Below, one piece after another: positions 1 through 64,000 of a DNA stretch of 64,000 bases. The position numbers and the translations under genes are program-made. This DNA comes from Mycobacterium sp. DL592. GTDB taxonomy: Bacteria > Actinomycetota > Actinomycetes > Mycobacteriales > Mycobacteriaceae. The notes beneath the pieces are model-generated. The model did no database searches, was not told the DNA's origin, and saw only the letters and a program-made list of their open reading frames with translations. The stretch is taken from positions 790,448 to 854,447 of the forward strand of contig NZ_CP050192.1 in the NCBI RefSeq assembly GCF_011694515.1, in the 5' to 3' direction. Position 1 is the stretch's first letter, and every line of letters starts with the position of its first letter.

Positions 1-1
1 C

Positions 2-118
2 AGTTTCAGCCCGCCGCCGTCGGTCGGGTCAGGTCAGCAGCAGCCGGCGCCCGGGCAGCCCGGTCAGCAGTCACAGGCGCCGTCATCGTCGCCGTCATCA
101 GGCCCGACACCGTCCTGA
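2..118 (+). CDS. C-terminal tail of an Rv0954-like membrane protein (partial)
   Basis: Only the last 38 codons are present; the frame runs from base 2 to a TGA at 116-118. The visible tail is rich in Pro, Gln, Gly and Ser with no folded domain. The placement directly before a perM gene and purN-purH matches the M. tuberculosis order Rv0954-Rv0955-purN-purH, and Rv0954 is a membrane protein with a low-complexity Gln/Pro-rich end. Identity therefore rests on synteny and composition, not on a domain. Confidence 0.55.
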   Translation, partial: SFSPPPSVGSGQQQPAPGQPGQQSQAPSSSPSSGPTPS

Positions 119-149
119 CCGGGTGCGCCTCGCGCACTCCAGATAACCA

Positions 150-1607
150 GTGCGACCAGTGACGCGAATAGAGGACCAGCGACCCGTCGGCGCCCGCCAG
201 GCGCGTGACCTGGTTCGGGTCGCGTTCGGGCCGTCGCTGGTTGCCCTGGTGGTGATCACCGCGGTGACGCTGCTGCAGCTCGTCATCGCCAACAGCGACA
301 TGACCGGCACGCTGGGCGCGGTGGCCAGCATGTGGCTGGCCGTGCACCAGGTGCCGATCTCGATCGCCGGCCATCAACTCGGCGTGCTGCCGTTGTTGCC
401 GGTGCTGCTGATGGTGTGGGGCACCGCTCGCACGACTGCCCAGGCGACATCGCCGCGGGCATCGTGGTTCGTGATCCGCTGGATCGCCGCCTCTGCTCTC
501 GGCGGCCCCCTGCTGATCGCCGCGATCGCCCTGGCGGTCATCCACGACGCCTCCTCGGTGATCACCGACCTGCAGACACCAAGCGCACTGCGGGCTTTCT
601 CCGGCGTGCTGGCGGTGCATGCCGCCGGCGCGCTGCTCGGAGTGGGCTCACAGGTGGGCTGGCGCGCCCTGCGTTCGGCCGGGCTGCCGATGTGGCTGGG
701 CGACACCGTCCGTGCCGCGCTCGCCGGGATCCTCGCGCTGTTCGGCCTGTCGGCGGCGGTGACGGCCGCGTCGCTGGTGGTGCATTGGGGCACCATGCAC
801 GAACTGTTCGCGATCACCGACTCGGTGTTCGGCCAGCTGAGTCTGACGGTGCTGTCGGTGCTGTACGCGCCGAACGTGATCGTCGGGACCTCGGCGGTGG
901 CCGTCGGCTCCAGCGCACACATCGGCTTCGCGACGTTCAGTTCCTTCACGGTGTTCGGCGGTGACATTCCAGCTGTTCCGATCCTGGCGGCAGTACCCAC
1001 ACCGCCGCTCGGGCCGGTGTGGGTGGCGCTGCTCATCGTCGGCGCCGCAGCCGGTGTGGCGGTGGGACAGCAGTGTGCGCGCCGGCCGTTGCCGCTGCCC
1101 ACGGCGCTGGGCAAGCTGGCGGTGGCCGCGTTGCTGGCGGCGCTGACGATGGCGCTGCTCGGCTATGCCGGCGGCGGCAAGCTGGGCAACTTCGGCGATG
1201 TCGGCGTCGACCAGTCGACGTTCGGCCCGGGCGTGTTCTTCTGGTTCTTCCTCGTCGGTGGCCTGACCGTAGTGATGTCGGGTGGTGTGATCCGCCGGCC
1301 CAAGCGCGTCGCGGCGCCGGTGCCGGTGGCCGAGCCCGACGGTGAGCCAGCGGGTGAGCCAGCGGGTGAGCCTATGACGGAGCCGATCGTGTTCGGCGAG
1401 CCCGCCGACGTCGAGGACCTCGCGCTGCTTCCGGACGAGGAGGCCGAGCCGTTGTTCGAAGCCGAAGAAGAACCCGAGCCCGAGCCGGAGCTGGAACCGG
1501 CACCCCCGACGCCACCGGTCCGGCCCGCACCGGACCTAGAGGACGTCGAGGATCTGATGTTCGTCGACGACGACATCGAGGCGGACGAGCCCCAGCCGCC
1601 GGCGTGA
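150..1607 (+). CDS. perM: PerM-like integral membrane protein (DUF6350 family)
   Basis: A 485-residue polytopic membrane protein. In M. tuberculosis the homologue PerM (Rv0955) supports cell division and persistence, acting at the inner membrane with divisome proteins. Hydrophobic segments recur from about residue 27 to residue 415, roughly eight to ten helices. After that the protein ends in an acidic cytosolic-type tail of about 80 residues rich in Glu, Pro and Asp. At 1341-1372 the DNA holds about 2.7 copies of a 12-bp repeat encoding Gly-Glu-Pro-Ala, a likely site of length variation. The start chosen is GTG at 150, 31 bases after the upstream stop; another GTG lies at 159. It is followed by purN on the same strand after 69 bases. 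Confidence 0.8.
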
Positions 1608-1663
1608 CGTCAATCCCGCGGTGATCAGCCGGGTGCCCGGTCTCGCCGGGGACGAACCACCGT

Positions 1664-1669
1664 TAGGCT
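1664..1669 (+). promoter_or_regulatory. -10 box of purN, probably giving a leaderless mRNA
   Basis: TAGGCT fits the mycobacterial TANNNT -10 consensus. With the usual 6-7 base spacing, transcription would start at or next to the GTG at 1677, so the message would have no Shine-Dalgarno leader, and none is visible. The -35 region is not recognisable, as is common in this group. Confidence 0.55.
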
Positions 1670-1676
1670 CATCGCC

Positions 1677-2306
1677 GTGCAGCATCCCCTCAGCATCCCG
1701 CCCAGCGCGCCGGCTCGCGTCGTCGTCCTGGCCTCGGGAACCGGGACGCTGCTGCAGTCCCTGCTGGACTCCGCGGTGGGGGACTACCCGGCCCGCATCG
1801 TGGCCGTCGGCGTCGACCGCGACTGCCGGGCCGTCCAGATCGCGCAGGCCGCCGGGATTCCCGCCTACTGCGAACGCCTCGGCGACCACCCCGACCGCTC
1901 CGCCTGGGACGCCGCCATCGCCGACGCCACCGCCGCCTATGAGCCCGACCTGGTCGTGTCCGCGGGATTCATGAAAATCCTTGGCCCCGAGTTTCTTTCG
2001 CGGTTCATCGGCCGGGTGGTCAACACCCACCCCGCGCTGCTGCCCGCCTTTCCCGGTGCGCACGCCGTGCCGGACGCACTGAACTACGGGGTCAGGATCA
2101 CCGGGTGCACTGTGCACCTGGTCGATGCCGGAATGGACACCGGGCCGATCCTTGCTCAGGAAGCGGTCGAGGTTCTCGACAGCGACGATGAAGACACGTT
2201 GCACGAACGCATCAAGGTCGTCGAACGACGACTGCTGGTGGACGTGCTGGCCGCGGTGGCAACCCGCGGTGTGACCTGGAGTGGCAGAAAGGCGACCATA
2301 GGATGA
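1677..2306 (+). CDS. purN: Phosphoribosylglycinamide formyltransferase
   Basis: A 209-residue GART enzyme that transfers a formyl group from 10-formyl-THF to GAR, the third step of de novo purine synthesis, in the cytosol. The N-terminal strand-turn [13 protein letters not shown] near residues 20-32 is the phosphate-binding loop. The segment [14 protein letters not shown] carries the family's catalytic His region, and the Asp of DAGMDTGP is in place. The length matches the family. The GTG start at 1677 sits just after a TANNNT box. The stop overlaps purH by 4 bases (ATGA at 2303), so the two purine genes should be translationally coupled. Confidence 0.96.
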
Positions 2307-3886
2307 CGACGGGGACTTTGATCGGCAAGAGACCGATCCGCCGCGCACTGATCAGCGTGTACGACAAGAGCGGGCTGATCCCGCTGGCCCAGGGCTTGCA
2401 CGAGGCAGGCGTCGACATCGTCTCCACCGGTTCGACAGCGAAAACCATTGCCAGCAAGGGTATTCCAGTCACACCGGTCGAAACGGTCACCGGTTTCCCC
2501 GAGGTACTCGACGGCCGGGTCAAGACCCTGCACCCGCACATCCACGCCGGACTGCTCGCCGACACCCGCAACCCCGAGCACGTGCAGGCGCTGGAGAAGC
2601 TCAACATCGAGCCCTTCGACCTCGTCGTGGTCAACCTGTACCCGTTCAGCGAGACCGTCGACTCCGGGGCCGAGATCGACGAATGCGTCGAGCAGATCGA
2701 CATCGGCGGGCCGTCGATGGTCCGCGCCGCCGCCAAGAACCACGCCAGCGTCGCCGTCGTGGTCGACCCGCTCGGCTACGACGGGGTGCTGGCGGCCGTG
2801 CGCTCCGGTGGGTTCACCTTGACCGAGCGCAAGAAGCTGGCCTCGCTGGCCTTCCGGCACACCGCCGAGTACGACGTCGCGGTGGCCAGTTGGATGGGCT
2901 TCACCCTGGCGCCCGAGGATGGTGACGCACCGCCGTTCCTGCCGCCGTGGTTCGGGCGCACCTGGCGGCGCACCTCGCAGCTGCGCTACGGCGAGAACCC
3001 GCACCAGCAGGCCGCCCTCTACAGCGACGACGTCGGCTGGCCGGGCCTGGCCCAGGCCGAGCAGCTGCACGGAAAAGAGATGTCTTACAACAACTTCACC
3101 GATGCCGACGCCGCGTGGCGGGCAGCCTTCGACCACGAGCAGATCTGCGTGGCGATCATCAAGCACGCCAACCCGTGCGGTATCGCAATCTCGCACACCT
3201 CGGTGGCCGACGCCCACCGCAAAGCCCACGAGTGCGATCCGCTGTCGGCGTTCGGCGGGGTGATCGCCGCCAACACCGAGGTGACGGTGGAGATGGCCGA
3301 GTTCGTCTCGGAGATCTTCACCGAGGTCATCATCGCGCCGGCCTACGAGCCGGGTGCGGTCGAGGTGCTGGCGCGCAAGAAGAACATTCGCGTCCTGGTC
3401 GCCGCCGAGCCGCCCGTCGACGGGGTGGAGATCCGTCAGATCAGCGGCGGGCTGCTGATGCAGGAGCGCGACAGTATCAACGCCCCCGGTGACGATCCGG
3501 CCAACTGGACGCTGGCCACCGGAGCGGCCGCTGACCCGGCAACTCTGGCCGACCTGGCCTTCGCCTGGCGCACCTGCCGTGCGGTCAAGTCCAACGCGAT
3601 CGTCATCGCCGCCGACGGCGCCACCGTCGGGGTGGGCATGGGCCAGGTCAACCGGGTCGACGCCGCCAGGCTCGCCGTCGAGCGCGGCGGTGACCGGGTA
3701 CGCGGGGCCGTCGCGGCCAGCGACGCCTTCTTCCCGTTCCCCGACGGGCTGGAGACACTGACCGCAGCGGGGGTGAAAGCGATCGTGCATCCCGGCGGAT
3801 CCATGCGCGACGAACTGGTCACCGAGGCTGCCGCCAAGGCGGGAATCACCCTGTATCTCACCGGCGCCCGGCACTTCGCGCACTGA
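2303..3886 (+). CDS. purH: Bifunctional AICAR formyltransferase / IMP cyclohydrolase
   Basis: A 527-residue enzyme catalysing the last two steps of IMP synthesis: formylation of AICAR, then ring closure. The N-terminal MGS-like cyclohydrolase domain (about residues 10-150) shows [12 protein letters not shown] and a SMVRAAAKN stretch. The C-terminal transformylase domain carries the catalytic pair in IIKHANPCG and the KSNAIVIA motif near residue 430. Length is normal. The ATG at 2303 overlaps the purN stop (ATGA), so no separate ribosome binding site is needed. Confidence 0.97.
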
Positions 3887-3893
3887 GATCGCC

Positions 3894-4532
3894 ATGATGA
3901 CCCCGCGGGTGGTGATGGTCGCGGCGACCGCCCTGGTGCTGCTCACGTCGTGCACCCGGGTGGTCGACGACGCCCGCGGGGTCGCCGCGCCCAACCTGGG
4001 CAACCTGGGTGCCACGGCCGCCGACTGCACGTCGGTCGACGTTCCGCTCACCACGATTCCGAGCCGGGAGCAGGGCGAGCCGGTGCTGAAGATCCCGCAC
4101 CCGGCCGGCTGGGAACGCGTGCGGATGATGGACTCCGAGCTGATCCGCTACACCATGCGCAACACCGACCTGGTCACTGCGGGCTTCGCGCCCACGGCAG
4201 TGGTGACGCTGGAGAGCAGGCCCGGCCTGACCGAGCCGAACGACGTGTTCGACGCGCAGCGCCAGGGGCTGCGGTCCGGCATCGGTGCCAAGGACATGCA
4301 GTCGGCCAAGACCACGCTGTGCGGACTGCCCGCCGAAACCATCGACTACCAGATGCCCTCGGTCGGCGGCCTGCCGCCGCATCCGGCACGCGTGCTGTGC
4401 GCGGTGCTGCAGACCGACAACCGGACCTATGCGATGACGGTGACGGTGCAGAGCGCGGACCCGGGCAACCCAACTTACCGCCGTGACGCCGAGACGATCC
4501 TGTCCGGATTTCAGATGCTCTCGCCCGCGTAG
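3894..4532 (+). CDS. LpqN/LpqT-family lipoprotein
   Basis: A 212-residue predicted lipoprotein. The signal peptide (about residues 1-20) ends in a lipobox LLTSC, so the Cys near residue 21 should be acylated and the protein anchored on the outer face of the plasma membrane. The mature part has the LpqN/LpqT pattern: a DCTSVDVPLTTIP opening, a KIPHPAGWERV segment, and a closing AETILSGFQM helix. Family members are mycobacterial cell-envelope proteins without a firmly known reaction. ATG ATG is doubled at 3894/3897, and either could be the start. It lies 7 bases after purH and may be read with it; a leaderless promoter for the next gene follows. Confidence 0.75.
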   Translation: MMTPRVVMVAATALVLLTSCTRVVDDARGVAAPNLGNLGATAADCTSVDVPLTTIPSREQGEPVLKIPHPAGWERVRMMDSELIRYTMRNTDLVTAGFAPTAVVTLESRPGLTEPNDVFDAQRQGLRSGIGAKDMQSAKTTLCGLPAETIDYQMPSVGGLPPHPARVLCAVLQTDNRTYAMTVTVQSADPGNPTYRRDAETILSGFQMLSPA

Positions 4533-4591
4533 CAGGGCAGCCGTCACGCACGGGTAAGGAGGTAGCCCGTGCTTGCGCGCGACAGCAGTCG

Positions 4592-4597
4592 TAGCGT
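4592..4597 (+). promoter_or_regulatory. -10 box for the MoxR/VWA pair, probably leaderless
   Basis: TAGCGT (TANNNT) ends 6 bases before the GTG at 4604, which puts the transcript start on the start codon. No ribosome binding site precedes that GTG. Confidence 0.5.
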
Positions 4598-4603
4598 GGA
4601 GGC

Positions 4604-5986
4604 GTGACGTCACCTGACAACCTCCCCCGCACCCTTGGTGAACTGCGTGCCTCCGGCCACCGCGAGCGCACCGTCAAAGAGGAACTCCGGGAGAACCTGC
4701 TTGCCGCGCTGGCCGAAGGCGAAGACGTCTGGCCAGGCATATTCGGTTTCGAGGACACTGTCATCCCGCAGCTCGAGCGGGCGCTGATCGCCGGTCACGA
4801 CTTCGTGTTGCTCGGCGAGCGCGGGCAGGGCAAGACCCGCATCCTGCGCTCGCTGGCCAACCTGCTCGACGAATGGACGCCGGTGATCGCCGGCGCCGAG
4901 ATCGGCGAGCACCCGTATTCGCCGATCACGCCCGAGTCGATCCGCCGTGCTGCGGACTCCGGTGACGACCTGCCCGTGGCCTGGCGCCATCGCAGCGAGC
5001 GCTACACCGAGAAGCTGGCCACCCCGGACACCAGCGTCGCCGACCTGGTCGGTGACATCGACCCGATCAAGGTCGCCGAAGGCCGCACCCTGGGCGACCC
5101 GGAAACCATCGCCTACGGCCTGATCCCGCGGGCGCACCGCGGCATCGTCGCCGTCAACGAGCTGCCCGACCTCGCCGAGCGCATCCAGGTCTCGATGCTC
5201 AACGTGATGGAGGAACGCGACATCCAGGTCCGCGGCTACACGCTGCGGCTGCCGTTGGACGTGCTCGTCGTCGCCAGCGCCAACCCGGAGGACTACACCA
5301 ACCGCGGGCGCATCATCACTCCGCTGAAGGACCGCTTCGGCGCCGAGATCCGCACCCACTACCCGCGCGAACTGGACGCCGAAGTCGGCGTCATCACCCA
5401 GGAAGCGCACCTGTCGGCGCAGGTTCCGGCCTACCTGATGCAGATCATCGCCCGCTTCGCCCGCTACCTGCGCGAGTCCAACTCCGTCGACCAGCGCTCC
5501 GGCGTTTCGGCGCGCTTCGCGATCGCGGCCGCCGAAACCGTCGCCGCCTCCGCACGGCACCGCGGCGCGATCCTCGGCGAGGACGACCCGGTGGCCCGAG
5601 TGGTCGATCTGGGCACCATCATCGACGTGCTGCGCGGCAAGCTGGAATTCGAGTCCGGCGAGGAGGGCCGCGAACAGGCGGTACTCGAGCACCTGCTGCG
5701 CCGCGCCACCGCCGACACCGCCCAGCGGGCACTCGGCGGCATCGACGTCGGCCCCCTGGTCTCGGCGGTGGAGGGCGGTTCGGCGGTGACAACCGGCGAG
5801 CTGGTGTCGGCCAAGGACGTGCTGGCCGCCCTTCCCGATCTGCCGGTCATCGAGGCGATCGCTGAGCGTCTCGGGGCTGAATCCGACGGCCAGCGTGCCG
5901 CCGCCCTCGAACTGGCGCTGGAAGCGCTGTACCTGGCCAAGCGCATCGACAAGGTGACCGGCGAGGGTGAAACCGTCTATGGCTGA
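4604..5986 (+). CDS. Magnesium-chelatase-like / MoxR-type AAA+ ATPase (Rv0958 homologue)
   Basis: A 460-residue ATPase of the ChlI/MoxR kind. Walker A is GERGQGKTR near residues 69-77, a VNELPDL sensor/Walker B region lies near residue 183, and the SANPEDYTNRGRI segment plus arginine-finger region follow. These proteins normally act with a VWA partner as a chaperone-like machine that remodels or loads metals into client proteins. The partner is the next gene. The true substrate is unknown; real Mg-chelatase activity is not implied, because no bacteriochlorophyll genes are present. The GTG at 4604 is selected because it lies directly downstream of a -10 box. Confidence 0.85.
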   Translation: MTSPDNLPRTLGELRASGHRERTVKEELRENLLAALAEGEDVWPGIFGFEDTVIPQLERALIAGHDFVLLGERGQGKTRILRSLANLLDEWTPVIAGAEIGEHPYSPITPESIRRAADSGDDLPVAWRHRSERYTEKLATPDTSVADLVGDIDPIKVAEGRTLGDPETIAYGLIPRAHRGIVAVNELPDLAERIQVSMLNVMEERDIQVRGYTLRLPLDVLVVASANPEDYTNRGRIITPLKDRFGAEIRTHYPRELDAEVGVITQEAHLSAQVPAYLMQIIARFARYLRESNSVDQRSGVSARFAIAAAETVAASARHRGAILGEDDPVARVVDLGTIIDVLRGKLEFESGEEGREQAVLEHLLRRATADTAQRALGGIDVGPLVSAVEGGSAVTTGELVSAKDVLAALPDLPVIEAIAERLGAESDGQRAAALELALEALYLAKRIDKVTGEGETVYG

Positions 5987-6039
5987 TCGCCGTACGACGA
6001 TAAAGCGGCGAGGGACGAGCCGCGGTGAGGAGTACGGCC

Positions 6040-8058
6040 ATGGCTAGAGCCAGGCACGGGCATGGCTCCCGGTATTCGCCGTACACCGGCGGGCCTGATC
6101 CACTGGCCCCGCCGGTGGACCTGCGCGAGGCGCTCGAGCAGATCGGCCAGGACGTCATGGAAGGGACCTCGCCGCGCCGTGCGCTGTCCGAACTGCTGCG
6201 CCGCGGCACCCCGAACATGCGCGGCGCCGACCGGCTGGCCGCCGAGGCCAACCGTCGACGGCGAGAGTTGTTGAACCGCAACAACCTTGACGGGACGTTG
6301 CAGGAGATCAAGAAACTGCTCGACGAGGCCGTGCTGGCCGAGCGCAAAGAGCTCGCGCGGGCGCTCGACGACGACGCCAGGTTCTCCGAGCTGCAGATCG
6401 AGTCGCTGTCCCCGTCGCCGGCCAAGGCGGTACAGGAGCTCTCCGATTACGACTGGCGCAGCCCGGAAGCCCGCCAGAAGTATGAGCAGATCAAGGATCT
6501 ACTCGGCAGGGAGATGCTCGACCAGCGGTTCGCCGGGATGAAGCAGGCGCTGGAGAATGCCACCGACGAGGACCGCCAGGCCGTCAACGAGATGCTCGAT
6601 GACCTGAATGACTTGTTGGACAAGCACTCTCGTGGGGAAGACACCCCCGACGACTTCAGCAACTTCATGCAAAAGCATGGCCAGTACTTCCCGGAGAACC
6701 CGAAGAATGTCGATGAGCTGCTGGATTCGCTGGCCAAGCGTGCCGCCGCGGCCCAGCGCTTCCGCAACAGCCTGACCCCCGACCAGCGCGCCGAACTGGA
6801 CGCATTGGCGCAGCAGGCATTCGGCTCGCCGCAGCTGATGAACGCGCTCAATCGGCTCGACGGCCATCTGCAGGCGGCCCGGCCGGGTGAGGACTGGAAC
6901 GGTTCCTCGGAGTTCTCCGGCGAGAACCCGCTGGGCATGGGGGAGGGCGCGCAGGCGCTCTCCGACATCGCCGAACTCGAGCAGCTCGCCGAGCAGCTGT
7001 CGCAGAGCTACGCCGGGGCGACCATGGATGACGTCGACCTCGACGCGCTGGCCCGCCAGCTGGGCGACCAAGCCGCCGTCGACGCCCGCACACTGGCCGA
7101 ACTCGAACGCGCGCTGATGAACCAGGGCTTCCTCGACCGCGGCTCGGACGGTCAGTGGCGGCTGTCGCCGAAGGCGATGCGTCAGCTGGGCCAGGCCGCG
7201 CTTCGCGATGTGGCACAACAGCTTTCCGGCCGCCACGGTGAGCGGGCCACCCGCCGGGCCGGTGCGGCCGGTGAGCTCACCGGTGCCACCCGCCCGTGGG
7301 CCTTCGGCGACACCGAACCGTGGAACGTCACCCGGACGCTGACCAATGCCGTGCTGCGGCAGGCCGGAGGGCAGGAGCGAAGCGACCCGGGAATTGGCAG
7401 GGGCACCGATGCCGACGAGCCGCTGCGCATCGCCGTCGACGATGTCGAGGTGTCGGAGACCGAGACCCGCACGCAGGCCGCGGTCGCACTGCTGGTCGAC
7501 ACCTCCTTCTCGATGGTGATGGAGAACCGCTGGCTGCCGATGAAGCAGACCGCGCTCGCACTCAATCACCTGGTGAGCACCAGGTTCCGGTCCGACGCGC
7601 TGCAGATCGTCGCCTTCGGCCGTTACGCCAGGACCGTCACCGCCGCCGAGCTGACGGGACTGGAAGGCGTCTACGAGCAGGGCACCAACCTGCACCATGC
7701 GCTGGCGCTGGCGGTTCGGCATCTGCGCAGGCACCCGAACGCCCAGCCGGTGGTGCTCGTGGTCACCGACGGCGAGCCGACCGCACACCTGGAGGACTTC
7801 GACGGCCGCGGGTCGTCGGTCTTTTTTGACTACCCGCCGCACCCGCGGACCATCGCCCACACCGTCCGCGGGTTCGACGAGGTCGCCAGGCTTGGCGCGC
7901 AGGTGACGATTTTCAGGTTGGGGAACGATCCCGGGCTGGCCCGTTTCATCGATCAGGTTGCTCGCCGCGTGGAGGGCCGGGTGGTCGAACCCGACCTCGA
8001 CGGACTGGGCGCGGCCGTCGTCGGCGACTATCTAAGGTCGCGTAGACGGCGTCGTTGA
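6040..8058 (+). CDS. VWA-domain protein, partner of the MoxR-type ATPase (Rv0959 homologue)
   Basis: About 672 residues. The first two thirds are charged, helical and possibly coiled-coil (about residues 20-430). The C-terminal third is a von Willebrand A domain with an intact MIDAS motif (LLVDTSFSM), a later T in the GTNLHHAL loop and the D of VVTDGEPT, so metal-dependent ligand binding is expected. The ATG at 6040 is preferred because GAGGAG lies 6 bases upstream; a GTG at 6025 is in frame but would sit on top of that site. It follows the ATPase by about 50 bases on the same strand, the classic MoxR-VWA arrangement. No signal peptide is seen. Confidence 0.83.
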   Translation: MARARHGHGSRYSPYTGGPDPLAPPVDLREALEQIGQDVMEGTSPRRALSELLRRGTPNMRGADRLAAEANRRRRELLNRNNLDGTLQEIKKLLDEAVLAERKELARALDDDARFSELQIESLSPSPAKAVQELSDYDWRSPEARQKYEQIKDLLGREMLDQRFAGMKQALENATDEDRQAVNEMLDDLNDLLDKHSRGEDTPDDFSNFMQKHGQYFPENPKNVDELLDSLAKRAAAAQRFRNSLTPDQRAELDALAQQAFGSPQLMNALNRLDGHLQAARPGEDWNGSSEFSGENPLGMGEGAQALSDIAELEQLAEQLSQSYAGATMDDVDLDALARQLGDQAAVDARTLAELERALMNQGFLDRGSDGQWRLSPKAMRQLGQAALRDVAQQLSGRHGERATRRAGAAGELTGATRPWAFGDTEPWNVTRTLTNAVLRQAGGQERSDPGIGRGTDADEPLRIAVDDVEVSETETRTQAAVALLVDTSFSMVMENRWLPMKQTALALNHLVSTRFRSDALQIVAFGRYARTVTAAELTGLEGVYEQGTNLHHALALAVRHLRRHPNAQPVVLVVTDGEPTAHLEDFDGRGSSVFFDYPPHPRTIAHTVRGFDEVARLGAQVTIFRLGNDPGLARFIDQVARRVEGRVVEPDLDGLGAAVVGDYLRSRRRRR

Positions 8059-8432
8059 GCCGCCTCCAGCAATCGCTCAGCAAACAACACGATTGTTTCG
8101 CCGTGTTTCCACGTGTCACATCGGGTCGCAGAGAGCGTGGCAAACATCAGGTTTATTAACGCCACCGTCCGATGGCGTGCAATTCTAGCGAACACGTGCG
8201 ACGTGCAGGTTGTGGCACGGTATCAGCGGTAGTATCCGGCAACGCGCGGGGTGTCGAAGCTATGTAATTGCTGTGACGGGTGAGAAACTTGCCAGCTACC
8301 CATTTCCCCGGTTCCGCTTGCTAGACGGCAAACAGCCCCTTAGTATTCATCAGGATCTTCTAAGTTTCGTATCAGCAAAGCATCGAGTTCGTCACGACCT
8401 CGGCGAACCCGCACCAGCAAGGGGAATCAGCA
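8059..8432 (+). other. Non-coding upstream region of the secreted protein gene
   Basis: A 374-base gap with lower GC than its surroundings. TAGTAT at 8230-8235 and the AT-rich patch near 8261-8268 could be -10 boxes. ACGCCA and TGGCGT at 8159-8178 form a 6-bp inverted repeat. A strong AAGGGGA ribosome site lies at 8419-8425. No RNA gene or conserved small ORF was recognised. Confidence 0.4.
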
Positions 8433-9617
8433 ATGGCGTCACGAACTCGGCCAATCGTCATGACGGGAGTCGCGCTTGCCAGCGCCGCAGCCGTCGTCGC
8501 CGCAGTGCCGGCAATCGTTCCTTCTAATGATGTCGCGGTGGCATCGCCATCCGCACCGCTCGCGCTCTCGACCGCGAAATACGAGCTGACCTCCATCAGC
8601 GAGATCACGGTGCAGGGCATCAACGACGCCTACTGGTTCGGCTGGGGTGGCTTCCTGACCAGCACCACGCCCTACTACCAGAGCTCAAGCCCCATTTATG
8701 TGAGTGGCATCTCGGGTGTCCTCTACTACGTGATCGACTGCGCGACTTCGAACACGTGCACCAGCAGCGAGGGCAGCAGCGGCTTGACGCTGGACAACTA
8801 CTTCTTCGAGGCCGGCGGCCTGCCTGCGGTCCTCGACGTCGCCGCCAACGAGGTCTTCGGCTCGGGCTCGGTCCCGGCCCTGATCGCCGACACGGTCTTC
8901 AAGTACGGCGTGACCAACGTCATCAACAGTCTGCTCGTCTCCGCAGCCGAGGCTCTGCCGACCTTCAACCTTGGCCCGATCACGGTTGGTGGCGGCATCT
9001 TGACCAGCCTGTTCTTCACTGGCGCCACCCCGGACGGCAAGTTCAGCTACGGGACTCCCGGCCTGTCAGCGGTTTTGAGCTACATCGTCACCTCGATCAG
9101 TGATGCTCTGCCGTCAGCGGCTGCCACGACTGCGGCGGCCACCAAGACCGCCACCGCGCTGTCGGCCACGGCCACCACGGACACCACCACCGGTGATGCC
9201 AAGTCGTCGGCGGACACCACCACCGAGGCCGCGACCTCCACCGAGGCGACCACGAAGGCCACCGGCGGCTTCAAGAAGGAGACCGAGGCGACCACCGACT
9301 CGGCCACCACCGCCGCTGCCGCCACGGCGGTCGCACCGTCGACCGACACCACGTCGACCGACACCACCACCACGCCGTCGACCGGTACCACGACGTCGAC
9401 CGACACCACCTCGTCGACCGACACCAGCACCCTGCCGAAGGCGACCCCGACGGTGAAGGCCCCGAAGGCGGCCACGTCGGAGAACCCGCTGGTTAAGATC
9501 GGTCAGAAGATCGCCGACGCGATCTCGGGCAAGAAGGAGTCGAAGTCGGACTCCGGTTCCTCGAGCGACTCGGGCAGCGGCGGCTCCGGTTCGACCGGCG
9601 GCAGCGCCAAGAGCTGA
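8433..9617 (+). CDS. Secreted protein with Thr/Ser-rich low-complexity tail, function unknown
   Basis: A 394-residue exported protein. A signal peptide covers about residues 1-37 (basic start, alanine-rich core, ending near VAVASP). Residues about 40-230 form a compact region rich in Gly, Tyr and Ser, with two cysteines close together (DCATSNTC) that could form a disulfide. From about 230 to the end there is a long disordered linker of Thr, Ala, Ser and Asp, then a short Lys-rich helix (NPLVKIGQKIADAIS) and a Ser/Gly tail. Start and spacing are supported by AAGGGGA 7 bases upstream. No enzymatic motif is recognised. Similar Ser/Gly/Lys tails end two other secreted proteins in this window. A perfect terminator follows at once, so it is monocistronic. 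Confidence 0.7.
   Translation: MASRTRPIVMTGVALASAAAVVAAVPAIVPSNDVAVASPSAPLALSTAKYELTSISEITVQGINDAYWFGWGGFLTSTTPYYQSSSPIYVSGISGVLYYVIDCATSNTCTSSEGSSGLTLDNYFFEAGGLPAVLDVAANEVFGSGSVPALIADTVFKYGVTNVINSLLVSAAEALPTFNLGPITVGGGILTSLFFTGATPDGKFSYGTPGLSAVLSYIVTSISDALPSAAATTAAATKTATALSATATTDTTTGDAKSSADTTTEAATSTEATTKATGGFKKETEATTDSATTAAAATAVAPSTDTTSTDTTTTPSTGTTTSTDTTSSTDTSTLPKATPTVKAPKAATSENPLVKIGQKIADAISGKKESKSDSGSSSDSGSGGSGSTGGSAKS
9338..9426 (+). repeat. Imperfect tandem repeat encoding Thr-Ser-Asp linker
   Basis: A repeated unit close to GTCGACCGACACCAC occurs several times within the gene for the secreted protein. It encodes Ser-Thr-Asp-Thr-Thr steps and is a candidate site for slippage and length variation between strains. 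Confidence 0.6.
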
Positions 9618-9628
9618 CAACCGCACAC

Positions 9629-9670
9629 AACAACGTCGGCCCCTTCCAATCGGAAGGGGCCGACGTTGTT
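9629..9670 (+). terminator. Strong hairpin terminator, 19-bp perfect stem
   Basis: Bases 9629-9647 pair perfectly with 9652-9670 around the loop AATC, and the right arm ends in TTGTT. It lies 12 bases after the stop of the secreted protein gene and 8 bases from the end of the convergent DUF1707 gene, so it can stop transcription from both sides. Confidence 0.85.
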
Positions 9671-9677
9671 TATAAGG

Positions 9678-10280
9678 CTAGGTTGTGGTCGGGTCGGCCG
9701 CGCCGGCCTTACGGTTCTTGCGCTTGATGCCCACCCCGCCCCACAGCGAGAATCCGCGGATGGTGACCTTCGGCGCCCCGGGCGTGCCGCGCTCCTCGAC
9801 GTTGTGGTCGAAACCGCCCATCACGCCCACGCCACGGACTTCGACGTTGACTTCGGGCGGCAGCAGGATCGTCTGGCCGCCCATGATCGAGTAGGCGTGG
9901 ATCTCGACATCGGTCGAGGTGAAGTCGGCGTACCTCAGGTCGACGACACCGCCGCCGAACAGGGTGAAGGTCGTCATCCGGCCGGGCACATTCCATCGGC
10001 CGCGCCGCTCGAACCCGCTGAGGATGGCCAGCAACAGCGTCGACGGGGCCGGCCGGCCCGAACCGCGCCGCCGTGAGGATTCAGGCGCGCCGGGCAGGTC
10101 GTCGGTGAGTCGTTCCAGGTCCTCATACGTTGTCGCGGCATATGCCTGGGCCAGCCTGCGTTCGTATTCGCTGATGTCGAGGCGACCCTGGGCGGCGGCT
10201 TCGCCGAGCAACTGTGCGACCTGTATGCGGTCAGCGTCGGCGGCACGCATCGACGCGTCCCGAGGTGTCAAGTTGCTCAT
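9678..10280 (-). CDS. DUF1707 and LiaF-like domain protein (Rv0966c homologue)
   Basis: 200 residues. The N-terminus is a DUF1707 (SHOCT-like) helical module, about residues 8-62, with the hallmark ADRIQVAQLLGEA...GRLDISEYERRL pattern. After an Arg/Pro linker, a C-terminal beta-rich region (about 105-185) with repeated Gly-Gly turns resembles the LiaF/cell-wall-active antibiotic response fold. No transmembrane helix is evident, unlike many relatives, so a cytosolic or peripheral sensor role is a guess. The ATG at 10280 is preceded by a TACCCT box at the distance expected for a leaderless start. Confidence 0.75.
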   Translation of the reverse strand: MSNLTPRDASMRAADADRIQVAQLLGEAAAQGRLDISEYERRLAQAYAATTYEDLERLTDDLPGAPESSRRRGSGRPAPSTLLLAILSGFERRGRWNVPGRMTTFTLFGGGVVDLRYADFTSTDVEIHAYSIMGGQTILLPPEVNVEVRGVGVMGGFDHNVEERGTPGAPKVTIRGFSLWGGVGIKRKNRKAGAADPTTT

Positions 10281-10288
10281 CGCATACG

Positions 10289-10294
10289 AGGGTA
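10289..10294 (-). promoter_or_regulatory. -10 box of the DUF1707 gene
   Basis: On the reverse strand TACCCT fits TANNNT, with 8 bases to the ATG at 10280. A leaderless or nearly leaderless transcript is likely, and no ribosome site is visible. Confidence 0.4.
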
Positions 10295-10346
10295 CGACTC
10301 TGCTTCACAACCGCAAGAGTGTTCGCCCAACTGTCACAGGAGCGTT

Positions 10347-11114
10347 CTATTGCAGCCAGCGCGGCGGGCGTTTCTCCAGGAACGCCAACATCCCCTCGCG
10401 GGCTTCGTCGGAGACGAACAGCCGCGCGGATTCCGTCGCCAGTCGCTGTGCATCGCGGTCGAAACCGGCCAAGATTCCGGCCGTGGTCAACGCCTTCGAC
10501 GCCGCCAGCCCCTGCGGCGAGCCCTTGGCCAACTCCGCCACCAGTCCGGCGACCGCGGCCTCGACGTCGTCCGCGGCGATGGTGACGAGTCCGATCTCGG
10601 CGGCCTGCTCAGCGGTGAATGTCTCACCCGTCAGGTAGCAGCGGGCGGCCGCCCGCGCCGACAGTTTCGGCAGCAGCGTCAGCGAGATGATCGCCGGCGC
10701 GACGCCGATACGGGCCTCGGTCAGGGCGAACGTGCTGCGCGGGCCTGCGACGGCGATATCGCACGCCCCGACCAGGCCCATACCGCCGGCCCGGACGTGG
10801 CCGTCGACGGCAGCCACCACCGGCCGCGGTGATTCGACGATGGCGCGCAGCACCGCGGCCAGTTCCGAGGCGCGCGCAGCGGTGGTCTCGAACGGGTCGC
10901 CACCGGAGGCTTCGCTCAGATCGGCGCCGGCGCAGAACGTGCCGCCGGTGTGGCCGAGCACCACCACCCGGACCTCCGGATCGTCGGCCGCCCTGCGCAG
11001 CCCGTTGTGCAGCTGTCCGACCAGCCGCCCCGACAGCGCATTGCGGTTGTGCGGCGAGTCCAGCGTCAGCCGGGCGACGGGCCCGTCGGCCGCATAGGTG
11101 ACCAGGGTGTCCAT
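10347..11114 (-). CDS. echA7: Enoyl-CoA hydratase/isomerase family protein (EchA7-like)
   Basis: A 255-residue crotonase-fold protein, last gene of the reverse-strand acyl-CoA operon. It should hydrate the unsaturated acyl-CoA made by the operon's carboxylase (a glutaconyl-type CoA) or a related enoyl-CoA. The oxyanion-hole segments GGTFCAGADLSE and VDGHVRAGGMGLVGACDIAV are present. The usual first catalytic Glu position falls in the region after GLVGACDIAV and is not obvious, so the exact chemistry is unsure. It begins 18 bases after the upstream fadE12-like stop. Synteny with Rv0971c supports the name. Confidence 0.8.
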   Translation of the reverse strand: MDTLVTYAADGPVARLTLDSPHNRNALSGRLVGQLHNGLRRAADDPEVRVVVLGHTGGTFCAGADLSEASGGDPFETTAARASELAAVLRAIVESPRPVVAAVDGHVRAGGMGLVGACDIAVAGPRSTFALTEARIGVAPAIISLTLLPKLSARAAARCYLTGETFTAEQAAEIGLVTIAADDVEAAVAGLVAELAKGSPQGLAASKALTTAGILAGFDRDAQRLATESARLFVSDEAREGMLAFLEKRPPRWLQ

Positions 11115-11132
11115 CTCAGCTCCTGCGGGTCG

Positions 11133-12299
11133 TCAGTACGACCGCGGCAGGCCCAGCGAGGTCTGCGCGACGAAGTTGAGGATCATCTCCCGGCTCACCG
11201 GCGCGATGCGCGACAACCGTGACGCGGTGAGCATCGCCGCGATGCCGTACTCCTGGCTCAGACCGTTGCCGCCGTGGGACTGCACGGCCTGGTCGACGGC
11301 ACGGGTGGAGGACTCCCCGGCGGCATACTTGGCCATGTTGGCCGCCTCGGCCGCACCGGCGTCATCGCCGGCGTCGTAGAGGGCGGCCGCCTTCTGCATC
11401 ATCAGCTTGGCCAGCTCGAGTTCGATGTGGGCCGCCGCCAGCGGATGTGCGATCCCTTGGTGCGCCCCGATGGGGGTCTTCCACACCTGGCGGGTCTTGA
11501 CGTAGTCGGCGGCCTTGGTCAGCGCGAGCCGGCCCATGCCGACAGCGCTGGCCGCACCCATGATCCGCTCCGGGTTCAGCCCGGCGAACAACTGCGCGAT
11601 CGCCGCATCCTCGGCACCGACGAGAGCGTCGGCGGGCAACCGTACCTCGTCGAGGAACACCTGGAACTGACTCTCCGGCATGACGAGTTCCATCGGGATC
11701 TTGGTGTAACTGAGACCGGGGGTGTCGGTGGGGACCACGAACAGCGCCGGGCGCAGGTTGCCGGTTTTTGCTTCCTCAGTGCGGCCGACGACCAGCAGCG
11801 CCTGCGCCTGGTCCACCCCGGAGATCCACACCTTCTGTCCGGAGAGAATCCAGTCGCTGCCGTCACGGCGCGCGGTGGTGGTGATGCGGTGCGAGTTGGA
11901 CCCGGCGTCGGGCTCGGTGATGGCGAACGCCATGGTGATCGAGCCGTCGGCGATCCCGGGCACCCAGCGCCTCTTCTGCTCGTCGGTGCCGAACTTCGCG
12001 ATGATGGTGCCGTTGATTGCAGGGGAGACCACCATCATCAGCAGCGGGCAGCCCGCCGCGGACAGTTCCTCCATCACCAGGGACAGTTCGTACATGCCGG
12101 CGCCGCCGCCGCCGTACTCCTCGGGCAGGTTCACCCCGATGAAGCCGAGTTGTCCTGCCTCCCGCCACAATTCATCGGTGTGGCCGCCGGAACGGGCCTT
12201 CTCCAGGTAGTACTCCGGGCCATAGTTCGCGCCGAGGGCCGCAACGGCCTTCCGCAGCGCCTGGCGCTCTTCGTTTTCGATGAAGCTGGTGTCGGTCAT
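11133..12299 (-). CDS. fadE12: Acyl-CoA dehydrogenase (FadE12-like)
   Basis: A 388-residue flavin dehydrogenase introducing an alpha-beta double bond into an acyl-CoA. The N-terminal helical, middle beta (AFAITEPDAGSNSHRI, KVWISG) and C-terminal helical domains are all visible. The usual C-terminal catalytic Glu of the IYEGT type is replaced by IAPVS near residue 368. A Glu in GLNPERIM near residue 242 occupies the place used as the base in isovaleryl-CoA dehydrogenase. Branched substrates are therefore plausible. The ATG overlaps the accA2 stop by 4 bases (ATGA), which implies coupling. Orthologue by position of Rv0972c. Confidence 0.85.
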   Translation of the reverse strand: MTDTSFIENEERQALRKAVAALGANYGPEYYLEKARSGGHTDELWREAGQLGFIGVNLPEEYGGGGAGMYELSLVMEELSAAGCPLLMMVVSPAINGTIIAKFGTDEQKRRWVPGIADGSITMAFAITEPDAGSNSHRITTTARRDGSDWILSGQKVWISGVDQAQALLVVGRTEEAKTGNLRPALFVVPTDTPGLSYTKIPMELVMPESQFQVFLDEVRLPADALVGAEDAAIAQLFAGLNPERIMGAASAVGMGRLALTKAADYVKTRQVWKTPIGAHQGIAHPLAAAHIELELAKLMMQKAAALYDAGDDAGAAEAANMAKYAAGESSTRAVDQAVQSHGGNGLSQEYGIAAMLTASRLSRIAPVSREMILNFVAQTSLGLPRSY

Positions 12300-14275
12300 G
12301 CGTTTCCTTCTTCAGATGCCGGGCTCTCCACCCGGGCCAGAACAGTTCCCACGTCGACCTGCTGGCCGACGCTGACATCGAGTTGGGTGACCACGCCGTC
12401 GGCCGGCGCAGTGATGGTGTGCTCCATCTTCATCGCCTCCAGCCAGACCAGTGGCTGGCCGAGCGTCACGGTGTCGCCGAGGTTCGCGCCGAGTCGGATC
12501 ACCGAGCCGGGCATGGGCGCCAACAGCGAGCCCTGCTCGGCAACGGAGCCGGGCTCCGGGAACCGGGGTAGCGCGGTGAAAGCGACTGCGCCCAGTGCAG
12601 AGTCGACGAACACCTCGGCGCCGTAGCGGTGCACCGCGAACGGGGTCGCAACACCGTTTCCGTCGGCTAGCACCACTTCATCGGGAGCCGACGACACCAC
12701 TCGGACATCGTGGTCGCCGGGCAGCAACACACCGCCGCGGGTGAATCGGTAAGCCACGTCGTGCTCGTCGCCGTCGGCATCTCGATAGCTCTTGCGCTGA
12801 TTACCTGACACCAGATTGCGCCAGCCGCTGGGGATTTCGGCGAGCACAGTGGCGGCGGCGCGGTTGTGGGCGGCCTCGGCCAGTGCGGCAGCCACTGCGG
12901 ACAACCGAACGGCCCGGGCGTCGGCCAGCGGGCGGGCCAGATCGGCGAGTCCGTGGGTGTCGAAGAACGCCGTGTCGGTGGCGCCGTCGAGGAACCCTTG
13001 GTGGCGAAGCACATTCACCAGCAGGTCGCGGTTGGTCCGGACGCCGTGCAGCCGGGTGCCGGCCAGCGCAGCGGCGAGCACCTGGGCTGCGCGCCTGCGG
13101 GTCGGGGCGTAGGAGATGACCTTGGCCAGCATCGGGTCGTAGTGGATCGACACCGCGCTGCCGTCGGCGATACCGGAGTCCAGCCGGATGCCGGTTCCGT
13201 GGGTGCGGCCGAATTGTGTTGTGACACCGGGTACGTCGAAGTGATGAATGCGGCCGGCCTGCGGCTGCCAGTTGCGTGCCGGGTCCTCGGCGTAGATCCG
13301 CGCCTCGATGGAGTGTCCCCGGGTCGCCGGTGGGTCGGCGGGCAGCGCCTCACCGTCGGCGGCCAGCAGCTGCAGCTCGACCAGGTCCAGGCCGGTGGTC
13401 AGCTCGGTCACCGGATGCTCGACCTGCAGGCGAGTGTTCATCTCGAGGAAGTAGAACTCACCGTGATCGTCGGCCAGGAACTCGACGGTGCCCGCCCCGG
13501 TGTACCCGATGGCATTGGCAGCCAGCCGGGCGGCCTCGAACAGCCGCTCCCGCATACCCGGGATGCGTTCCACCAGGGGCGAGGGCGCCTCTTCGATGAT
13601 CTTCTGGTGGCGGCGCTGGATCGAGCACTCCCGTTCGCCGACCGCCCACACGGTGCCGTGCTGGTCGGCAAGCACCTGGACCTCGACGTGGTGGCCGGTG
13701 GGCAGGTACCGCTCGCAGAACACCGTCGGATCACCGAAGGCAGACTGGGCTTCCCGCTGTGCGGCGGCCACCTGGCCCGCCAGCGCGGCGAGCTCGGTGA
13801 CCACCCGCATGCCGCGGCCGCCGCCGCCGGCCGACGCCTTCACCAGGACGGGCAGCTGAGCTTCGGTAACGGTGGCGGGGTCCAGTTCGGCCAGCACCGG
13901 CACACCGGCGCCCGCCATCATCTTCTTGGCTTCGATCTTGGAGCCCATGGCCCGCACGGCCGCGACGGGCGGCCCGATCCAGGTGAGCCCGGCGGCCAGG
14001 ACGGCGCCCGCGAATTCGGCGTTCTCCGAGAGGAATCCGTAGCCGGGATGGACGGCGTCGGCACCCGATGCGGTGGCGGCCGCGATCAGCTGGGCGGCGT
14101 CGAGGTAGCCGCTCACGCCGTCCAGGCGGACGCGGACGTCGGCCTCGGCGACATGTGGCGACTGCGCGTCCGGATCGGTGTAGACGGCGACGGTGCCGAT
14201 GCCGAGCCGACGGCAGGTGGCGAACACCCGGCGGGCGATCTCACCCCGGTTGGCGACGAGTACACGCGTGATCAC
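12296..14275 (-). CDS. accA2: Acyl-CoA carboxylase alpha subunit: biotin carboxylase + BCCP (AccA2-like)
   Basis: About 659 residues. The biotin carboxylase domain (about 1-445) has the VLVANRGEIA opening, the glycine-rich ATP loop KASAGGGGRGMR and EMNTRLQVEHPVTE. A linking BT domain leads to the C-terminal biotinyl domain, whose WLEAMKMEH motif carries the modified Lys. It carboxylates biotin with bicarbonate and ATP and hands CO2 to the AccD2-like subunit. The GTG at 14275 is preferred: AGAGGA lies 6 bases upstream, and the conserved protein begins ITRVLVANRGEI; a TTG at 14299 is in frame. The subunit type fits methylcrotonyl-CoA or geranyl-CoA carboxylases. Confidence 0.92.
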   Translation of the reverse strand: MITRVLVANRGEIARRVFATCRRLGIGTVAVYTDPDAQSPHVAEADVRVRLDGVSGYLDAAQLIAAATASGADAVHPGYGFLSENAEFAGAVLAAGLTWIGPPVAAVRAMGSKIEAKKMMAGAGVPVLAELDPATVTEAQLPVLVKASAGGGGRGMRVVTELAALAGQVAAAQREAQSAFGDPTVFCERYLPTGHHVEVQVLADQHGTVWAVGERECSIQRRHQKIIEEAPSPLVERIPGMRERLFEAARLAANAIGYTGAGTVEFLADDHGEFYFLEMNTRLQVEHPVTELTTGLDLVELQLLAADGEALPADPPATRGHSIEARIYAEDPARNWQPQAGRIHHFDVPGVTTQFGRTHGTGIRLDSGIADGSAVSIHYDPMLAKVISYAPTRRRAAQVLAAALAGTRLHGVRTNRDLLVNVLRHQGFLDGATDTAFFDTHGLADLARPLADARAVRLSAVAAALAEAAHNRAAATVLAEIPSGWRNLVSGNQRKSYRDADGDEHDVAYRFTRGGVLLPGDHDVRVVSSAPDEVVLADGNGVATPFAVHRYGAEVFVDSALGAVAFTALPRFPEPGSVAEQGSLLAPMPGSVIRLGANLGDTVTLGQPLVWLEAMKMEHTITAPADGVVTQLDVSVGQQVDVGTVLARVESPASEEGNA

Positions 14276-14315
14276 TTCGGTCCTCTGCTCTTCGCGCAAG
14301 CGCTCATCGGCCTGC

Positions 14316-15911
14316 TCACATCCGGAAGACGCCGAAGTTCGACGTCCCCTCGATCGGGCCGTTGGCGATGGCGGACAGGCAGATTCCCAGCACGGTGCGG
14401 GTGTCGCGCGGATCGATCACGCCGTCGTCGTAGAGCCTGCCGGACAGGAACATCGGTAGCGACTCCGCCTCGATCTGGGCTTCGACGGCGGCCCGCAGGG
14501 CGGCATCGGCGTCCTCGTCGACCGTGCCGCCGCGCGCTTCGGTGGCGGCGCGGTTCACGATCGACAGCACACCGGCCAGCTGGGCGCCGCCCATCACCGC
14601 GGATTTGGCGCTGGGCCAGGCGAACAGAAAGCGGGGGTCATAGGCCCTGCCGCACATGCCGTAGTGGCCGGCCCCGTAGGAGGCGCCGATCAGCAGCGAG
14701 ATGTGCGGAACTGTCGAGTTGGAGACGGCGTTGATCATCATCGAGCCGTGTTTGACCATCCCGCCTTCCTCGTAGGCCTTGCCGACCATGTAGCCGGTTG
14801 TGTTGTGCAGGAACAACAACGGCGTGTTGGAGCGGTTGGCCAGCTGGATGAACTGCGTGGCCTTCTGTGATTCTTCGCTGAACAGGACGCCACGGGCGTT
14901 GGCCAGGATGCCGAGCGGATATCCGTGCAGCGTGGCCCAACCGGTGACCAGCGACGACCCGTACATCTGCTTGAACTCGTCGAAATCGGATCCGTCCACG
15001 ATGCGGGCGATGATCTCGCGGGGGTCGAACGGGATGCGCAGATCAGCTGACACGATGCCCAGCAGTTCCTCGGGGTCGGCCAGCGGCGCCACGACGGGTT
15101 TGGGTGCCGGGCCCCGCTTGACCCAGTTGAGCCGGGCCACGACGCGGCGCCCGATGCGGATCGCGTCAAGTTCGTCGACGGCGAAGTAGTCGGCCAAACC
15201 CGAGACCCGGGCGTGCATTTCGGCCCCGCCCAGGGATTCGTCGTCGGACTCCTCACCGGTGGCCATCTTGACCAGGGGCGGTCCGGCGAGGAACACCTTC
15301 GAGCGTTCCTTGATCATCACCACGTGATCCGACATCCCGGGGATGTAGGCGCCACCGGCGGTGGAGTTGCCGAACACCAGGGCGATGGTCGGGATTCCCG
15401 CCGCCGACAGCCGGGTCAGGTCGCGGAACATCCGGCCACCCGGGATGAAGATGTCCTTCTGGGTCGGCAGGTCCGCGCCGCCGGACTCCACCAGGGAGAT
15501 CACCGGCAGCCGGTTCTCCAGCGCAATCTGGTTGGCGCGCAGGATCTTCTTCAAGGTCCACGGATTGCTGGTGCCGCCCTTGACCGTGGGGTCGTTGGCA
15601 ACCAGCATGCATTCGACACCCTCCACCACGCCGATGCCGGTGACCACGCTGGCGCCGACCGCGAAGTCGGTGCCATAGCCGGCGAGGGGGCATAGTTCGA
15701 GGAATGCGGCGTCGGGGTCCAGCAGCAACTCGATGCGTTCGCGGGCGGTGAGCTTGCCGCGGGCGTGGTGGCGCTCGACGTACTTCGGTCCGCCGCCGCC
15801 GAGTGCCTTGGCCAGCTCGCCGTCGATCTCGGCGAGCTTGGCGGTCATAACTTCGGCGGCTTCGGCGAAGGCGGGTGCGGCCGGGTCGACGATGCTGTGC
15901 AGAGCGGTCAT
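14316..15911 (-). CDS. accD2: Acyl-CoA carboxylase beta subunit, carboxyltransferase (AccD2-like)
   Basis: 531 residues, the carboxyltransferase partner of the biotin subunit encoded next. N-terminal crotonase-like half: GKLTARERIELLLD, GGTSNPWTLKKILRANQIA, ESGGADLPTQ and FGNSTAGGAYIPGMSD. C-terminal half: LFLHNTTGYMVGKAYEEGG and GASYGAGHYGMCGRAYDP. The last two are typical of methylcrotonyl/geranyl-CoA carboxylase beta chains rather than propionyl-CoA ones. Substrate choice between methylcrotonyl- and geranyl-type CoA cannot be settled by eye. The ATG at 15911 overlaps the stop of the preceding fadE13-like gene (ATGA). Confidence 0.9.
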   Translation of the reverse strand: MTALHSIVDPAAPAFAEAAEVMTAKLAEIDGELAKALGGGGPKYVERHHARGKLTARERIELLLDPDAAFLELCPLAGYGTDFAVGASVVTGIGVVEGVECMLVANDPTVKGGTSNPWTLKKILRANQIALENRLPVISLVESGGADLPTQKDIFIPGGRMFRDLTRLSAAGIPTIALVFGNSTAGGAYIPGMSDHVVMIKERSKVFLAGPPLVKMATGEESDDESLGGAEMHARVSGLADYFAVDELDAIRIGRRVVARLNWVKRGPAPKPVVAPLADPEELLGIVSADLRIPFDPREIIARIVDGSDFDEFKQMYGSSLVTGWATLHGYPLGILANARGVLFSEESQKATQFIQLANRSNTPLLFLHNTTGYMVGKAYEEGGMVKHGSMMINAVSNSTVPHISLLIGASYGAGHYGMCGRAYDPRFLFAWPSAKSAVMGGAQLAGVLSIVNRAATEARGGTVDEDADAALRAAVEAQIEAESLPMFLSGRLYDDGVIDPRDTRTVLGICLSAIANGPIEGTSNFGVFRM

Positions 15912-17086
15912 GACTGGTATCCCAACGCTTTTGCCGCCAATCCGGTGAGAATCTCGGTGGTGCCGCCGCCGATGCCGAGGATGCGCATGTCGCGGTACTG
16001 GCGTTCGACTTCGGATTCGGTCATGTAGCCCATCCCGCCGAAGAGTTGGACGGCCTGGTGTGCCACCCATTCGCCGGCTTCGACGGCGGTGTTCTTGGCG
16101 AAGCACACCTCGGCAATCAGGTTGGTGCTCGAGTCTGATGTCGCCGACCCAGCGGCTCCGGCGGACAACTGCCGCTCGACGATATGGCGCGAGTACACCC
16201 GGGCTACGTCGATGCGGCGGGCCATCTCGGCCAGGGTGTTCTGCACGGCTTGGCGGGAGATCAGGGGACGGCCGAAGGTCTCGCGGTCCCGGCACCACTG
16301 CACGGTCAGGTCCAGGCAGCGCTGAGCCGACGAATATGCCTGCGCGGCAAGCCCGATCCGCTCGGAGACGAACGCGGCGGCGATCTGGGCGAAGCCGGTG
16401 TTCTCGGCGCCCACCAGGTTGGCGACCGGCACGCGGGCATCGGTGTAGGACAGCTCTGCGGTGTCCGAGGATCGCCAGCCCATCTTGTCCAGCTTGCGTG
16501 ACACCTCGAATCCCGGTGTGCCCTTCTCAACGACGAGCAGTGACACCCCGGCCGCGCCGGGGCCGCCGGTGCGCACCGCGGTGACGACGTAGTCGGCCCG
16601 CACCCCGGAGGTGATGAAGGTCTTGGCGCCGTTGACCACATAGTGGTCGCCGTCACGCACCGCGGCGGTCCGCAGATGCCCGACGTCCGAACCGCCGCCG
16701 GGCTCGGTGATGGCCAGCGACCCGATCAGCTCACCGCCCAAGGTGGGCCGCACGAACTTCTCGATGAGGTACTCGTCGCCGGAGGCGACCATATGCGGAA
16801 CCGCGATCCCGCAGGTGAACAGCGAGGCGAAAACGCCACCGGGCGTGCCAGCTTCGTGCAGCCCCTCACAGATGAGCACCGAGTCGGCGGCATCGCCACC
16901 GCCGCCGCCGACCGACTCGGGGAACTCGGTGCCGAGCAGCCCCGCGTCGGCGGCCCGGCGGTGCAGATCGCGGGGGAGTTCACCGGCGAGCTCCCAGTCG
17001 GCGGCGTGCGGCAGGATCTCGCGTTCGGCGAAGCTGCGCACCGTCTGACGAAGCTGCTGGCGCTCCGGGTTGGTCCAGATATTCAC
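15908..17086 (-). CDS. fadE13: Acyl-CoA dehydrogenase (FadE13-like)
   Basis: 392 residues. ACAD fold with the FAD/substrate segments GSLAITEPGGGSDVGHLRT and VNGAKTFITSG, the signature QLFGGMGYMTESEVERQYRDMRI split across two helices, and a C-terminal IGGGTTEIL. The last motif lacks the standard catalytic Glu (GGGT in place of YEGT). A Glu in FVSERIGLA near residue 240 is the likely base, as in isovaleryl- and citronellyl-type enzymes. The GTG at 17086 shares GTGA with the stop of the AtuA-like gene, a 4-base overlap. Positional orthologue of Rv0975c. Confidence 0.86.
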   Translation of the reverse strand: MNIWTNPERQQLRQTVRSFAEREILPHAADWELAGELPRDLHRRAADAGLLGTEFPESVGGGGGDAADSVLICEGLHEAGTPGGVFASLFTCGIAVPHMVASGDEYLIEKFVRPTLGGELIGSLAITEPGGGSDVGHLRTAAVRDGDHYVVNGAKTFITSGVRADYVVTAVRTGGPGAAGVSLLVVEKGTPGFEVSRKLDKMGWRSSDTAELSYTDARVPVANLVGAENTGFAQIAAAFVSERIGLAAQAYSSAQRCLDLTVQWCRDRETFGRPLISRQAVQNTLAEMARRIDVARVYSRHIVERQLSAGAAGSATSDSSTNLIAEVCFAKNTAVEAGEWVAHQAVQLFGGMGYMTESEVERQYRDMRILGIGGGTTEILTGLAAKALGYQS

Positions 17087-18780
17087 GGTGCAATCGCCTC
17101 CGGGATGTCGACGTGGCGGCTGCGCAGCCATTCGCCAAGGCCCTTGGCCTGTGGGTCGAAACGGGCGTTGTAGGCGACGCCCTCGCCGAGGATTCCGTCG
17201 ATGACGAAGTTCACCGCCCGCAGAGCGGGAAACAGGTGGCGCGCAACCGGCAGATCCGTTGTCTCGGGCAGCAATTCGCGCAGCGCGTCGACGGTCAGCT
17301 GGTGGGCCAGCCAGCGCCACTGCTCGTCGGTGCGTACCCAGACGCCGATGTTGGCCGCGCCGCCCTTGTCGCCGCTGCGGGCGCCGGCGATGGTGCCCAG
17401 CGGCAGGCGGCGGGTGGGCCCAGATGTCAACGGTTCTGGAAGCTGTGGGGATTCGGTGCCGGCGAGTTCGGCGGTCTCGGTGGCCGCGGGGATGACGACG
17501 CGGCGGCCGTCGGGGTGCACGGCCACATGCTCGACCTCGGCGGCCGGCACATAGCCGGGGGTGAACACCCCGTAGACCTGCCCGTCGCCCGGCGGCGCGG
17601 TGGTATGGAAGCCCGGATAGCTTGCGAGGGCGAGTTCGACTGCAGCAGAAGTGAATTGGCGTCCGACCTTCTTGGCGTCCGGATCGCGGACCACGCACGT
17701 CAGGAGAGCGCTGGCCGTCTGCTCGGTGTCGGCGTCGGCGTGATCGGTGCGGCTGAGCGTCCACTGCAGTTCGGCCGGCTTGTCGGTGAGTGCCGCGTCG
17801 AGTTGGTGGCGCACCAGGGCGGCCTTGGCGTCGATGTCCAGACCGGTCAGCACGAAGTTCGCCGCATTGCGGAACCCGCCGATGCTGTTGAGTGAGACCT
17901 TCAGCGTCGGTGGCGGCGGCTCACCCCGCACCCCGCTGATCCGCACCCGGTCGGGGCCGTCGTCGGCCAGCGTGACGGTGTCGAAGCGCGCCGTCGCATC
18001 GGGGTTGGCGTAGCGCGCCCCGCCGATCTCGTAGAGCAGCTGCGCGGTGACCGTGCCGATGCTGACCTGTCCACTGGTACCCGCATGCTTGGTGATCACC
18101 GAGGAGCCGTCCTCGTAGACCTCGGCGAGGGGGAACCCGGGGTGCGTCAGGTCGGCGATCTCGGTGAAGAACGAATAGTTTCCGCCCGTGGCCTGCGTGC
18201 CGCATTCGATGACGTGGCCGGCCACCACCGCGCCGGCCAGCCGGTCGTAGTCGTGGCGGGACCATCCGAAATGCGCCGCGGCAGGACCGACCACCACCGA
18301 CGCATCGGTCACCCGTCCGGTGATGACGACGTCGGCGCCCGCGGCCAGGCAGTCCGCGATGCCCCACGCACCCAGGTAGGCGTTGGCTGTCAGCGGCGAA
18401 CCCAACTGCAGTTCGGCGGCGCGGGGCAGCAGATCGTCGCCTTCGACATGGGCGACCTTCGCCGGGACCCCGAGGCGCTCGGCCAGCCCGCGCACCGCGT
18501 CGGCCAGGGCGGCGGGATTGAGGCCGCCGGCGTTGGCGACGATGCGCACGCCACGGTCATGGGCCAGACCCAGGCACTGTTCGAGCTGGATCAGGAAGGT
18601 CTTGGCATAGCCGCGGTCCGGGCTCTTCATCTTGTCGCGGCCGAGGATGAGCATGGTGAGTTCGGCGAGGTAGTCGCCGGTGAGGTAGTCCAGCTCGCCG
18701 TCGGTGAGCATTTCCTGCATGGCCGCGATGCGATCGCCGTAGAACCCGGAGCAGTTGCCGATGCGCACCGCATTCGTCAC
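17083..18780 (-). CDS. AtuA-like DUF1446 protein (acyclic terpene utilisation family; Rv0976c homologue)
   Basis: 565 residues, first gene of the reverse operon. The DUF1446 region (about residues 1-440) starts VRIGNCSGFYGDRIAA and contains GLNPAALADAVRGLAERLG and AGADVVITGRVTDAS. A C-terminal AtuA-like ferredoxin-fold extension (about 465-565) includes AGARSGDKGGAANIGVW. In Pseudomonas, AtuA is needed for growth on citronellol and geraniol but its reaction is unknown. Here it is coupled to acyl-CoA dehydrogenase and geranyl/methylcrotonyl-type carboxylase genes, so a role in branched acyl-CoA breakdown follows. GTG start at 18780 with GAAGGGGA 8 bases upstream. Confidence 0.85.
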   Translation of the reverse strand: MTNAVRIGNCSGFYGDRIAAMQEMLTDGELDYLTGDYLAELTMLILGRDKMKSPDRGYAKTFLIQLEQCLGLAHDRGVRIVANAGGLNPAALADAVRGLAERLGVPAKVAHVEGDDLLPRAAELQLGSPLTANAYLGAWGIADCLAAGADVVITGRVTDASVVVGPAAAHFGWSRHDYDRLAGAVVAGHVIECGTQATGGNYSFFTEIADLTHPGFPLAEVYEDGSSVITKHAGTSGQVSIGTVTAQLLYEIGGARYANPDATARFDTVTLADDGPDRVRISGVRGEPPPPTLKVSLNSIGGFRNAANFVLTGLDIDAKAALVRHQLDAALTDKPAELQWTLSRTDHADADTEQTASALLTCVVRDPDAKKVGRQFTSAAVELALASYPGFHTTAPPGDGQVYGVFTPGYVPAAEVEHVAVHPDGRRVVIPAATETAELAGTESPQLPEPLTSGPTRRLPLGTIAGARSGDKGGAANIGVWVRTDEQWRWLAHQLTVDALRELLPETTDLPVARHLFPALRAVNFVIDGILGEGVAYNARFDPQAKGLGEWLRSRHVDIPEAIAP

Positions 18781-18804
18781 GCGCTATATCCCCTTCGATG
18801 GCCC

Positions 18805-18830
18805 AACCAACCGGTAGGTTACTGGTCGGT
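18805..18830 (-). promoter_or_regulatory. TetR-type operator candidate over the promoter of the acyl-CoA operon
   Basis: The stretch contains AACCGGTAGGTT (ends inverted) flanked by ACCA and TGGT, an arrangement usual for TetR-family sites. On the reverse strand it overlaps a possible promoter: TTGACG (18846-18841) and TAACCT (18821-18816), 19 bases apart. AtuR of Pseudomonas is a TetR regulator, but no TetR gene lies in this window. Confidence 0.4.
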
Positions 18831-19012
18831 ATCGGCGGGCCGTCAAGGGGTGTCCCGCATCACAGGGCGAATCGCCCGCCGCGTCACCGTGCCGGGTTGC
18901 CGGGAGACGTTTTGGACCCCACCGGAGTGAGCGGCTATCCTGAGTCGCAACTGTTGGCCGCCGGCATCAATGTCTCTGTGCGGCGACACCCCTGATCGAG
19001 GAGATGTACGTC

Positions 19013-19186
19013 ATGGCTGTGCCCAAGCGCAGAATGTCGCGCTCGAACACCCGCAGTCGGCGTTCGCAGTGGAAGACCGAAGCCACCGGCTTGGTCAACG
19101 TGTCCGTCGCCGGCCGCGCACACAAGGTTCCGCGTCGGCTGCTCAAGGCTGCCCGCCTCGGTCTGATCGACCTCGACAAGCGCTGA
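19013..19186 (+). CDS. rpmF: 50S ribosomal protein L32
   Basis: 57 residues, the exact family length. The basic N-terminus [20 protein letters not shown] is diagnostic. The zinc-binding cysteine pairs seen in many bacterial L32 proteins are absent; there is no Cys in the protein. The ATG at 19013 is chosen because GAGGAG at 18998-19003 lies 9 bases upstream; the in-frame ATG at 19004 touches that site. It sits between the acyl-CoA operon and mprA as in M. tuberculosis. Confidence 0.96.
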
Positions 19187-19228
19187 CACCGTTCGCCAGC
19201 AGCGAATTGCCTGCTAGCACGGCGTGCC

Positions 19229-19245
19229 TCTCAGCCCAATCTCAG
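19229..19245 (+). promoter_or_regulatory. MprA box upstream of mprA (autoregulation)
   Basis: Direct repeat TCTCAG-N5-TCTCAG, an 11-base period as expected for a response-regulator dimer on one DNA face. It lies 24 bases before the mprA start. MprA is known to bind loosely conserved direct repeats containing CTCAG before its own operon and pepD; the same pair recurs at 21477-21493. Confidence 0.7.
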
Positions 19246-19268
19246 GCGTTGGGTTGACACTAGTGGCC

Positions 19269-19955
19269 GTGCGAATCCTTGTGGTGGACGACGATCGCGC
19301 CGTGCGCGAGTCGTTACGCCGGTCCCTGTCGTTCAATGGCTACTCCGTCGACCTGGCTCAGGACGGCGTGGAGGCGCTTGACGCGATCGCCAACGAACGG
19401 CCCGATGCGGTGGTTCTCGACGTCATGATGCCGCGGCTGGACGGGCTGGAGGTCTGCCGTCAGCTCCGCAGCACCGGCGACGATCTGCCGATCCTGGTGC
19501 TGACCGCGCGTGATTCGGTGTCCGAGCGGGTGGCCGGCCTGGACGCCGGTGCCGACGACTATCTGCCCAAGCCGTTCGCCCTCGAAGAGCTGCTGGCCCG
19601 GATGCGGGCGCTGCTGCGCCGCACCACGCCCGACGACCAGTCCGACTCGGCGATCATGACGTTCTCCGACCTGACGCTGGACCCGGTGACCCGCGAGGTC
19701 CATCGCGGCAAACGCGCCATCAGCCTCACCCGTACCGAGTTCGCGCTGCTGGAGATGCTCATCGCGAACCCCCGGCGAGTGCTCACCCGCAGCCGCATCC
19801 TGGAGGAGGTCTGGGGTTTCGATTTCCCCACCTCGGGCAATGCGCTGGAGGTATACGTCGGCTATCTGCGCCGAAAGACCGAAGCGGAAGGAGAACCGCG
19901 GCTGATCCACACCGTTCGAGGTGTGGGTTACGTGCTGCGTGAGACACCGCCCTGA
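19269..19955 (+). CDS. mprA: Response regulator MprA
   Basis: About 228 residues, OmpR/PhoB class. The receiver domain shows VVDDD, the phosphoacceptor Asp in [12 protein letters not shown] (about residue 51) and the Lys of YLPKPF. The C-terminal winged helix ends in [16 protein letters not shown] and [11 protein letters not shown]. With MprB it controls envelope-stress genes, including pepD. GTG at 19269 gives the conserved VRILVVDDD start; GTG at 19263 is a possible alternative, and the frame is open further upstream without a good site. The stop overlaps mprB by one base (TGATG). Confidence 0.93.
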
Positions 19956-21496
19956 TGTCGCCGATGTGGCGGCGCTCGCGGGAACCGCGGGCGCCAGAAG
20001 AACCGTCAACTTCGCTGTCCTTGCGATGGCGCGTGATGTTGCTGGCCATGTCGATGGTGGCGATGGTCGTGGTGCTGATGGCAGTCGCCGTGTACGCGGT
20101 GGTCTCGGCCGCGCTCTACACCGATATCGACAACCAGCTGCAGAGCCGGGCGCAGCTGCTGATCGCCAGCGGCTCCCTGGCCGCCGACCCGGGCAAGGCC
20201 ATCGAGGGCACGGCCTACTCCGACGTCAATGCGATGCTGGTCAACCCGGGCCGCTCGATCTACACCGCCAACCAGCAGGGCCAGACGCTGCCCGTCGGAC
20301 AGCCGGAGAAGGCGGTGATCCGCGGTGAGCTGTTCATGTCCCGGCGCACGGTGTCCAACCAGCGGGTGCTGGCGGTGCACCTGCCCAACGGCAGCTCGCT
20401 GCTGATCTCCAAGAGCCTGGCGCCCACCAACGCGGTGATGACCAAGTTGAAGTGGGTGCTACTCGCGGTCGGCGGGATCGGTGTGGTGGTGGCCGCCATC
20501 GCCGGCGGAACGGTGGCCCGCACCGGGCTCAGACCGGTCGGGCGGCTCACCGAGGCTGCCGAACGGGTGGCCCGCACCGACGACCTGCGGCCCATCCCCG
20601 TCTTCGGCAGCGACGAGCTGGCCCGGCTCACCGAAACGTTCAACACGATGCTGCGTGCGCTGGCGGAGTCAAGGGAGCGCCAGGCCCGCCTGGTCGCCGA
20701 CGCCGGGCACGAGTTGCGCACACCGTTGACCTCGCTGCGCACCAATGTCGAGCTCCTGATCGCCTCCTCGACACCGGGCGCCCCGCAGCTGCCGGACAGT
20801 GAGATGGCCGAACTGCGCACCGACGTCATCGCCCAGATCGAGGAATTGTCCACTCTGGTGGGCGATCTCGTCGATCTCACCCGTGACGATGCCGGCGGCG
20901 TCGTCCACGAGGCCATCGATGTCAGCGAGGTCGTCGACCGCAGTCTCGAGCGGGCACGCAGGCGCCGCATCGACGTTGTGTTCGACGTCGACGTGATCGG
21001 CTGGGAGGTGTACGGCGATCTCGCGGGCTTGTCCCGGGCGGTTCTCAATCTGCTCGACAATGCGGCCAAGTGGAGCCCGTCGGGCGGGCATGTCGGGGTG
21101 CGGCTGCGTCAGGTCGACGCCGCGCACGCCGAACTCGTCGTCTCCGACCAGGGACCTGGAATTCCGCCTCAGGAAAGGGGTCTGGTGTTCGAGCGGTTCT
21201 ACCGGTCGGCATCGGCCCGTGCCATGCCCGGTTCGGGTCTGGGGCTGGCGATCGTCAAACAGGTCGTGGTCAAACACGGCGGCATGATCCGCATCGCCGA
21301 TACCGTCCCCGGCGGCCAGCCGCCCGGCACCTCGTTCTTCGTGCTGTTGCCCGGTCGGCCGATCGTCCCGTCGACGTATTCGGATTCGGCTGAGAGCGAA
21401 ATCACTGCCCAGATCCCGAAAGTACACGGGGACATGGGCTTTTCCGGCCAAAAACCATCGGCTGTGCCGAGTGTTATCTCAGTCGATTCTCAGTAG
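19955..21496 (+). CDS. mprB: Sensor histidine kinase MprB
   Basis: 513 residues. An N-terminal membrane helix (about 28-50), an extracytoplasmic sensor loop (about 52-165), a second helix (about 166-190) and a HAMP region follow in order. The HisKA box ADAGHELRTPLTSLR has the phospho-His near residue 252. The HATPase domain shows LLDNAAKWSP, DQGPGIPP and GSGLGLAIVKQ. It phosphorylates MprA in response to envelope stress. Slightly longer than the M. tuberculosis protein (about 504). Its 3' end contains the MprA box for pepD. Confidence 0.94.
   Translation: MSPMWRRSREPRAPEEPSTSLSLRWRVMLLAMSMVAMVVVLMAVAVYAVVSAALYTDIDNQLQSRAQLLIASGSLAADPGKAIEGTAYSDVNAMLVNPGRSIYTANQQGQTLPVGQPEKAVIRGELFMSRRTVSNQRVLAVHLPNGSSLLISKSLAPTNAVMTKLKWVLLAVGGIGVVVAAIAGGTVARTGLRPVGRLTEAAERVARTDDLRPIPVFGSDELARLTETFNTMLRALAESRERQARLVADAGHELRTPLTSLRTNVELLIASSTPGAPQLPDSEMAELRTDVIAQIEELSTLVGDLVDLTRDDAGGVVHEAIDVSEVVDRSLERARRRRIDVVFDVDVIGWEVYGDLAGLSRAVLNLLDNAAKWSPSGGHVGVRLRQVDAAHAELVVSDQGPGIPPQERGLVFERFYRSASARAMPGSGLGLAIVKQVVVKHGGMIRIADTVPGGQPPGTSFFVLLPGRPIVPSTYSDSAESEITAQIPKVHGDMGFSGQKPSAVPSVISVDSQ
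21477..21493 (+). promoter_or_regulatory. MprA box upstream of pepD
   Basis: Second copy of TCTCAG-N5-TCTCAG, again with an 11-base period. It overlaps the last codons of mprB and lies 67 bases before pepD. This supports a separate MprA-driven pepD transcript in addition to read-through from mprAB. Confidence 0.7.
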
Positions 21497-21559
21497 CACA
21501 AGGCAAGCTGGAACCAACGTTTCTAGGCATCTCGTCCAGAGAAAGAGCGACCTGACAAC

Positions 21560-23020
21560 ATGACCGACCATCCGAGGTACTCGCCGCCGCAGCAGCCCGG
21601 CCACACCACGCCGAATCCGCATGCGGCACCGGGGTATTCCCAGCACCCCCAGGCCGGTTATCAGCAGCAGTACGACTGGCGCTACGCCACTGCGCAGCAG
21701 CCGCAGTACCGTCAGCCGTACGACCCGTATGCCGCTGTCCGCCAAGGCAATCCGGCCACCGTCCCGGTGATGCAGCCGCCGCGGCAGCGGTCCCGTGCCG
21801 GTGCGCTGACAGCGGGCGCATTGGCGATCGCCGTGGTGTCTGCCGGTATCGGCGGCACCGTGGTACTGCTGGCGCACCCCGACCATCAGCCGGTCACCAG
21901 CGTCAACAACGCGTCGCCCAACGGTCCGGCCAACGTGCCGGCCGCCAACCTTCCGGTCGGCTCGGTGGAGCAGGTCGCCGCCAAGGTGGTGCCCAGCGTG
22001 GTCAAGCTCGAGACCGAGTTCGGCCGCCAGTCCGAGGAGGGCTCGGGCATCATCCTGTCCACCGACGGCCTGATCCTGACCAACAACCACGTCGTCGCCG
22101 CGGCCGTAGATAAAGGCCAGGGCGGTCCGCCCGCTGCCCCGCCGATCATTCCGGGCCTGCCCGGCGCTCCTGGCGCCCCCGGTGCCCCGGGTTCTCCCGG
22201 TGCCCCGGGTGCCCCCGGCGGGCCCGGTGAACCCGGTGGAGCACCGTCTGGTGGCGCCCCGACCACGACCGTCACCTTCGCGGACGGCCGCACCGCGCCG
22301 TTCACCGTGGTGGGCACCGATCCCGCCAGCGATATCGCCGTCGTGCGCGTGCAGGGTATCTCCGGGCTGACCCCCATCACCCTGGGCTCGTCGGCCAACC
22401 TGCGGGTCGGCCAGGACGTGGTGGCGGTCGGCTCGCCGCTGGGCCTGGAGGGCACCGTCACCACCGGCATCGTGAGCGCGCTGAACCGCCCGGTGGCCAC
22501 CGGCGGTGACGTCAAGAATCAGAACACCGTGCTCGACGCCATCCAGACCGACGCGGCGATCAATCCCGGCAACTCCGGCGGCGCGCTGGTGAACATGGCC
22601 GGTGAGCTCGTCGGGGTCAACTCGGCGATCGCCACCATCGGCGGCGACTCGCCGGACGCCCAGAGCGGCTCGATCGGCCTCGGCTTTGCCATCCCGGTGG
22701 ACCAGGCCAAGCGCATCGCCGACGAGCTGATCAGCACCGGCACCGCGACGCACGCGTCCCTGGGTGTGCAGGTCAGCAACGATGCCACCACCCACGGCGC
22801 CAAGATCGTCGACGTCACCAAGGGCGGTGCGGCTGATACCGCCGGCCTGCCCAGCGGGGTCGTCGTCACCAAGGTCGACGATCGGGTCATCGCCAGCGCC
22901 GACGCGCTGGTGGCGGCCGTCCGGTCACGGGCTCCCGGTGACAAGGTCACGCTGACCTACACCGCGCCCACCGGCGGGGACAAGACAGTGCAGGTCACAC
23001 TGGGCAAGGCTGCCCAGTGA
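21560..23020 (+). CDS. pepD: Membrane-anchored HtrA-like serine protease PepD, with collagen-like insert
   Basis: 486 residues. A cytosolic Pro/Gln/Tyr-rich N-terminus (about 1-75), one membrane helix (about 78-106), an extracytoplasmic trypsin-like domain, then one PDZ domain (about 395-485). The triad is intact: His177 in NNHVV, Asp258 in SDIAVV, Ser339 in GNSGGA. It degrades or refolds damaged envelope proteins and feeds back on the MprAB stress response. Unusual: residues 199-225 are nine uninterrupted Gly-X-Pro triplets in the loop between the catalytic His and Asp, where the M. tuberculosis protein has only a short Pro-rich stretch. Its stop overlaps the next gene (GTGA). Confidence 0.93.
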   Translation: MTDHPRYSPPQQPGHTTPNPHAAPGYSQHPQAGYQQQYDWRYATAQQPQYRQPYDPYAAVRQGNPATVPVMQPPRQRSRAGALTAGALAIAVVSAGIGGTVVLLAHPDHQPVTSVNNASPNGPANVPAANLPVGSVEQVAAKVVPSVVKLETEFGRQSEEGSGIILSTDGLILTNNHVVAAAVDKGQGGPPAAPPIIPGLPGAPGAPGAPGSPGAPGAPGGPGEPGGAPSGGAPTTTVTFADGRTAPFTVVGTDPASDIAVVRVQGISGLTPITLGSSANLRVGQDVVAVGSPLGLEGTVTTGIVSALNRPVATGGDVKNQNTVLDAIQTDAAINPGNSGGALVNMAGELVGVNSAIATIGGDSPDAQSGSIGLGFAIPVDQAKRIADELISTGTATHASLGVQVSNDATTHGAKIVDVTKGGAADTAGLPSGVVVTKVDDRVIASADALVAAVRSRAPGDKVTLTYTAPTGGDKTVQVTLGKAAQ

Positions 23021-23598
23021 TCCGCGTCGTGGGTGAACTTCCCGTGACGCGGGCCGATGCGACTGCCGCGATGTCGGTCGCCGGATATACGGTGAGATCC
23101 ATGGAACAGCCAGGGGAGCTGGTGGGCCGTGCCCTCGTCGTCGTTGTCGACGACCGCACCGCGCACGGCGACGAGGAGGACCACAGCGGGCCGTTGGTCA
23201 CCGAACTGCTCGCGGAGGCGGGCTTCGTGGTCGACGGAGTAGTTGTGGTCTCGGCCGACGAGATCGAGATCAGGAACGCCCTCAACACCGCCGTCATCGG
23301 GGGTGTGGACCTGGTTGTCTCGGTCGGTGGCACCGGCGTCACACCGCGCGACGTCACCCCTGAGGCCACCCGCACCATCCTCGACCGCGAACTTCTCGGC
23401 ATCGCCGAGGCGCTGCGGGCTTCAGGCCTGTCGGCCGGCATTACCGACGCCGGACTGTCTCGCGGGCTGGTGGGGATCTCCGGCAGCACACTCGTGGTGA
23501 ACATCGCCGGGTCGCGCTACGCCGTTCGCGACGGCATGGCGACGCTCAATCCGCTCGCCGCACACGTCATCGGCCAGCTGTCGAGCCTGGAGATCTGA
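23017..23598 (+). CDS. moaB2: MoaB/Mog-family molybdopterin protein (MoaB2-like)
   Basis: 193 residues. MoCF/MoaB fold: ALVVVVDDRTAHGD at the first strand, DLVVSVGGTGVTPRDVTPEAT as the ligand-binding signature, and a GISGSTLVVNIAGS segment. Expected to adenylylate or bind molybdopterin in molybdenum cofactor synthesis, though the paralogue in this locus is not proven to do so. The GTG at 23017 overlaps the pepD stop. Family conservation starts near an internal ATG at 23101, which also has a TATACG hexamer 10 bases before it, so the shorter form is possible. Confidence 0.85.
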   Translation: MIRVVGELPVTRADATAAMSVAGYTVRSMEQPGELVGRALVVVVDDRTAHGDEEDHSGPLVTELLAEAGFVVDGVVVVSADEIEIRNALNTAVIGGVDLVVSVGGTGVTPRDVTPEATRTILDRELLGIAEALRASGLSAGITDAGLSRGLVGISGSTLVVNIAGSRYAVRDGMATLNPLAAHVIGQLSSLEI

Positions 23599-23747
23599 CC
23601 TTCCTTCTGGTCATTCCGCGGTCGCCATCTGTTCGGCGTACCGTTTCTTAAGGTTGTTGCAATACGACTGGGAGCCCTTGTGTTACAAGTCTGTGAACTG
23701 GGCAAATGCAGCGAATGTGATCTTTATCACAATTTAGACGAGGTGTG
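23599..23747 (+). other. Non-coding leader of the 51-residue protein gene
   Basis: The AT-rich stretch contains the short palindrome CTTGT-GTT-ACAAG at 23677-23689 and the CRP site described separately. No terminator of moaB2 is obvious. Confidence 0.4.
23716..23731 (+). promoter_or_regulatory. CRP binding site, perfect consensus
   Basis: TGTGATCTTTATCACA matches TGTGA-N6-TCACA in every defined position. Mycobacterial Crp (Rv3676 family) uses this same consensus. It ends 16 bases before the ATG of the small gene at 23748, close enough to overlap its promoter, so repression or promoter-proximal activation is possible. Confidence 0.75.
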
Positions 23748-23903
23748 ATGGACGCCAAGCGCCACGACCGCAACACAGTTAACAAGATCTTCGGTACCGA
23801 ACTGCCTCAGGCGTCTTCCGATGAACGGGATCCGAACGGCGGGGGCGAAGACGCGGACCGCGACGAATGGCTGCGGGATAACGTTCCGCCGCACCATCAT
23901 TAG
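23748..23903 (+). CDS. Small hydrophilic protein of 51 residues, unknown
   Basis: ATG at 23748 with AGG four bases upstream, stop TAG at 23901. The protein is strongly acidic in its second half (Asp/Glu-rich) and ends with WLRDNVPPHHH. It has no Cys, membrane helix or known motif. Codon use is like that of neighbouring genes (mostly G/C third bases), and the WLR-VPPHH ending reads like a conserved functional tail. It stands alone between moaB2 and the porin gene with a perfect CRP site in front. Existence as a gene is inferred, and the function is unknown. Confidence 0.6.
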   Translation: MDAKRHDRNTVNKIFGTELPQASSDERDPNGGGEDADRDEWLRDNVPPHHH

Positions 23904-24278
23904 CGCTTCGCAGGTGGTGGCAGCTGACCCGGACCCAGCGTCGTGTGACGCGAACCGGGCGCAAAGTTCATGCAACTGCGGATCCGGCGACCGTTGCGGG
24001 CTCAGGGACCTGCGGATTCCCGCGGGCTGTTGTTAGCCCCCCAGCAAACTTTGCCGTGCAAGATTCGATCCGGCGCACCCCATCGCTATGCGTTGCCGCC
24101 TCGATGCCGTGCCGTTATGTTCCTCGTGTCAACGATGAGCAAAGCGTAAGAGCAGAGTGTGAGGACTCTCATTTGATCTGCACTACGCAGTGTGCGGTGT
24201 CAGCATGTTGGGACCCGAGCACGGACCAAATTTCGGTGATCCTCCTCCGGGATCATCGACGACATAGCTAGGGAGAAC
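23904..24278 (+). other. Long non-coding upstream region of the porin gene
   Basis: 375 bases of lower GC with no convincing ORF. Long untranslated leaders are known for msp porin genes, so a distant promoter is likely. A GATCC/GGATC inverted repeat lies near 24239-24255, and the ribosome site AGGGAG is about 6 bases before the ATG at 24279. No RNA gene recognised. Confidence 0.4.
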
Positions 24279-24917
24279 ATGAAGGTAATCGGTCGGGTAC
24301 TGGTGGCCCTGGTCGCCGCCGTCGCGGCGATGTTCGTCGGGACAGGTACCTCTCACGCAGGTTTGGACAATCAGCTGAGTCTCGTCGACGGCGGTGGCCG
24401 TACGTTGACGATTCAGCAGTGGGACACCTTCCTGGACGGCGTGTTCCCCTTGGACCGCAACCGGCTGACCCGTGAGTGGTTCCACTCCGGCAAGGCTGTC
24501 TACAGCGTCGTGGGCTCCGGTGCCGACGAGTTCGCGGGCACCTTGGAGCTGGGCTACCAGGTGGGCTTCCCGTGGTCACTCGGTGTGGGTATCAACTTCA
24601 GCTACACCACCCCCAACATCCTGCTGGATGACGCGAACATCTCCCCGACGGGTTTCAACCCGCTGGGCTCGATCATCACCCCGAACCTGTTCCCCGGTGT
24701 GTCGATCAGCGCTGACCTGGGCAACGGCCCGGGCATCCAGGAAGTCGCCACCTTCTCCGTCGACGTCTCGGGCCCCAACGGCTCGGTGGCGGTGGCCAAC
24801 GCCCACGGCACCGTCACCGGTGCGGCCGGCGGTGTGCTGCTGCGCCCGTTCGCTCGCCTGATCTCCAAGGCCGGCGACAGCGTCACCACCTACGGCGAAC
24901 CCTGGAACATGAACTAA
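24279..24917 (+). CDS. MspA-family outer membrane porin (MspC-like by position)
   Basis: 212 residues: a 27-residue signal peptide ending in SHA, then a 185-residue mature protein beginning GLDNQLSLVDG, almost the same length as MspA. It forms an octameric goblet channel in the mycolate outer membrane for small hydrophilic solutes. The rim and barrel segments (WDTFLDGVFPLDRNRLTREW, LELGYQVGFPWSLGVGIN, PNLFPGVSISADLGNGPG) are nearly those of MspA. The constriction reads Asp90-Asp91-Ala92-Asn93 where MspA has Asp-Asp-Gly-Asp, so one of the three ring carboxylates is missing. Location next to moaB2 and mscL suggests the mspC locus of M. smegmatis. A strong terminator follows. Confidence 0.93.
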   Translation: MKVIGRVLVALVAAVAAMFVGTGTSHAGLDNQLSLVDGGGRTLTIQQWDTFLDGVFPLDRNRLTREWFHSGKAVYSVVGSGADEFAGTLELGYQVGFPWSLGVGINFSYTTPNILLDDANISPTGFNPLGSIITPNLFPGVSISADLGNGPGIQEVATFSVDVSGPNGSVAVANAHGTVTGAAGGVLLRPFARLISKAGDSVTTYGEPWNMN

Positions 24918-24930
24918 CTCCCTGCACGTC

Positions 24931-24970
24931 AACAAAACGGCCCCCGGCTCACGCCGGGGGCCGTTTTGTT
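24931..24970 (+). terminator. Bidirectional hairpin terminator, 18-bp perfect stem
   Basis: 24931-24948 pair perfectly with 24953-24970 around loop TCAC. The arms have A-rich and T-rich ends, so the element can work in both directions for the convergent porin and mscL genes. Confidence 0.85.
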
Positions 24971-24979
24971 TGCGGGGAA

Positions 24980-25435
24980 TCAGTCCCTGTCGCCGCTGGT
25001 GTAGGTGGCGGTGTCGGGGCTCGGGCCGGTGCCGGGGCCGGTCACCTGCTTGGGGGTGCCGCTGGCGTCGGCCAAGAGATCGCGGATCTCGGTAAGCAGG
25101 CTCAATTCGGTGTCGGTGGCCTGCTCGACCTCGCCCTTCTTGCGCAGCCGGTTGTACGGTACAACGACGAGGAAGTACACGACGGCAGCGACGAGCACGA
25201 AGTTGATGAGTGCCGAGAGCACGACGTTGAGGTCGATGGTCTGGCCGCCGCCGATGTCGATCCGCAGGATGCCGTACTCGGAGTTCTTGTCGGCGCCGAT
25301 GCGGTTGATCAACGGCTGCAGGATGCTGTCGGTGAACTTGGTGACGAGCGCGGTGAACGCGGTGCCGATGACCACCGCGACCGACAGGTCAACGATGTTG
25401 CCGCGGGAGAGGAACTCCTTGAAGCCTTTCAACAC
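24980..25435 (-). CDS. mscL: Large-conductance mechanosensitive channel
   Basis: 151 residues, the usual length. The N-terminal amphipathic helix [21 protein letters not shown], two membrane helices (about 16-40 and 68-92) and a charged C-terminal helix are present. It opens as a pentamer to release solutes on hypo-osmotic shock. GTG start at 25435 with AAAGGG just upstream. Convergent with the porin gene across the shared terminator. Confidence 0.96.
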
Positions 25436-25532
25436 GAGTATTGCCCTTTCTGGTGGCGAGTGATTCGCAGAGACCTCGAAGGGTAATACCTGTCTGCCCG
25501 CGGAAAGCAGACCAAAGGTCCTGTTCGGGGGT

Positions 25533-26186
25533 CTAGTGGATCGTCAGCGTGACGGTCTGCACAAGGGTGGCACCGGCCAGCGAGTTCGCCGCCGAGGCGG
25601 GCAGCGCCACCAGGACCACACGATCGTCACCCGAGCCCACTGCCTTCGGTTTGGCCGACACCAGCACCACGATGGCATTGGCGGCGACCACCCGTGGTTG
25701 GGCGTCCGGTTCGGCCGACACCGCGCCGAGCACGTCGACCACGTCGCCGGGGCGGATCAGGTCCAGGACGGCGGCATCGGCCAGATGCAGCGGAACCACC
25801 CGTGCGTCCGGTCCTGCCGTCAGCCCGGTCAGCCGCGAGCCCAACACACGGACGTCGGTCAGAATCTCCCCGCGACGGGTGGGGCCGGCCAGCGTCGCAC
25901 CGACGATCTGCGTGGTGGCGTGTTGATAGCCGTCGGGAAGTGTTGCCGCAGAACGGCTTTCAACCCGGACATCGTCAGCTGTCAGCGTGACACCGGGGCT
26001 GAGGTCGCGGGCGGCTACCACCACGTCGGTGCGGGCATCACCGGGATCGGGGCGCAGCGCTGCGACGCCCGCGAGGAGGACCAGGGCTGCCGCGGCGACG
26101 CGTCGCGCCAGAACGGTGCGGGCGAAGTCGGGTCGCAGCGCACGCGAAAGACGGCTCAGCAGAGTCGGATTGAGCGATTCGCCCAT
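25533..26186 (-). CDS. SAF-domain protein (CpaB/FlgA-like; Rv0990c-like)
   Basis: 217 residues. One N-terminal membrane helix (about 26-46), then a SAF domain (about 52-120) with [19 protein letters not shown] and [16 protein letters not shown], followed by a CpaB-like extension ([13 protein letters not shown]). Such proteins sit outside the membrane and are linked to pilus assembly or sugar binding in other bacteria. No pilus genes are near, so the role here is unknown. It lies 62 bases from ruc on the same strand and may share its transcript. Confidence 0.75.
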
Positions 26187-26248
26187 GCGGCCACGCTAGG
26201 TGACGCGCGGAGTCCTGGCGCTCGGCCGGGCGGGCGGCCTGTGGATAA

Positions 26249-26590
26249 CTAGCTGGAGGCGGCGGCAGCCGGAGTCGACGAGCTGGAACTCGACGTCGAA
26301 CTCGAGCCGGTGCTCGCTGCCGACGAGTCGCTGGTGCTCGACGACTTTTCCGAGCTCGATGACTTTTCCGAACTCGACGCGGACGACTCCGACTTGGCGG
26401 TGCTCTTCGAGGCGTCCCGGCTGTCGGTGCGGTAGAAGCCGCTGCCCTTGAAGACCACGCCCACGGAGTTGAACAGCTTGCGCAGGCGCCCGGAGCACTT
26501 GGGGCAGGTGGTCAGCGCATCGTCCGTGAAGGCCTGCACAGCATCGAAGCGGTTGTCGCACTCGGTGCACGCATAGCTGTAGGTCGGCAC
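26249..26590 (-). CDS. ruc: FmdB-type zinc-ribbon protein, Ruc (Hsp70 co-factor) homologue
   Basis: 113 residues. The N-terminal half is a zinc ribbon (CTEC ... CPKC, four Cys), and the C-terminal half is a disordered run of Ser, Thr, Lys and Glu. This layout matches Rv0991c (Ruc), a redox-switched chaperone that holds unfolded proteins and delivers them to DnaK when its cysteines oxidise. GTG start at 26590 with GGAGG upstream. A CIRCE element just upstream indicates HrcA control with heat-shock genes. Confidence 0.88.
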   Translation of the reverse strand: MPTYSYACTECDNRFDAVQAFTDDALTTCPKCSGRLRKLFNSVGVVFKGSGFYRTDSRDASKSTAKSESSASSSEKSSSSEKSSSTSDSSAASTGSSSTSSSSSSTPAAAASS

Positions 26591-26618
26591 ATGAACCTCC
26601 GGAAGGAAACAAAACTTG

Positions 26619-26645
26619 TTAGCACTCTACCGTGTCAAGTGCTAG
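26619..26645 (-). promoter_or_regulatory. CIRCE element (HrcA operator)
   Basis: TTAGCACTC-N9-AAGTGCTAG matches the CIRCE consensus TTAGCACTC-N9-GAGTGCTAA in 16 of 18 arm positions. It lies 29 bases upstream of ruc. HrcA repression of the homologous M. tuberculosis gene is established. Confidence 0.85.
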
Positions 26646-26763
26646 AACCGCCATCCGGTGGGTATCATTCCCCTCACGCTGCACGGGGGAGCGGCAGGCC
26701 GTAAATTGCCGCGAAAGCGGTTTCAGGGGGAGTCCGGCAGTGCATGGTGTTTCCGTGGCGTCA

Positions 26764-27375
26764 TTATCCGTCGCCGAGAGCGACCAGTCCCTGGTGCGGG
26801 GTCAGTGCATGCGTCATCAGGATGTCGTGCGCCTCGCTGGGCAGTTCCGCGACGAGCTCCTCGTCGCGGACCACCGCCACCAGCCGTGCGCCCGGGGCGC
26901 ACAGCGGCAGCGAACGGTCGTAGTAGCCGCCGCCTCGGCCCAGCCGCACGCCGCGGCGGTCCACCGCCAAGGCCGGCACCAGCACGACCGATGCCTGGGC
27001 CACCGCCGTCGGATCCAGCCGCGGGCCGGTAGGTTCGAGCAGGCCGAACCGGCCGGCGTGCAGGTTTCCGGGCGCGTACTCACCCCACAGCAGCGCCTGC
27101 GGGTCCCCGGCGCGGGTCACCGGCAGCAGCACCCGCGCGCCCAGATCGCGCAATCGGTCCAGCAGCTCCGGCGAGCCCGGTTCGGCGCCGACGGGCACGT
27201 AGGCGCAGACCGTGTCACCGGGTTGGGCGACGGCGGCGAGGTGGCTGCTCAACGCGCGGGCCTCGGCCTCGCGGACCTGGTCGGGAACGGCGCGGCGCGC
27301 GGCCAACAGCGCGGCTCTGTGTTGAGCTTTCGTTCCGGCACGCACGACGTCCACCATGTCAGCGAGCGCAGCCAT
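26764..27375 (-). CDS. 5-formyltetrahydrofolate cyclo-ligase
   Basis: 203 residues. Converts 5-formyl-THF to 5,10-methenyl-THF with ATP, returning a storage folate to one-carbon metabolism. An N-terminal basic helix (KAQHRAALLAARRAV) precedes the conserved LVPALAVDRRGVRLGRGGGYYDR block near residues 130-152, which forms the ATP site. Length normal. Start ATG at 27375; an in-frame ATG at 27357 is also possible. Divergent from galU with only 44 bases between, so the promoters face each other. Confidence 0.9.
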   Translation of the reverse strand: MAALADMVDVVRAGTKAQHRAALLAARRAVPDQVREAEARALSSHLAAVAQPGDTVCAYVPVGAEPGSPELLDRLRDLGARVLLPVTRAGDPQALLWGEYAPGNLHAGRFGLLEPTGPRLDPTAVAQASVVLVPALAVDRRGVRLGRGGGYYDRSLPLCAPGARLVAVVRDEELVAELPSEAHDILMTHALTPHQGLVALGDG

Positions 27376-27406
27376 TGCGCCATAGGGAAGGTCCAGCAGT
27401 TGCGGA

Positions 27407-27412
27407 TAGGGT
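27407..27412 (+). promoter_or_regulatory. -10 box of galU, probably leaderless
   Basis: TAGGGT fits TANNNT and ends 7 bases before the ATG at 27420, so transcription should begin at the start codon. No ribosome site is present. Confidence 0.5.
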
Positions 27413-27419
27413 GTGAACG

Positions 27420-28340
27420 ATGACGCCGTCAGTGGTTCCGTTCCCGCGCACGGCGATTGTGCCCGCGGCGGGCCTGGGGACGCGTTTTTTGCCGGCGACC
27501 AAGACGGTGCCCAAGGAATTGCTGCCGGTCGTCGACACTCCGGGTATCGAGTTGGTCGCCGAGGAAGCCGCCGAGGCCGGTGCCGAGCGGCTGGTGATCG
27601 TCACCTCGGAAGGCAAGGACGGCGTTGTCGCCCACTTCGTCGAGGACCTGGTGCTGGAAGGCACGTTGGAGGCCCGCGGCAAGAAGGCGATGCTGGAGAA
27701 GGTCCGTCGGGCCCCGGCGCTGATCAAGGTCGAGTCGGTGATCCAGCACGAGCCGCTGGGATTGGGCCATGCGGTCAGCTGCGTGGAGCCGGTGCTCTCC
27801 GATGACGAGGACGCGGTGTCGGTGCTGCTGCCCGATGACCTCGTGCTGCCCACGGGTGTGCTCGAGACGATGGCCAAGGTGCGCGCCAAGCGGGGCGGCT
27901 CGGTGTTGTGTGCCATTGAGGTGTCCGCGGCCGAGGTCAGCTCCTACGGCGTCTTCGACGTCGAGACGGTGCCAGACGCGACCAACCCGAACGTGTTGCG
28001 GGTCTTGGGCATGGTGGAGAAACCCAAACCTGAGGATGCGCCCTCGCACTTCGCTGCGGCCGGGCGCTACCTGTTGGATCGGGCGATCTTCGACGCACTG
28101 CGCCGGGTGGAGCGTGGTGTGGGCGGGGAGATTCAACTCACCGATGCCATCGAGTTGTTGATCAAGGAAGGCCACCCGGTGCATGTGGTGGTCCATCGCG
28201 GGTCTCGACACGACTTGGGAAATCCCGGCGGCTACCTCAAGGCTGCGGTTGACTTTGCGTTGGATCGTGACGACTATGGCCCGGACTTGCGGCGATGGTT
28301 GGTCGCGCGACTGGGCCTGACCGAAAAGACCGAACAGTAG
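27420..28340 (+). CDS. galU: UTP-glucose-1-phosphate uridylyltransferase
   Basis: 306 residues. Makes UDP-glucose from UTP and glucose-1-phosphate for envelope glycans, trehalose and glucans. N-terminal nucleotide-binding loop AAGLGTRFLPATKTVPKELLPV, then GLGHAVSC, LLPDDL, and ALRRVERGVGGEIQLTDAI, as in bacterial GalU proteins. Normal length. It starts a same-strand run with glp, rimJ and glpR (gaps of 49, 4 and 145 bases). Confidence 0.95.
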   Translation: MTPSVVPFPRTAIVPAAGLGTRFLPATKTVPKELLPVVDTPGIELVAEEAAEAGAERLVIVTSEGKDGVVAHFVEDLVLEGTLEARGKKAMLEKVRRAPALIKVESVIQHEPLGLGHAVSCVEPVLSDDEDAVSVLLPDDLVLPTGVLETMAKVRAKRGGSVLCAIEVSAAEVSSYGVFDVETVPDATNPNVLRVLGMVEKPKPEDAPSHFAAAGRYLLDRAIFDALRRVERGVGGEIQLTDAIELLIKEGHPVHVVVHRGSRHDLGNPGGYLKAAVDFALDRDDYGPDLRRWLVARLGLTEKTEQ

Positions 28341-28389
28341 GGGCTGCGGCGGGCCTGCGCGACCGGGGCTCGAGGCAGAAAGGCGCGCT

Positions 28390-29637
28390 GTGCGCTCGGT
28401 AGAAGAACAGCAGGCCAAGGTGGCGGCTGCCGCGGTGGCGCCCCGCCCTGTTCGGGTTGCGATCGCCGAGGCGCAGGGACTGATGTGCGCCGAGGAAGTC
28501 ATCACCGAACATCCGCTGCCGGGATTCGACCAGGCTGCCATCGACGGTTACGCCGTGCGCAGCGTCGACGTGCTGGCCGTCGGCGACGACGACGAACAGG
28601 GCAGCGAGATCAGCCTTCCCGTGATGGGCGTGATCGAGGCGGGCACCCGCACGCCGAGCCGGCTGCAACCCAAGCAGGCCGCACGTGTCCAGACCGGCGC
28701 CCCGATGCCGACGCTGGCCGACGCGGTGCTGCCGCTGCGCTGGACCGACGGCGGTCAGACCCGGGTGCGGGTGCTGCGCGGGGTCCGGTCGGGCGCCTAC
28801 GTCCGGCACACCGGTGACGATGTGCAGCCCGGTGACGTCGCGGTGCGCGCCGGCGCGATCATCGGGGCCGCCCAGGTCGGCCTGCTGGCTGCGGTGGGAC
28901 GTGAGCGGGTGTTGGTGCACCCCCGGCCGCGGGTGACGGTGATGAGCGTGGGCGGCGAGCTCGTCGACATCAGCCGCACGCCCGGCAACGGCCAGGTCTA
29001 TGACGTCAACTCCTACGCGCTGGCCGCGGCCGCGCGCGACGCCGGCGCCGAGGTGAACCGGATCGGGATCGTCACCACCGAACCCAAGGAACTGCGGGAG
29101 GTGGTGGAGGGCCAGCTCAGTCGCGCCGAGGTCGTCGTCATCGCCGGCGCGGTCGGCGGTGCGGCGGCCGAGGGTGTGCGCACCGTGCTGTCCCAGCTCG
29201 GTGAGATGGAGGTCAGCCGGATCGCGATGCATCCCGGTTCGGTGCAGGGCTTCGGTCAGCTCGGTCGGGACGCGGTGCCGACGTTCCTGCTGCCGGCCAA
29301 TCCGGTCAGCGCGCTGGTGGTGTTCGAGGTGATGGTGCGGCCGCTGATCCGGCTGTCGCTGGGCAAGCGGTCACCCATGCGGCGTGTCGTGCAGGCCCGC
29401 GCGCTGTCGCCGATCACCTCGGTCGCCGGCCGTAAAGGTTTTCTGCGTGGGCAGCTGATGCGCGACCAGGACACCGGCGATTACCTGGTGCAGGCGCTGG
29501 GCGGCGCACCCGGCGCCTCGTCGCATCTGCTGGCCACGCTGGCCGAGGCGAACTGCCTGGTGGTGGTTCCCACCGAGACCGAGCAGGTGCGCACCGGCGA
29601 GGTCGTCGACGTGGCCTTCCTGGCTCAGCGCGGCTGA
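28390..29637 (+). CDS. glp: Gephyrin-like molybdotransferase Glp (MoeA1 homologue)
   Basis: 415 residues with the MoeA domain order: PLPGFDQAAIDGYAVRS near residue 41, the linker-domain PMPTLADAVLP, the MogA-like domain with SVGGEL and GAVGGAAAEG, and a C-terminal beta-barrel. MoeA inserts molybdate into molybdopterin. In Corynebacteriales this paralogue (Glp, MoeA1) is recruited to the divisome and binds FtsZ, with GlpR as its membrane receptor. glpR lies two genes downstream. The MogA-like motif reads GAVGGAAAEGV rather than the usual GGVS/T form, in line with a moonlighting paralogue that may have lost catalysis. GTG start at 28390. Confidence 0.87.
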   Translation: MRSVEEQQAKVAAAAVAPRPVRVAIAEAQGLMCAEEVITEHPLPGFDQAAIDGYAVRSVDVLAVGDDDEQGSEISLPVMGVIEAGTRTPSRLQPKQAARVQTGAPMPTLADAVLPLRWTDGGQTRVRVLRGVRSGAYVRHTGDDVQPGDVAVRAGAIIGAAQVGLLAAVGRERVLVHPRPRVTVMSVGGELVDISRTPGNGQVYDVNSYALAAAARDAGAEVNRIGIVTTEPKELREVVEGQLSRAEVVVIAGAVGGAAAEGVRTVLSQLGEMEVSRIAMHPGSVQGFGQLGRDAVPTFLLPANPVSALVVFEVMVRPLIRLSLGKRSPMRRVVQARALSPITSVAGRKGFLRGQLMRDQDTGDYLVQALGGAPGASSHLLATLAEANCLVVVPTETEQVRTGEVVDVAFLAQRG

Positions 29638-29641
29638 GCCC

Positions 29642-30295
29642 GTGAATCTCTGGCGCAGTAGCTCGCTGCATCCGGGCTGGCCGACTCCCGTCGGTCCGCT
29701 GCGGGTGCCCGCCGGTCTGGTCCGGCTGCGGCCGGTGCGGATGCGCGATGCCGCCCAGTGGAGCCGGATCCGGTTGGCCGACCAGTCGCGGCTGGAGCCC
29801 TGGGAGCCGACGGCTGAGGTGGATTGGACTGTGCGCCATGCCGTTTCGTCATGGCCGCCGGTGTGTTCGGGTCTTCGGGCCGAGGCCCGCAAGGGCAGGA
29901 TGCTGCCGTATGTGATCGAGCTCGACGGGCATTTCTGCGGTCAGCTGACGATCGGGAACGTGACGCACGGGGCCCTGCGGTCGGCCTGGATCGGCTACTG
30001 GGTGTCCAGTGCGGTGACCGGCCGGGGGATAGCTACCGGTGCGCTGGCGCTGGGGCTGGACCACTGCTTCGGGCCGGTGACCCTGCACCGGGTAGAGGCC
30101 ACGGTACGGCCGGAGAACGCGGCGAGCCGGGCGGTCCTGGCCAAGGCCGGGTTCCGCGAGGAGGGCCTGCTGAAGCGGTATCTGGACGTCGACGGGGCGT
30201 GGCGCGACCACCTTCTGGTGGCCATGACGGTCGAGGAGGTGGACGGCTCGGTGGCGGCCCGTCTGGTCGACCGAGGACTCGCCCGCTGGAGCTGA
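29642..30295 (+). CDS. rimJ: GNAT N-acetyltransferase (RimJ-like)
   Basis: 217 residues. GNAT fold with the acetyl-CoA loop VTGRGIATGALALGLDHCF, then VHRV-type strand LHRVEATVRPENAASRAVLAKAGFREEG, the signature of RimJ/RimL N-alpha-acetyltransferases of ribosomal and other proteins. The exact target is unknown. GTG at 29642 starts 4 bases after glp, so it is almost certainly co-translated. The gene order galU-moeA1-rimJ-Rv0996 equals that of M. tuberculosis. Confidence 0.88.
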   Translation: MNLWRSSSLHPGWPTPVGPLRVPAGLVRLRPVRMRDAAQWSRIRLADQSRLEPWEPTAEVDWTVRHAVSSWPPVCSGLRAEARKGRMLPYVIELDGHFCGQLTIGNVTHGALRSAWIGYWVSSAVTGRGIATGALALGLDHCFGPVTLHRVEATVRPENAASRAVLAKAGFREEGLLKRYLDVDGAWRDHLLVAMTVEEVDGSVAARLVDRGLARWS

Positions 30296-30308
30296 CGCCC
30301 ACGTCACC

Positions 30309-30332
30309 TGTTACTAATGTGACATTTGTGGC
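30309..30332 (+). promoter_or_regulatory. Triple direct repeat, 9-base period, upstream of glpR
   Basis: TGTTAC, TGTGAC and TGTGGC begin at 30309, 30318 and 30327, exactly 9 bases apart. On the reverse strand this reads as GTCACA/GTAACA repeats, similar to MtrA response-regulator sites. It lies 13-36 bases after rimJ and about 110 bases before glpR. Confidence 0.45.
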
Positions 30333-30353
30333 TGTTGGTGCTTGTCATGGCCT

Positions 30354-30371
30354 AATTACACGTGTGTAATT
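30354..30371 (+). promoter_or_regulatory. Perfect inverted repeat upstream of glpR
   Basis: AATTACAC-GT-GTGTAATT, 8-bp arms with a 2-base centre, unusually AT-rich for this region. A candidate operator; the regulator is unknown. Confidence 0.45.
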
Positions 30372-30440
30372 GTCTGCGGCGCGCCGTCTCGGGTTGCGTA
30401 GGTCACGGACCTAGCCTGAACGGGAAAGGAGCAGGCCACC

Positions 30441-31508
30441 ATGCCAAGCATCCCCCAGTCATTGCTCTGGATCTCACTTGTGGTGCTCTGGTTGTTCGTG
30501 TTGGTGCCGATGCTCATCAGTAAGCGCGACACTGTTCGTCGCACGAGCGACGTCGCACTGGCCACCAGAGTGCTCAACGGCGACGACAAGTCCCGGCTGT
30601 TGCGCCGCAAAGGCCGACCGGCCGCAGGCCACCACCACGATCCCGACTGGCAGCGCGACGACGACGAGTTCGACGACCACGACGAGGTCGACGAGGAGCT
30701 GGCCGAACCCGTGCGGACCCGCGCCGTGGTCGTCGTCGCCGCGGTAGCCGAAGAAGTGCGCGCCGACGAGGACTACCTCGACGTTGACGTGGTCGACGAG
30801 GATTCCGGCGCACTGCCGGTCGGCGGCGGCGCGGTGCGCGCCCAGGCCGCTCAGCCGACCCTGTTCGACGAGGCGGCAGAACCCGTCGTCAAGGCCGAAC
30901 CCGAGCCCGCGCCGGAACCCGCGCCTGAGCCCGTCGCCGAGCTGGACGCCACCCAGGAGTTCGACGCCGTCACCGACGACGACCCGCAGGACGGCACCGC
31001 CGACGAATACGAATACGTCGACGACACCTCGGGTTTGGAAACCGAGGACGAGCCGGCGACCTCGGCGACGCCCAGGGTGGGCCGCTCGCGGCGCCTCGAG
31101 TCCAGCACCGCGGCCGCGGTAACGGCACGCAAGTACCGGTTCCGCAGGCGGATGCTGACGGCGATGTCGGCGATCATGATCCTGACCGCCGTGCTGGCGT
31201 TCACCGTGAGCCGCGACCTGTGGTGGGCCTGCGCCAGCACCGCCGTGGTCACGATCCTGTACCTGGGCTACCTGCGCCGCCAGACCCGCATCGAGGAGCA
31301 GGTGCGTCGCCGCCGGCAGCAGCGGATGGCGCGCTCGCGGCTCGGGGTGGAGAACACCGAGGACCGCGAGTACGACGTGGTGCCCTCACGGCTGCGCCGG
31401 CCGGGTGCGGCCGTGCTCGACATCGACGACGAGGACCCGATCTTCGAGCACCTCGACGAGGTGCCGTTCGCGCGGCATTACGACCTGCCGCGCGCAGCCG
31501 GCCAGTAG
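30441..31508 (+). CDS. glpR: GlpR, membrane receptor of gephyrin-like Glp (Rv0996 homologue)
   Basis: 355 residues. One membrane helix at the extreme N-terminus (about 5-27, SLLWISLVVLWLFVLVPML). A long acidic, disordered stretch (about 70-215) is rich in Asp, Glu, Ala and Pro. A helical hairpin lies near 232-277 (AMSAIMILTAVLAF ... STAVVTILYLGYL), and a basic C-terminal cytosolic part follows. This matches the GlpR receptors of Corynebacteriales that recruit Glp and tie division to polar growth. AAGGAG lies 10 bases before the ATG. Two repeat elements just upstream suggest its own regulation. Confidence 0.85.
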   Translation: MPSIPQSLLWISLVVLWLFVLVPMLISKRDTVRRTSDVALATRVLNGDDKSRLLRRKGRPAAGHHHDPDWQRDDDEFDDHDEVDEELAEPVRTRAVVVVAAVAEEVRADEDYLDVDVVDEDSGALPVGGGAVRAQAAQPTLFDEAAEPVVKAEPEPAPEPAPEPVAELDATQEFDAVTDDDPQDGTADEYEYVDDTSGLETEDEPATSATPRVGRSRRLESSTAAAVTARKYRFRRRMLTAMSAIMILTAVLAFTVSRDLWWACASTAVVTILYLGYLRRQTRIEEQVRRRRQQRMARSRLGVENTEDREYDVVPSRLRRPGAAVLDIDDEDPIFEHLDEVPFARHYDLPRAAGQ

Positions 31509-31560
31509 CCCGGGCGGTTTCAGCCGGTGGGCCTTCGACTGGTAGCCTGCTAGCGTCCAA

Positions 31561-31633
31561 GGGGCTATAGCGCAGTTGGTAGCGCGTCTCGTTCGCATCG
31601 AGAAGGTCAGGGGTTCGATTCCCCTTAGCTCCA
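31561..31633 (+). tRNA. tRNA-Ala (anticodon CGC)
   Basis: 73 bases with a full cloverleaf: acceptor GGGGCTA/TAGCTCC (one G-T pair), D arm GCGC/GCGC, anticodon stem TCTCG/CGAGA with loop TTCGCAT, T arm AGGGG/CCCCT with loop TTCGATT, discriminator A. CCA is not encoded. Anticodon CGC reads GCG. TAGCCT at 31543-31548 and TAGCGT at 31551-31556 are possible -10 boxes. Its 3' end is the left border of an integrated element. Confidence 0.95.
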
Positions 31634-31635
31634 CT
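31611..31635 (+). repeat. Left attachment repeat (tRNA-Ala 3' end)
   Basis: GGGTTCGATTCC-C-CTTAGCTCCACT lies within and just past the intact tRNA gene. It matches 33749-33773 with one C/T difference. Confidence 0.85.
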
Positions 31636-31662
31636 TTTAGAAACTGCGACTTTTTGGGCAGC

Positions 31663-32067
31663 CTAAGGCTTCAAGATCGAACTCGCTCCGCATCGCGGAC
31701 TGGCAGGTTCGTGGTGCAACTCATGAATAACTGCTGTTGTCCACGAAGTAGGCATGTCGTCGACAAGGCAAGGGGATTGCCCGACCGTTCTGCCCGAAAA
31801 TTGGGTGACCGCAACGGGTGTCCCTGCTGTTGGGCGCGGTTGTGCAGGCTGGGTGTGTGGTTCAAGGGTGACTCGGTAGCCGAGGGTTTCGAGTTGGGTG
31901 ACTGCTCGTTCGGCATTAGCCGACACGAATGGGTGGCGATCGAACGTTAGGGATAACGCATCGTCGCCACGGGCCAGGGGAACAACGTGCTCAACGTTCC
32001 TGTGAGTTGGTTTTCGAGTAGTCGAGTACTCACTCGGTCTCGGCTGTCTGGAATGAGACTGGACTGA
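31663..32067 (-). pseudogene. Start-less ORF remnant on the reverse strand
   Basis: The frame is open from an upstream stop (TGA at 32070-32068) to TAG at 31665-31663, about 134 codons, with no ATG. The first GTG at 31926 lies inside what reads as continuous protein. The segment around 31870-31960 encodes SLTFDRHPFVSANAERAVTQ and then a LETLGYRVTLEP ending, which looks like a real C-terminal helix and strand. It may be the 3' fragment of a gene (transposase-like endings of this kind exist) whose front was lost. Identity not recognised. Confidence 0.35.
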
Positions 32068-32128
32068 TCACTCAGCAATGGGTTCGCCGAATGAGTGGTC
32101 AACAGCTACGTGTACTTGGAGGTACGCC

Positions 32129-32446
32129 ATGTCTCGTTCGATCCGACTTATCTATCGGAATCAGCAAGGCCGGATGCAGAAGAACTTCAACTGGGATGCG
32201 ATCAACAAGTCGTCGTCGGTCCTCGTTACCGCCGTCGAGTGGCAACCCGGCACCGATCCGCTCGACGAGCGAGGCCGACCGCACGTGGGCGATGCCAATG
32301 TCTACGTCACAAACATCGGAGCGCACGATCCAGAGGGCGGTACTGGCGGGGTCGAGTTTGTGCTCCATGTGGACTGGGATAGTCCGTTGATCATCCAAGT
32401 GACGATCACCGTGTTGGACGAAATTGAAGCTTTCCAAGTGGTCTGA
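32129..32446 (+). CDS. Island protein 1, 105 residues, unknown
   Basis: ATG at 32129 with a strong GGAGGT 5 bases upstream. The soluble, strand-rich sequence opens with basic SRSIRLIYRNQQGRMQKNF and continues with short beta-like stretches (VLVTAVEWQPG, GVEFVLHVDW, LIIQVTITVLDEIEAF). No Cys, no membrane helix and no known motif. Many codons end in A or T, unlike the backbone genes. First of three forward genes in the tRNA-Ala island. Function unknown. Confidence 0.6.
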   Translation: MSRSIRLIYRNQQGRMQKNFNWDAINKSSSVLVTAVEWQPGTDPLDERGRPHVGDANVYVTNIGAHDPEGGTGGVEFVLHVDWDSPLIIQVTITVLDEIEAFQVV

Positions 32447-32576
32447 CCCGAGACACTAGTTAGCTTCCAGCTACCGCCTGTGGAGCTGCTGTGAACGGTT
32501 TACTGCAGCGCTTCGTGGGGCTAATGTCACACCCGGATTGCGCGGGACCGCGTCTTCGTCGGGCCAGGGGTCAAGA

Positions 32577-32906
32577 ATGAGTTCAGACGCGAAAGCCACG
32601 GACTTTGTCGGTGAGCTATTCAAGCTCATGCCAAGCACATCGGGAGTCATGCTGGCACTGGTCGGCGGTCTTGCCACTCGTGGAACTCCATCAAGTGACG
32701 TGTTGTGTACGATTCGGATCGCGGCCATTCTTCTGCTCGCGTGCATCTTCCTATCTTTCCTCGGGTATCAATTTATGATTAGTAAGTTGCAAGGCAACGA
32801 TGCGGATGTGTCGAAGAGTGGTTCGGTCCAACTTGTCTTCTTTTTGGCGGAGCTCGCCTTCTTTGCGGGGAGTGCAACCGTAATCGTTAGCTTGTTTCTC
32901 ATCTAA
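32577..32906 (+). CDS. Island protein 2, small membrane protein of 109 residues, unknown
   Basis: ATG at 32577 with AGGGG about 7 bases upstream. Two clear membrane helices (about 47-67, IRIAAILLLACIFLSFLGYQF, and 84-109, LVFFLAELAFFAGSATVIVSL) and a weaker hydrophobic segment near 24-34. The short loop QGNDADVSKSG is charged. The protein ends directly after the last helix. Local GC is as low as 43%. It sits 15 bases before the next island gene and is probably co-transcribed. No family recognised; small paired membrane genes of this kind can be effector or immunity components, but nothing here proves that. Confidence 0.6.
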   Translation: MSSDAKATDFVGELFKLMPSTSGVMLALVGGLATRGTPSSDVLCTIRIAAILLLACIFLSFLGYQFMISKLQGNDADVSKSGSVQLVFFLAELAFFAGSATVIVSLFLI

Positions 32907-32920
32907 CAATAGGGGGGCCG

Positions 32921-33430
32921 GTGCCGAGATCGTTCGAAGAATATGGCCTTGTGTCCGATGAGTTTGGCGGGCTTGTTCTCGAAGACCCTGCCCTGTTCGA
33001 TGCCTTTTTGGTCCGAGTGGTCGAGGATCTTGATGTGTGCCAACAGATGACTGCAGGTTATTTGGATAGGAGCGAGATTGACGAGAGGGTTTCTGCGCGG
33101 GCATTCAGCACGCTCGATTCTCTCAATCGACCCGCTCTCGCGCAGCGTGGCGGAGAATTCGGATTTCTCTTTTCGGCGCAAAATGGGTCAGAATCTCCGG
33201 ATATTCTGCGTGCAGGCGTGTACGAAGTGGTTCGCACCTACATACGCGGACCACTCGAATACAGTGGGTCTAGTCTTGGCCAATTCGCTAACGTCGTGAC
33301 GGCAGTGGCGTACGACGCATTATCTACCGGTGGGCGGCACGCCCGCGAGGATGAAACCGACGTCGTTTCACTTCGGCACTGGCTTCCAGCATGCGAACGG
33401 TGGCCGTGGCCGCTCAACCGTTTCTGTTGA
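32921..33430 (+). CDS. Island protein 3, acidic soluble protein of 169 residues, unknown
   Basis: GTG at 32921 with an AGGGGGG stretch just upstream. The first 135 residues are acidic and helical (VLEDPALFDAFLVRVVEDLD, DERVSARAFSTLDSLNRPAL), with no signal peptide, membrane helix or recognised motif. The last 30 residues become Trp/Arg/Cys-rich and end at TGA. The same frame stays open for another 110 codons beyond this TGA and competes with a second frame, so the original protein may have been longer and truncated by mutation. Likely co-transcribed with the membrane gene before it. Confidence 0.55.
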   Translation: MPRSFEEYGLVSDEFGGLVLEDPALFDAFLVRVVEDLDVCQQMTAGYLDRSEIDERVSARAFSTLDSLNRPALAQRGGEFGFLFSAQNGSESPDILRAGVYEVVRTYIRGPLEYSGSSLGQFANVVTAVAYDALSTGGRHAREDETDVVSLRHWLPACERWPWPLNRFC

Positions 33431-33748
33431 GCTGCTCGACACGCTGCTATCGAGGCCAGGGCTACCGCCCAGACTGCACATCAGCTCTGGCGTAGGGCTG
33501 GCAGAAGCCCAGCGGTGGTCCACCCGAAATTGGTGGTCGGTGCGCCTACCGAAACCGACGAACGCGAATTTTGTCACCGTGCGCCAGCTTCGGAGGGCGT
33601 CAACGAGGAGATGGATTTCGCACCGTCCCCCGAGGCGCCGGCTGCCTATGCTGGGCATCGCTTTAGCGATTCGCCGAGCGAAGTACGGCCGCACGTCATG
33701 CTTTACATCGTTTGGCCAGACGAGATAGCTATACCATCTGCCACGCCA
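33431..33748 (+). other. Right end of island with two competing open frames
   Basis: About 320 bases without a convincing gene. One frame (from GTG 33330 or ATG 33351 to 33728) gives a 125-132-residue protein that turns into Arg-rich shadow sequence after about residue 80. The frame of island protein 3 is open again from 33431 to 33766 and reads protein-like from about 33540 (DEREFCHRAPASEGVNEEMD). A frameshifted gene remnant is the simplest reading. Confidence 0.35.
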
Positions 33749-33773
33749 GGGTTCGATTCCTCTTAGCTCCACT
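33749..33773 (+). repeat. Right attachment repeat (displaced tRNA-Ala 3' end)
   Basis: GGGTTCGATTCC-T-CTTAGCTCCACT, the second copy of the 25-bp repeat at 31611-31635. The bases before it (33700-33748) do not form the rest of a tRNA, as expected for an attR scar. Confidence 0.8.
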
Positions 33774-33795
33774 GAAGTTTGTGCAGTTCGCCGCG

Positions 33796-34668
33796 TTATC
33801 GCGGCAGTCTCGTCACCACCACCCGCTCGGGTGTGAAGCTCACGCCGCGGCCGGTGATGATGTCGTCGGCAGTCGCGCTGTCATCCCATGTGAGTGCGGC
33901 CCGCCCGGAGAGCTGAAGCGTTGTCCCCGTGTCGAAGTCGATGAAGAGCAGCGCTGCGCTCGGGTCGACGGCGATGTTGCCCAGGCTGTTGAACAGGTTG
34001 TTGCCGGGATAGTCGGGGAACCACAGCCGGTCGTGGGCGGCGAGCACGAAACCGGCCGGGCCGCCACGGTGCGATGCGTCGGATCCCGACACCGGATGCG
34101 TCGTGCCGAGGAAGAACGTGTCGGCCCGTTGGATCAGCCTGCGGTCCTCGGCCCGCAGCGCCTCCCCGGTGTAGACCGGCTCGCGGTCCGCGCCGGCCGC
34201 GCCATCCGGAGTGATCGAGGTGTGGATGTACTTCGGGCAGTTGCCGTACGACTGGTCGACCTCGATCACGAGCCCCGACGGGGTGGGACTCACCACCCCG
34301 TTGATGCGCCAGCGTCGCCGGGTGGCGAAGTCGATGACGATCACGCCGGCGGGCTGGCCTGCCGGCATGTCATGCAGCGGGTCGGCGTCGGCAATGCGGG
34401 CATCGACCTGCAGCGTGGTCGGGTTGACGGCGGCGAGGAAACCCGGGTCGCCGAGTACCGGCGACGTCCACAGTCGGCCTTCGGCGTCGCGGGCGGTCAG
34501 TACGGCCAGTTGTGCGCTGGCCAGAAGGGCGGTGCTCGCGCCGCGGAGTTGACCGCGGGCCAGCATGGGGGCCAGCCGCTCGGCCTGCGCACCGACTCCG
34601 GCCAGGTTCTGGACGGCGAGTTCGCCGCTGTGGAATCCCACCGCGGCGTCCCCGCTCCCGTTCGTCAC
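33796..34668 (-). CDS. Pyridoxamine-5'-phosphate-oxidase-fold family protein
   Basis: 290 residues. Two split-barrel-like halves: AQLAVLTARDAEGRLWTSPV (about 55-75) and RADTFFLGTTHPVSGSDASHRGG (about 175-200), followed by GLWF-type flavin-pocket sequence LWFPDYPGNNLFNSLGNIAVDP. Members bind flavin and act as general oxidoreductases; the substrate here is unknown. The GTG at 34668 overlaps the stop of the TIGR03086-like gene (GTGA), so the two are coupled. First backbone gene right of the tRNA-Ala island. Confidence 0.7.
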   Translation of the reverse strand: MTNGSGDAAVGFHSGELAVQNLAGVGAQAERLAPMLARGQLRGASTALLASAQLAVLTARDAEGRLWTSPVLGDPGFLAAVNPTTLQVDARIADADPLHDMPAGQPAGVIVIDFATRRRWRINGVVSPTPSGLVIEVDQSYGNCPKYIHTSITPDGAAGADREPVYTGEALRAEDRRLIQRADTFFLGTTHPVSGSDASHRGGPAGFVLAAHDRLWFPDYPGNNLFNSLGNIAVDPSAALLFIDFDTGTTLQLSGRAALTWDDSATADDIITGRGVSFTPERVVVTRLPR

Positions 34669-35234
34669 AGCGGGTGCCGGCCGGCGAAGGCGACCACCCG
34701 CTGAGTGGGTGTCGCGGCCGTGTCCGCGGTGATCGCCGGACCGAAGAGGTTCTGCGGCCGCAGAGCCGGAACCAGCGCAGAGCCGACCGCTTCGGCCAAC
34801 TCGGCCTCGGCGTCGTCGAACTCCACGGGCCGGTCGAGGGCGACCGCGAGATCCCAGCTGTGGATCAGCGTGGAGTAGGTGACGATGCCGACGGCCTGCC
34901 CGGCGGGCATCACACCGAGCGCCGTCGAAATCGGGGCCTGCCAGTCGGTGACGGTCGCCCACGCATGGTGTGAACGGTGCACCGAATTCTCGACCACCGC
35001 AAGCGGCGTCGCGCCGAGGATGTCCGCGCCGCTGAACAGTTCTTCCTCGGTCGGCCCGCCCTGGCCGTCGACACCGGACGCGAAGGCGTCGATCGAGGCG
35101 ACGGTGTGGCTGAGCAGTGACCGTACGTTCCAGCCGGTGCAGGGACTCGGCAGGTCGAGATCCGCGGTCGCGAGCGAGGCGGTCAGGGTGACGAGTCGCC
35201 GGTCGGCGCTGTGCAGGAGGTTGAGCGAGGTCAT
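34665..35234 (-). CDS. TIGR03086-type DinB/mycothiol-dependent maleylpyruvate isomerase-like protein
   Basis: 189 residues. An N-terminal four-helix bundle of the DinB/MDMPI class shows the CTGWNVRSLLSHTVASIDAF core; the His of LLSHTV would be one metal ligand. HSWDLAVALDRPVEFDD near residue 125 carries the second conserved His. Such proteins often use mycothiol. ATG at 35234 with AGAAGGA upstream; more upstream in-frame starts would run through the operator region. It is divergent from the CGNR regulator and shares its control region. Confidence 0.7.
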   Translation of the reverse strand: MTSLNLLHSADRRLVTLTASLATADLDLPSPCTGWNVRSLLSHTVASIDAFASGVDGQGGPTEEELFSGADILGATPLAVVENSVHRSHHAWATVTDWQAPISTALGVMPAGQAVGIVTYSTLIHSWDLAVALDRPVEFDDAEAELAEAVGSALVPALRPQNLFGPAITADTAATPTQRVVAFAGRHPL

Positions 35235-35253
35235 CGGGATCCTTCTCTGGGGT

Positions 35254-35334
35254 GCTAACGCTATTAATTGATTACTGACGTTAGTCAGCATGCACAGAAC
35301 GCACTAACGATGTCAAGTTGCTGTTATCGTTAGT
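35254..35334. promoter_or_regulatory. Duplicated operator between the TIGR03086-like and CGNR genes
   Basis: CTAACG at 35255 and CGTTAG at 35279 form an inverted pair, repeated as CTAACG at 35304 and CGTTAG at 35328, exactly 49 bases later. The right pair extends to ACTAACGAT/ATCGTTAGT. CTGACGTTAGTCAG at 35275-35288 is a further palindrome. TATCGT at 35325-35330 is the probable -10 of the CGNR gene and lies inside the right arm. Confidence 0.65.
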
Positions 35335-35337
35335 CGG

Positions 35338-35934
35338 GTGGACATCGAGACGCGGCTCGCCGACGCGCAGGCGGCCGGCTTCTTCGTCGCGGGGGAGCCG
35401 CTGGCCGTGGATCTCGCCGACACCTTGATCACCGTGCAGGATCCGCCGGTCGACCTCGTACCTGATGACGCGATGTGCCGACGGTGGTGGAATCTCCAAG
35501 CCGACCGGCTTCCGCAGGGGATCGCGGTACCGCCGCGCGAGCCCACCGTCGAATTGCGCCGCGCCGTCCGGGAGATCCTCGACGCACAGCTCACCGGCGC
35601 CACCCAGGACCCGGCCGCCGTGCGGGCCGTTAACGACGTCAGCGCACGGGCGACGGCGATCCGGCGCCTCGAGCACTCCAGCGCCGGATGGGCCGCCGTG
35701 ACCAACTGGCAGGCGCCCGCGGACCAGCCCCACGACATCGCCCTTGCCGTGGTGGCCGACAGCCTCATCGACCTGCTGACCGGGCCCGGCCTCGGCCGCC
35801 TACGCCGGTGCCACAATCCCGCCTGCAGCATGCTGTTCGTCGCCACCGACGCGCGCCGGAAGTTCTGCACCCAGAACATCTGCGCCAACCGCACCCGGGT
35901 GGCCCGGCACTACCGCCGGCACCGCGATACCTGA
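35338..35934 (+). CDS. CGNR zinc-finger (ABATE-domain) transcriptional regulator
   Basis: 198 residues. An N-terminal ABATE-type ligand or stress-sensing domain (about 10-150) precedes a C-terminal zinc finger CHNPACSMLFV...KFCTQNICANRTRVARHYRR with four cysteines and the CANR form of the CGNR signature. Likely binds the duplicated operator in front of it and controls itself and the divergent TIGR03086/PPOX genes. GTG start at 35338, 7 bases after TATCGT, suggests a leaderless message. Confidence 0.85.
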   Translation: MDIETRLADAQAAGFFVAGEPLAVDLADTLITVQDPPVDLVPDDAMCRRWWNLQADRLPQGIAVPPREPTVELRRAVREILDAQLTGATQDPAAVRAVNDVSARATAIRRLEHSSAGWAAVTNWQAPADQPHDIALAVVADSLIDLLTGPGLGRLRRCHNPACSMLFVATDARRKFCTQNICANRTRVARHYRRHRDT

Positions 35935-36027
35935 GGTCCGCTGCGCAGACCGCGTTGTCGATCTGGCACCCGAACGTTATGAGTTCCTGCTCGTCGCAAC
36001 CGCTGGGGCCGTGTCACTGTCGATCCC

Positions 36028-36645
36028 GTGGCTTTCATGGATCCGATGAGGATCGACAACCGGCTCTCCGCGCGCTGCGCGGCGGTCGCGTCGATCGGCG
36101 CAGCCGTCATCCATCTCGGCGTCGCGCCTGCGCACTGGCGGGACTGGGCGGTCTCCGGGGTGTTCTTCGCCTCGATCGCGGTGTTCCAGCTGATCTGGGG
36201 ATTCCTGGCCTGGTCGCGTCCGACGGCGGTGGCACTCGCCGCCGGCATCGCGGTCAATGCCGGCTCTGTGGGCCTCTGGATCGTCTCACGGACGGTCGGC
36301 ATGCCGTTCGGGCCGCACGCCGGTCAGCCCGAAGCGGTGGAAGCAGCCGGTATCTGCGTGCTTCTGCTGCAGTGTTACGTGATCATGGGCGCATTGTGGA
36401 CTTGGCTGAGAAGCTCTCGGGCACAACAGGTTTCCGGTACCGGGCGAGCGCTGGTCCTGCTCGGCGCCAACTCTGTGATGGCGGTCGCGGTTACGGTGGG
36501 CCTGGCGTCCGGATTGCAGGGCCATCACCACGACCTCCCGCCGGCGGCGACAGCCACGCACACCGATTCCGCCCAGACCCCGCACGCGGAACCGGTGACG
36601 AACATGGGGCTGCACACCGGCGGCGACCACCACGATCACCCCTGA
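36028..36645 (+). CDS. Polytopic membrane protein with His-rich tail, unknown
   Basis: About 205 residues. Four membrane helices are likely (about 18-35, 41-62, 66-88, 103-123) plus a fifth at 137-157. The C-terminal tail has GHHHD and GDHHDHP clusters, which could bind metal. No transporter motif recognised. GTG at 36028, ATG at 36037 and ATG at 36046 are all possible starts, with no good ribosome site for any. Convergent with the GAF-ANTAR gene, ends 11 bases apart. Confidence 0.6.
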   Translation: MAFMDPMRIDNRLSARCAAVASIGAAVIHLGVAPAHWRDWAVSGVFFASIAVFQLIWGFLAWSRPTAVALAAGIAVNAGSVGLWIVSRTVGMPFGPHAGQPEAVEAAGICVLLLQCYVIMGALWTWLRSSRAQQVSGTGRALVLLGANSVMAVAVTVGLASGLQGHHHDLPPAATATHTDSAQTPHAEPVTNMGLHTGGDHHDHP

Positions 36646-36656
36646 CGGCGCGCGGC

Positions 36657-37391
36657 TCAGCCGGCGGGGGGCCTGCCGCGGCTGGCGATCACGGCCTTGG
36701 CGACATCGGTCAGCTTGATGTTGAAGTCCTGCGAACTGCGGCGCAGCACCTCGAACGCTCTCGGTTCGTCGATGTCGTTGAGCACCATGAGCATGCCGAC
36801 GGCCTTGCCGATCTCGCGGTTGCTCAACAGTGCGGACCGCAGCCCCTCGGCGTCCTCCCCGCGGGCGGCCGCGGCAGCCGCGACGCTGGCGAATGACGCC
36901 ATGATGATCGCCCGGCCCGCGGCGTAGGAGTCGAATGCGCCCGGAGTGTCGGAGAACAGGTTGAGCGCGCCCACCTTGTGCTGGTCGACCATCAAGCGGA
37001 ACGCCATCATCCCGCGAACCGGTGTGTCCGCGAGCAGCCGCTTCGCCAGCGTGGGCCACTGGCTGAAGGTGTGCAGGTCCGGCTCCACCTGGGCGGATTC
37101 CTCCTCGATGGCGTCCACGCAGGGGCCTTCCCCGGTCGCGCGCTCCAGGTCGTCCACCCGCCGCGCGACCTCATCGGTGGCCGCCACCGTCACGTAGTCG
37201 CCTTTGCGTTTGAGCAGGATGCTGGCGTGGTCGCAGCCGGGAACGATCATGGTCGCCGCCAGGCAGATGGCCGGATGAACGTCATCCAAGCCCGACCCCT
37301 GGTAGACGATGTCGGCCAGGTTCGCGAAGACCGCCTGAGGCTCGACGGTATCGCCGGGCGCCGACACCTCGTCGGATTCTCTGGTTGTCAT
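36657..37391 (-). CDS. GAF and ANTAR domain RNA-binding regulator
   Basis: 244 residues. N-terminal GAF domain (about 30-165: CDHASILLKRKGDYVTVAAT, RGMMAFRLMVDQHKVGALNL) senses a small ligand. The C-terminal ANTAR domain (about 175-235: LRSALLSNREIGKAVGMLMV) is the three-helix RNA-binding module that prevents transcription termination. The target transcript is not evident. Start ATG at 37391. It stands as a single gene between unrelated neighbours. Confidence 0.87.
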   Translation of the reverse strand: MTTRESDEVSAPGDTVEPQAVFANLADIVYQGSGLDDVHPAICLAATMIVPGCDHASILLKRKGDYVTVAATDEVARRVDDLERATGEGPCVDAIEEESAQVEPDLHTFSQWPTLAKRLLADTPVRGMMAFRLMVDQHKVGALNLFSDTPGAFDSYAAGRAIIMASFASVAAAAAARGEDAEGLRSALLSNREIGKAVGMLMVLNDIDEPRAFEVLRRSSQDFNIKLTDVAKAVIASRGRPPAG

Positions 37392-37437
37392 CCGTCAAGC
37401 ATGTCCGACAGAAGAGTCGCTGGCCAGCGGCAGTCGG

Positions 37438-37803
37438 CTACTGCCCGGCAATGTCGACCGGCACGGGGACGTCACAGCGGTTGTGGAAGTCCACCGACGG
37501 CTGCCGGATGCCCTGAACTTCCGCTTTCACCTGCGGGTTCGCATCGAGATAGGCCTTGGCCTCGGCCCGCTTCTGGTCCATCGGCAGGTCCTTGAGGCCG
37601 GTGAAGAAGTCGTTGACGTCAGGATGGGTGAACAGATAGCCGGACAACGCGAAGCTGACGCCGGACATGACGCCGGCCAGGTCGGCGGAGGTGCAGTTGG
37701 GCGGCGGATCGGCCGCCGCGGGTCCGGCGGCAGCGAGCAGTACTGCGCCGGCACCGAGCCCGACCGCGACTGTTCGGCCCACCGAGTAGGTGAGAGATGA
37801 CAT
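37438..37803 (-). CDS. Hemophore-related secreted protein (Rv0203/Rv1174c family)
   Basis: 121 residues. Signal peptide about 1-31 ending in AAADP, then a small helical domain with two cysteines (NCTSADLAGVMSGV and NRCDVPV) likely joined by a disulfide. The DLAGVMSGVS...YLFTHPDVNDFFTGL pattern is that of the mycobacterial hemophore-like family, which binds or passes haem outside the cell. Lies next to the ESX-3 locus, itself linked to iron uptake. Start ATG at 37803. Confidence 0.75.
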   Translation of the reverse strand: MSSLTYSVGRTVAVGLGAGAVLLAAAGPAAADPPPNCTSADLAGVMSGVSFALSGYLFTHPDVNDFFTGLKDLPMDQKRAEAKAYLDANPQVKAEVQGIRQPSVDFHNRCDVPVPVDIAGQ

Positions 37804-38100
37804 GGTGCTCCTCCGGCGTGCTGTCGACGCGCGCTACCGTCGCAGGGTATCTGCCGGGTGCTCGGTGATGTGGATGATCGACGCTCCGACCTCTTCTGCT
37901 CGCCGCGATCAATAATTACTGACACCGCGTCAATAGCATCAATATTGTTGTTGCAGTGCGTAATTGACCTTCGCGATGGTCGATCTTCGGCGATCGGCGG
38001 TAGTGCACAGATCTCGACATCTGGATACCTTCTTGCAACTGGAACAAGTGACAATCCCGAGGAGTAAGCGGGCGCGCGTCAGCGTGCCCGCGCATGGCCT
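37804..38100 (+). other. Control region before the ESX-3 operon, with leader hairpin
   Basis: 297 bases between the hemophore-like gene and eccA, AT-rich around 37905-37965. A ribosome-site-like GAGGAG (38059-38064) is followed by a 10-bp hairpin (38068-38077 with 38082-38091, one G-T pair, loop GTCA) and then the ATG at 38101. No 19-bp IdeR box or Zur palindrome was recognised here, although ESX-3 is usually under both. Confidence 0.5.
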
Positions 38101-39936
38101 ATGACTACTGCTGTTGAGATTCTCACGACGGGCCCGACGCTGAAGGTCGATGGTGACCTGGTCAGCCGATTCGCCACGTGCTGCAAGGCATTGGGGCTGT
38201 CGGTGTATGGCAGGCGCCGGCCCGCTGACCTGACCGCGGCCCGTTCGGGTTTCGCGGCGCTGACCCGCATCGCGCAGGACCACAACGATGCCTGGGTGGG
38301 ACTGGCCGCCGCGGGGGAGACGACCCCGCAGGTTCTCCACGCGATCTCCGCCACCGCGCACACCGCCGGGGCCCTGCAGCGTCGCATCGAACTCGACGCC
38401 GGCGCCCTGACGTTCAGCTACGACAGCGGGCTCTACCTGACGTTCCAGGCCAGCCGGCCCGATGACTTTCATCTTGCCTACGCGGGAGATCTGTTGTCCC
38501 GGGGTGCCTTCGCCGAGGCGGCCGAGGTGGTCGCAGACGTCACCGAGCGCAGACCCGACTCGCGGGAAGCCCGATGGGCGGCCGTCGCGGTCAACTACCG
38601 GGCGCAGCGGTGGTCCGATGTGGTCCGGTTGCTCACCCCGATCGTCAACGACACCGAGGCCGACGACCTGTTCCGGCACGCGGTCAGAGTCGCGCTGGGA
38701 ACCGCGCTGGCTCGCCTCGGGATGTTCGCACCCGCCCTGTCCTACCTGGAAGATCCGTCCGGACCGGTCGAGGTCGCGGCGGTGGACGGCGCGCTCGCCA
38801 AGGGGTTGACGCTGCGTGCCCAGGGCGAGGAGGACGAGGCGCAGGACACCCTGCAGGACCTCTACGCTGCGAACCCGGAGAACGCCGAGGTCGAGCACGC
38901 GCTGCTGGATCCCACCTACGGGATCAGCGTCACCACGGCCGCCCGCATCGAGGCCCGCAGCGACCCGTGGGACCCGGCCACCGAACCCGGTGAGGACGAT
39001 TTCATCGACCCGGGGGCACACGAGCGAAAAGCCACCCTGCTGACCGAAGCCGAGCGCCAGCTCGGCGAGTTCATCGGTCTGGAGGAGGTCAAGGATCAGG
39101 TTTCGCGGCTGAAGAGTTCGGTCGCCATGGCGCTGCTGCGCCAGGAGCGTGGTCTGACGGTTGCGCAGCGTTCGCACCATCTGGTCTTCGCCGGCCCGCC
39201 GGGAACCGGTAAGACCACCATCGCCCGGGTGGTCGCCAAGATCTATTGCGGGCTGGGCCTGTTGAAGAAGGAGAACGTCAAGGAGGTGCACCGGGCTGAT
39301 CTGATCGGTCAGCACATCGGTGAGACCGAGGCCAAGACCAACGCCATCATCGACAGCGCGCTGGACGGGGTGCTGTTCCTCGACGAGGCCTACGCATTGG
39401 TGGCCACTGGGGCCAAGAACGACTTCGGTCTGGTGGCCATCGACACCCTGCTGGCGCGGATGGAGAACGACCGCGACCGCCTGGTGGTGATCGTCGCCGG
39501 CTACCGCGCCGACCTCGACCGGTTCCTGGACACCAACGAGGGCCTGCGTTCCCGGTTCACCCGCAGCATCGACTTCCCGTCCTACACCGCCGGTGAACTC
39601 GTCGAGATCGCCAGCGCGATGGCCCGCCAACGCGACAGCGTCTTCGACGCAGCGGCATTGGACGATCTCCGTTCGCTGTTCACGCATTTGGCGTCGTCGA
39701 GCACCCCCGATGCGGCCGGCGTCGAGCGCCGCAGCCTCGACGTCGCCGGCAACGGCCGCTTCGTGCGCAACGTCGTCGAACGCTCCGAGGAGGAACGCGA
39801 GTTCCGCCTCGATCACTCCGAGCATTCCGGTTCCAGCGCCTTCACCGACGAGGATTTGATGACGATCACCGCCCCGGATGTGGTCAATGCCGTGCGGCCG
39901 TTGCTGCGCGGACTGGGCTTGGCGGAGCCGGCATGA
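38101..39936 (+). CDS. eccA3: ESX-3 type VII secretion AAA+ ATPase EccA
   Basis: 611 residues. An N-terminal TPR-like half (about 1-300) opens with GDLVSRFATCCKALGLSVY. The C-terminal AAA+ CbbX-like ATPase has Walker A GPPGTGKTT (from residue 365), Walker B VLFLDEAYAL and the SRFTRSIDFPSY arginine finger. It is cytosolic and helps release PE-PPE/Esx substrates from EspG. The sequence follows M. tuberculosis EccA3 closely, which sets the locus type as ESX-3. The ATG has no close ribosome site; see the leader hairpin. The stop overlaps eccB by 4 bases (ATGA). Confidence 0.95.
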   Translation: MTTAVEILTTGPTLKVDGDLVSRFATCCKALGLSVYGRRRPADLTAARSGFAALTRIAQDHNDAWVGLAAAGETTPQVLHAISATAHTAGALQRRIELDAGALTFSYDSGLYLTFQASRPDDFHLAYAGDLLSRGAFAEAAEVVADVTERRPDSREARWAAVAVNYRAQRWSDVVRLLTPIVNDTEADDLFRHAVRVALGTALARLGMFAPALSYLEDPSGPVEVAAVDGALAKGLTLRAQGEEDEAQDTLQDLYAANPENAEVEHALLDPTYGISVTTAARIEARSDPWDPATEPGEDDFIDPGAHERKATLLTEAERQLGEFIGLEEVKDQVSRLKSSVAMALLRQERGLTVAQRSHHLVFAGPPGTGKTTIARVVAKIYCGLGLLKKENVKEVHRADLIGQHIGETEAKTNAIIDSALDGVLFLDEAYALVATGAKNDFGLVAIDTLLARMENDRDRLVVIVAGYRADLDRFLDTNEGLRSRFTRSIDFPSYTAGELVEIASAMARQRDSVFDAAALDDLRSLFTHLASSSTPDAAGVERRSLDVAGNGRFVRNVVERSEEEREFRLDHSEHSGSSAFTDEDLMTITAPDVVNAVRPLLRGLGLAEPA

Positions 39937-41453
39937 CGGGCCCGGCCCGCGACCCGCAGGACCGCCAATCCTTCACGGCGCGTACACCTGTGAACGCCAA
40001 CCCCGACCGGGTGAGCTACCGGCGGGGGTTCGTCACCCGCCACCAGGTCACCGGCTGGCGATTCGTGTTGCGGCGCATCGCATCCGGCGTCGCCCTCAAC
40101 GACACCCGGATGCTCGTCGACCCGCTGCGCGGCCAGTCCAGGGCAGTGCTGACCGGTGTCCTGCTTGCGGTGACCGGCTTGATCGGCTGCTTCGTGTTCT
40201 CGGTCATCAGGCCCGGCGGCGAGGTGGGCAACAACGACGTGCTCGCCGACCGTGACAGCGCAGCGCTGTACGTGCGCGTCAACGACGTCCTGCACCCGGT
40301 GCTCAACCTGACCTCGGCGCGGCTCGCGGTCGGCAAGCCGGTCAACCCGGCCGACGTGCGAAGCACCGCCCTGGACACGCTGTCGCGTGGACCGGCGATC
40401 GGCATACCCGGTGCCCCGGAACGGATCGTGCAAGACGGGACGCGCGACGCGAACTGGACGGTGTGCGAGGGACTCCCACCGGCCGCGGCAGGGGTGACCG
40501 TCATCGCCGGCCCGCTCGTCGAGAACGGCGAGCACGCGAAACCACTGCAGTCGGGCTCCGCCATCCTCGCCGACAACGGCAGCGGAAAGTGGTTGCTGTG
40601 GAACGGCCGCCGCAGCGCGATCGACCTCAACGACCGGTCGGTGACCTCCGCACTGGGACTGGGCAACGAACTCCCGGCCGCCCGGCCGATCTCGCCGGCA
40701 CTGTTCAACGCCATCCCGGAAAGCGCTCCGCTGAGCCAGCCCGTCATCGCCGACGCCGGCCAGCCACCCGCCTACGCACTTCCCGCCGGGATACCGGTCG
40801 GCAGCGTGGTCAGTGCATACGGCCCGGACAATGCGCCGGTGTTCTACGCCGTCCTCGCCGACGGTGTGCAGGAGATCTCGCCGGTGCTCGCCGCGGTGCT
40901 GCGCAACGGCAACTCGTACGGGTTCGCACAGCCGCCGCAGCTCACCGCCGACGACATCGCCCGCGCACCGGTGTCACGGGCGCTGGACGCCGCGGCCTTC
41001 CCGGACCGCGAGGTGAAGATCGTCGACACCTCGGCGTCCCCGGTCACCTGCCTGCACTGGGCCAAGCCGGACGGCGCCAGCGTGAGCTCGCAGACCCTGC
41101 TGGCCGGCGGGACCCTGCCGGTCGGCCAGAATGCACCCGGTGTCGACCTCGTGCGATCCGGCGGGGCGCAGCGTGCGGTGCTCAAACCCGGGGTCGGGTA
41201 CTTCGTCCAGACCGTCGGTCAACAGCCGGCATCGCCGAGCGCCGGCTCACTGTTCTGGGTCTCCGACACCGGTGTGCGTTTCGGTATTGACGGGGGGACG
41301 GCTAAGGACGGCACCAAGAAAACCGTTGCCGCACTGGGCCTGACCCAGCCGCCGCTGCCGGTCCCGTGGTCAGTGCTCGCCCTGCTCACCCCCGGTCCTG
41401 CGTTGTCGCAGGCCGATGCCCTTGCCGCCTACACCGGGACGGAGAACCGATGA
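39933..41453 (+). CDS. eccB3: ESX-3 membrane component EccB
   Basis: 506 residues. A short cytosolic N-terminus ([26 protein letters not shown]) and a single membrane helix (about 70-92) precede a large periplasmic part made of EccB repeat domains around a core, with two Cys (CEGLP and TCLHWAK) that pair in known EccB proteins. It is part of the EccBCDE membrane pore. Coupled by ATGA overlaps to both eccA and eccC. Confidence 0.95.
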
Positions 41454-44400
41454 GCAGGCTCATCTTCGAGGCGCGCAGGCGCCTGCCCACGCCGCAGGTG
41501 CGCAAGGGTGCGATCGTCATCGAGCCGCCGCCGGAGCTGCCCAGGGTGGTGCCGCCGTCGTTGCTGCGCCGCGTGCTGCCGTACCTGATCGTCGCGCTGA
41601 TCATCGGGATGATCGTGGCGATGGTCGCCACCGGCATGAAGATCATCTCGGCGCAGACCCTGTTCTTCCCGTTCGTCCTGCTGCTCGCGGCCACGGCGCT
41701 GTATCGCGGCTCCGACAACAAGATTCGCACCGAAGAGGTCGACGCCGAACGCGCCGACTACTTGCGCTACCTCTCGGTGGTCCGCGACAACGTCCGCGCC
41801 CAGGCCGCCGATCAGCGCGCGGCCGCCCAGTGGTCCCATCCCGAACCCGAAACGCTCGCGGCGATTCCGGGATCGCGCCGCCAGTGGGAGCGCGACCCGC
41901 ATGACGGCGACTTCCTCGTGGTGCGGACCGGCCGCAGCGACGTCGAATTGCAGACCCCGCTGCGGGTGAAGGATTCCGTCGACGAGATCGATCTGGAGCC
42001 GGTGTCGCACAGCGCGCTTCGCGGGCTGCTCGACACCCAGCGAACCGTCCCGGACGTGCCGGTCGGCGTCGACCTGACCAAGGTCTCGAAGCTGACCGTG
42101 GTCGGAGACGCCGATGAGGTCCGCGCTGCGGTCCGGTCCTGGATCGCGCAGGCGGTCACCTGGCATGACCCCGGCCTGCTCGGCATCGCACTGGCCAGTC
42201 GGGATCTGGACACCGCCGACTGGTCGTGGCTGAAATGGCTGCCGCACAGCGACATCCCGGGAGAGGTCGACGGTGTCGGACCGGCCCGGTATCTCAGTGC
42301 CGACGTCGACAGCCTGACCGCCAAGGTCGGACCGGCACTGGCCAGCAGGCCGGTGTTCGACGGCTCGGAGTCCGGCCTTCGCCACCTGGTCGTCGTCATC
42401 GACGAACCCGGGTACGACCTCGCCGGTTCGGTGCTGTCGGCGGGGTTCGCCGGTGTCACCGTCATCCACCTCGACGACGCCGCTCCCAGTCGCGACCAAT
42501 ACCCGGATCCCGAACGGCCGATCCTGCGGGTGGGGGAGGGCCGCATCGACCGCTGGGGCACCGACGGGTGGCAGACCTATGTCGAGCACGCCGACAGCCT
42601 GCCGGCGCACGAGGCGAATCAGCTGGCGCGCAGGCTGTCTCGCTGGGACTCCAACCCCACCCATGCCGGGCTTCGCTCGGCGGGCACCACCGGGGCCGCG
42701 TTCACTACTTTGCTCGGTATCGACGACGCCTCGGCTCTCGACGTTCCGACGCTGTGGGCGCCCCGCCGTCGCGACGACGAACTGCGCGTCCCCATCGGCG
42801 TGACCGCCAACGGTGAGCCGTTGTTCTTCGACCTCAAGGACGAGGCCGAAGGTGGGATGGGTCCGCACGGCCTGATGATCGGTATGACCGGCTCCGGCAA
42901 ATCGCAGACGCTCATGTCAATCCTGCTGTCGCTGCTGACCACCCATTCGGCCGAGCGCCTCATCGTGATCTACGCCGACTTCAAGGGGGAGGCGGGCGCC
43001 GATGTGTTCCGCAACTTCCCGCAGGTCGTCGCGGTGATCTCGAACCTGGCCGAAAAGCGTTCACTGGCAGATCGATTCGCCGACACACTGCGCGGCGAAG
43101 TGGCGCGCCGCGAAGCGCTCCTGCGTGAAGCGGGCCGGCGGATCCAGGGCAGCGCATTCAGCTCGGTCGCCGAGTACGAGGCCGCCCGCCAGACGGCCGA
43201 AGGCTACGACCTTCCGCCGCTGCCGACGCTGTTCATCGTCGCCGACGAGTTCACCCTGATGCTCGCCGAGTACCCCGAGTTCGCCGAACTCTTCGACTAC
43301 GTGGCACGCAAGGGCCGCTCGTTCCGCATCCACATCCTGTTCGCGTCGCAGACGCTGGACGTCGGCAGGATCAAGGACATCGACAAGAACACCTCGTACC
43401 GCATCGGTCTCAAGGTCGCCAGCGCGGCGGTCTCCCGCCAGGTCATCGGAGTCGAGGACGCCTACCACATCGAGTCGGGCAGGGAACACAAGGGCGTCGG
43501 CTTCCTGGTGCCCAATCCGGGTGCGGATCCGATCAAGTTCCGCAGCACCTACGTCGACGGGATCTACGAACCGCCCACGGCGGCAAGGACCAAGGTGCTG
43601 CCCGCCGCCCCGGAAGCCCGCCTGTTCACCGCCTCGCACGTCGACGTCGACCCGGACGTGATCGTGCTGCCTGTCGAGGAGGCGCTACCGGTGGCGCCCC
43701 GAAAGCTCATCACCACCATCGGTGAGCAACTCGCCGCGGTCGGGCCGTCCGCCCCCACATTGTGGCTGCCCCCGCTGGAGGAAACCATTCCCCTTGGTGC
43801 GGTGCTGAATTCGGCGGGTGTGCCCGCCGGGCAATGGCGCTGGCCGCTCGGTGAGATCGACCGCCCGTTCGAGATGCGGCGCGATCCGCTGATCTTCGAC
43901 GCCGGTTCAGCCGCGGGCAACCTGGTCATCCATGGCGGGCCCAAGTCGGGCAAGTCGACGGCCCTGCAGACGTTCATCCTGTCGGCCGCCGCCCTGCATA
44001 CACCCCGTGAGGTGAGCTTCTACTGCCTGGACTACGGCGGCGGCAGGCTGCGCGACGTCGAGCGCCTGGCTCATGTCGGCAGTGTGGCCTCGCCGCTGGA
44101 GGCCGAGCGCATCCGCAGGACCTTCGGTGAGCTCGAGGCGCTGCTGGAAGCCCGGCAGCGGTCGGGCTCCGTCGACGGCCGCTGGGACGACGGCTACGGC
44201 CACGTGTTCCTGGTGATCGACAACCTCTACGGGTTCAGCCGGGACAACACTGACCAGTTCAACACGCGTAACCCGTTGCTGGCCAAGGTCACCGAGCTCG
44301 CGAACAGCGGGCTGGCCTATGGCATCCACGTCGTCGTGACCACGCCGAACTGGTTGGAGGTGCCGCTGGCGATGCGCGACGGACTGGGCCTGCGCCTGGA

Positions 44401-45409
44401 GCTGCGCCTGACCGATCCTCGCGACAGCAACGTGCGCGTCCCCGGCCAGCTCCGGCGTCCGGCCGACGGTGTTCCGCACGACCAGCCCGGCCGCGGTCTG
44501 ACGACCGGGGCCGAGCACTTCCTGTTCGCCGCGCCGCAGCCGGAATACGTCGAGGCGATCAACGCGCGGTATCCGGGACTGAGTGCACCGCCGGTGCGCC
44601 TGCTTCCCGCCGACCTCGCGCCTGCCACGGTCGCACCGCTTGCACGCGGAGTGGAACGCATCGTGATCGGGCAGCGTGAACAGGATCTGGGCCCCGTCGT
44701 CCTGGACTTCGCCGCCAACCCGCTGGTCTCGGTGTTCGGTGACGGCAAGACGGGCAAAACCACCTTCCTGCGGCACGTCATCCGCACGGTGCGCGACAAC
44801 TCCAGCGCCGACCGGGTGGCGTTCACGGTGCTGGACCGGCGGTTGCACCTCGTGGCGGAACCGCTGTTCGAAGACAACGAATACACCGCCAATGTCGACC
44901 GGATCACGCCCGCGATCCTCGGACTGTCGGCCCTGCTGGAAGGCCGCCGGCCGCCGGCGGGGGCGTCGGCCAAGGAGCTCACCGGCTGGACCTACACCGG
45001 GCACACGCACTACCTGATCATCGACGACATCGACCAGATCCCCGACGTGCCCGCTGTGACCGGTCCCTACGCCGGTCAGCGCCCGTGGACGCCGCTGCTG
45101 GGATTGCTGGCCCAGGCAGGCGATCTCGGTCTAAGGGTGATCGTCACCGCGCGGGCCACCGGCTCGGCCCACGCTCTGATGACCAACCCGCTGCTGCGCC
45201 GTCTCAACGACCTGCAGGCGACCACCCTGCTGTTGTCGGGCAACCCCGCCGACGGCGCCAAGATCCGCGGTCACCGGTTCGCCCGGCTGCCCGCGGGCCG
45301 GGCTCTGCTGCTCGACGACGATTCCGCCGGCGACACCGGGACCTACGTCCAGCTCGTCAACCCCCTTGTCGCCGAGCATGTCTCGGGTGGCGAGGACCAC
45401 CGACCGTGA
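41450..45409 (+). CDS. eccC3: ESX-3 motor ATPase EccC
   Basis: 1319 residues, full length and unsplit. Two N-terminal membrane helices (about 42-62, 68-86), a DUF domain, then three FtsK/SpoIIIE ATPase domains with Walker A motifs near residues 478 ([10 protein letters not shown]), 829 (GGPKSGKST) and 1097 (GDGKTGKTT). The first domain keeps a good Walker B (LFIVADEF). It recognises Esx substrates through domain 3 and drives export. The ATG at 41450 overlaps the eccB stop. After it the locus departs from the usual ESX-3 order, since no PE/PPE genes follow. Confidence 0.96.
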
Positions 45410-45513
45410 TCACCGCAGACAAGGAGGCACACCTGATCTGCGCCACCGCCATCGACCGACGAACCGTCCTTCACCAGTCCCCGATCGGAGATACCCGTCA
45501 TGAGTCTGCTTGA
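45406..45513 (+). CDS. Coupled 35-codon mini-ORF between eccC and esxG
   Basis: GTG at 45406 shares GTGA with the eccC stop, and the frame ends at 45513, 14 bases inside esxG. It contains one Cys and no recognisable domain. It occupies the place where PE5 and PPE4 lie in standard ESX-3 loci. It may only keep ribosomes moving toward esxG, or be a scar of the lost PE/PPE pair; whether the peptide matters is unknown. Confidence 0.3.
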
Positions 45514-45793
45514 TGCCCACATCCCCCAGCTGATCGCCTCGGAATCGGCGTTCGGCGCCAAGACCGCGCTGCTGCGGTCCACCATCGCCCAAGCCGAGCA
45601 GGAAGCCGTTGCCGCACAGGCGTTCCACATCGGCGAGGCCTCGGCCGCGTTCCAGGTCTCCCACGCCCGGTTCGTCGAAGCCGCCGCCAAGATCAACACC
45701 CTGCTCGACCTGGCCCAGGCCAACCTCGGTGAGGCGGGCGGCACCTATGTGGCCGCCGACTCGGCCGCCGCCGCAACTTACGGAGGTTTCTGA
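45500..45793 (+). CDS. esxG: WXG100-family protein EsxG
   Basis: 97 residues. A helical hairpin very close to M. tuberculosis Esx[19 protein letters not shown] at the start, the turn [10 protein letters not shown] (Ser-Ala-Gly replacing WXG, normal for EsxG), and the export signal YxxxD in YVAADS near the C-terminus. It pairs 1:1 with EsxH, and the dimer is exported by ESX-3 and takes part in iron/zinc acquisition. The stop shares a base with esxH (TGATG). Confidence 0.96.
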
Positions 45794-46080
45794 TGTCCCA
45801 GATCGCTTACAACTACCCGGCGATGCTCGGGCACGCCGCCGATATGGCCGGCTATGCGGGCACGCTGCAGGCGATCGGCGGCGACATCGCTGCCGAGCAG
45901 GCGGCGCTGCGTGGCGCCTGGCAGGGTGACACCGGGTTGACCTACCAGGCCTGGCAGGTCCAGTGGAATCAGGCGCTGGACGAGCTGGTGACGGCCTACC
46001 GGGCGATGGCCTCGACGCATGAGTCCAACACCCTGTCGATGCAGGCCCGCGACCAGGCCGAAGGCGCCAAGTGGGGCTGA
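45793..46080 (+). CDS. esxH: WXG100-family protein EsxH
   Basis: 95 residues, close to TB10.4. [20 protein letters not shown] opens the first helix, the WXG turn is AWQGDTG, and the end [13 protein letters not shown] is conserved. Partner of EsxG. GGAGG ribosome site about 8 bases upstream and 1-base overlap with esxG. The three-residue spacing and helices look intact. Confidence 0.97.
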
Positions 46081-46084
46081 GCAG

Positions 46085-46870
46085 GTGAGTTCGCCCAACG
46101 CGGCTGAACTCTCGGTCGAGGCAGCCTGGTTCATCGCCGAGGCGGTCGGTGCGGGGACGTTCCCCTGGGTGCTCGGGGTGACTACGCCCCCGCACCCGGT
46201 CCGTCCCGACGACGTGCCACTGGAGCCTGCGGTGGCCGACTGGATACGGGTGGTGTGCCACCCCGAGCAGTGGTACGAGATGCGCTGTGTGTCAACCCGA
46301 AACGGTAGCGGTGACCTGCTGCGGGGGATCATCGCCCGACGCGGTGAGCACGTGGTGGTGGCGCTGCGCAACGCGCAGCTGATCACCTTCACCGAGATGG
46401 CCATCCACGATGCGGCCGCATTGGTTCCGGTGCTGACCGTCGGATTGGAGAACCGCCCACCGGCGTCGTTTCCCGACTTCCGGATTCCGGCCCGGGTCGG
46501 CGCTCGGGCGGACGCACAACTGCGCGCCGGTGCCGAACTGTCAACGGTGATGGACTATCTCGGGATCCCGCGCGCCGCCCGGGAGATGGTGAGCGCGGTG
46601 TTCGCGGGGCCGCGCAGCTACGTCGAGATCGTCTCGGGCCAGAACCGCGACGGCAGCACCACCACCAGTCCGGTCGGAGTCGCCGTCGTCGACTGCGAGT
46701 ACGGCCGCGTCCTCGTCACGCCCGACAAGGCAGACGACGGCGAATGGATCTCGACGTTCACCCCGGGATCCCCCGCGGCGATCGCCCGGGCCGTCGACAC
46801 GCTGGCCGCCACCCTGCCCGAAGGGCGCTGGTTCTCCGGCGCCGGATTGTTCCGAGAACTCGTTCACTGA
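46085..46870 (+). CDS. espG3: PE-PPE chaperone EspG
   Basis: 261 residues. Cytosolic chaperone that binds the tip of the PPE partner and keeps PE-PPE pairs soluble for ESX-3. Opens with LSVEAAWFIAEAVGAGTFPWVL and ends with LAATLPEGRWFSGAGLFREL, both typical of EspG3. The GTG at 46085 is chosen because the conserved region starts just after it; an upstream frame extension runs into esxH. Its presence shows the system still expects PE-PPE clients, which in this window lie at 52781-54729. Confidence 0.92.
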   Translation: MSSPNAAELSVEAAWFIAEAVGAGTFPWVLGVTTPPHPVRPDDVPLEPAVADWIRVVCHPEQWYEMRCVSTRNGSGDLLRGIIARRGEHVVVALRNAQLITFTEMAIHDAAALVPVLTVGLENRPPASFPDFRIPARVGARADAQLRAGAELSTVMDYLGIPRAAREMVSAVFAGPRSYVEIVSGQNRDGSTTTSPVGVAVVDCEYGRVLVTPDKADDGEWISTFTPGSPAAIARAVDTLAATLPEGRWFSGAGLFRELVH

Positions 46871-46886
46871 AAAGAGATAGCCAATC

Positions 46887-48293
46887 ATGACTGAGACCCT
46901 GGTGACACCGGTACTGCCGGTGGTCCGCGTTGCCGTGCTTGCCGGCCATCGGATCACCGAGATCTCGCTGCCCGCGGAGGTCCCGCTGCGCGAGATCCTG
47001 CCTGCGGTCGAACGGCTGGCCCACACTGGCGACGACGTCGAACAGGCCGAGACGGCCGCACCGGCACGGTTGACCCTGGCCCCGATCGGCGGGGCGCCGT
47101 TCAGCCTTGACGCCAGCCTTGACACGGTGGGCGTGGTGGACGGGGATCTACTTGCGTTGCAGCCCATTCCGGCGGGTCCCGCTGCGCCGGGCATCGTCGA
47201 AGACATCGCCGACGCTGCGGTGATCTTCTCGGAGGCGCGTAAGCAGCCCTGGGGACCTGATCACATCCGGCGAGCGGCCTCGGCAGGCACGGTCGCCCTC
47301 GTGCTGGCGCTCACCGGCCTGGCGGTGGGGTACCGCCTCGCATCGGGCACGCCGGTGGGTGGATATGTCCTCGGCGCGCTGGCCGCCGTCGTCGTCGTGG
47401 CGAGCCTGCTGCTGACCGCGCGGGCCCGTCGCGCATCGCTGCTGCTGTCGGGTGTTGCTCTGGCCCCCATCACGGCTGCGCTTGCGCTGGTCGTACCCGG
47501 GCCGTTCGGTTGGTCCCACGTTCTACTCGCCGCCGCCGGGTTCGCCGCCTGGTCGTTGCTGAACACGATCATCGGCGAGGACGGGCTGGCCTTCTTCACC
47601 GCCACCACCGTGGTCGGGGCCGGCCTGCTGGTGGCCTCGGCCGCCGCCGTGCTGTGGCATCTGCCGCTGCTCACCCTGGGCGCCATCGTGATCGCGGTGG
47701 CGCTGCTGGTGACCATCCAAGCCGCCCCGCTGTCGGCGCTGTGGGCCCGCTTCCCGCTTCCGGTGATCCCGGCTCCCGGCGACCCGGCGCCGACCGCGCC
47801 GCCGCTGCAGGTGCTCAAGGACCTTCCCCGCCGGGTCCGGATCAGCGAGGCCCATCAGACCGGTTTCATCGCCGGGGCTGTGCTGCTCTCGGTGATCGGG
47901 TCGTTCGGCGTCGTCGGGCTCGGCCAGCCCGGGCCGTGGGCGTGGTATCTGGTCCTGGCCACCAGTGCCGCGGCGGTGCTGCGGGCCCGGATCTGGGACA
48001 CCGCCGCCGACAAGGCGTGGCTGCTGGCCCAGCCGGCACTGCTGACCCTCTCGCTGCTGGCTGTCTTCGCCGTGCAGGGCCGCTATGTCGGAGCACTGGT
48101 GACCGTGGCGGTGCTCGCGGCGCTGGTCGCCGCCTGGTGGGTGGTGGCCGCCAACCCCGGTCTCGCCGATCCCGACAGCTACTCGTTGCCCGTCCGCCGT
48201 GGGCTGGGCTTCGTCGCAGCCGGCTTCGATGCCTCGCTGATCCCGGTGATCGTCTACGTCGTCGGCCTCTTCGACTGGGTCCTCAATCGATGA
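46887..48293 (+). CDS. eccD3: ESX-3 membrane channel component EccD
   Basis: 468 residues. N-terminal ubiquitin-like domain (about 10-95: RVAVLAGHRITEISLPAEVPLREIL split over two strands) followed by eleven predicted membrane helices from about residue 130 to the end. Forms the membrane vestibule with EccC and EccB. The ribosome site AAAGAGA lies upstream of the ATG at 46887. The stop overlaps mycP (ATGA). Confidence 0.95.
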   Translation: MTETLVTPVLPVVRVAVLAGHRITEISLPAEVPLREILPAVERLAHTGDDVEQAETAAPARLTLAPIGGAPFSLDASLDTVGVVDGDLLALQPIPAGPAAPGIVEDIADAAVIFSEARKQPWGPDHIRRAASAGTVALVLALTGLAVGYRLASGTPVGGYVLGALAAVVVVASLLLTARARRASLLLSGVALAPITAALALVVPGPFGWSHVLLAAAGFAAWSLLNTIIGEDGLAFFTATTVVGAGLLVASAAAVLWHLPLLTLGAIVIAVALLVTIQAAPLSALWARFPLPVIPAPGDPAPTAPPLQVLKDLPRRVRISEAHQTGFIAGAVLLSVIGSFGVVGLGQPGPWAWYLVLATSAAAVLRARIWDTAADKAWLLAQPALLTLSLLAVFAVQGRYVGALVTVAVLAALVAAWWVVAANPGLADPDSYSLPVRRGLGFVAAGFDASLIPVIVYVVGLFDWVLNR

Positions 48294-49633
48294 CAGCAGT
48301 TCTCAACCGTTGGGCGGCAGCGCTTCTCGCTGCCGCACTGCCGGTACTCTGCGCCCCGCCCGCGTGGGGAGTGGACCCGCCTCAGGTCGACGCCTCCGCG
48401 GTGCCGCCGCCAGGCACCACCGGATCGGCGATACCTCTGGTGCAGCGCCTCGAGTGCGAGACGACCGGTCTGATCCAGGGCACCGACGTGGCGACCCCGG
48501 CACCCGCGCAGCGCGCGCTGGACCTGCAGAGTGCCTGGCAGTTCTCCCGCGGTGAGGGCCAGACCGTCGCCGTCATCGACACCGGTGTACAGCCCGGCCC
48601 GCGGCTGCCCGATCTGTCCGGCGGCGGCGACTACATCGGCGCCGGCGACGGCCTGGCCGATTGCGACGGGCACGGCACCGCGGTCGCCGGCCTGATCGCC
48701 GGCCGGCCGGGCCCCGACGGGTTCTCCGGAGTGGCGCCCGCCGCACGGCTGGTGTCCATTCGGCAGACATCGGACAAGTTCGGGCCACGCATCCCCGGTG
48801 ACGATCCGACGGCCGCGCGTGCGGCGGCTGAAATCTCCAGTCTGGCAAGGGCTGTGGTGCGGGCGGCCGACCTCGGCGCGCGGGTCATCAACATCTCGTC
48901 GGTGATCTGCCTGCCCGCAGGCAGCGGCCCCGACCAGTCCCTGCTCGGTGCGGCGCTGCGTTACGCGGCCGTCGACAAGGACGTCGTGATCGTCGCGGCC
49001 GCCGGCAATTCGGGGCCCGTCGGGCTGACGGCGGGCACTGCATGCCAGTCCAACCAGGGCGACTGGGCTGGAGTCACCACGGTATCGGTGCCTTCGTGGT
49101 GGCAGCCCTACGTGTTGTCGGTCGGCTCGGTCGCCGCCGACGGTCAGCCGTCGACGTTCACGATGTCCGGCCCATGGCTGGGGCTGGCCGCTCCCGGCGA
49201 GAACGTGCTCTCACTGAGCAACAGCGGCGACGGCCTGGCCAACGGTGCGCCCACCGATCGGGGAAAGCTCACCCCGCTCAGTGGCACCAGTTTCTCGGCC
49301 GCCTATGTCTCCGGCGTGGCTGCGCTGGTGCGCAGCCGGTTCCCGCAACTGAGCGCGCCGCAGGTCGTCGAACGGCTGACCGCGACCGCCCATCGGGGTG
49401 CGCGTTCACCCTCGACGCTGGTGGGCGCCGGGACGGTTGACCCGGTGGCCGCCCTCACCTGGCAGCTGCCCGCCCCGCAGGTCGCGGCCCGCGAACAGAT
49501 TGCCGCACCGGCGCCACAGCCGGTTGAGAACCACACTCCGCGCACCATCGCGCTGGCCGGGACGGCGGTTCTGGCTGCCGCGGTTGCCGTGGTCGCGTTC
49601 ACCGCGAATCGACGAAAGGACACCACCCGATGA
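48290..49633 (+). CDS. mycP3: Mycosin, subtilisin-like ESX protease
   Basis: 447 residues. Signal peptide about 1-27, subtilase domain with Asp97 (VIDTG), His128 (DGHGTAVAG) and Ser334 (GTSFSA), and a C-terminal membrane helix (about 416-437) anchoring it outside the membrane. All triad residues are intact. It stabilises the ESX membrane complex and cleaves some substrates. Starts and ends in ATGA overlaps with eccD and eccE. Confidence 0.95.
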   Translation: MTAVLNRWAAALLAAALPVLCAPPAWGVDPPQVDASAVPPPGTTGSAIPLVQRLECETTGLIQGTDVATPAPAQRALDLQSAWQFSRGEGQTVAVIDTGVQPGPRLPDLSGGGDYIGAGDGLADCDGHGTAVAGLIAGRPGPDGFSGVAPAARLVSIRQTSDKFGPRIPGDDPTAARAAAEISSLARAVVRAADLGARVINISSVICLPAGSGPDQSLLGAALRYAAVDKDVVIVAAAGNSGPVGLTAGTACQSNQGDWAGVTTVSVPSWWQPYVLSVGSVAADGQPSTFTMSGPWLGLAAPGENVLSLSNSGDGLANGAPTDRGKLTPLSGTSFSAAYVSGVAALVRSRFPQLSAPQVVERLTATAHRGARSPSTLVGAGTVDPVAALTWQLPAPQVAAREQIAAPAPQPVENHTPRTIALAGTAVLAAAVAVVAFTANRRKDTTR

Positions 49634-50595
49634 GCGCGTTGCGGTCTCGAATCGCCCTGCCCGGTCCGGGCCGGATCACCCTGGTGGCGCTGGCCGTGAT
49701 CCCCGCCGTGCTGGCTTATCCGTGGCGCACCGCCCATGACCGCTGGGTGCTCGGCGTCGGCGTGGTCCTCGCCGTGGTTCTGCTGGCCTGGTGGCGGGGC
49801 CGGCACCTCACCTCGGTGGTCGCGGGCCGAATCGCCCTGCTGGTTCGGGGACGCCGGCCATCGACGCATCAACCCGCGCCGCTCACCGACGCCCGGACCA
49901 CGGTCGCGCTGCGACTGGCTCCCGGGGCGCACGACGAGATCCCGCTGTCGCTGATCGCCGGTTACCTCGACCGCTACGGAGTGCGCGCCGATGCGGTTCG
50001 GCTCACCAGCCGCGACACCGCATCCGGGCGGACCACCTGGGTGACGTTAACCCTGTCGGCGACAGCCAATCTGGTTGCACTGCAGGCACGCTCAGCCGAT
50101 CTGCCGCTGCGTGAGACGGCGGAGACCGTCCTGCGCCGGCTCGCCGACCACCTTCGTGAACTGGGTTGGTCGGTGAACACCACCGACCTGGACATCCCGG
50201 ACCTGCTGGGGCCGGTTCCCCAGGAACGCTGGCGTTCCGTGCAGGACGGTACGCAGGGATACCTGACCGCCTATGGCGTCACCGTCGGCGAGGATCTGGG
50301 CAGCACGCTGGCCGAGATCCGGGCTTACCCGTCGTCCGAGGTTTGGACGGCGGTGCAGATCACCGGGACCGTGCAGCGGCCGAAGCTGGCCGCGGCGGCG
50401 GCAATCCGCAGTGAGGACGGCTCACCCGCCGACCTGCCGACGCTGGTGGTCCAGGATGGCCGCCAACTGGCTGCCGTGACGTCACTGCATCCGCTGTCGC
50501 TGGAAGGTGTTGTGGCAGAACAGGTCCAGTTGAGCCAGGTGCCCGACGTGGGATGGCCGACGTCAGCGGTCGGGGAGCGGGCCGGTCTGGGATGA
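49630..50595 (+). CDS. eccE3: ESX-3 membrane component EccE
   Basis: 321 residues. Two N-terminal membrane helices (about 14-30, 36-55), then a soluble domain with SLIAGYLDRYGVRADAVRLTSR. Outermost part of the EccBCDE complex. In standard ESX-3 loci this is the last machine gene. Here its stop is overlapped (ATGA at 50592) by an arylsulfatase gene, so the operon continues. Confidence 0.93.
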   Translation: MSALRSRIALPGPGRITLVALAVIPAVLAYPWRTAHDRWVLGVGVVLAVVLLAWWRGRHLTSVVAGRIALLVRGRRPSTHQPAPLTDARTTVALRLAPGAHDEIPLSLIAGYLDRYGVRADAVRLTSRDTASGRTTWVTLTLSATANLVALQARSADLPLRETAETVLRRLADHLRELGWSVNTTDLDIPDLLGPVPQERWRSVQDGTQGYLTAYGVTVGEDLGSTLAEIRAYPSSEVWTAVQITGTVQRPKLAAAAAIRSEDGSPADLPTLVVQDGRQLAAVTSLHPLSLEGVVAEQVQLSQVPDVGWPTSAVGERAGLG

Positions 50596-52784
50596 GGGCC
50601 CCCAGCGGCGCTCCCAACGTCCTGATGATCGTTCTCGATGATCTCGGTTTCGGTCAGCTGGGGTGCTTCGGATCCGACATCGCTACGCCCAACATCGATA
50701 AGCTGGCATCAGACGGACTTCGGTACAACAGGTTTCACGTCACCGCGCTGTGCTCGCCGACCCGTGCGGCGTTGTTGACCGGGCGCAATCACCATGCGGT
50801 CGGGATGGGGATGCTCACCGACCTCCCCACCGACCTGCCGGGCTACTCGGGCCGAATTCCGCCGTCGACTCCCACCCTGCCGAGAGTGTTGCGCGACGCG
50901 GGCTGGAGCACCATGGCGTTCGGTAAGTGGCATCTGGCACCCCGTTACGAACTCGGCGACGCCGGGCCTTTCGAAAGATGGCCGCTGGGGCTGGGTTTCG
51001 AACGGTACTACGGCTTCCTCGGCGGCGACACCAATCAGTGGGCGCCGCGGCTGGTCCGTGACAATTCGTCGATTGTTGCGCCCAAGACGCCGGCCCAGGG
51101 TTATCACCTGACCGAGGATCTCGCCGACCAGGCGATCCGTATGGTGGTCAATCAGCAGGAGTCCGCTCCTGGCAAGCCGTTCTTCACCTACTTCGCGCCC
51201 GGGGCTATGCACGCGCCGCATCACGTGCCCGCATCCTGGGCCGACGCTTATGCCGGCCGCTTCGACCAGGGCTGGGATCGCTGGCGCGAGGAGGTGTTCG
51301 CCCGCCAGGTCGCCACCGGTGTGGTGCCCCGCACCACGACATTGACGGCTCGGCCGTCGTGGGTTCCGGCCTGGGCAGACCTCAGCAGCGATGAGCGGCG
51401 GGTGTACGCGCGCATGCTCGAAGTTTTCGCCGGTTTCCTCTCCCATACCGACGCCCAGATCGGCAGGCTGCTCGACGCTCTGCGGCACCTCGGTGTCTAC
51501 GACGACACGCTGATCCTGTTGCTCTCCGACAACGGAGCCAGTGCGGAAGGCGGGGTCTCCGGCACGGTCAACGAACACCTGTTCGCTCATGGCATCCGGG
51601 GTGACGTCGCGACCAGCCTGGCTCACCTCGCCGACTGGGGCGGCCCGAACACCTACCCCCACTACGCATGGGGATGGGCATGGGCGGGTAACACCCCGTT
51701 CCGGTTGTGGAAGCGCTACTCGTGGCTGGGCGGGACCCGCGTGCCGCTGATCGCACACTGGCCCCGTGTCATCGGCGCGCAGGGTGGCCGGGTCCGCGGC
51801 CAGTTCACGCATGCGATCGACGTGATGCCAACGGTGTTGGAGGCGTGTGGAATCGAGCAGCCGGTCGGGCTCGACGGGGCGAGCGCGTTGGCGACGTTCA
51901 CTGATCCGGACGCGCCCGACCCCCGCTCGACGCAGTACTTCGAGATGCTGGGCTCGCGATCGATCGTCAGTCAAGGCTGGAAGGCGACCACCGACCACGT
52001 CTCCGGCGGCGTCGTCGACGAAGAGGAACTTCTCACCGGCAGCCGGGACTTCGACTCCGACCGGTGGTCACTGTTCCGGCTCGACGAGGACTTCTCCGAG
52101 GCGCACGACGTCGCCGACGCGCACCCGGATATCGTGGAATCCCTTGCCCGGCAGTGGTTGTCCGAAGCTGAACGTAACAACGTTCTGCCACTGGCCGACT
52201 CGCTGATCGCACGGTTCGGGCGCCTGGTGCCGCCGGACTATCCGCCTCGCTCGCACACGGTGATCTATCCGGCCGGTGGTCCGGTGAGTGACGAGGTGCT
52301 TCCCTCGCTCGTGGCAGGCGCCGAGGTGAGCGCCGACGTCGAGGTCGCTGACAGCGGCAGCGACGGCGTGCTGTTCGCTTTAGGGGACCGCATCGCGGGC
52401 TTGGTCGCGTACGTCACCGGTGGCCGGCTGACGGTGACAGTGGTCATCCTGGGCGACACCGTCACCGTCGGCACCCCAGCCGTTGGCGGTGGCCGCCATC
52501 GGCTCGGGTGCCGACTGGCGCCGCAATCCGGCGGCGGAACCCGGGTCGAGGCGATCATCGACGGACAGGTGGCGGCGACCGGCTTGAGCTCCAATCACCT
52601 ACCGTTCGTCTGGCAGATCGGTGGCACTCAGCTGCGACCCGGCTATGACGAGGGGATCGGCGTCTGCGACGGCTACCAGCCGCCTTTCGCATGGACGGGA
52701 ACGCTGTACCAGGTCGATGTCGTGACGGGCCAACGCACCCTCGGCGATCCGGCAGCGGCGCTGGTCAGCCTCAAGACCGACTAG
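50592..52784 (+). CDS. Arylsulfatase, translationally coupled to the ESX-3 operon
   Basis: 730 residues. Alkaline-phosphatase-superfamily sulfatase. The metal site starts with VLDDLGFG, the catalytic cysteine (to be changed to formylglycine) is Cys54 in the C-S-P-T-R motif of [19 protein letters not shown] supplies the Lys/His pair, and LLSDNGAS supplies late metal ligands. A C-terminal beta-sandwich extension (about 560-730) is typical of large actinobacterial arylsulfatases. No signal peptide, so it is probably cytosolic. ATG at 50592 overlaps the eccE stop, linking it to the secretion operon, an unusual partnership. The end overlaps the convergent PPE gene by 4 bases. Substrate unknown. 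Confidence 0.92.
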
Positions 52785-54421
52785 CGTCGGTCCTCGTCAT
52801 CGCGGTCCGCGGGCTGGGCCGGCGGCCCCTGCGGCGTATCGGCATTCCAGGTCTGCGGCACCATCGGGACCGTGGGGCCGCTGCCGAACGAGCCGCCCGC
52901 CAGGGTGGTGACACCGGCGGCCTCGGCCGCGGTCTTGGGCAGGGTCCCGCTGAGCCCGATCGGTCCGGCGCCGCGTCCGGACGCCGCAGTGGTGGGGGCC
53001 GGCCCGCTGTCCTGCTGTGGCGCTTCCCATTCCGGATCAACCTCGACGTCCATGTACGCGTCGGCGTGGCCGGTCTGCGGAGTGGTCTGGCGCCGGCGCG
53101 CGCGACGCTTGCGCCGTGCCGCTTCGGCAGCCACGGCCGCGGCGGCCGCTGCCTCCGAGGCCCGCGCGGATGCGCTCGCGGTGGTCCTGGTCTTTGTACC
53201 CGAATCGAATCCGATGGCGGGCGGCGGCCCGACGATGGCGTAGGGCGGGAAGAAGCCGGCCCCGGTGGCCGGTGGGGGAGGCGGCGGTGCGGGACTGGCT
53301 GCCGACCCGGCGGCCGACGCCGCCGGTGCGGGTGCCGCCGCGGATCCGGCACCGGCCACGGTGGGGGCGATCCCCGCGGCCGGCAACTGGTTACCCGCGG
53401 CGGGAACCGGCGCCGGTGCGGGCGATGGCGCGTCGGCGGGAATGTCGGTGGGCATGGCCGCGAGCCCGCCGAGCACCCCTCCGACGATGGCGCCGGCGGC
53501 TGCCGCGGGGACCACCGACAGCAGTGTTGATGCCAGTAACGGTGATACGCCTAGCGCGATGGCCAGGACTGGGTGCAACGAAAGGTAAGCCGCAATCGTG
53601 GCCGGCGAGGCGCTTCCGATCGCCTGGAAGATGGCAAGCGGGTTCGTCAGCAGCGTTTGGAACAGGTTCTGGAATTCCTGCGCGTAGAGGAAGAGCCTGG
53701 TGATCCAGTAGATCGGACCGCTCCCGAGGGGGATGTCGGCGTAGGGGACTCCGTTGATCGTGCCGGCGACAGGATCCCAGGTCCACCCGAACAGTGAGAA
53801 GACCTGCTGCAAGAACTTTACCGGGATGGCAAAGATCTGCTGCACGATGCCCTGCAGCGTGCTCAATGGATCAGCGGTCTCGGCCGCCAGAATCTGCGGT
53901 GCCTGGGTGGTTTGGGGTGTCGCCGCCGCGGCGGCACTCGCCACTACCTGATAGGTCGACATCGTGGTGGCGGCCTGCACCCACATCCGCACGTAGTCGG
54001 CTTCATTGAGCGTGATCGGAATCGTGTTGATACCGAGGAAATTCGTGGCCAGCAAGACGCCGTGAGTCGCATGGTTGGCAGCGATCTCGGCGAGTGTGGG
54101 CATCGCCGCCAGCGCCGCCGTGTAGGCCGCCGCGGCGGTCTCGTGCGCCGCGGCGGCGGCCGCGGAGTCGACGCTCGTCTGCACCAGCCAGGCCAGGTAC
54201 GGCACGTTGGCCGCCAGGAACGCCTCGGCGCTGGGGCCCTCCCAGGCACCGGCCTGAACCGACGCCAGTAGCTGGGTGAGTTCTGCTGCCGCCGAATCGT
54301 ATTCAGCGCTCAGCGAGGTCCACGCCGCGGCGGCGGCCAGCAGCGGTCCTGGACCGGCGCCGCTGCTCAGCAGCGCGGAATGAATCTCCGGTGGCGAGGC
54401 CATCCAGACCGGGGCGGTCAT
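52781..54421 (-). CDS. PPE family protein, PPE4-like ESX-3 client
   Basis: 546 residues. N-terminal PPE domain (about 1-175) with [18 protein letters not shown], the WXG-like turn [11 protein letters not shown] and [18 protein letters not shown] hydrophobic middle (about 200-330) and an Ala/Pro-rich region follow, then the conserved C-terminal [16 protein letters not shown] seen in PPE4. It should pair with the PE protein encoded 2 bases upstream, be carried by EspG and exported by ESX-3. It sits on the opposite strand at the end of the locus rather than between eccC and esxG, so it needs its own promoter. Confidence 0.93.
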
Positions 54422-54423
54422 CC

Positions 54424-54729
54424 TCAGGCAGGGAACACGTACGACGATGCGATGGCGGCGTCACTGGTCGCATAGCTGACGCCGGTCTCAGCCACTCCGG
54501 CTCCGGCGCGGGTCAACTCGACGACGCCCTGCAACGTGATCGCCGCGTGCTGGGTGCCTCGCGCGCTGAAATCGGTTGCGGTCTGCAGCGACACGGGGTC
54601 GATCGCCGGCGGTGTCACTGCGGAGATCACCGGGGCGGTCTGCGCGTGCGCGGCAGCCAGTCGTGCCGCAAGCGCTTCCACTCCCGCCGAGGCTGCCGCC
54701 AGTCCTTCGGGAACGACACGTAACACCAT
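54424..54729 (-). CDS. PE family protein, PE5-like partner of the PPE protein
   Basis: 101 residues. The opening [20 protein letters not shown] carries the PE motif in the PE5 style (VVPEGL). A second helix with [14 protein letters not shown] follows, and the end has YATSDAA (YxxxD export signal) in SYATSD. Forms a helical dimer with PPE. ATG at 54729. Transcribed with PPE (2-base gap), away from the ESX-3 machine genes. Confidence 0.93.
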
Positions 54730-54961
54730 GCCCGACACTCCTCTTCTACTCGCGTACAACAAATTCAAGCCCATCGCGGAGCGAGGTCAACTCGAAAGAG
54801 TCGGTGCACGTGCGTCGCCCGCTCGGCCCGTGCCGGCCACGCTGGATCGCGGTCCACAAACCCGCTGGTGCAGTGGGTTTTCGGGGAGCTGCGCGAGGAA
54901 GCCCGCGGCGGGCGCCGGGCCCGGCCGATTGGAATCATCGTGGTTTTTGAGTGCGCGCCGC

Positions 54962-55543
54962 TTACCGGCTTCCGCCCACCTCGGCGGGCAGCGGCGGCGG
55001 CAACGGCGTGGTCGACGTCGGCGTGGTGGAAGTGGGCGCGGTGGAAGTGGGCGTGGTGGAAGTGGGCGTGGCCGACGTCGTCGGCGTGGCGGTCCCGGAC
55101 GTGCTCGGCGCAGAACTGGTCGTCGTCGACTTCGGCGCCTGCGGCCCGTGGAAGTCCACCCACGACTCGCTGCGGATCGTCTTGCCGTTGGAGTTCACCG
55201 TCAGTGACTTCGAGTCGACGAGATAGGTGATGCCGTCGTTCTCCGCGTCATAGGCGCCGCTGCCGTAGGCCGACGCCGACAGGATCAGCTTGGCGCCGTC
55301 GCGCACCCGCACCCCGCGGTACTCGTACTGCCCGCCGGAGTCCTTGCAGATCGCCACCCGGGAGGTCTCGGTGCTACCGAAAAGGACGGCGGTCTCGGAC
55401 GCGGCACACCGTGCCGTGGAGTCGACGTAACCCTGGGAGTCGTAGGACGGCGCAGCGGCAGCCGAGGGCAACCCGATGACGAACATGCACGACACGGCCG
55501 CGACCGCCGCGACTCGGGCGGTGCGGACCCACACAGATGACAT
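54962..55543 (-). CDS. Secreted protein with Thr/Pro repeat tail, unknown
   Basis: 193 residues from ATG 55543 (GGAG just upstream; an ATG at 55555 is also in frame). Signal peptide about 1-31. A folded domain (about 32-130) has two Cys (TARCAAS and AICKDSG) and Tyr/Gly-rich strands. The tail (about 140-193) is Thr/Ser/Pro repeats (TSTTPTSTAP type), a mucin-like linker likely to carry O-mannose. The DNA of the tail is a GTGGAAGTGGGC-type tandem repeat at about 55024-55075. No enzymatic motif recognised. Confidence 0.65.
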   Translation of the reverse strand: MSSVWVRTARVAAVAAVSCMFVIGLPSAAAAPSYDSQGYVDSTARCAASETAVLFGSTETSRVAICKDSGGQYEYRGVRVRDGAKLILSASAYGSGAYDAENDGITYLVDSKSLTVNSNGKTIRSESWVDFHGPQAPKSTTTSSAPSTSGTATPTTSATPTSTTPTSTAPTSTTPTSTTPLPPPLPAEVGGSR

Positions 55544-55763
55544 CACTCCATCCACGACACCACGGGTGGGCGCGGGTTACGAGGGTCGATGCCGAGAAAC
55601 TACGAGATCGTTAGTTTCCCGATACCCCACGGTCGCCGAATGCGGCCACCGTGTCGGTGGACGAACATTCGGTAGACACATTTCCGATCTTGTACAGTGT
55701 CGGGGCGCACAGTCGGCGACGACTGTGAGCAACCACACACTGGGGGTCACAGATGGAGTATGG

Positions 55764-57032
55764 ATGCGAGATCAGACAGGCGGCGCGCTGATGCCGCGCC
55801 GAGCCCTCACAGCGGTCATGACGGCCCTGGCGGCCGTCGCTCTCTTCGTCACGTCGGCACTGCCGGCGTGGGCGGCCGACTCGGTCACCGTGACCTTCGT
55901 CCGGCACGCACAGTCCGAAGGCAACGTGCCCGGCGCCGGTATCGACACCCAGGTCCCTGGCCCGAACCTCACCACGCTGGGCGTGCAGCAGGCCCAGGGC
56001 ATCGCCCAGAGCCTGGCCAACGCCGGCTTCTCCAGCGTCTACACCTCCACCATGGTCCGCACCGCGCAGACCGCGGCGCCGATGCTGGGCATCACCCATC
56101 AGGTGGCCACCGCTAACGCGGGCTTCAACGAGATCAGCGCCGGCATCTTCGAGGGCGACCCGATCGACAGCGGCATCGGTCGCATCTTCTACTTCCTGAT
56201 CCCGCTGACCTGGACCCTGGGCCTGCGCTCGCTGCCCATCCCGCTCGGCGAGGGCGGAAACGAGTTCGAAGCCCGCGTCAACGGCGCGCTGGCCTCGGTC
56301 ATCGCCAACGGCGGCACCGATCCGGTCATCTTCTCGCACGGCGCGACGATCATGATCTGGACGATGATGAACGTCAACAACCCGGATATTCCGCTGCTGC
56401 TCAGCCATCCGCTGGGCAACACCGAGCAGGTCGTCATCACCGGTAACCCCCAAGACGGCTGGACGCTGGTCAGCTATGCCGGTATCCCGGTCAGCCAGAC
56501 TCCGGGCCTGGCCACCCAGCTCTTCGTCAATACCCGCAGTCTGATCGTCGCCCCGCAGACCGCCATCTACAACGTCCTTCAGGCGGTCAAGACCCTGGAC
56601 CTGCCCACGATCGTCAAGGCGATCGCCGGCGGCGTGGCGCTGGTCGCCAAGGCCGGCGTCGACTTCGTCAAGAACTCGGTGACCGACATCGTCAACGCGA
56701 TCGTCGGCGCGCTGCCGGGCGGGGCGCAGGCCAGCGCGGCCGCGACCAAGGCTGCGACCGTCAAGTCCGCGGCGCCCGCAACCGAGCCGGTCAAGGACTC
56801 CTCGGACACCACCCCGGCCGCCTCCGGCGACCAAAGCAGCAACGGCGCAACCGATCTCAGTGACGGCAACAAGGTCGAGCCGGGCAAGTCCGGCTCGGCC
56901 CGCCAGGCGACTTCGCTGAAGTCGGTGTCGGACAAGTCCGGCGACACCTCGTCATCGGCCGGCACCTCCGGCGGCTCCGCCAAGAAGTCCACCGGTGGCA
57001 GCAAGCGGTCCAGCGAGAAGGACGCTGCCTGA
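55764..57032 (+). CDS. Secreted histidine phosphatase family protein (phosphoglycerate mutase-like)
   Basis: 422 residues. Signal peptide about 1-37 ending PAWAAD. Catalytic domain (about 38-265) with the RHG-type motif VRHAQSEGN (phospho-His near residue 45), RTAQTA for the second Arg, FNEISAGIFEG for the acid and FSHGATIMIW for the second His. All phosphatase residues are present. A hydrophobic helical segment (about 275-330) and a disordered Ser/Lys/Gly tail follow, ending GGSKRSSEKDAA. ATG at 55764 has GGAG 5 bases upstream; ATG at 55791 is possible. Substrate unknown, acting outside the membrane. Terminated directly after. Confidence 0.83.
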   Translation: MRDQTGGALMPRRALTAVMTALAAVALFVTSALPAWAADSVTVTFVRHAQSEGNVPGAGIDTQVPGPNLTTLGVQQAQGIAQSLANAGFSSVYTSTMVRTAQTAAPMLGITHQVATANAGFNEISAGIFEGDPIDSGIGRIFYFLIPLTWTLGLRSLPIPLGEGGNEFEARVNGALASVIANGGTDPVIFSHGATIMIWTMMNVNNPDIPLLLSHPLGNTEQVVITGNPQDGWTLVSYAGIPVSQTPGLATQLFVNTRSLIVAPQTAIYNVLQAVKTLDLPTIVKAIAGGVALVAKAGVDFVKNSVTDIVNAIVGALPGGAQASAAATKAATVKSAAPATEPVKDSSDTTPAASGDQSSNGATDLSDGNKVEPGKSGSARQATSLKSVSDKSGDTSSSAGTSGGSAKKSTGGSKRSSEKDAA

Positions 57033-57049
57033 TTCTCGACGTTCGCGAC

Positions 57050-57080
57050 ATCGGCCCCCTCCGCACCGGAGGGGGCCGAT
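57050..57080 (+). terminator. Hairpin terminator, 14-bp perfect stem
   Basis: 57050-57063 pair with 57067-57080 around loop CAC. It lies 17 bases after the stop of the histidine phosphatase gene. No long T-run follows, as is common in mycobacterial terminators. Confidence 0.75.
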
Positions 57081-57216
57081 TCGCGTTGTACGGCCCGGGG
57101 CGGCACCCCGCCGGCGTGCCGCACTGGCTACCATCGCCGGGAAAGCGGCGGTGAACTCGCGGACCTTGGTGTACGTATCAGGTTCAGGACGTCACCGATA
57201 ACCGAAGGACGAAACA

Positions 57217-59511
57217 TTGCTGCAAGCGATCGCCCGGCTCGCCATCGCGGCGCCGCGGCGAGTGATCGCGGTCGCGGTGCTCGTCATGGTTGCCATCGGT
57301 ATCTTCGGGATCCCGGTGGCCACCCATCTGTCCCCGGGCGGCCTGCAGGACCCGACCGCGGAGTCGTCTCGAACGGCCACCCTGCTCACCGACAAGTTCG
57401 GTCAGGGTGACGTCCAGCTGCTGGTCGTGATCAGCGCGCCGGACCGCTTCGACAGCCCGCAAGCCCGCGCCGCGGCCACCGACGTCATCGACCGGCTGCA
57501 GCGATCCGGGCACGTCGCCGCCATCACCTCGGCGTGGACCTCGCCGCCGCCTGCAGCTGCCGCCCTGATCAGCACCGACAAGAAGTCCGGGCTGATCGTC
57601 ACGGGGATCGTCGGCCCGGTGGACAAGCAGCAGGGCTATACCAAGACGCTGACCGAGGAGATCGCCCGCGACTCGGACGGGATCGTGGTCCGCTCCGGTG
57701 GAACCGCGATGGTCAACCTCCAGGTCACCGAGCAGTCCAAGCACGACCTGCTGCTGATGGAGTCGATCGTCCTGCCGCTGAGCTTCCTCGTGCTGGTCTG
57801 GGTGTTCGGCGGCATGTTCGCGGCCGCGCTGCCCGTCGCCGTCGGACTCATGGCGATCCTGGGATCGCTGGCCGTGCTGCGGGTGACCACCTACTTCACC
57901 GAGGTGTCGATCTTCGCGCTCAACCTCGCCACCGCGATGGGCCTCGCGCTGGCCATCGACTACACCCTGCTGATGATCAGCCGCTACCGCGACGAACTGG
58001 CCGAAGGGGCACCCCGCGAACTGGCGCTGACCAGGACCATGATGTCGGCCGGCCGCACGGTGATCTTCTCGGCGACGACGGTGGCGCTGTCCATGGCGGT
58101 CATGGTCGCGTTCCCGATGAACTTCCTGCGGTCGTTCGCCTACGCCGGGGTCGCCACCGTCGCGTTCGCTGCGCTGGCCGCCATCGTGATCACCCCGGCG
58201 GCGATCATGCTGCTCGGCGATCGGCTCGATTCGCTCGACGTCCGGCGCTTCTTCCGTCGGATCCGCAACAGACCCGAACCTGCCGTCAAGCCCGTGCAGG
58301 AGCAATTCTGGTATCGCTCAACGAAATTCGTGATGAAGCGTGCCATCCCGATCGGCCTGGTGGGTGTCGCGGTACTGCTGGTTCTGGGCATCCCGTTCCT
58401 CGGGGTGCGGCCCGGTTTCCCCGATGACCGGGTGTTGCCCCAGTCGGCGTCAGCACATCAGGTGGGCGATCAGCTGCGGCGCGACTTCGCCACGAATTTC
58501 GAGACGGCCGTGCCGGTCGTCATCCTGAATTCCGACGGGCTGACCGCCGAGGACGTGTCGCGCTACGCGGCCGACCTGTCCCGGGCGCCCGACGTGGTGT
58601 CGGTATCCGCGCCAACGGGAGCGTTCGTCGAGGGAAAGGTGGTGGGGCCGCCGACCTCGGCGACCGGACAGGCGTCGGGCAGCACACTGCTGACCGTCGA
58701 CAGCACGGCCCCGCTGTTCTCCGACCGCTCTGAGCACCAGCTCGACAAGCTGCACGCCGTGCCCACCCCCGACGGACGCACCGTCGAATTCACCGGAACC
58801 GCCCAGACCAACCGCGACAGCGTGAACGCAATAGCCTCCCGGCTGCCGCTGGTGCTCGGCCTGATTGCGGCGATCACGCTGGTGCTGCTGTTCCTGCTGA
58901 CCGGCAGTGTGGTGCTGCCGGTCAAGGCGCTGCTGCTCAACGTCCTGTCGCTGTCGGCCGCCTTCGGCGCGATGGTGTGGATCTTCCAGGACGGCAATCT
59001 CGGGGCGTTCGGGACCACGTCCACCGGCACCCTGGTGGCCAACATCCCGGTGCTGCTGTTCTGCATCGCGTTCGGGCTGTCGATGGACTACGAGGTGTTC
59101 CTGGTCTCCCGTATCCGGGAGTTCTGGCTGGCCTCCCCACAGACCGGCGCCGACAACGACGAAAGCGTCGCCCTCGGGGTGGCCCACACCGGCCGGGTGA
59201 TCACCGCAGCGGCGTTGATCATGGCGATCTCGTTCGCCGCCCTGATCGCCGCGCACGTGTCATTCATGCGGATGTTCGGGCTGGGCCTGACCCTGGCTGT
59301 GCTCGCGGATGCGACCCTGGTGCGCCTGATCCTGGTGCCGGCGTTCATGCATGTGATGGGCAGATGGAACTGGTGGGCGCCAAAACCGCTGGTCAAGGTC
59401 CATCAGCGCTTACAGATACATGACGGAGCCGCCCTGCCGGCAGCAAAGAGCGGTGCGGCTGACAATACTGTAGAGGGTGTCCAACAAACGGTCCCCACGC
59501 CAGACAGCTGA
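57217..59511 (+). CDS. MMPL/RND-family lipid transporter
   Basis: 764 residues. Twelve membrane helices in two halves, each half preceded by a periplasmic porter loop (about 40-180 and 405-530). The proton-relay Asp-Tyr pairs are present in both halves: [11 protein letters not shown] near residue 250 and [11 protein letters not shown] near residue 625. TTG at 57217 is the start: GAAGGA lies 7 bases upstream and the next ATG is too far in. It lies directly before the type III polyketide synthase genes and its end nearly touches them, so it probably exports or shuttles their lipid product. Confidence 0.88.
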
Positions 59512-59542
59512 ACCTCCCCGCTCCCAGGATCGTGTTCAAGAC

Positions 59543-60613
59543 ATGCCAACAAAGTCTGTTATCGCCGGAGTCCGCGGCGAATTGCCTCCGCTTCGCTACA
59601 GCCAGGCAGAGATCACCGAGGCGTTCCTGCAGCTCCCCGGCTACAGCGAGTACGACGAGATCGTGCGCAGCCTGCACCGCAGCGCCAAGGTCAACAACCG
59701 CCACTTCGTGCTCCCGCTGGAGCGCTACCCCTCGCTGACCGATTTCGGCGAAGCCAACACCCTGTTCATCGAGCACGCGGTGGAGCTCGGCAGTGCGGCC
59801 GTCGCCGGTGCGCTCGAGGAAGCCCGCCTGCGTCCCGAGGATGTCGACGTCATCATCTCGACCACGGTCACCGGCATCGTGGTGCCGTCGCTGGACGCCA
59901 GGATCGCCAGCAAGCTGGGCATGCGGCCCGACGTCAAGCGGGTGCCGCTGTTCGGCCTCGGATGCGTGGCGGGCGCGGCCGGTGTGGCGCGGATGCACGA
60001 CTACCTGCGCGGCGCCCCCGACGGGGTGGCGGTGCTGGTGTCGGTGGAGCTGTGCTCGCTGACCTTCCCCGGCGCCAAACCGGCGATGGCCAGCCTGGTC
60101 GGCAGCGCCCTGTTCGCCGACGGCGCCGCGGCGGTCGTCGCGGTCGGTGAGCGCAAGGCGGAGCAGATCGGTGCGTCGGGTCCCGACGTGCTGGACTCGC
60201 GCAGCCACCTCTACCCGGACTCGCTGCGCACCATGGGATGGGATGTCAGCGCATCCGGTCTGGAGCTGGTGCTGTCGGCGGACCTGCCCGCGACCATCGA
60301 ACGCTACCTGTACGACGACGTCACCGAATTCCTTGGCGCCCATGGCCATACGATGGACGACATCGGCGCGTGGGTGAGCCATCCCGGCGGCCCGAAGATC
60401 ATCGAGGCCATCGTGTCCAGCCTGGACCTGCCCGAGGATGCGCTGGAGCTGACCTGGCGCTCGCTGGCCGAGATCGGCAACGTCTCCTCGTCGTCGGTGC
60501 TGCACGTCCTGCGTGACACCATCGCCAAGCGGCCGCCGAGCGGAAGTCCTGGCGTGATGATGGCAATGGGGCCGGGTTTCTGCTCCGAGCTGTTGCTGCT
60601 GCGCTGGCACTGA
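59543..60613 (+). CDS. Type III polyketide synthase (chalcone synthase-like, Pks11/Pks10 family)
   Basis: 356 residues. Thiolase fold with Cys141 in [11 protein letters not shown], His in [10 protein letters not shown] (about residue 282) and Asn in EIGNVSSSS (about residue 315), the complete triad. The C-terminal GxxPGF-type loop reads [11 protein letters not shown]. It extends a fatty acyl-CoA starter with malonyl-CoA to an alkyl ring product. ATG at 59543 begins just before the conserved SVIAGV; a GTG at 59477 is in frame, has TACTGT before it, and would overlap the transporter end. Followed by a methyltransferase and FAD enzyme, the known polyketide-quinone order. Confidence 0.93.
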
Positions 60614-61122
60614 TGATCTGGTACGTACTGCTGCTGGCAGCGGTCGCACTCGAGCGGCTCGCCGAACTGGTGGTCTCCCGGCGCAACCTGGCGTGGAGCC
60701 GCGAACGCGGCGGGGTGGAGTTCGGCGCGAGCCACTACCCGGTGATGGTGGTGCTGCACACCGCCCTGCTGCTCGGCTGCCTCGTCGAGGTCCTCGCCGC
60801 CCACCGGCCGTTCCTGCCCGCGCTGGGCTGGCCGATGCTGGCGATAGTGGTTGCCGCCCAAGGGCTTCGGTGGTGGTGTATCACCACGCTGGGCCCGCAG
60901 TGGAACACCAGGGTGGTGGTGGTGCCCGGTGCGCCGCGCGTCTCCGGCGGCCCCTACCGCTACTTCTCGCACCCCAACTATGTGGCCGTCGTCGCCGAAG
61001 GCATCGCCCTGCCGTTGGTGCACAGCGCCTGGATCACCGCGCTGGTGTTCACCGTCCTCAATGCCGCACTGCTGCGCACCCGCATCCAGACCGAGAACAC
61101 CGCGCTGGCGAGCCTGAGATGA
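60613..61122 (+). CDS. Isoprenylcysteine carboxyl methyltransferase family protein
   Basis: 169 residues. Small membrane methyltransferase with four to five helices and the conserved C-terminal VVVPGAPRVSGGPYRYFSHPNY, the SAM-binding signature of the ICMT/PEMT group. In polyketide-quinone clusters this protein methylates the ring hydroxyl made by the type III synthase. ATG overlaps the synthase stop by 1 base (TGATG); its own stop overlaps the next gene (ATGA). Confidence 0.9.
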   Translation: MIWYVLLLAAVALERLAELVVSRRNLAWSRERGGVEFGASHYPVMVVLHTALLLGCLVEVLAAHRPFLPALGWPMLAIVVAAQGLRWWCITTLGPQWNTRVVVVPGAPRVSGGPYRYFSHPNYVAVVAEGIALPLVHSAWITALVFTVLNAALLRTRIQTENTALASLR

Positions 61123-62135
61123 TCGACCTCCTGGTGGCAGGCGGCGGCCCGGCCGGACTGGCCACCGCCCTGTATGCCGCTCAGGCCGGTCTGCAGGTCA
61201 CCGTCGTCGAACGCCGCTCCGGTGTCATCGACAAGGCCTGCGGCGAGGGCCTCATGCCTCATACCGTCGCGCAACTGGCGAAGCTGGGTGTCACGTTGCA
61301 CGGCAAGCCCTTTCGGGGCGTCGCCTACCTCGACGCACAGCGGCGCATCGAGGCACCGTTCAAGTCCGGTTCGGGCCTGGGTGTGCGGCGTACCGCCCTG
61401 CACAGCGCCCTGCGCGACGCCGTGTCGGCGGCAGGTGTGCGGGTGGTCAACGGTGATATCGGCACGGTGCGCCAGGACGCCGACGCGGTGTACTGCGGTG
61501 AGTTCCGCGCCCGCTATCTCGCCGCCGCCGACGGACTGCACTCACCGATCCGCCGTGCTATGGGGCTGGCCCGGCCCAGTCGTGGCTCACGGCGATGGGG
61601 AGTGCGCCGCCACGTCCACACCGCGCCGTGGAGCGACACCGTCGAGGTCTACTGGGGTGAGGACGCCGAAGCGTATGTCACTCCGGTCGCCGACGACTGC
61701 GTCGGTATCGCGATCCTGACATCGCGGCAGGGATCGTTCGACGACCACCTGGCCGAATTCGCCGCGCTGCGGGATCGGGTGAGCAGCCTGGCGCACGGCC
61801 GGGACCGGGCCGCAGGCCCACTGCAACAACGGGTTTCAACCAGGCGATCCGGCCGGGTCATGTTGGTCGGTGACGCGGCCGGCTACGTCGACGCGCTGAC
61901 CGGTGAGGGTCTGGGAATCGCCTTCGGTGGTGCCGAGCTGCTGGCTAACTGCGTGGCGGCCGACCGGCCGCAGGACTACGACCGGCAGTGGCGGCACATG
62001 TCGCGGCGCTACCGGCTGCTGACCGCGGGTTTGTTGCACGCCAGCGAGATCAAGCCGGTGCGGTCACTGATCGTGCCCGCGGCCGTCGCACTACCGTCGG
62101 TGTTCGCCGGGATAGTGAACCAGCTGGCGTACTGA
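61119..62135 (+). CDS. FAD-dependent oxidoreductase of geranylgeranyl-reductase / hydroxylase type
   Basis: 338 residues. N-terminal Rossmann motif VAGGGPAGLATALYAAQAG, then VVERR, and the second FAD motif VMLVGDAAGYVDALTGEGLG near residue 250. This resembles geranylgeranyl reductases and aromatic hydroxylases. In the quinone pathway it should oxidise the methylated alkylresorcinol-type ring to the benzoquinone. The ATG at 61119 shares ATGA with the methyltransferase stop, completing a tightly coupled three-gene set. Confidence 0.88.
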   Translation: MIDLLVAGGGPAGLATALYAAQAGLQVTVVERRSGVIDKACGEGLMPHTVAQLAKLGVTLHGKPFRGVAYLDAQRRIEAPFKSGSGLGVRRTALHSALRDAVSAAGVRVVNGDIGTVRQDADAVYCGEFRARYLAAADGLHSPIRRAMGLARPSRGSRRWGVRRHVHTAPWSDTVEVYWGEDAEAYVTPVADDCVGIAILTSRQGSFDDHLAEFAALRDRVSSLAHGRDRAAGPLQQRVSTRRSGRVMLVGDAAGYVDALTGEGLGIAFGGAELLANCVAADRPQDYDRQWRHMSRRYRLLTAGLLHASEIKPVRSLIVPAAVALPSVFAGIVNQLAY

Positions 62136-62141
62136 CCGGCG

Positions 62142-62147
62142 TAGGCT
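62142..62147 (+). promoter_or_regulatory. -10 box of the SDR gene
   Basis: TAGGCT, the same hexamer as before purN, ends 8 bases before the ATG at 62156. A leaderless or 1-2 base leader transcript is likely. Confidence 0.45.
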
Positions 62148-62155
62148 GCGCCGCT

Positions 62156-62992
62156 ATGAGCGAGATGCCCGGCGTACCGCCCATCACCGACTGGAATCGC
62201 CTGCTGGACGGTCGGGTTGCGGTCGTCACCGGGGGCGGGGCAGGAATCGGCGCGGCGGTCGCGACACTGTTCGCCGAACACGGCGCGGCGGTGGAGGTCG
62301 CCGAGATCGACCGGGACCGTGCCGAGCAGATCGCCGCCGAGGGCACGATCCGCAGTCATGTCGTCGACGTCACCGACGATGCCGACGTCATCCGGCTGGC
62401 CGATGCGGTGCTCGCCGAGCACGGGCGGGTCGACGTGCTGGTCAACAACGTGGGTGACTACCGCCCCCTGGTGGCGTTCGAGGAGTCCACGCCGGACACC
62501 TGGCAGCGGATGTACGACATCAACCTTCGTCACGTCTTCGCGGTGACCCGGGCTTTCCTGCCTGCGATGATCGCGGCGCACGCCGGCAGCGTCGTCAACA
62601 TCCACTCCGTCGAAGGGATGCGGGGGTTCCCCCGCGATCCGGTGTACGGCGCGATGAAAGCCGCTGTCGCACACTTCACTACGTGCCTTGCAGTTGACGT
62701 CGGGCGCTACGGCGTGCGGGTCAACGGCATCGGTACCGACCTCACCCAGACACCGCAGGTGGATTATCTGACCGGTTACGAGGACGCCGAGCATCTCTGG
62801 CAGTCGTGGGCGCCGGTGGGTCGGGTGGGCCGGCCGGCCGATCAGGCCCGGGTAGCACTGTTCCTGGCGTCCGACCAGTCGGCGTTCGTCACCGGCCACA
62901 ACATCCCGGTCGACGGCGGAACCAAAGCCGGTGGTGGATGGATGTTTTCACCCCGGGCCGGACGGTTCGTCAACCGATCCAAGCATCTGTAG
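62156..62992 (+). CDS. Short-chain dehydrogenase/reductase
   Basis: 278 residues. Classical SDR: cofactor loop VTGGGAGIGAAVA, the NNVGDYRP loop, active-site Ser in NIHSVEGM and Tyr-Lys in YGAMKAAV, and closing HNIPVDGGTKAGGG. The acidic residue after the second strand (VAEIDRDR) favours NAD(H). Substrate unknown. It starts 20 bases after the quinone cluster but has its own -10 box. Ends 2 bases from the convergent hydrolase. Confidence 0.88.
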   Translation: MSEMPGVPPITDWNRLLDGRVAVVTGGGAGIGAAVATLFAEHGAAVEVAEIDRDRAEQIAAEGTIRSHVVDVTDDADVIRLADAVLAEHGRVDVLVNNVGDYRPLVAFEESTPDTWQRMYDINLRHVFAVTRAFLPAMIAAHAGSVVNIHSVEGMRGFPRDPVYGAMKAAVAHFTTCLAVDVGRYGVRVNGIGTDLTQTPQVDYLTGYEDAEHLWQSWAPVGRVGRPADQARVALFLASDQSAFVTGHNIPVDGGTKAGGGWMFSPRAGRFVNRSKHL

Positions 62993-62994
62993 CC

Positions 62995-64000
62995 TCAGCG
63001 CCCGGACCGTCCGGTCGCCCCGTGGCTGCTGCGAGTCGTCGTGCCGGGACTGTCGCTGCTCTTGGCGGCCGTCGCCTGCTTGCGTGCCGCAGCGGCGGGT
63101 TTGGGCGTGGTAGCAGCGGGCCGGAGTGATTGGGCAGCAGTGGTTTTGGTGATCGTGCGGGCGGATCGTCCCGTCACTGTCGCGGTGTTCGGCTCGGCGG
63201 CCGCCGAGCGCACCGTGGCTGCTGCTGCGGCGGAGCTCTGCCCGGTGACGACCTTCACCAACGACTTGACCAAGTCGCATACGGCCTGGATGACGAGCCT
63301 CGGACCCACGAGCAACTGCTCGATGATCTGGCCGGCGAAGATTCCGACGGCCTGCAGGAAGCCGTTCTGCGGCAGGTAAGGGGTGACGTCGAACGGGGCG
63401 AGCGTGCCGTCGGCCAGCTCGGAGATCAGTTCCGCGATGGTCTCGGCCGCAGGCTTTTCGGTCCAGTTGGTGGTGAAGATGCCGAAGTTGTCCTCTGCGC
63501 CGAACGCTCCGGTGGCAGTGTCTCTGGTGGTGTGGATGAATATCGGGCCGGCGCCCTGGATCTGCTGCCAGGCCACCACGAAGTCGTGGATGAAGCCGGC
63601 CTGCTGGGCGTCCGAGATCCCCCAGGTGGTGGGCAGCCCGTATTCGGTGGCCCACAGTGTGAGGGAGCCGTCGCCGGCGGCAGCCATCAGCGCGCGGATG
63701 GCCTCGGTCTGCATCAGCGGGGAGTCTGCGACGGTGCCCAGCGAGAACGGGGTCGTGTACTGGTAGGGGTGATAGGACAGCGCGTCGAAGAAGCCGTGGG
63801 CGCCATCGGCATACATCTGCGTGAGGAAGGTGACCGGGTTCAGCGTCACCCCGGGTACGGTGCTGACGGCGCCGAGGACCCCGGCGATCACGGTGGCGCT
63901 CGGGTCGGCGGCCTTGATGGCGGGGTAGGCGGCCTTCAGGAGTTCGGTGTAGGACGCCGCATCCGGCGGCGACCAGAATGTGGCGCCGTTGGGTTCATTC
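62995..64000 (-). CDS. Secreted clan-A glycoside hydrolase (GH5/GH39-like), N-terminus outside window
   Basis: At least 335 residues; the frame is open through base 63999. The catalytic acid/base Glu lies in NEPN at the window edge (about 63994-63985), and the nucleophile Glu in LWATEYGLPT (about 63645-63618), with ALSYHPYQY between them, the classic layout of clan-A beta-glycosidases. After about residue 230 a helical segment precedes a long disordered tail of Ala, Thr, Lys and Ser ending SSHGATGRSGR, like the tails of two other exported proteins here. Probably acts on glycans outside the cell; the substrate cannot be told. Confidence 0.85.
   Translation of the reverse strand, partial: NEPNGATFWSPPDAASYTELLKAAYPAIKAADPSATVIAGVLGAVSTVPGVTLNPVTFLTQMYADGAHGFFDALSYHPYQYTTPFSLGTVADSPLMQTEAIRALMAAAGDGSLTLWATEYGLPTTWGISDAQQAGFIHDFVVAWQQIQGAGPIFIHTTRDTATGAFGAEDNFGIFTTNWTEKPAAETIAELISELADGTLAPFDVTPYLPQNGFLQAVGIFAGQIIEQLLVGPRLVIQAVCDLVKSLVKVVTGQSSAAAAATVRSAAAEPNTATVTGRSARTITKTTAAQSLRPAATTPKPAAAARKQATAAKSSDSPGTTTRSSHGATGRSGR

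Follow-up and report, generated by a model that had tools for sequence, protein, structure and literature searches.

What is a sulfatase doing as the last gene of a type VII secretion operon? In Mycobacterium sp. DL592 (here also G000), the start codon of a sulfatase gene overlaps the stop codon of eccE in an ATGA, and a preliminary description of this DNA had placed both the overlap and the limits of the gene exactly (Table 1). The same description held the sulfatase to be fused by this overlap to the operon of the ESX-3 machine. The reading frames do overlap, but the products are not one protein, and although the sulfatase is joined to the operon like the other cistrons, that operon is not the canonical ESX-3 locus of the genome. 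It is instead a second, accessory ESX-3-type operon, with the sulfatase as its last cistron. Here we examine the locus in a window of 64,000 nucleotides (C1, 790448-854447) from a genome of 5.10 Mb in one contig, and all coordinates are window positions unless they are given in Mb.

Table 1. Features of the accessory ESX-3-type block, in window positions
Feature	Position	Strand	Evidence
Block of about 17.1 kb absent from G098	37836..54965		blastn and collinear genes
eccA	38101..39936	+	TIGR03922, 807 bits
eccB	39933..41453	+	TIGR03919, 520.5 bits; ATGA overlap with eccA
eccC	41450..45409	+	72-77% identity to EccC of other ESX-3 clusters; ATG 41450 overlaps eccB
EsxG-like WXG100 protein	45500..45793	+	PF06013, 26.7 bits, just under the cut-off of 27.3
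EsxH-like WXG100 protein	45793..46080	+	PF06013; 83% identity to canonical copy
espG	46085..46870	+	PF14011, 157.6 bits
eccD	46887..48293	+	TIGR03920, 330.6 bits
mycP	48290..49633	+	47-65% identity to MycP of other ESX-3 clusters; ATG 48290 overlaps eccD
eccE	49630..50595	+	TIGR03923, 171.1 bits (cut-off 108); PF11203
ATGA, sulfatase start over eccE stop	50592..50595	+	sequence
Type I sulfatase, 730 aa, P. aeruginosa AtsA (PAS) type	50592..52784	+	PF00884, PDB matches
PPE protein, PPE-PPW group	52781..54421	-	PF00823, PF18878
PE protein	54424..54774	-	PF00934

The window cluster has the whole gene set of an ESX-3-type type VII secretion system, namely eccA to eccE, mycP, espG, an esx pair and a PE/PPE pair. 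Four-base overlaps occur at five of its junctions (eccA-eccB, eccB-eccC, eccD-mycP, mycP-eccE and eccE-sulfatase), so the contact between eccE and the sulfatase is in the usual style of the operon, and a chance or mis-called overlap is ruled out. An alternative in-frame start for the sulfatase exists at ATG 50553; an M. simulans homologue reads MRAPVNAPNVV at the position corresponding to 50592. For espG, the likely start is the GTG given in Table 1, while the open reading frame itself opens at 46019. At its other end the sulfatase gene meets the PPE gene convergently, their stop codons overlapping by four bases. A promoter scan of 49400-53000 found no sigma-70-like site, which says little since just 0.1 sites were expected by chance, and an Rfam scan of the window found the tRNA only.

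The entire unit is missing from a relative, G098. In a blastn comparison with the corresponding site there, similarity ends at 37835 and restarts at 54966, with about 72 bp in place of the ESX operon, the sulfatase and the convergent PPE/PE pair, and the genes to the left and right of the block are adjacent and collinear in G098 (flanking proteins 63-99% identical). The best sulfatase match in G098 has 44% identity, the window type being absent, and its genome has no eccE match at E <= 1e-20. We read the block as an insertion in G000, with a deletion in G098 as the alternative. The tRNA-Ala island at 31.6-33.8 kb does not include the ESX block and was rejected as its carrier.

That the cluster is an additional one follows from the rest of the genome, where the one other eccE match (43% identity) lies at 4.69 Mb in a cluster of standard ESX-3 order; this core locus lying elsewhere, a sulfatase on the core ESX-3 is ruled out. 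The window EsxG is 78% and EsxH 83% identical to the canonical copies of the same genome, and the window PE and PPE genes stand at 52781-54774 on the minus strand, not between eccC and esxG as in the canonical arrangement. Two trees of EccD, MycP and EccE were built with no ESX-1, -2, -4 or -5 outgroup. The first puts the canonical copy together with M. litorale (G009), G172_b and G184_b (support 100), and in it the window cluster falls outside a group, also with support 100, of the Mycolicibacter-type and G143_b clusters. Its own placement is unstable: it stands with G172_a, G184_a and others in the first tree and beside the group of the G000 canonical copy in the second, where several nodes have support of 33-84 only. 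The window EccE has at most 58% identity to the best 120 of its 503 relatives.

The accessory clusters also differ in the stretch ahead of eccA. PMC3796483 describes repression of ESX-3 by IdeR and, in M. tuberculosis, by Zur too. All 20 canonical loci tested have an IdeR-like site with at most five mismatches within 500 bp upstream of eccA, among them those of G168 and G012, whose EccE rank among the closest to the window EccE, and 10 of the 20 have a Zur-like site with at most two mismatches. The motifs scanned for are what we take to be the IdeR and Zur consensus. Seven accessory clusters were scanned in the same way (the window, G172_a, G184_a, G143_b and the second clusters of G022, G073 and G069, with shorter stretches before eccA for G143_b and G172_a); whether ahead of eccA or of the PE/PPE genes, none has an IdeR-like site (best 7-9 mismatches), and none has a Zur-like site better than five mismatches. 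In the window, the best sites in the 500 bp before eccA have eight (IdeR) and six (Zur) mismatches, and shuffled versions of that stretch reached five mismatches in 1 of 300 cases. IdeR or Zur control of the window operon was accordingly set aside, no site having been found. Judged by sequence, loss of the metal box is common to the accessory clusters tested, including a lineage that has no sulfatase.

The sulfatase itself matches PF00884 with 213.9 bits (cut-off 25). In an alignment of 25 sequences, C54, S55, P56 and R58 are invariant and T57 nearly so, as are, without exception, D16, D17, K112, H114, H207, D313, N314 and K374; by comparison with the P. aeruginosa arylsulfatase, we take these to be the catalytic and metal residues, so that the C-S-P-T-R motif and metal ligands first described here are indeed kept. 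The P. aeruginosa enzyme is also the nearest PDB entry by sequence (1hdh, E 2.6e-68; an engineered form, 4cxk, E 1.6e-68) and by fold (4cys, E 2.3e-39, TM 0.83 by target; 1hdh, 2.2e-38). An AlphaFold2 model has a mean pLDDT of 79.8, is weak at residues 21-24, 317-334 and 722-730, and shows an added beta-rich part at residues 577-712. Its first strand begins at residue 9, which leaves no signal peptide, as the preliminary description had stated; PAS-type sulfatases usually lack one. None of the NCBIfam arylsulfatase equivalogs exceeded its cut-off (best NF010322, 114 bits against 481). The genome holds 10 PF00884 matches and three matches over cut-off to the formylglycine-generating enzyme (FGE, PF03781), so activation of the sulfatase in trans would be possible; formylglycine formation takes place in the cytosol. 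Its residues and predicted fold mark the window protein as an intact sulfatase, of the same type as P. aeruginosa AtsA.

How often does this type accompany an ESX cluster? Defining orthologues by E <= 1e-215 in a search of 396 genomes of the genus, we found it in 22 genomes at 24 loci, every one of which was inspected. It adjoins ESX genes in eight of them (this genome, G022, G069, G073, G078, G130, G174 and G371), and in the other seven the sulfatase is convergent to the eccE of a second ESX-3 cluster at a distance of 84-1176 bp, which places it outside the ESX operon in this Mycolicibacter type. The far side of the cluster was read in three of the seven (G022, G069 and G073), where the order is PE and PPE genes, esx pair, eccA, eccB, eccC, eccD, mycP and eccE. 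The same arrangement occurs in Mycolicibacter arupensis, heraklionensis (2), nonchromogenicus and icosiumassiliensis, or 5 of 62 loci fetched, and in Mycobacterium sp. UM_WGJ the sulfatase shares a 7.5-kb draft contig with a piece of eccA and esx genes. In each ESX-linked locus of the Mycolicibacter type (7/7 of the G genomes), the gene ahead of the sulfatase, on its strand, encodes an SBF-family symporter, and likewise in the named Mycolicibacter loci and UM_WGJ. The present genome has an SBF gene adjoining a cluster of sulfatase and FGE genes at 3.588-3.597 Mb.

The ATGA junction was seen in no second genome searched: the Mycolicibacter orthologues are convergent, and in G143 a gap of 68 bp separates eccE from a sulfatase of another type. 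Conservation of the eccE-sulfatase junction, on which the preliminary description had placed weight, thus fails at the level of the overlap and survives as the convergent placement of orthologues beside accessory ESX-3 clusters in 7 other genomes of 396. The window protein has no companion in its 90%-identity cluster; among the best 120 of its 7,632 relatives, identity does not exceed 69%, with single segments reaching 74-79% in partial or broken copies. In the sulfatase tree it pairs with a database protein (P0010; the pairing carries no support value) and not with the Mycolicibacter-linked group, and this placement, together with that in the cluster tree, contradicts a single inherited unit of ESX cluster and sulfatase.

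The G143 case enlarges the comparison. This genome, 5.23 Mb in size, has a second ESX-3 cluster whose genes stand in the rearranged order, and a 782-aa sulfatase follows eccE, 68 bp behind it and on its strand. G143 encodes this enzyme twice, the two copies being 90% identical, and 379 of 396 genomes give a match to it at E <= 1e-250. Taken with the window, two different sulfatase types therefore stand behind the eccE of accessory ESX-3 clusters. A sulfatase lies next to eccE in three of the four complete accessory lineages examined (the window, G143_b and the Mycolicibacter type); the fourth, G018_x/G172_a/G184_a, has none within 10 kb, which counts against the explanation we favor. Complete here means eccA to eccE, mycP and an esx pair, since no match to the window espG came from the clusters of the Mycolicibacter type and of G143_b. 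These two may form one lineage (support 76 in the second tree), in which case there are three lineages, two of them with a sulfatase. Six partial clusters, consisting of PE/PPE, esx genes, eccE or pieces of those (G023_b, G029_a, G057_b, G064_b, G219_b and G222_b), were left out of the count; five of the six have no sulfatase nearby, and tblastn found none of the window type near G029_a.

Among 31 loci taken as canonical, no sulfatase lies within 2 kb of eccE, and none of the PAS/AtsA type occurs in the downstream stretch examined (at least 6.6 kb each). An AtsG-like sulfatase does lie convergently 2.1-8.1 kb beyond eccE in 20 of the 31, so the earlier statement that known ESX loci include no sulfatase has to be qualified. 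In L173, the locus annotated as an example, eccE is followed by genes for alpha/beta hydrolase, methyltransferase, sulfatase and BluB, in that order. The 31 are a non-random choice by eccE rank and contig completeness from the 212 genomes, out of 248, in which eccE had a match. G039 supplies two of them (L180 and L181, the latter cut by a contig end), L186-L195 and several others lie outside the trees and are called canonical as the sole or better eccE match, and two distances were taken from coordinates (L158, which lacks eccE, about 2.1 kb; L174, about 2.3 kb).

On balance we lean toward a cytosolic ester sulfatase that is co-expressed with an accessory ESX-3 freed from metal control. The sulfatase would be translated by coupling to eccE and activated in the cytosol by an FGE encoded elsewhere; it might then strip sulfate, for sulfur or carbon, from small sulfate esters taken up from outside. 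The ESX-3 variant made alongside it would have left iron and zinc control, and the exported PE/PPE pair may help anionic compounds to cross the outer membrane, the sulfatase itself presumably not being ESX cargo. This reading draws on the five ATGA junctions, the block absent from G098, the intact active-site residues and PAS-like fold, the three FGE genes, the sulfatase counts of 3/4 against 0/31, and the IdeR-like sites in 20/20 against 0/7 loci. The SBF symporter genes ahead of the Mycolicibacter-type sulfatases and at 3.588-3.597 Mb fit uptake followed by desulfation; that the window block holds no SBF gene counts against it. A wider version, in which accessory ESX-3 clusters were repeatedly freed from iron and zinc control and repurposed with a sulfatase for sulfate ester uptake and cytosolic desulfation, their PE/PPE pair being the outer-membrane part of the module, we regard as unlikely, if worth stating.

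A serious rival, to which we assign a substantial if lesser probability, is that the sulfatase is a passenger which joined the block by chance and borrows the transcription of the operon, working alone and with no relation to secretion. In 14 of the 22 genomes with the orthologue, the flanks examined (for L032, L034, L036 and L041 just 0.4 to 5 kb long on one side) contain no ESX gene. The orientations relative to eccE are opposite, same strand here and convergent in Mycolicibacter, and UM_WGJ retains the sulfatase beside a mere fragment of eccA. These three points, like the ATGA junction being seen in this genome alone among those searched, also count against the reading we favor. Nocardia, Rhodococcus, Frankia and Streptomyces have this sulfatase type and no match to the window ESX genes. 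Against a passenger stands the recurrence of two sulfatase types within 2 kb of eccE in accessory lineages and in none of the canonical loci. With 10 sulfatases among roughly 4,900 genes (gene number estimated), about 0.2% of slots would have a sulfatase neighbor, so recurrence by pure chance is unlikely, although the count is low and post hoc, and perhaps only two independent events lie behind it.

Two further explanations give the enzyme a substrate or a place of action of another kind. It is improbable, in our estimate, that the sulfatase modifies a sulfated lipid or trehalose of the cell's own making, as envelope chemistry in the manner of the sulfotransferase-sulfatase pairs near canonical ESX-3, of which we take the Stf0/AtsG neighborhood of M. 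tuberculosis to be an instance. The AtsG-like genes near canonical eccE speak for it, as do three Mycolicibacter-type loci in which about 2.6 kb separate a PF13469 sulfotransferase gene from the sulfatase; yet yebC lies between the two there (L028), no sulfotransferase is among the genes called in the window block, and the window enzyme is of another type, its match to the AtsG-like one covering just 108 residues at 37% identity. Least credible of all is that the window ESX machine exports the sulfatase, which would then work outside the cell. The one point in favor is where its gene stands in the operon, and we found no evidence supporting export by ESX: a domain search detected no WXG100, PE or PPE domain, the fold is compact, with its beta-rich C-terminal part, and starts too early for a signal peptide, and formylglycine is made in the cytosol.

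ESX-3 is known for iron and zinc. If extra copies without metal boxes do recur beside sulfatases, they would point to a nutrient role beyond metals, and the idea that type VII secretion and PE/PPE proteins import particular organic anions in mycobacteria would become testable; for now the sulfatases by the extra copies hint at a possible link between a secretion machine and the use of sulfated compounds. Our search of the literature, in which subscription journals were mostly outside coverage, turned up no report of an ESX operon that contains a sulfatase, and the word sulfatase has no occurrence in the main text of PMC4791881 or PMC6616192.

Among known enzymes, the P. aeruginosa AtsA (PAS; 1hdh, 4cys) shares with the window sulfatase its active-site residues and the lack of a signal peptide; the window protein has only 29-30% identity to it, carries about 190 extra C-terminal residues and sits in an ESX operon. 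The 782-aa type (P0241), which we take to represent the mycobacterial AtsA/AtsD-type arylsulfatases, belongs to the same PAS-like family and is 41% identical, but is nearly universal in the genus where the window type is rare. The gene Rv0296c presumably lies beside ESX-3; PMC4734655 gives it the name AtsG. The AtsG-like sulfatases are, like the window one, PF00884 proteins near the eccE of ESX-3, and differ in being of about 466 aa, of another type, always convergent and farther away. Compared with canonical ESX-3, the window cluster has eccA to eccE, mycP, espG, the esx pair and PE/PPE alike, but its PE/PPE genes have moved behind the sulfatase onto the other strand, the sulfatase is the last gene, and IdeR/Zur-like sites are absent. 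Plasmid clusters related to ESX-3, called ESX-P3 in a 2016 survey of ESX evolution (PMC4791881), resemble the window cluster in lying outside the standard locus. The plasmid relatives of the sulfatase (73 records) are all below 60% identity. An origin from an ESX-P3 plasmid was rejected: EccE matches occur in 3 of 72,556 plasmid records, the best at 30% identity, and the window cluster is chromosomal.

Window 31561-33795 has the look of a small integrated element: the 3′ end of a tRNA-Ala gene recurs near 33.77 kb, and GC content is low between the gene and this repeat (0.574 at 32-34 kb of the window). The ESX block falls outside this stretch. A gene for a haem-binding MHB-domain protein is also carried by G098, the collinear relative without the block, and therefore lies outside the block as well.

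Features at the left of the ESX block and in sulfatase neighbourhoods elsewhere
Feature	Location	Strand	Remark
tRNA-Ala gene	window 31561-31634		
Haem-binding MHB-domain protein gene	window 37438-37803	-	immediately left of ESX block
Three sulfatases, FGE and SBF-family symporter gene, closely grouped	G000:C1:3587748-3596654		window's own genome
Sulfotransferase (PF13469) gene	L028 6612-7421	-	also in L033, L059

In three loci of the Mycolicibacter type (L028, L033 and L059), where the sulfatase is convergent to eccE of a second ESX-3, about 2.6 kb separates the sulfatase from the sulfotransferase gene, with yebC between the two in L028. On a draft contig of Mycobacterium sp. UM_WGJ (L058, 716-7487), the SBF symporter and the sulfatase are both intact, eccA is reduced to residues 13-247, and eccB-eccE are absent from the contig; the incomplete ecc gene set reflects either a deletion or an effect of the draft assembly. 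G023, G064, G222 and G029 (L178, L183, L185 and L219) have mini-clusters in which an eccE paralogue accompanies PE/PPE or esx genes, with no other ecc gene within these stretches.

The gene order of the canonical ESX-3 in G143 and G022, two genomes that each also carry a rearranged second ESX-3 cluster, may show how the second clusters arose. In both, the canonical locus has a PPE gene upstream of eccA (L213, L214), and that of G022 has an additional esx pair, an arrangement similar to the gene order found in the rearranged second clusters.
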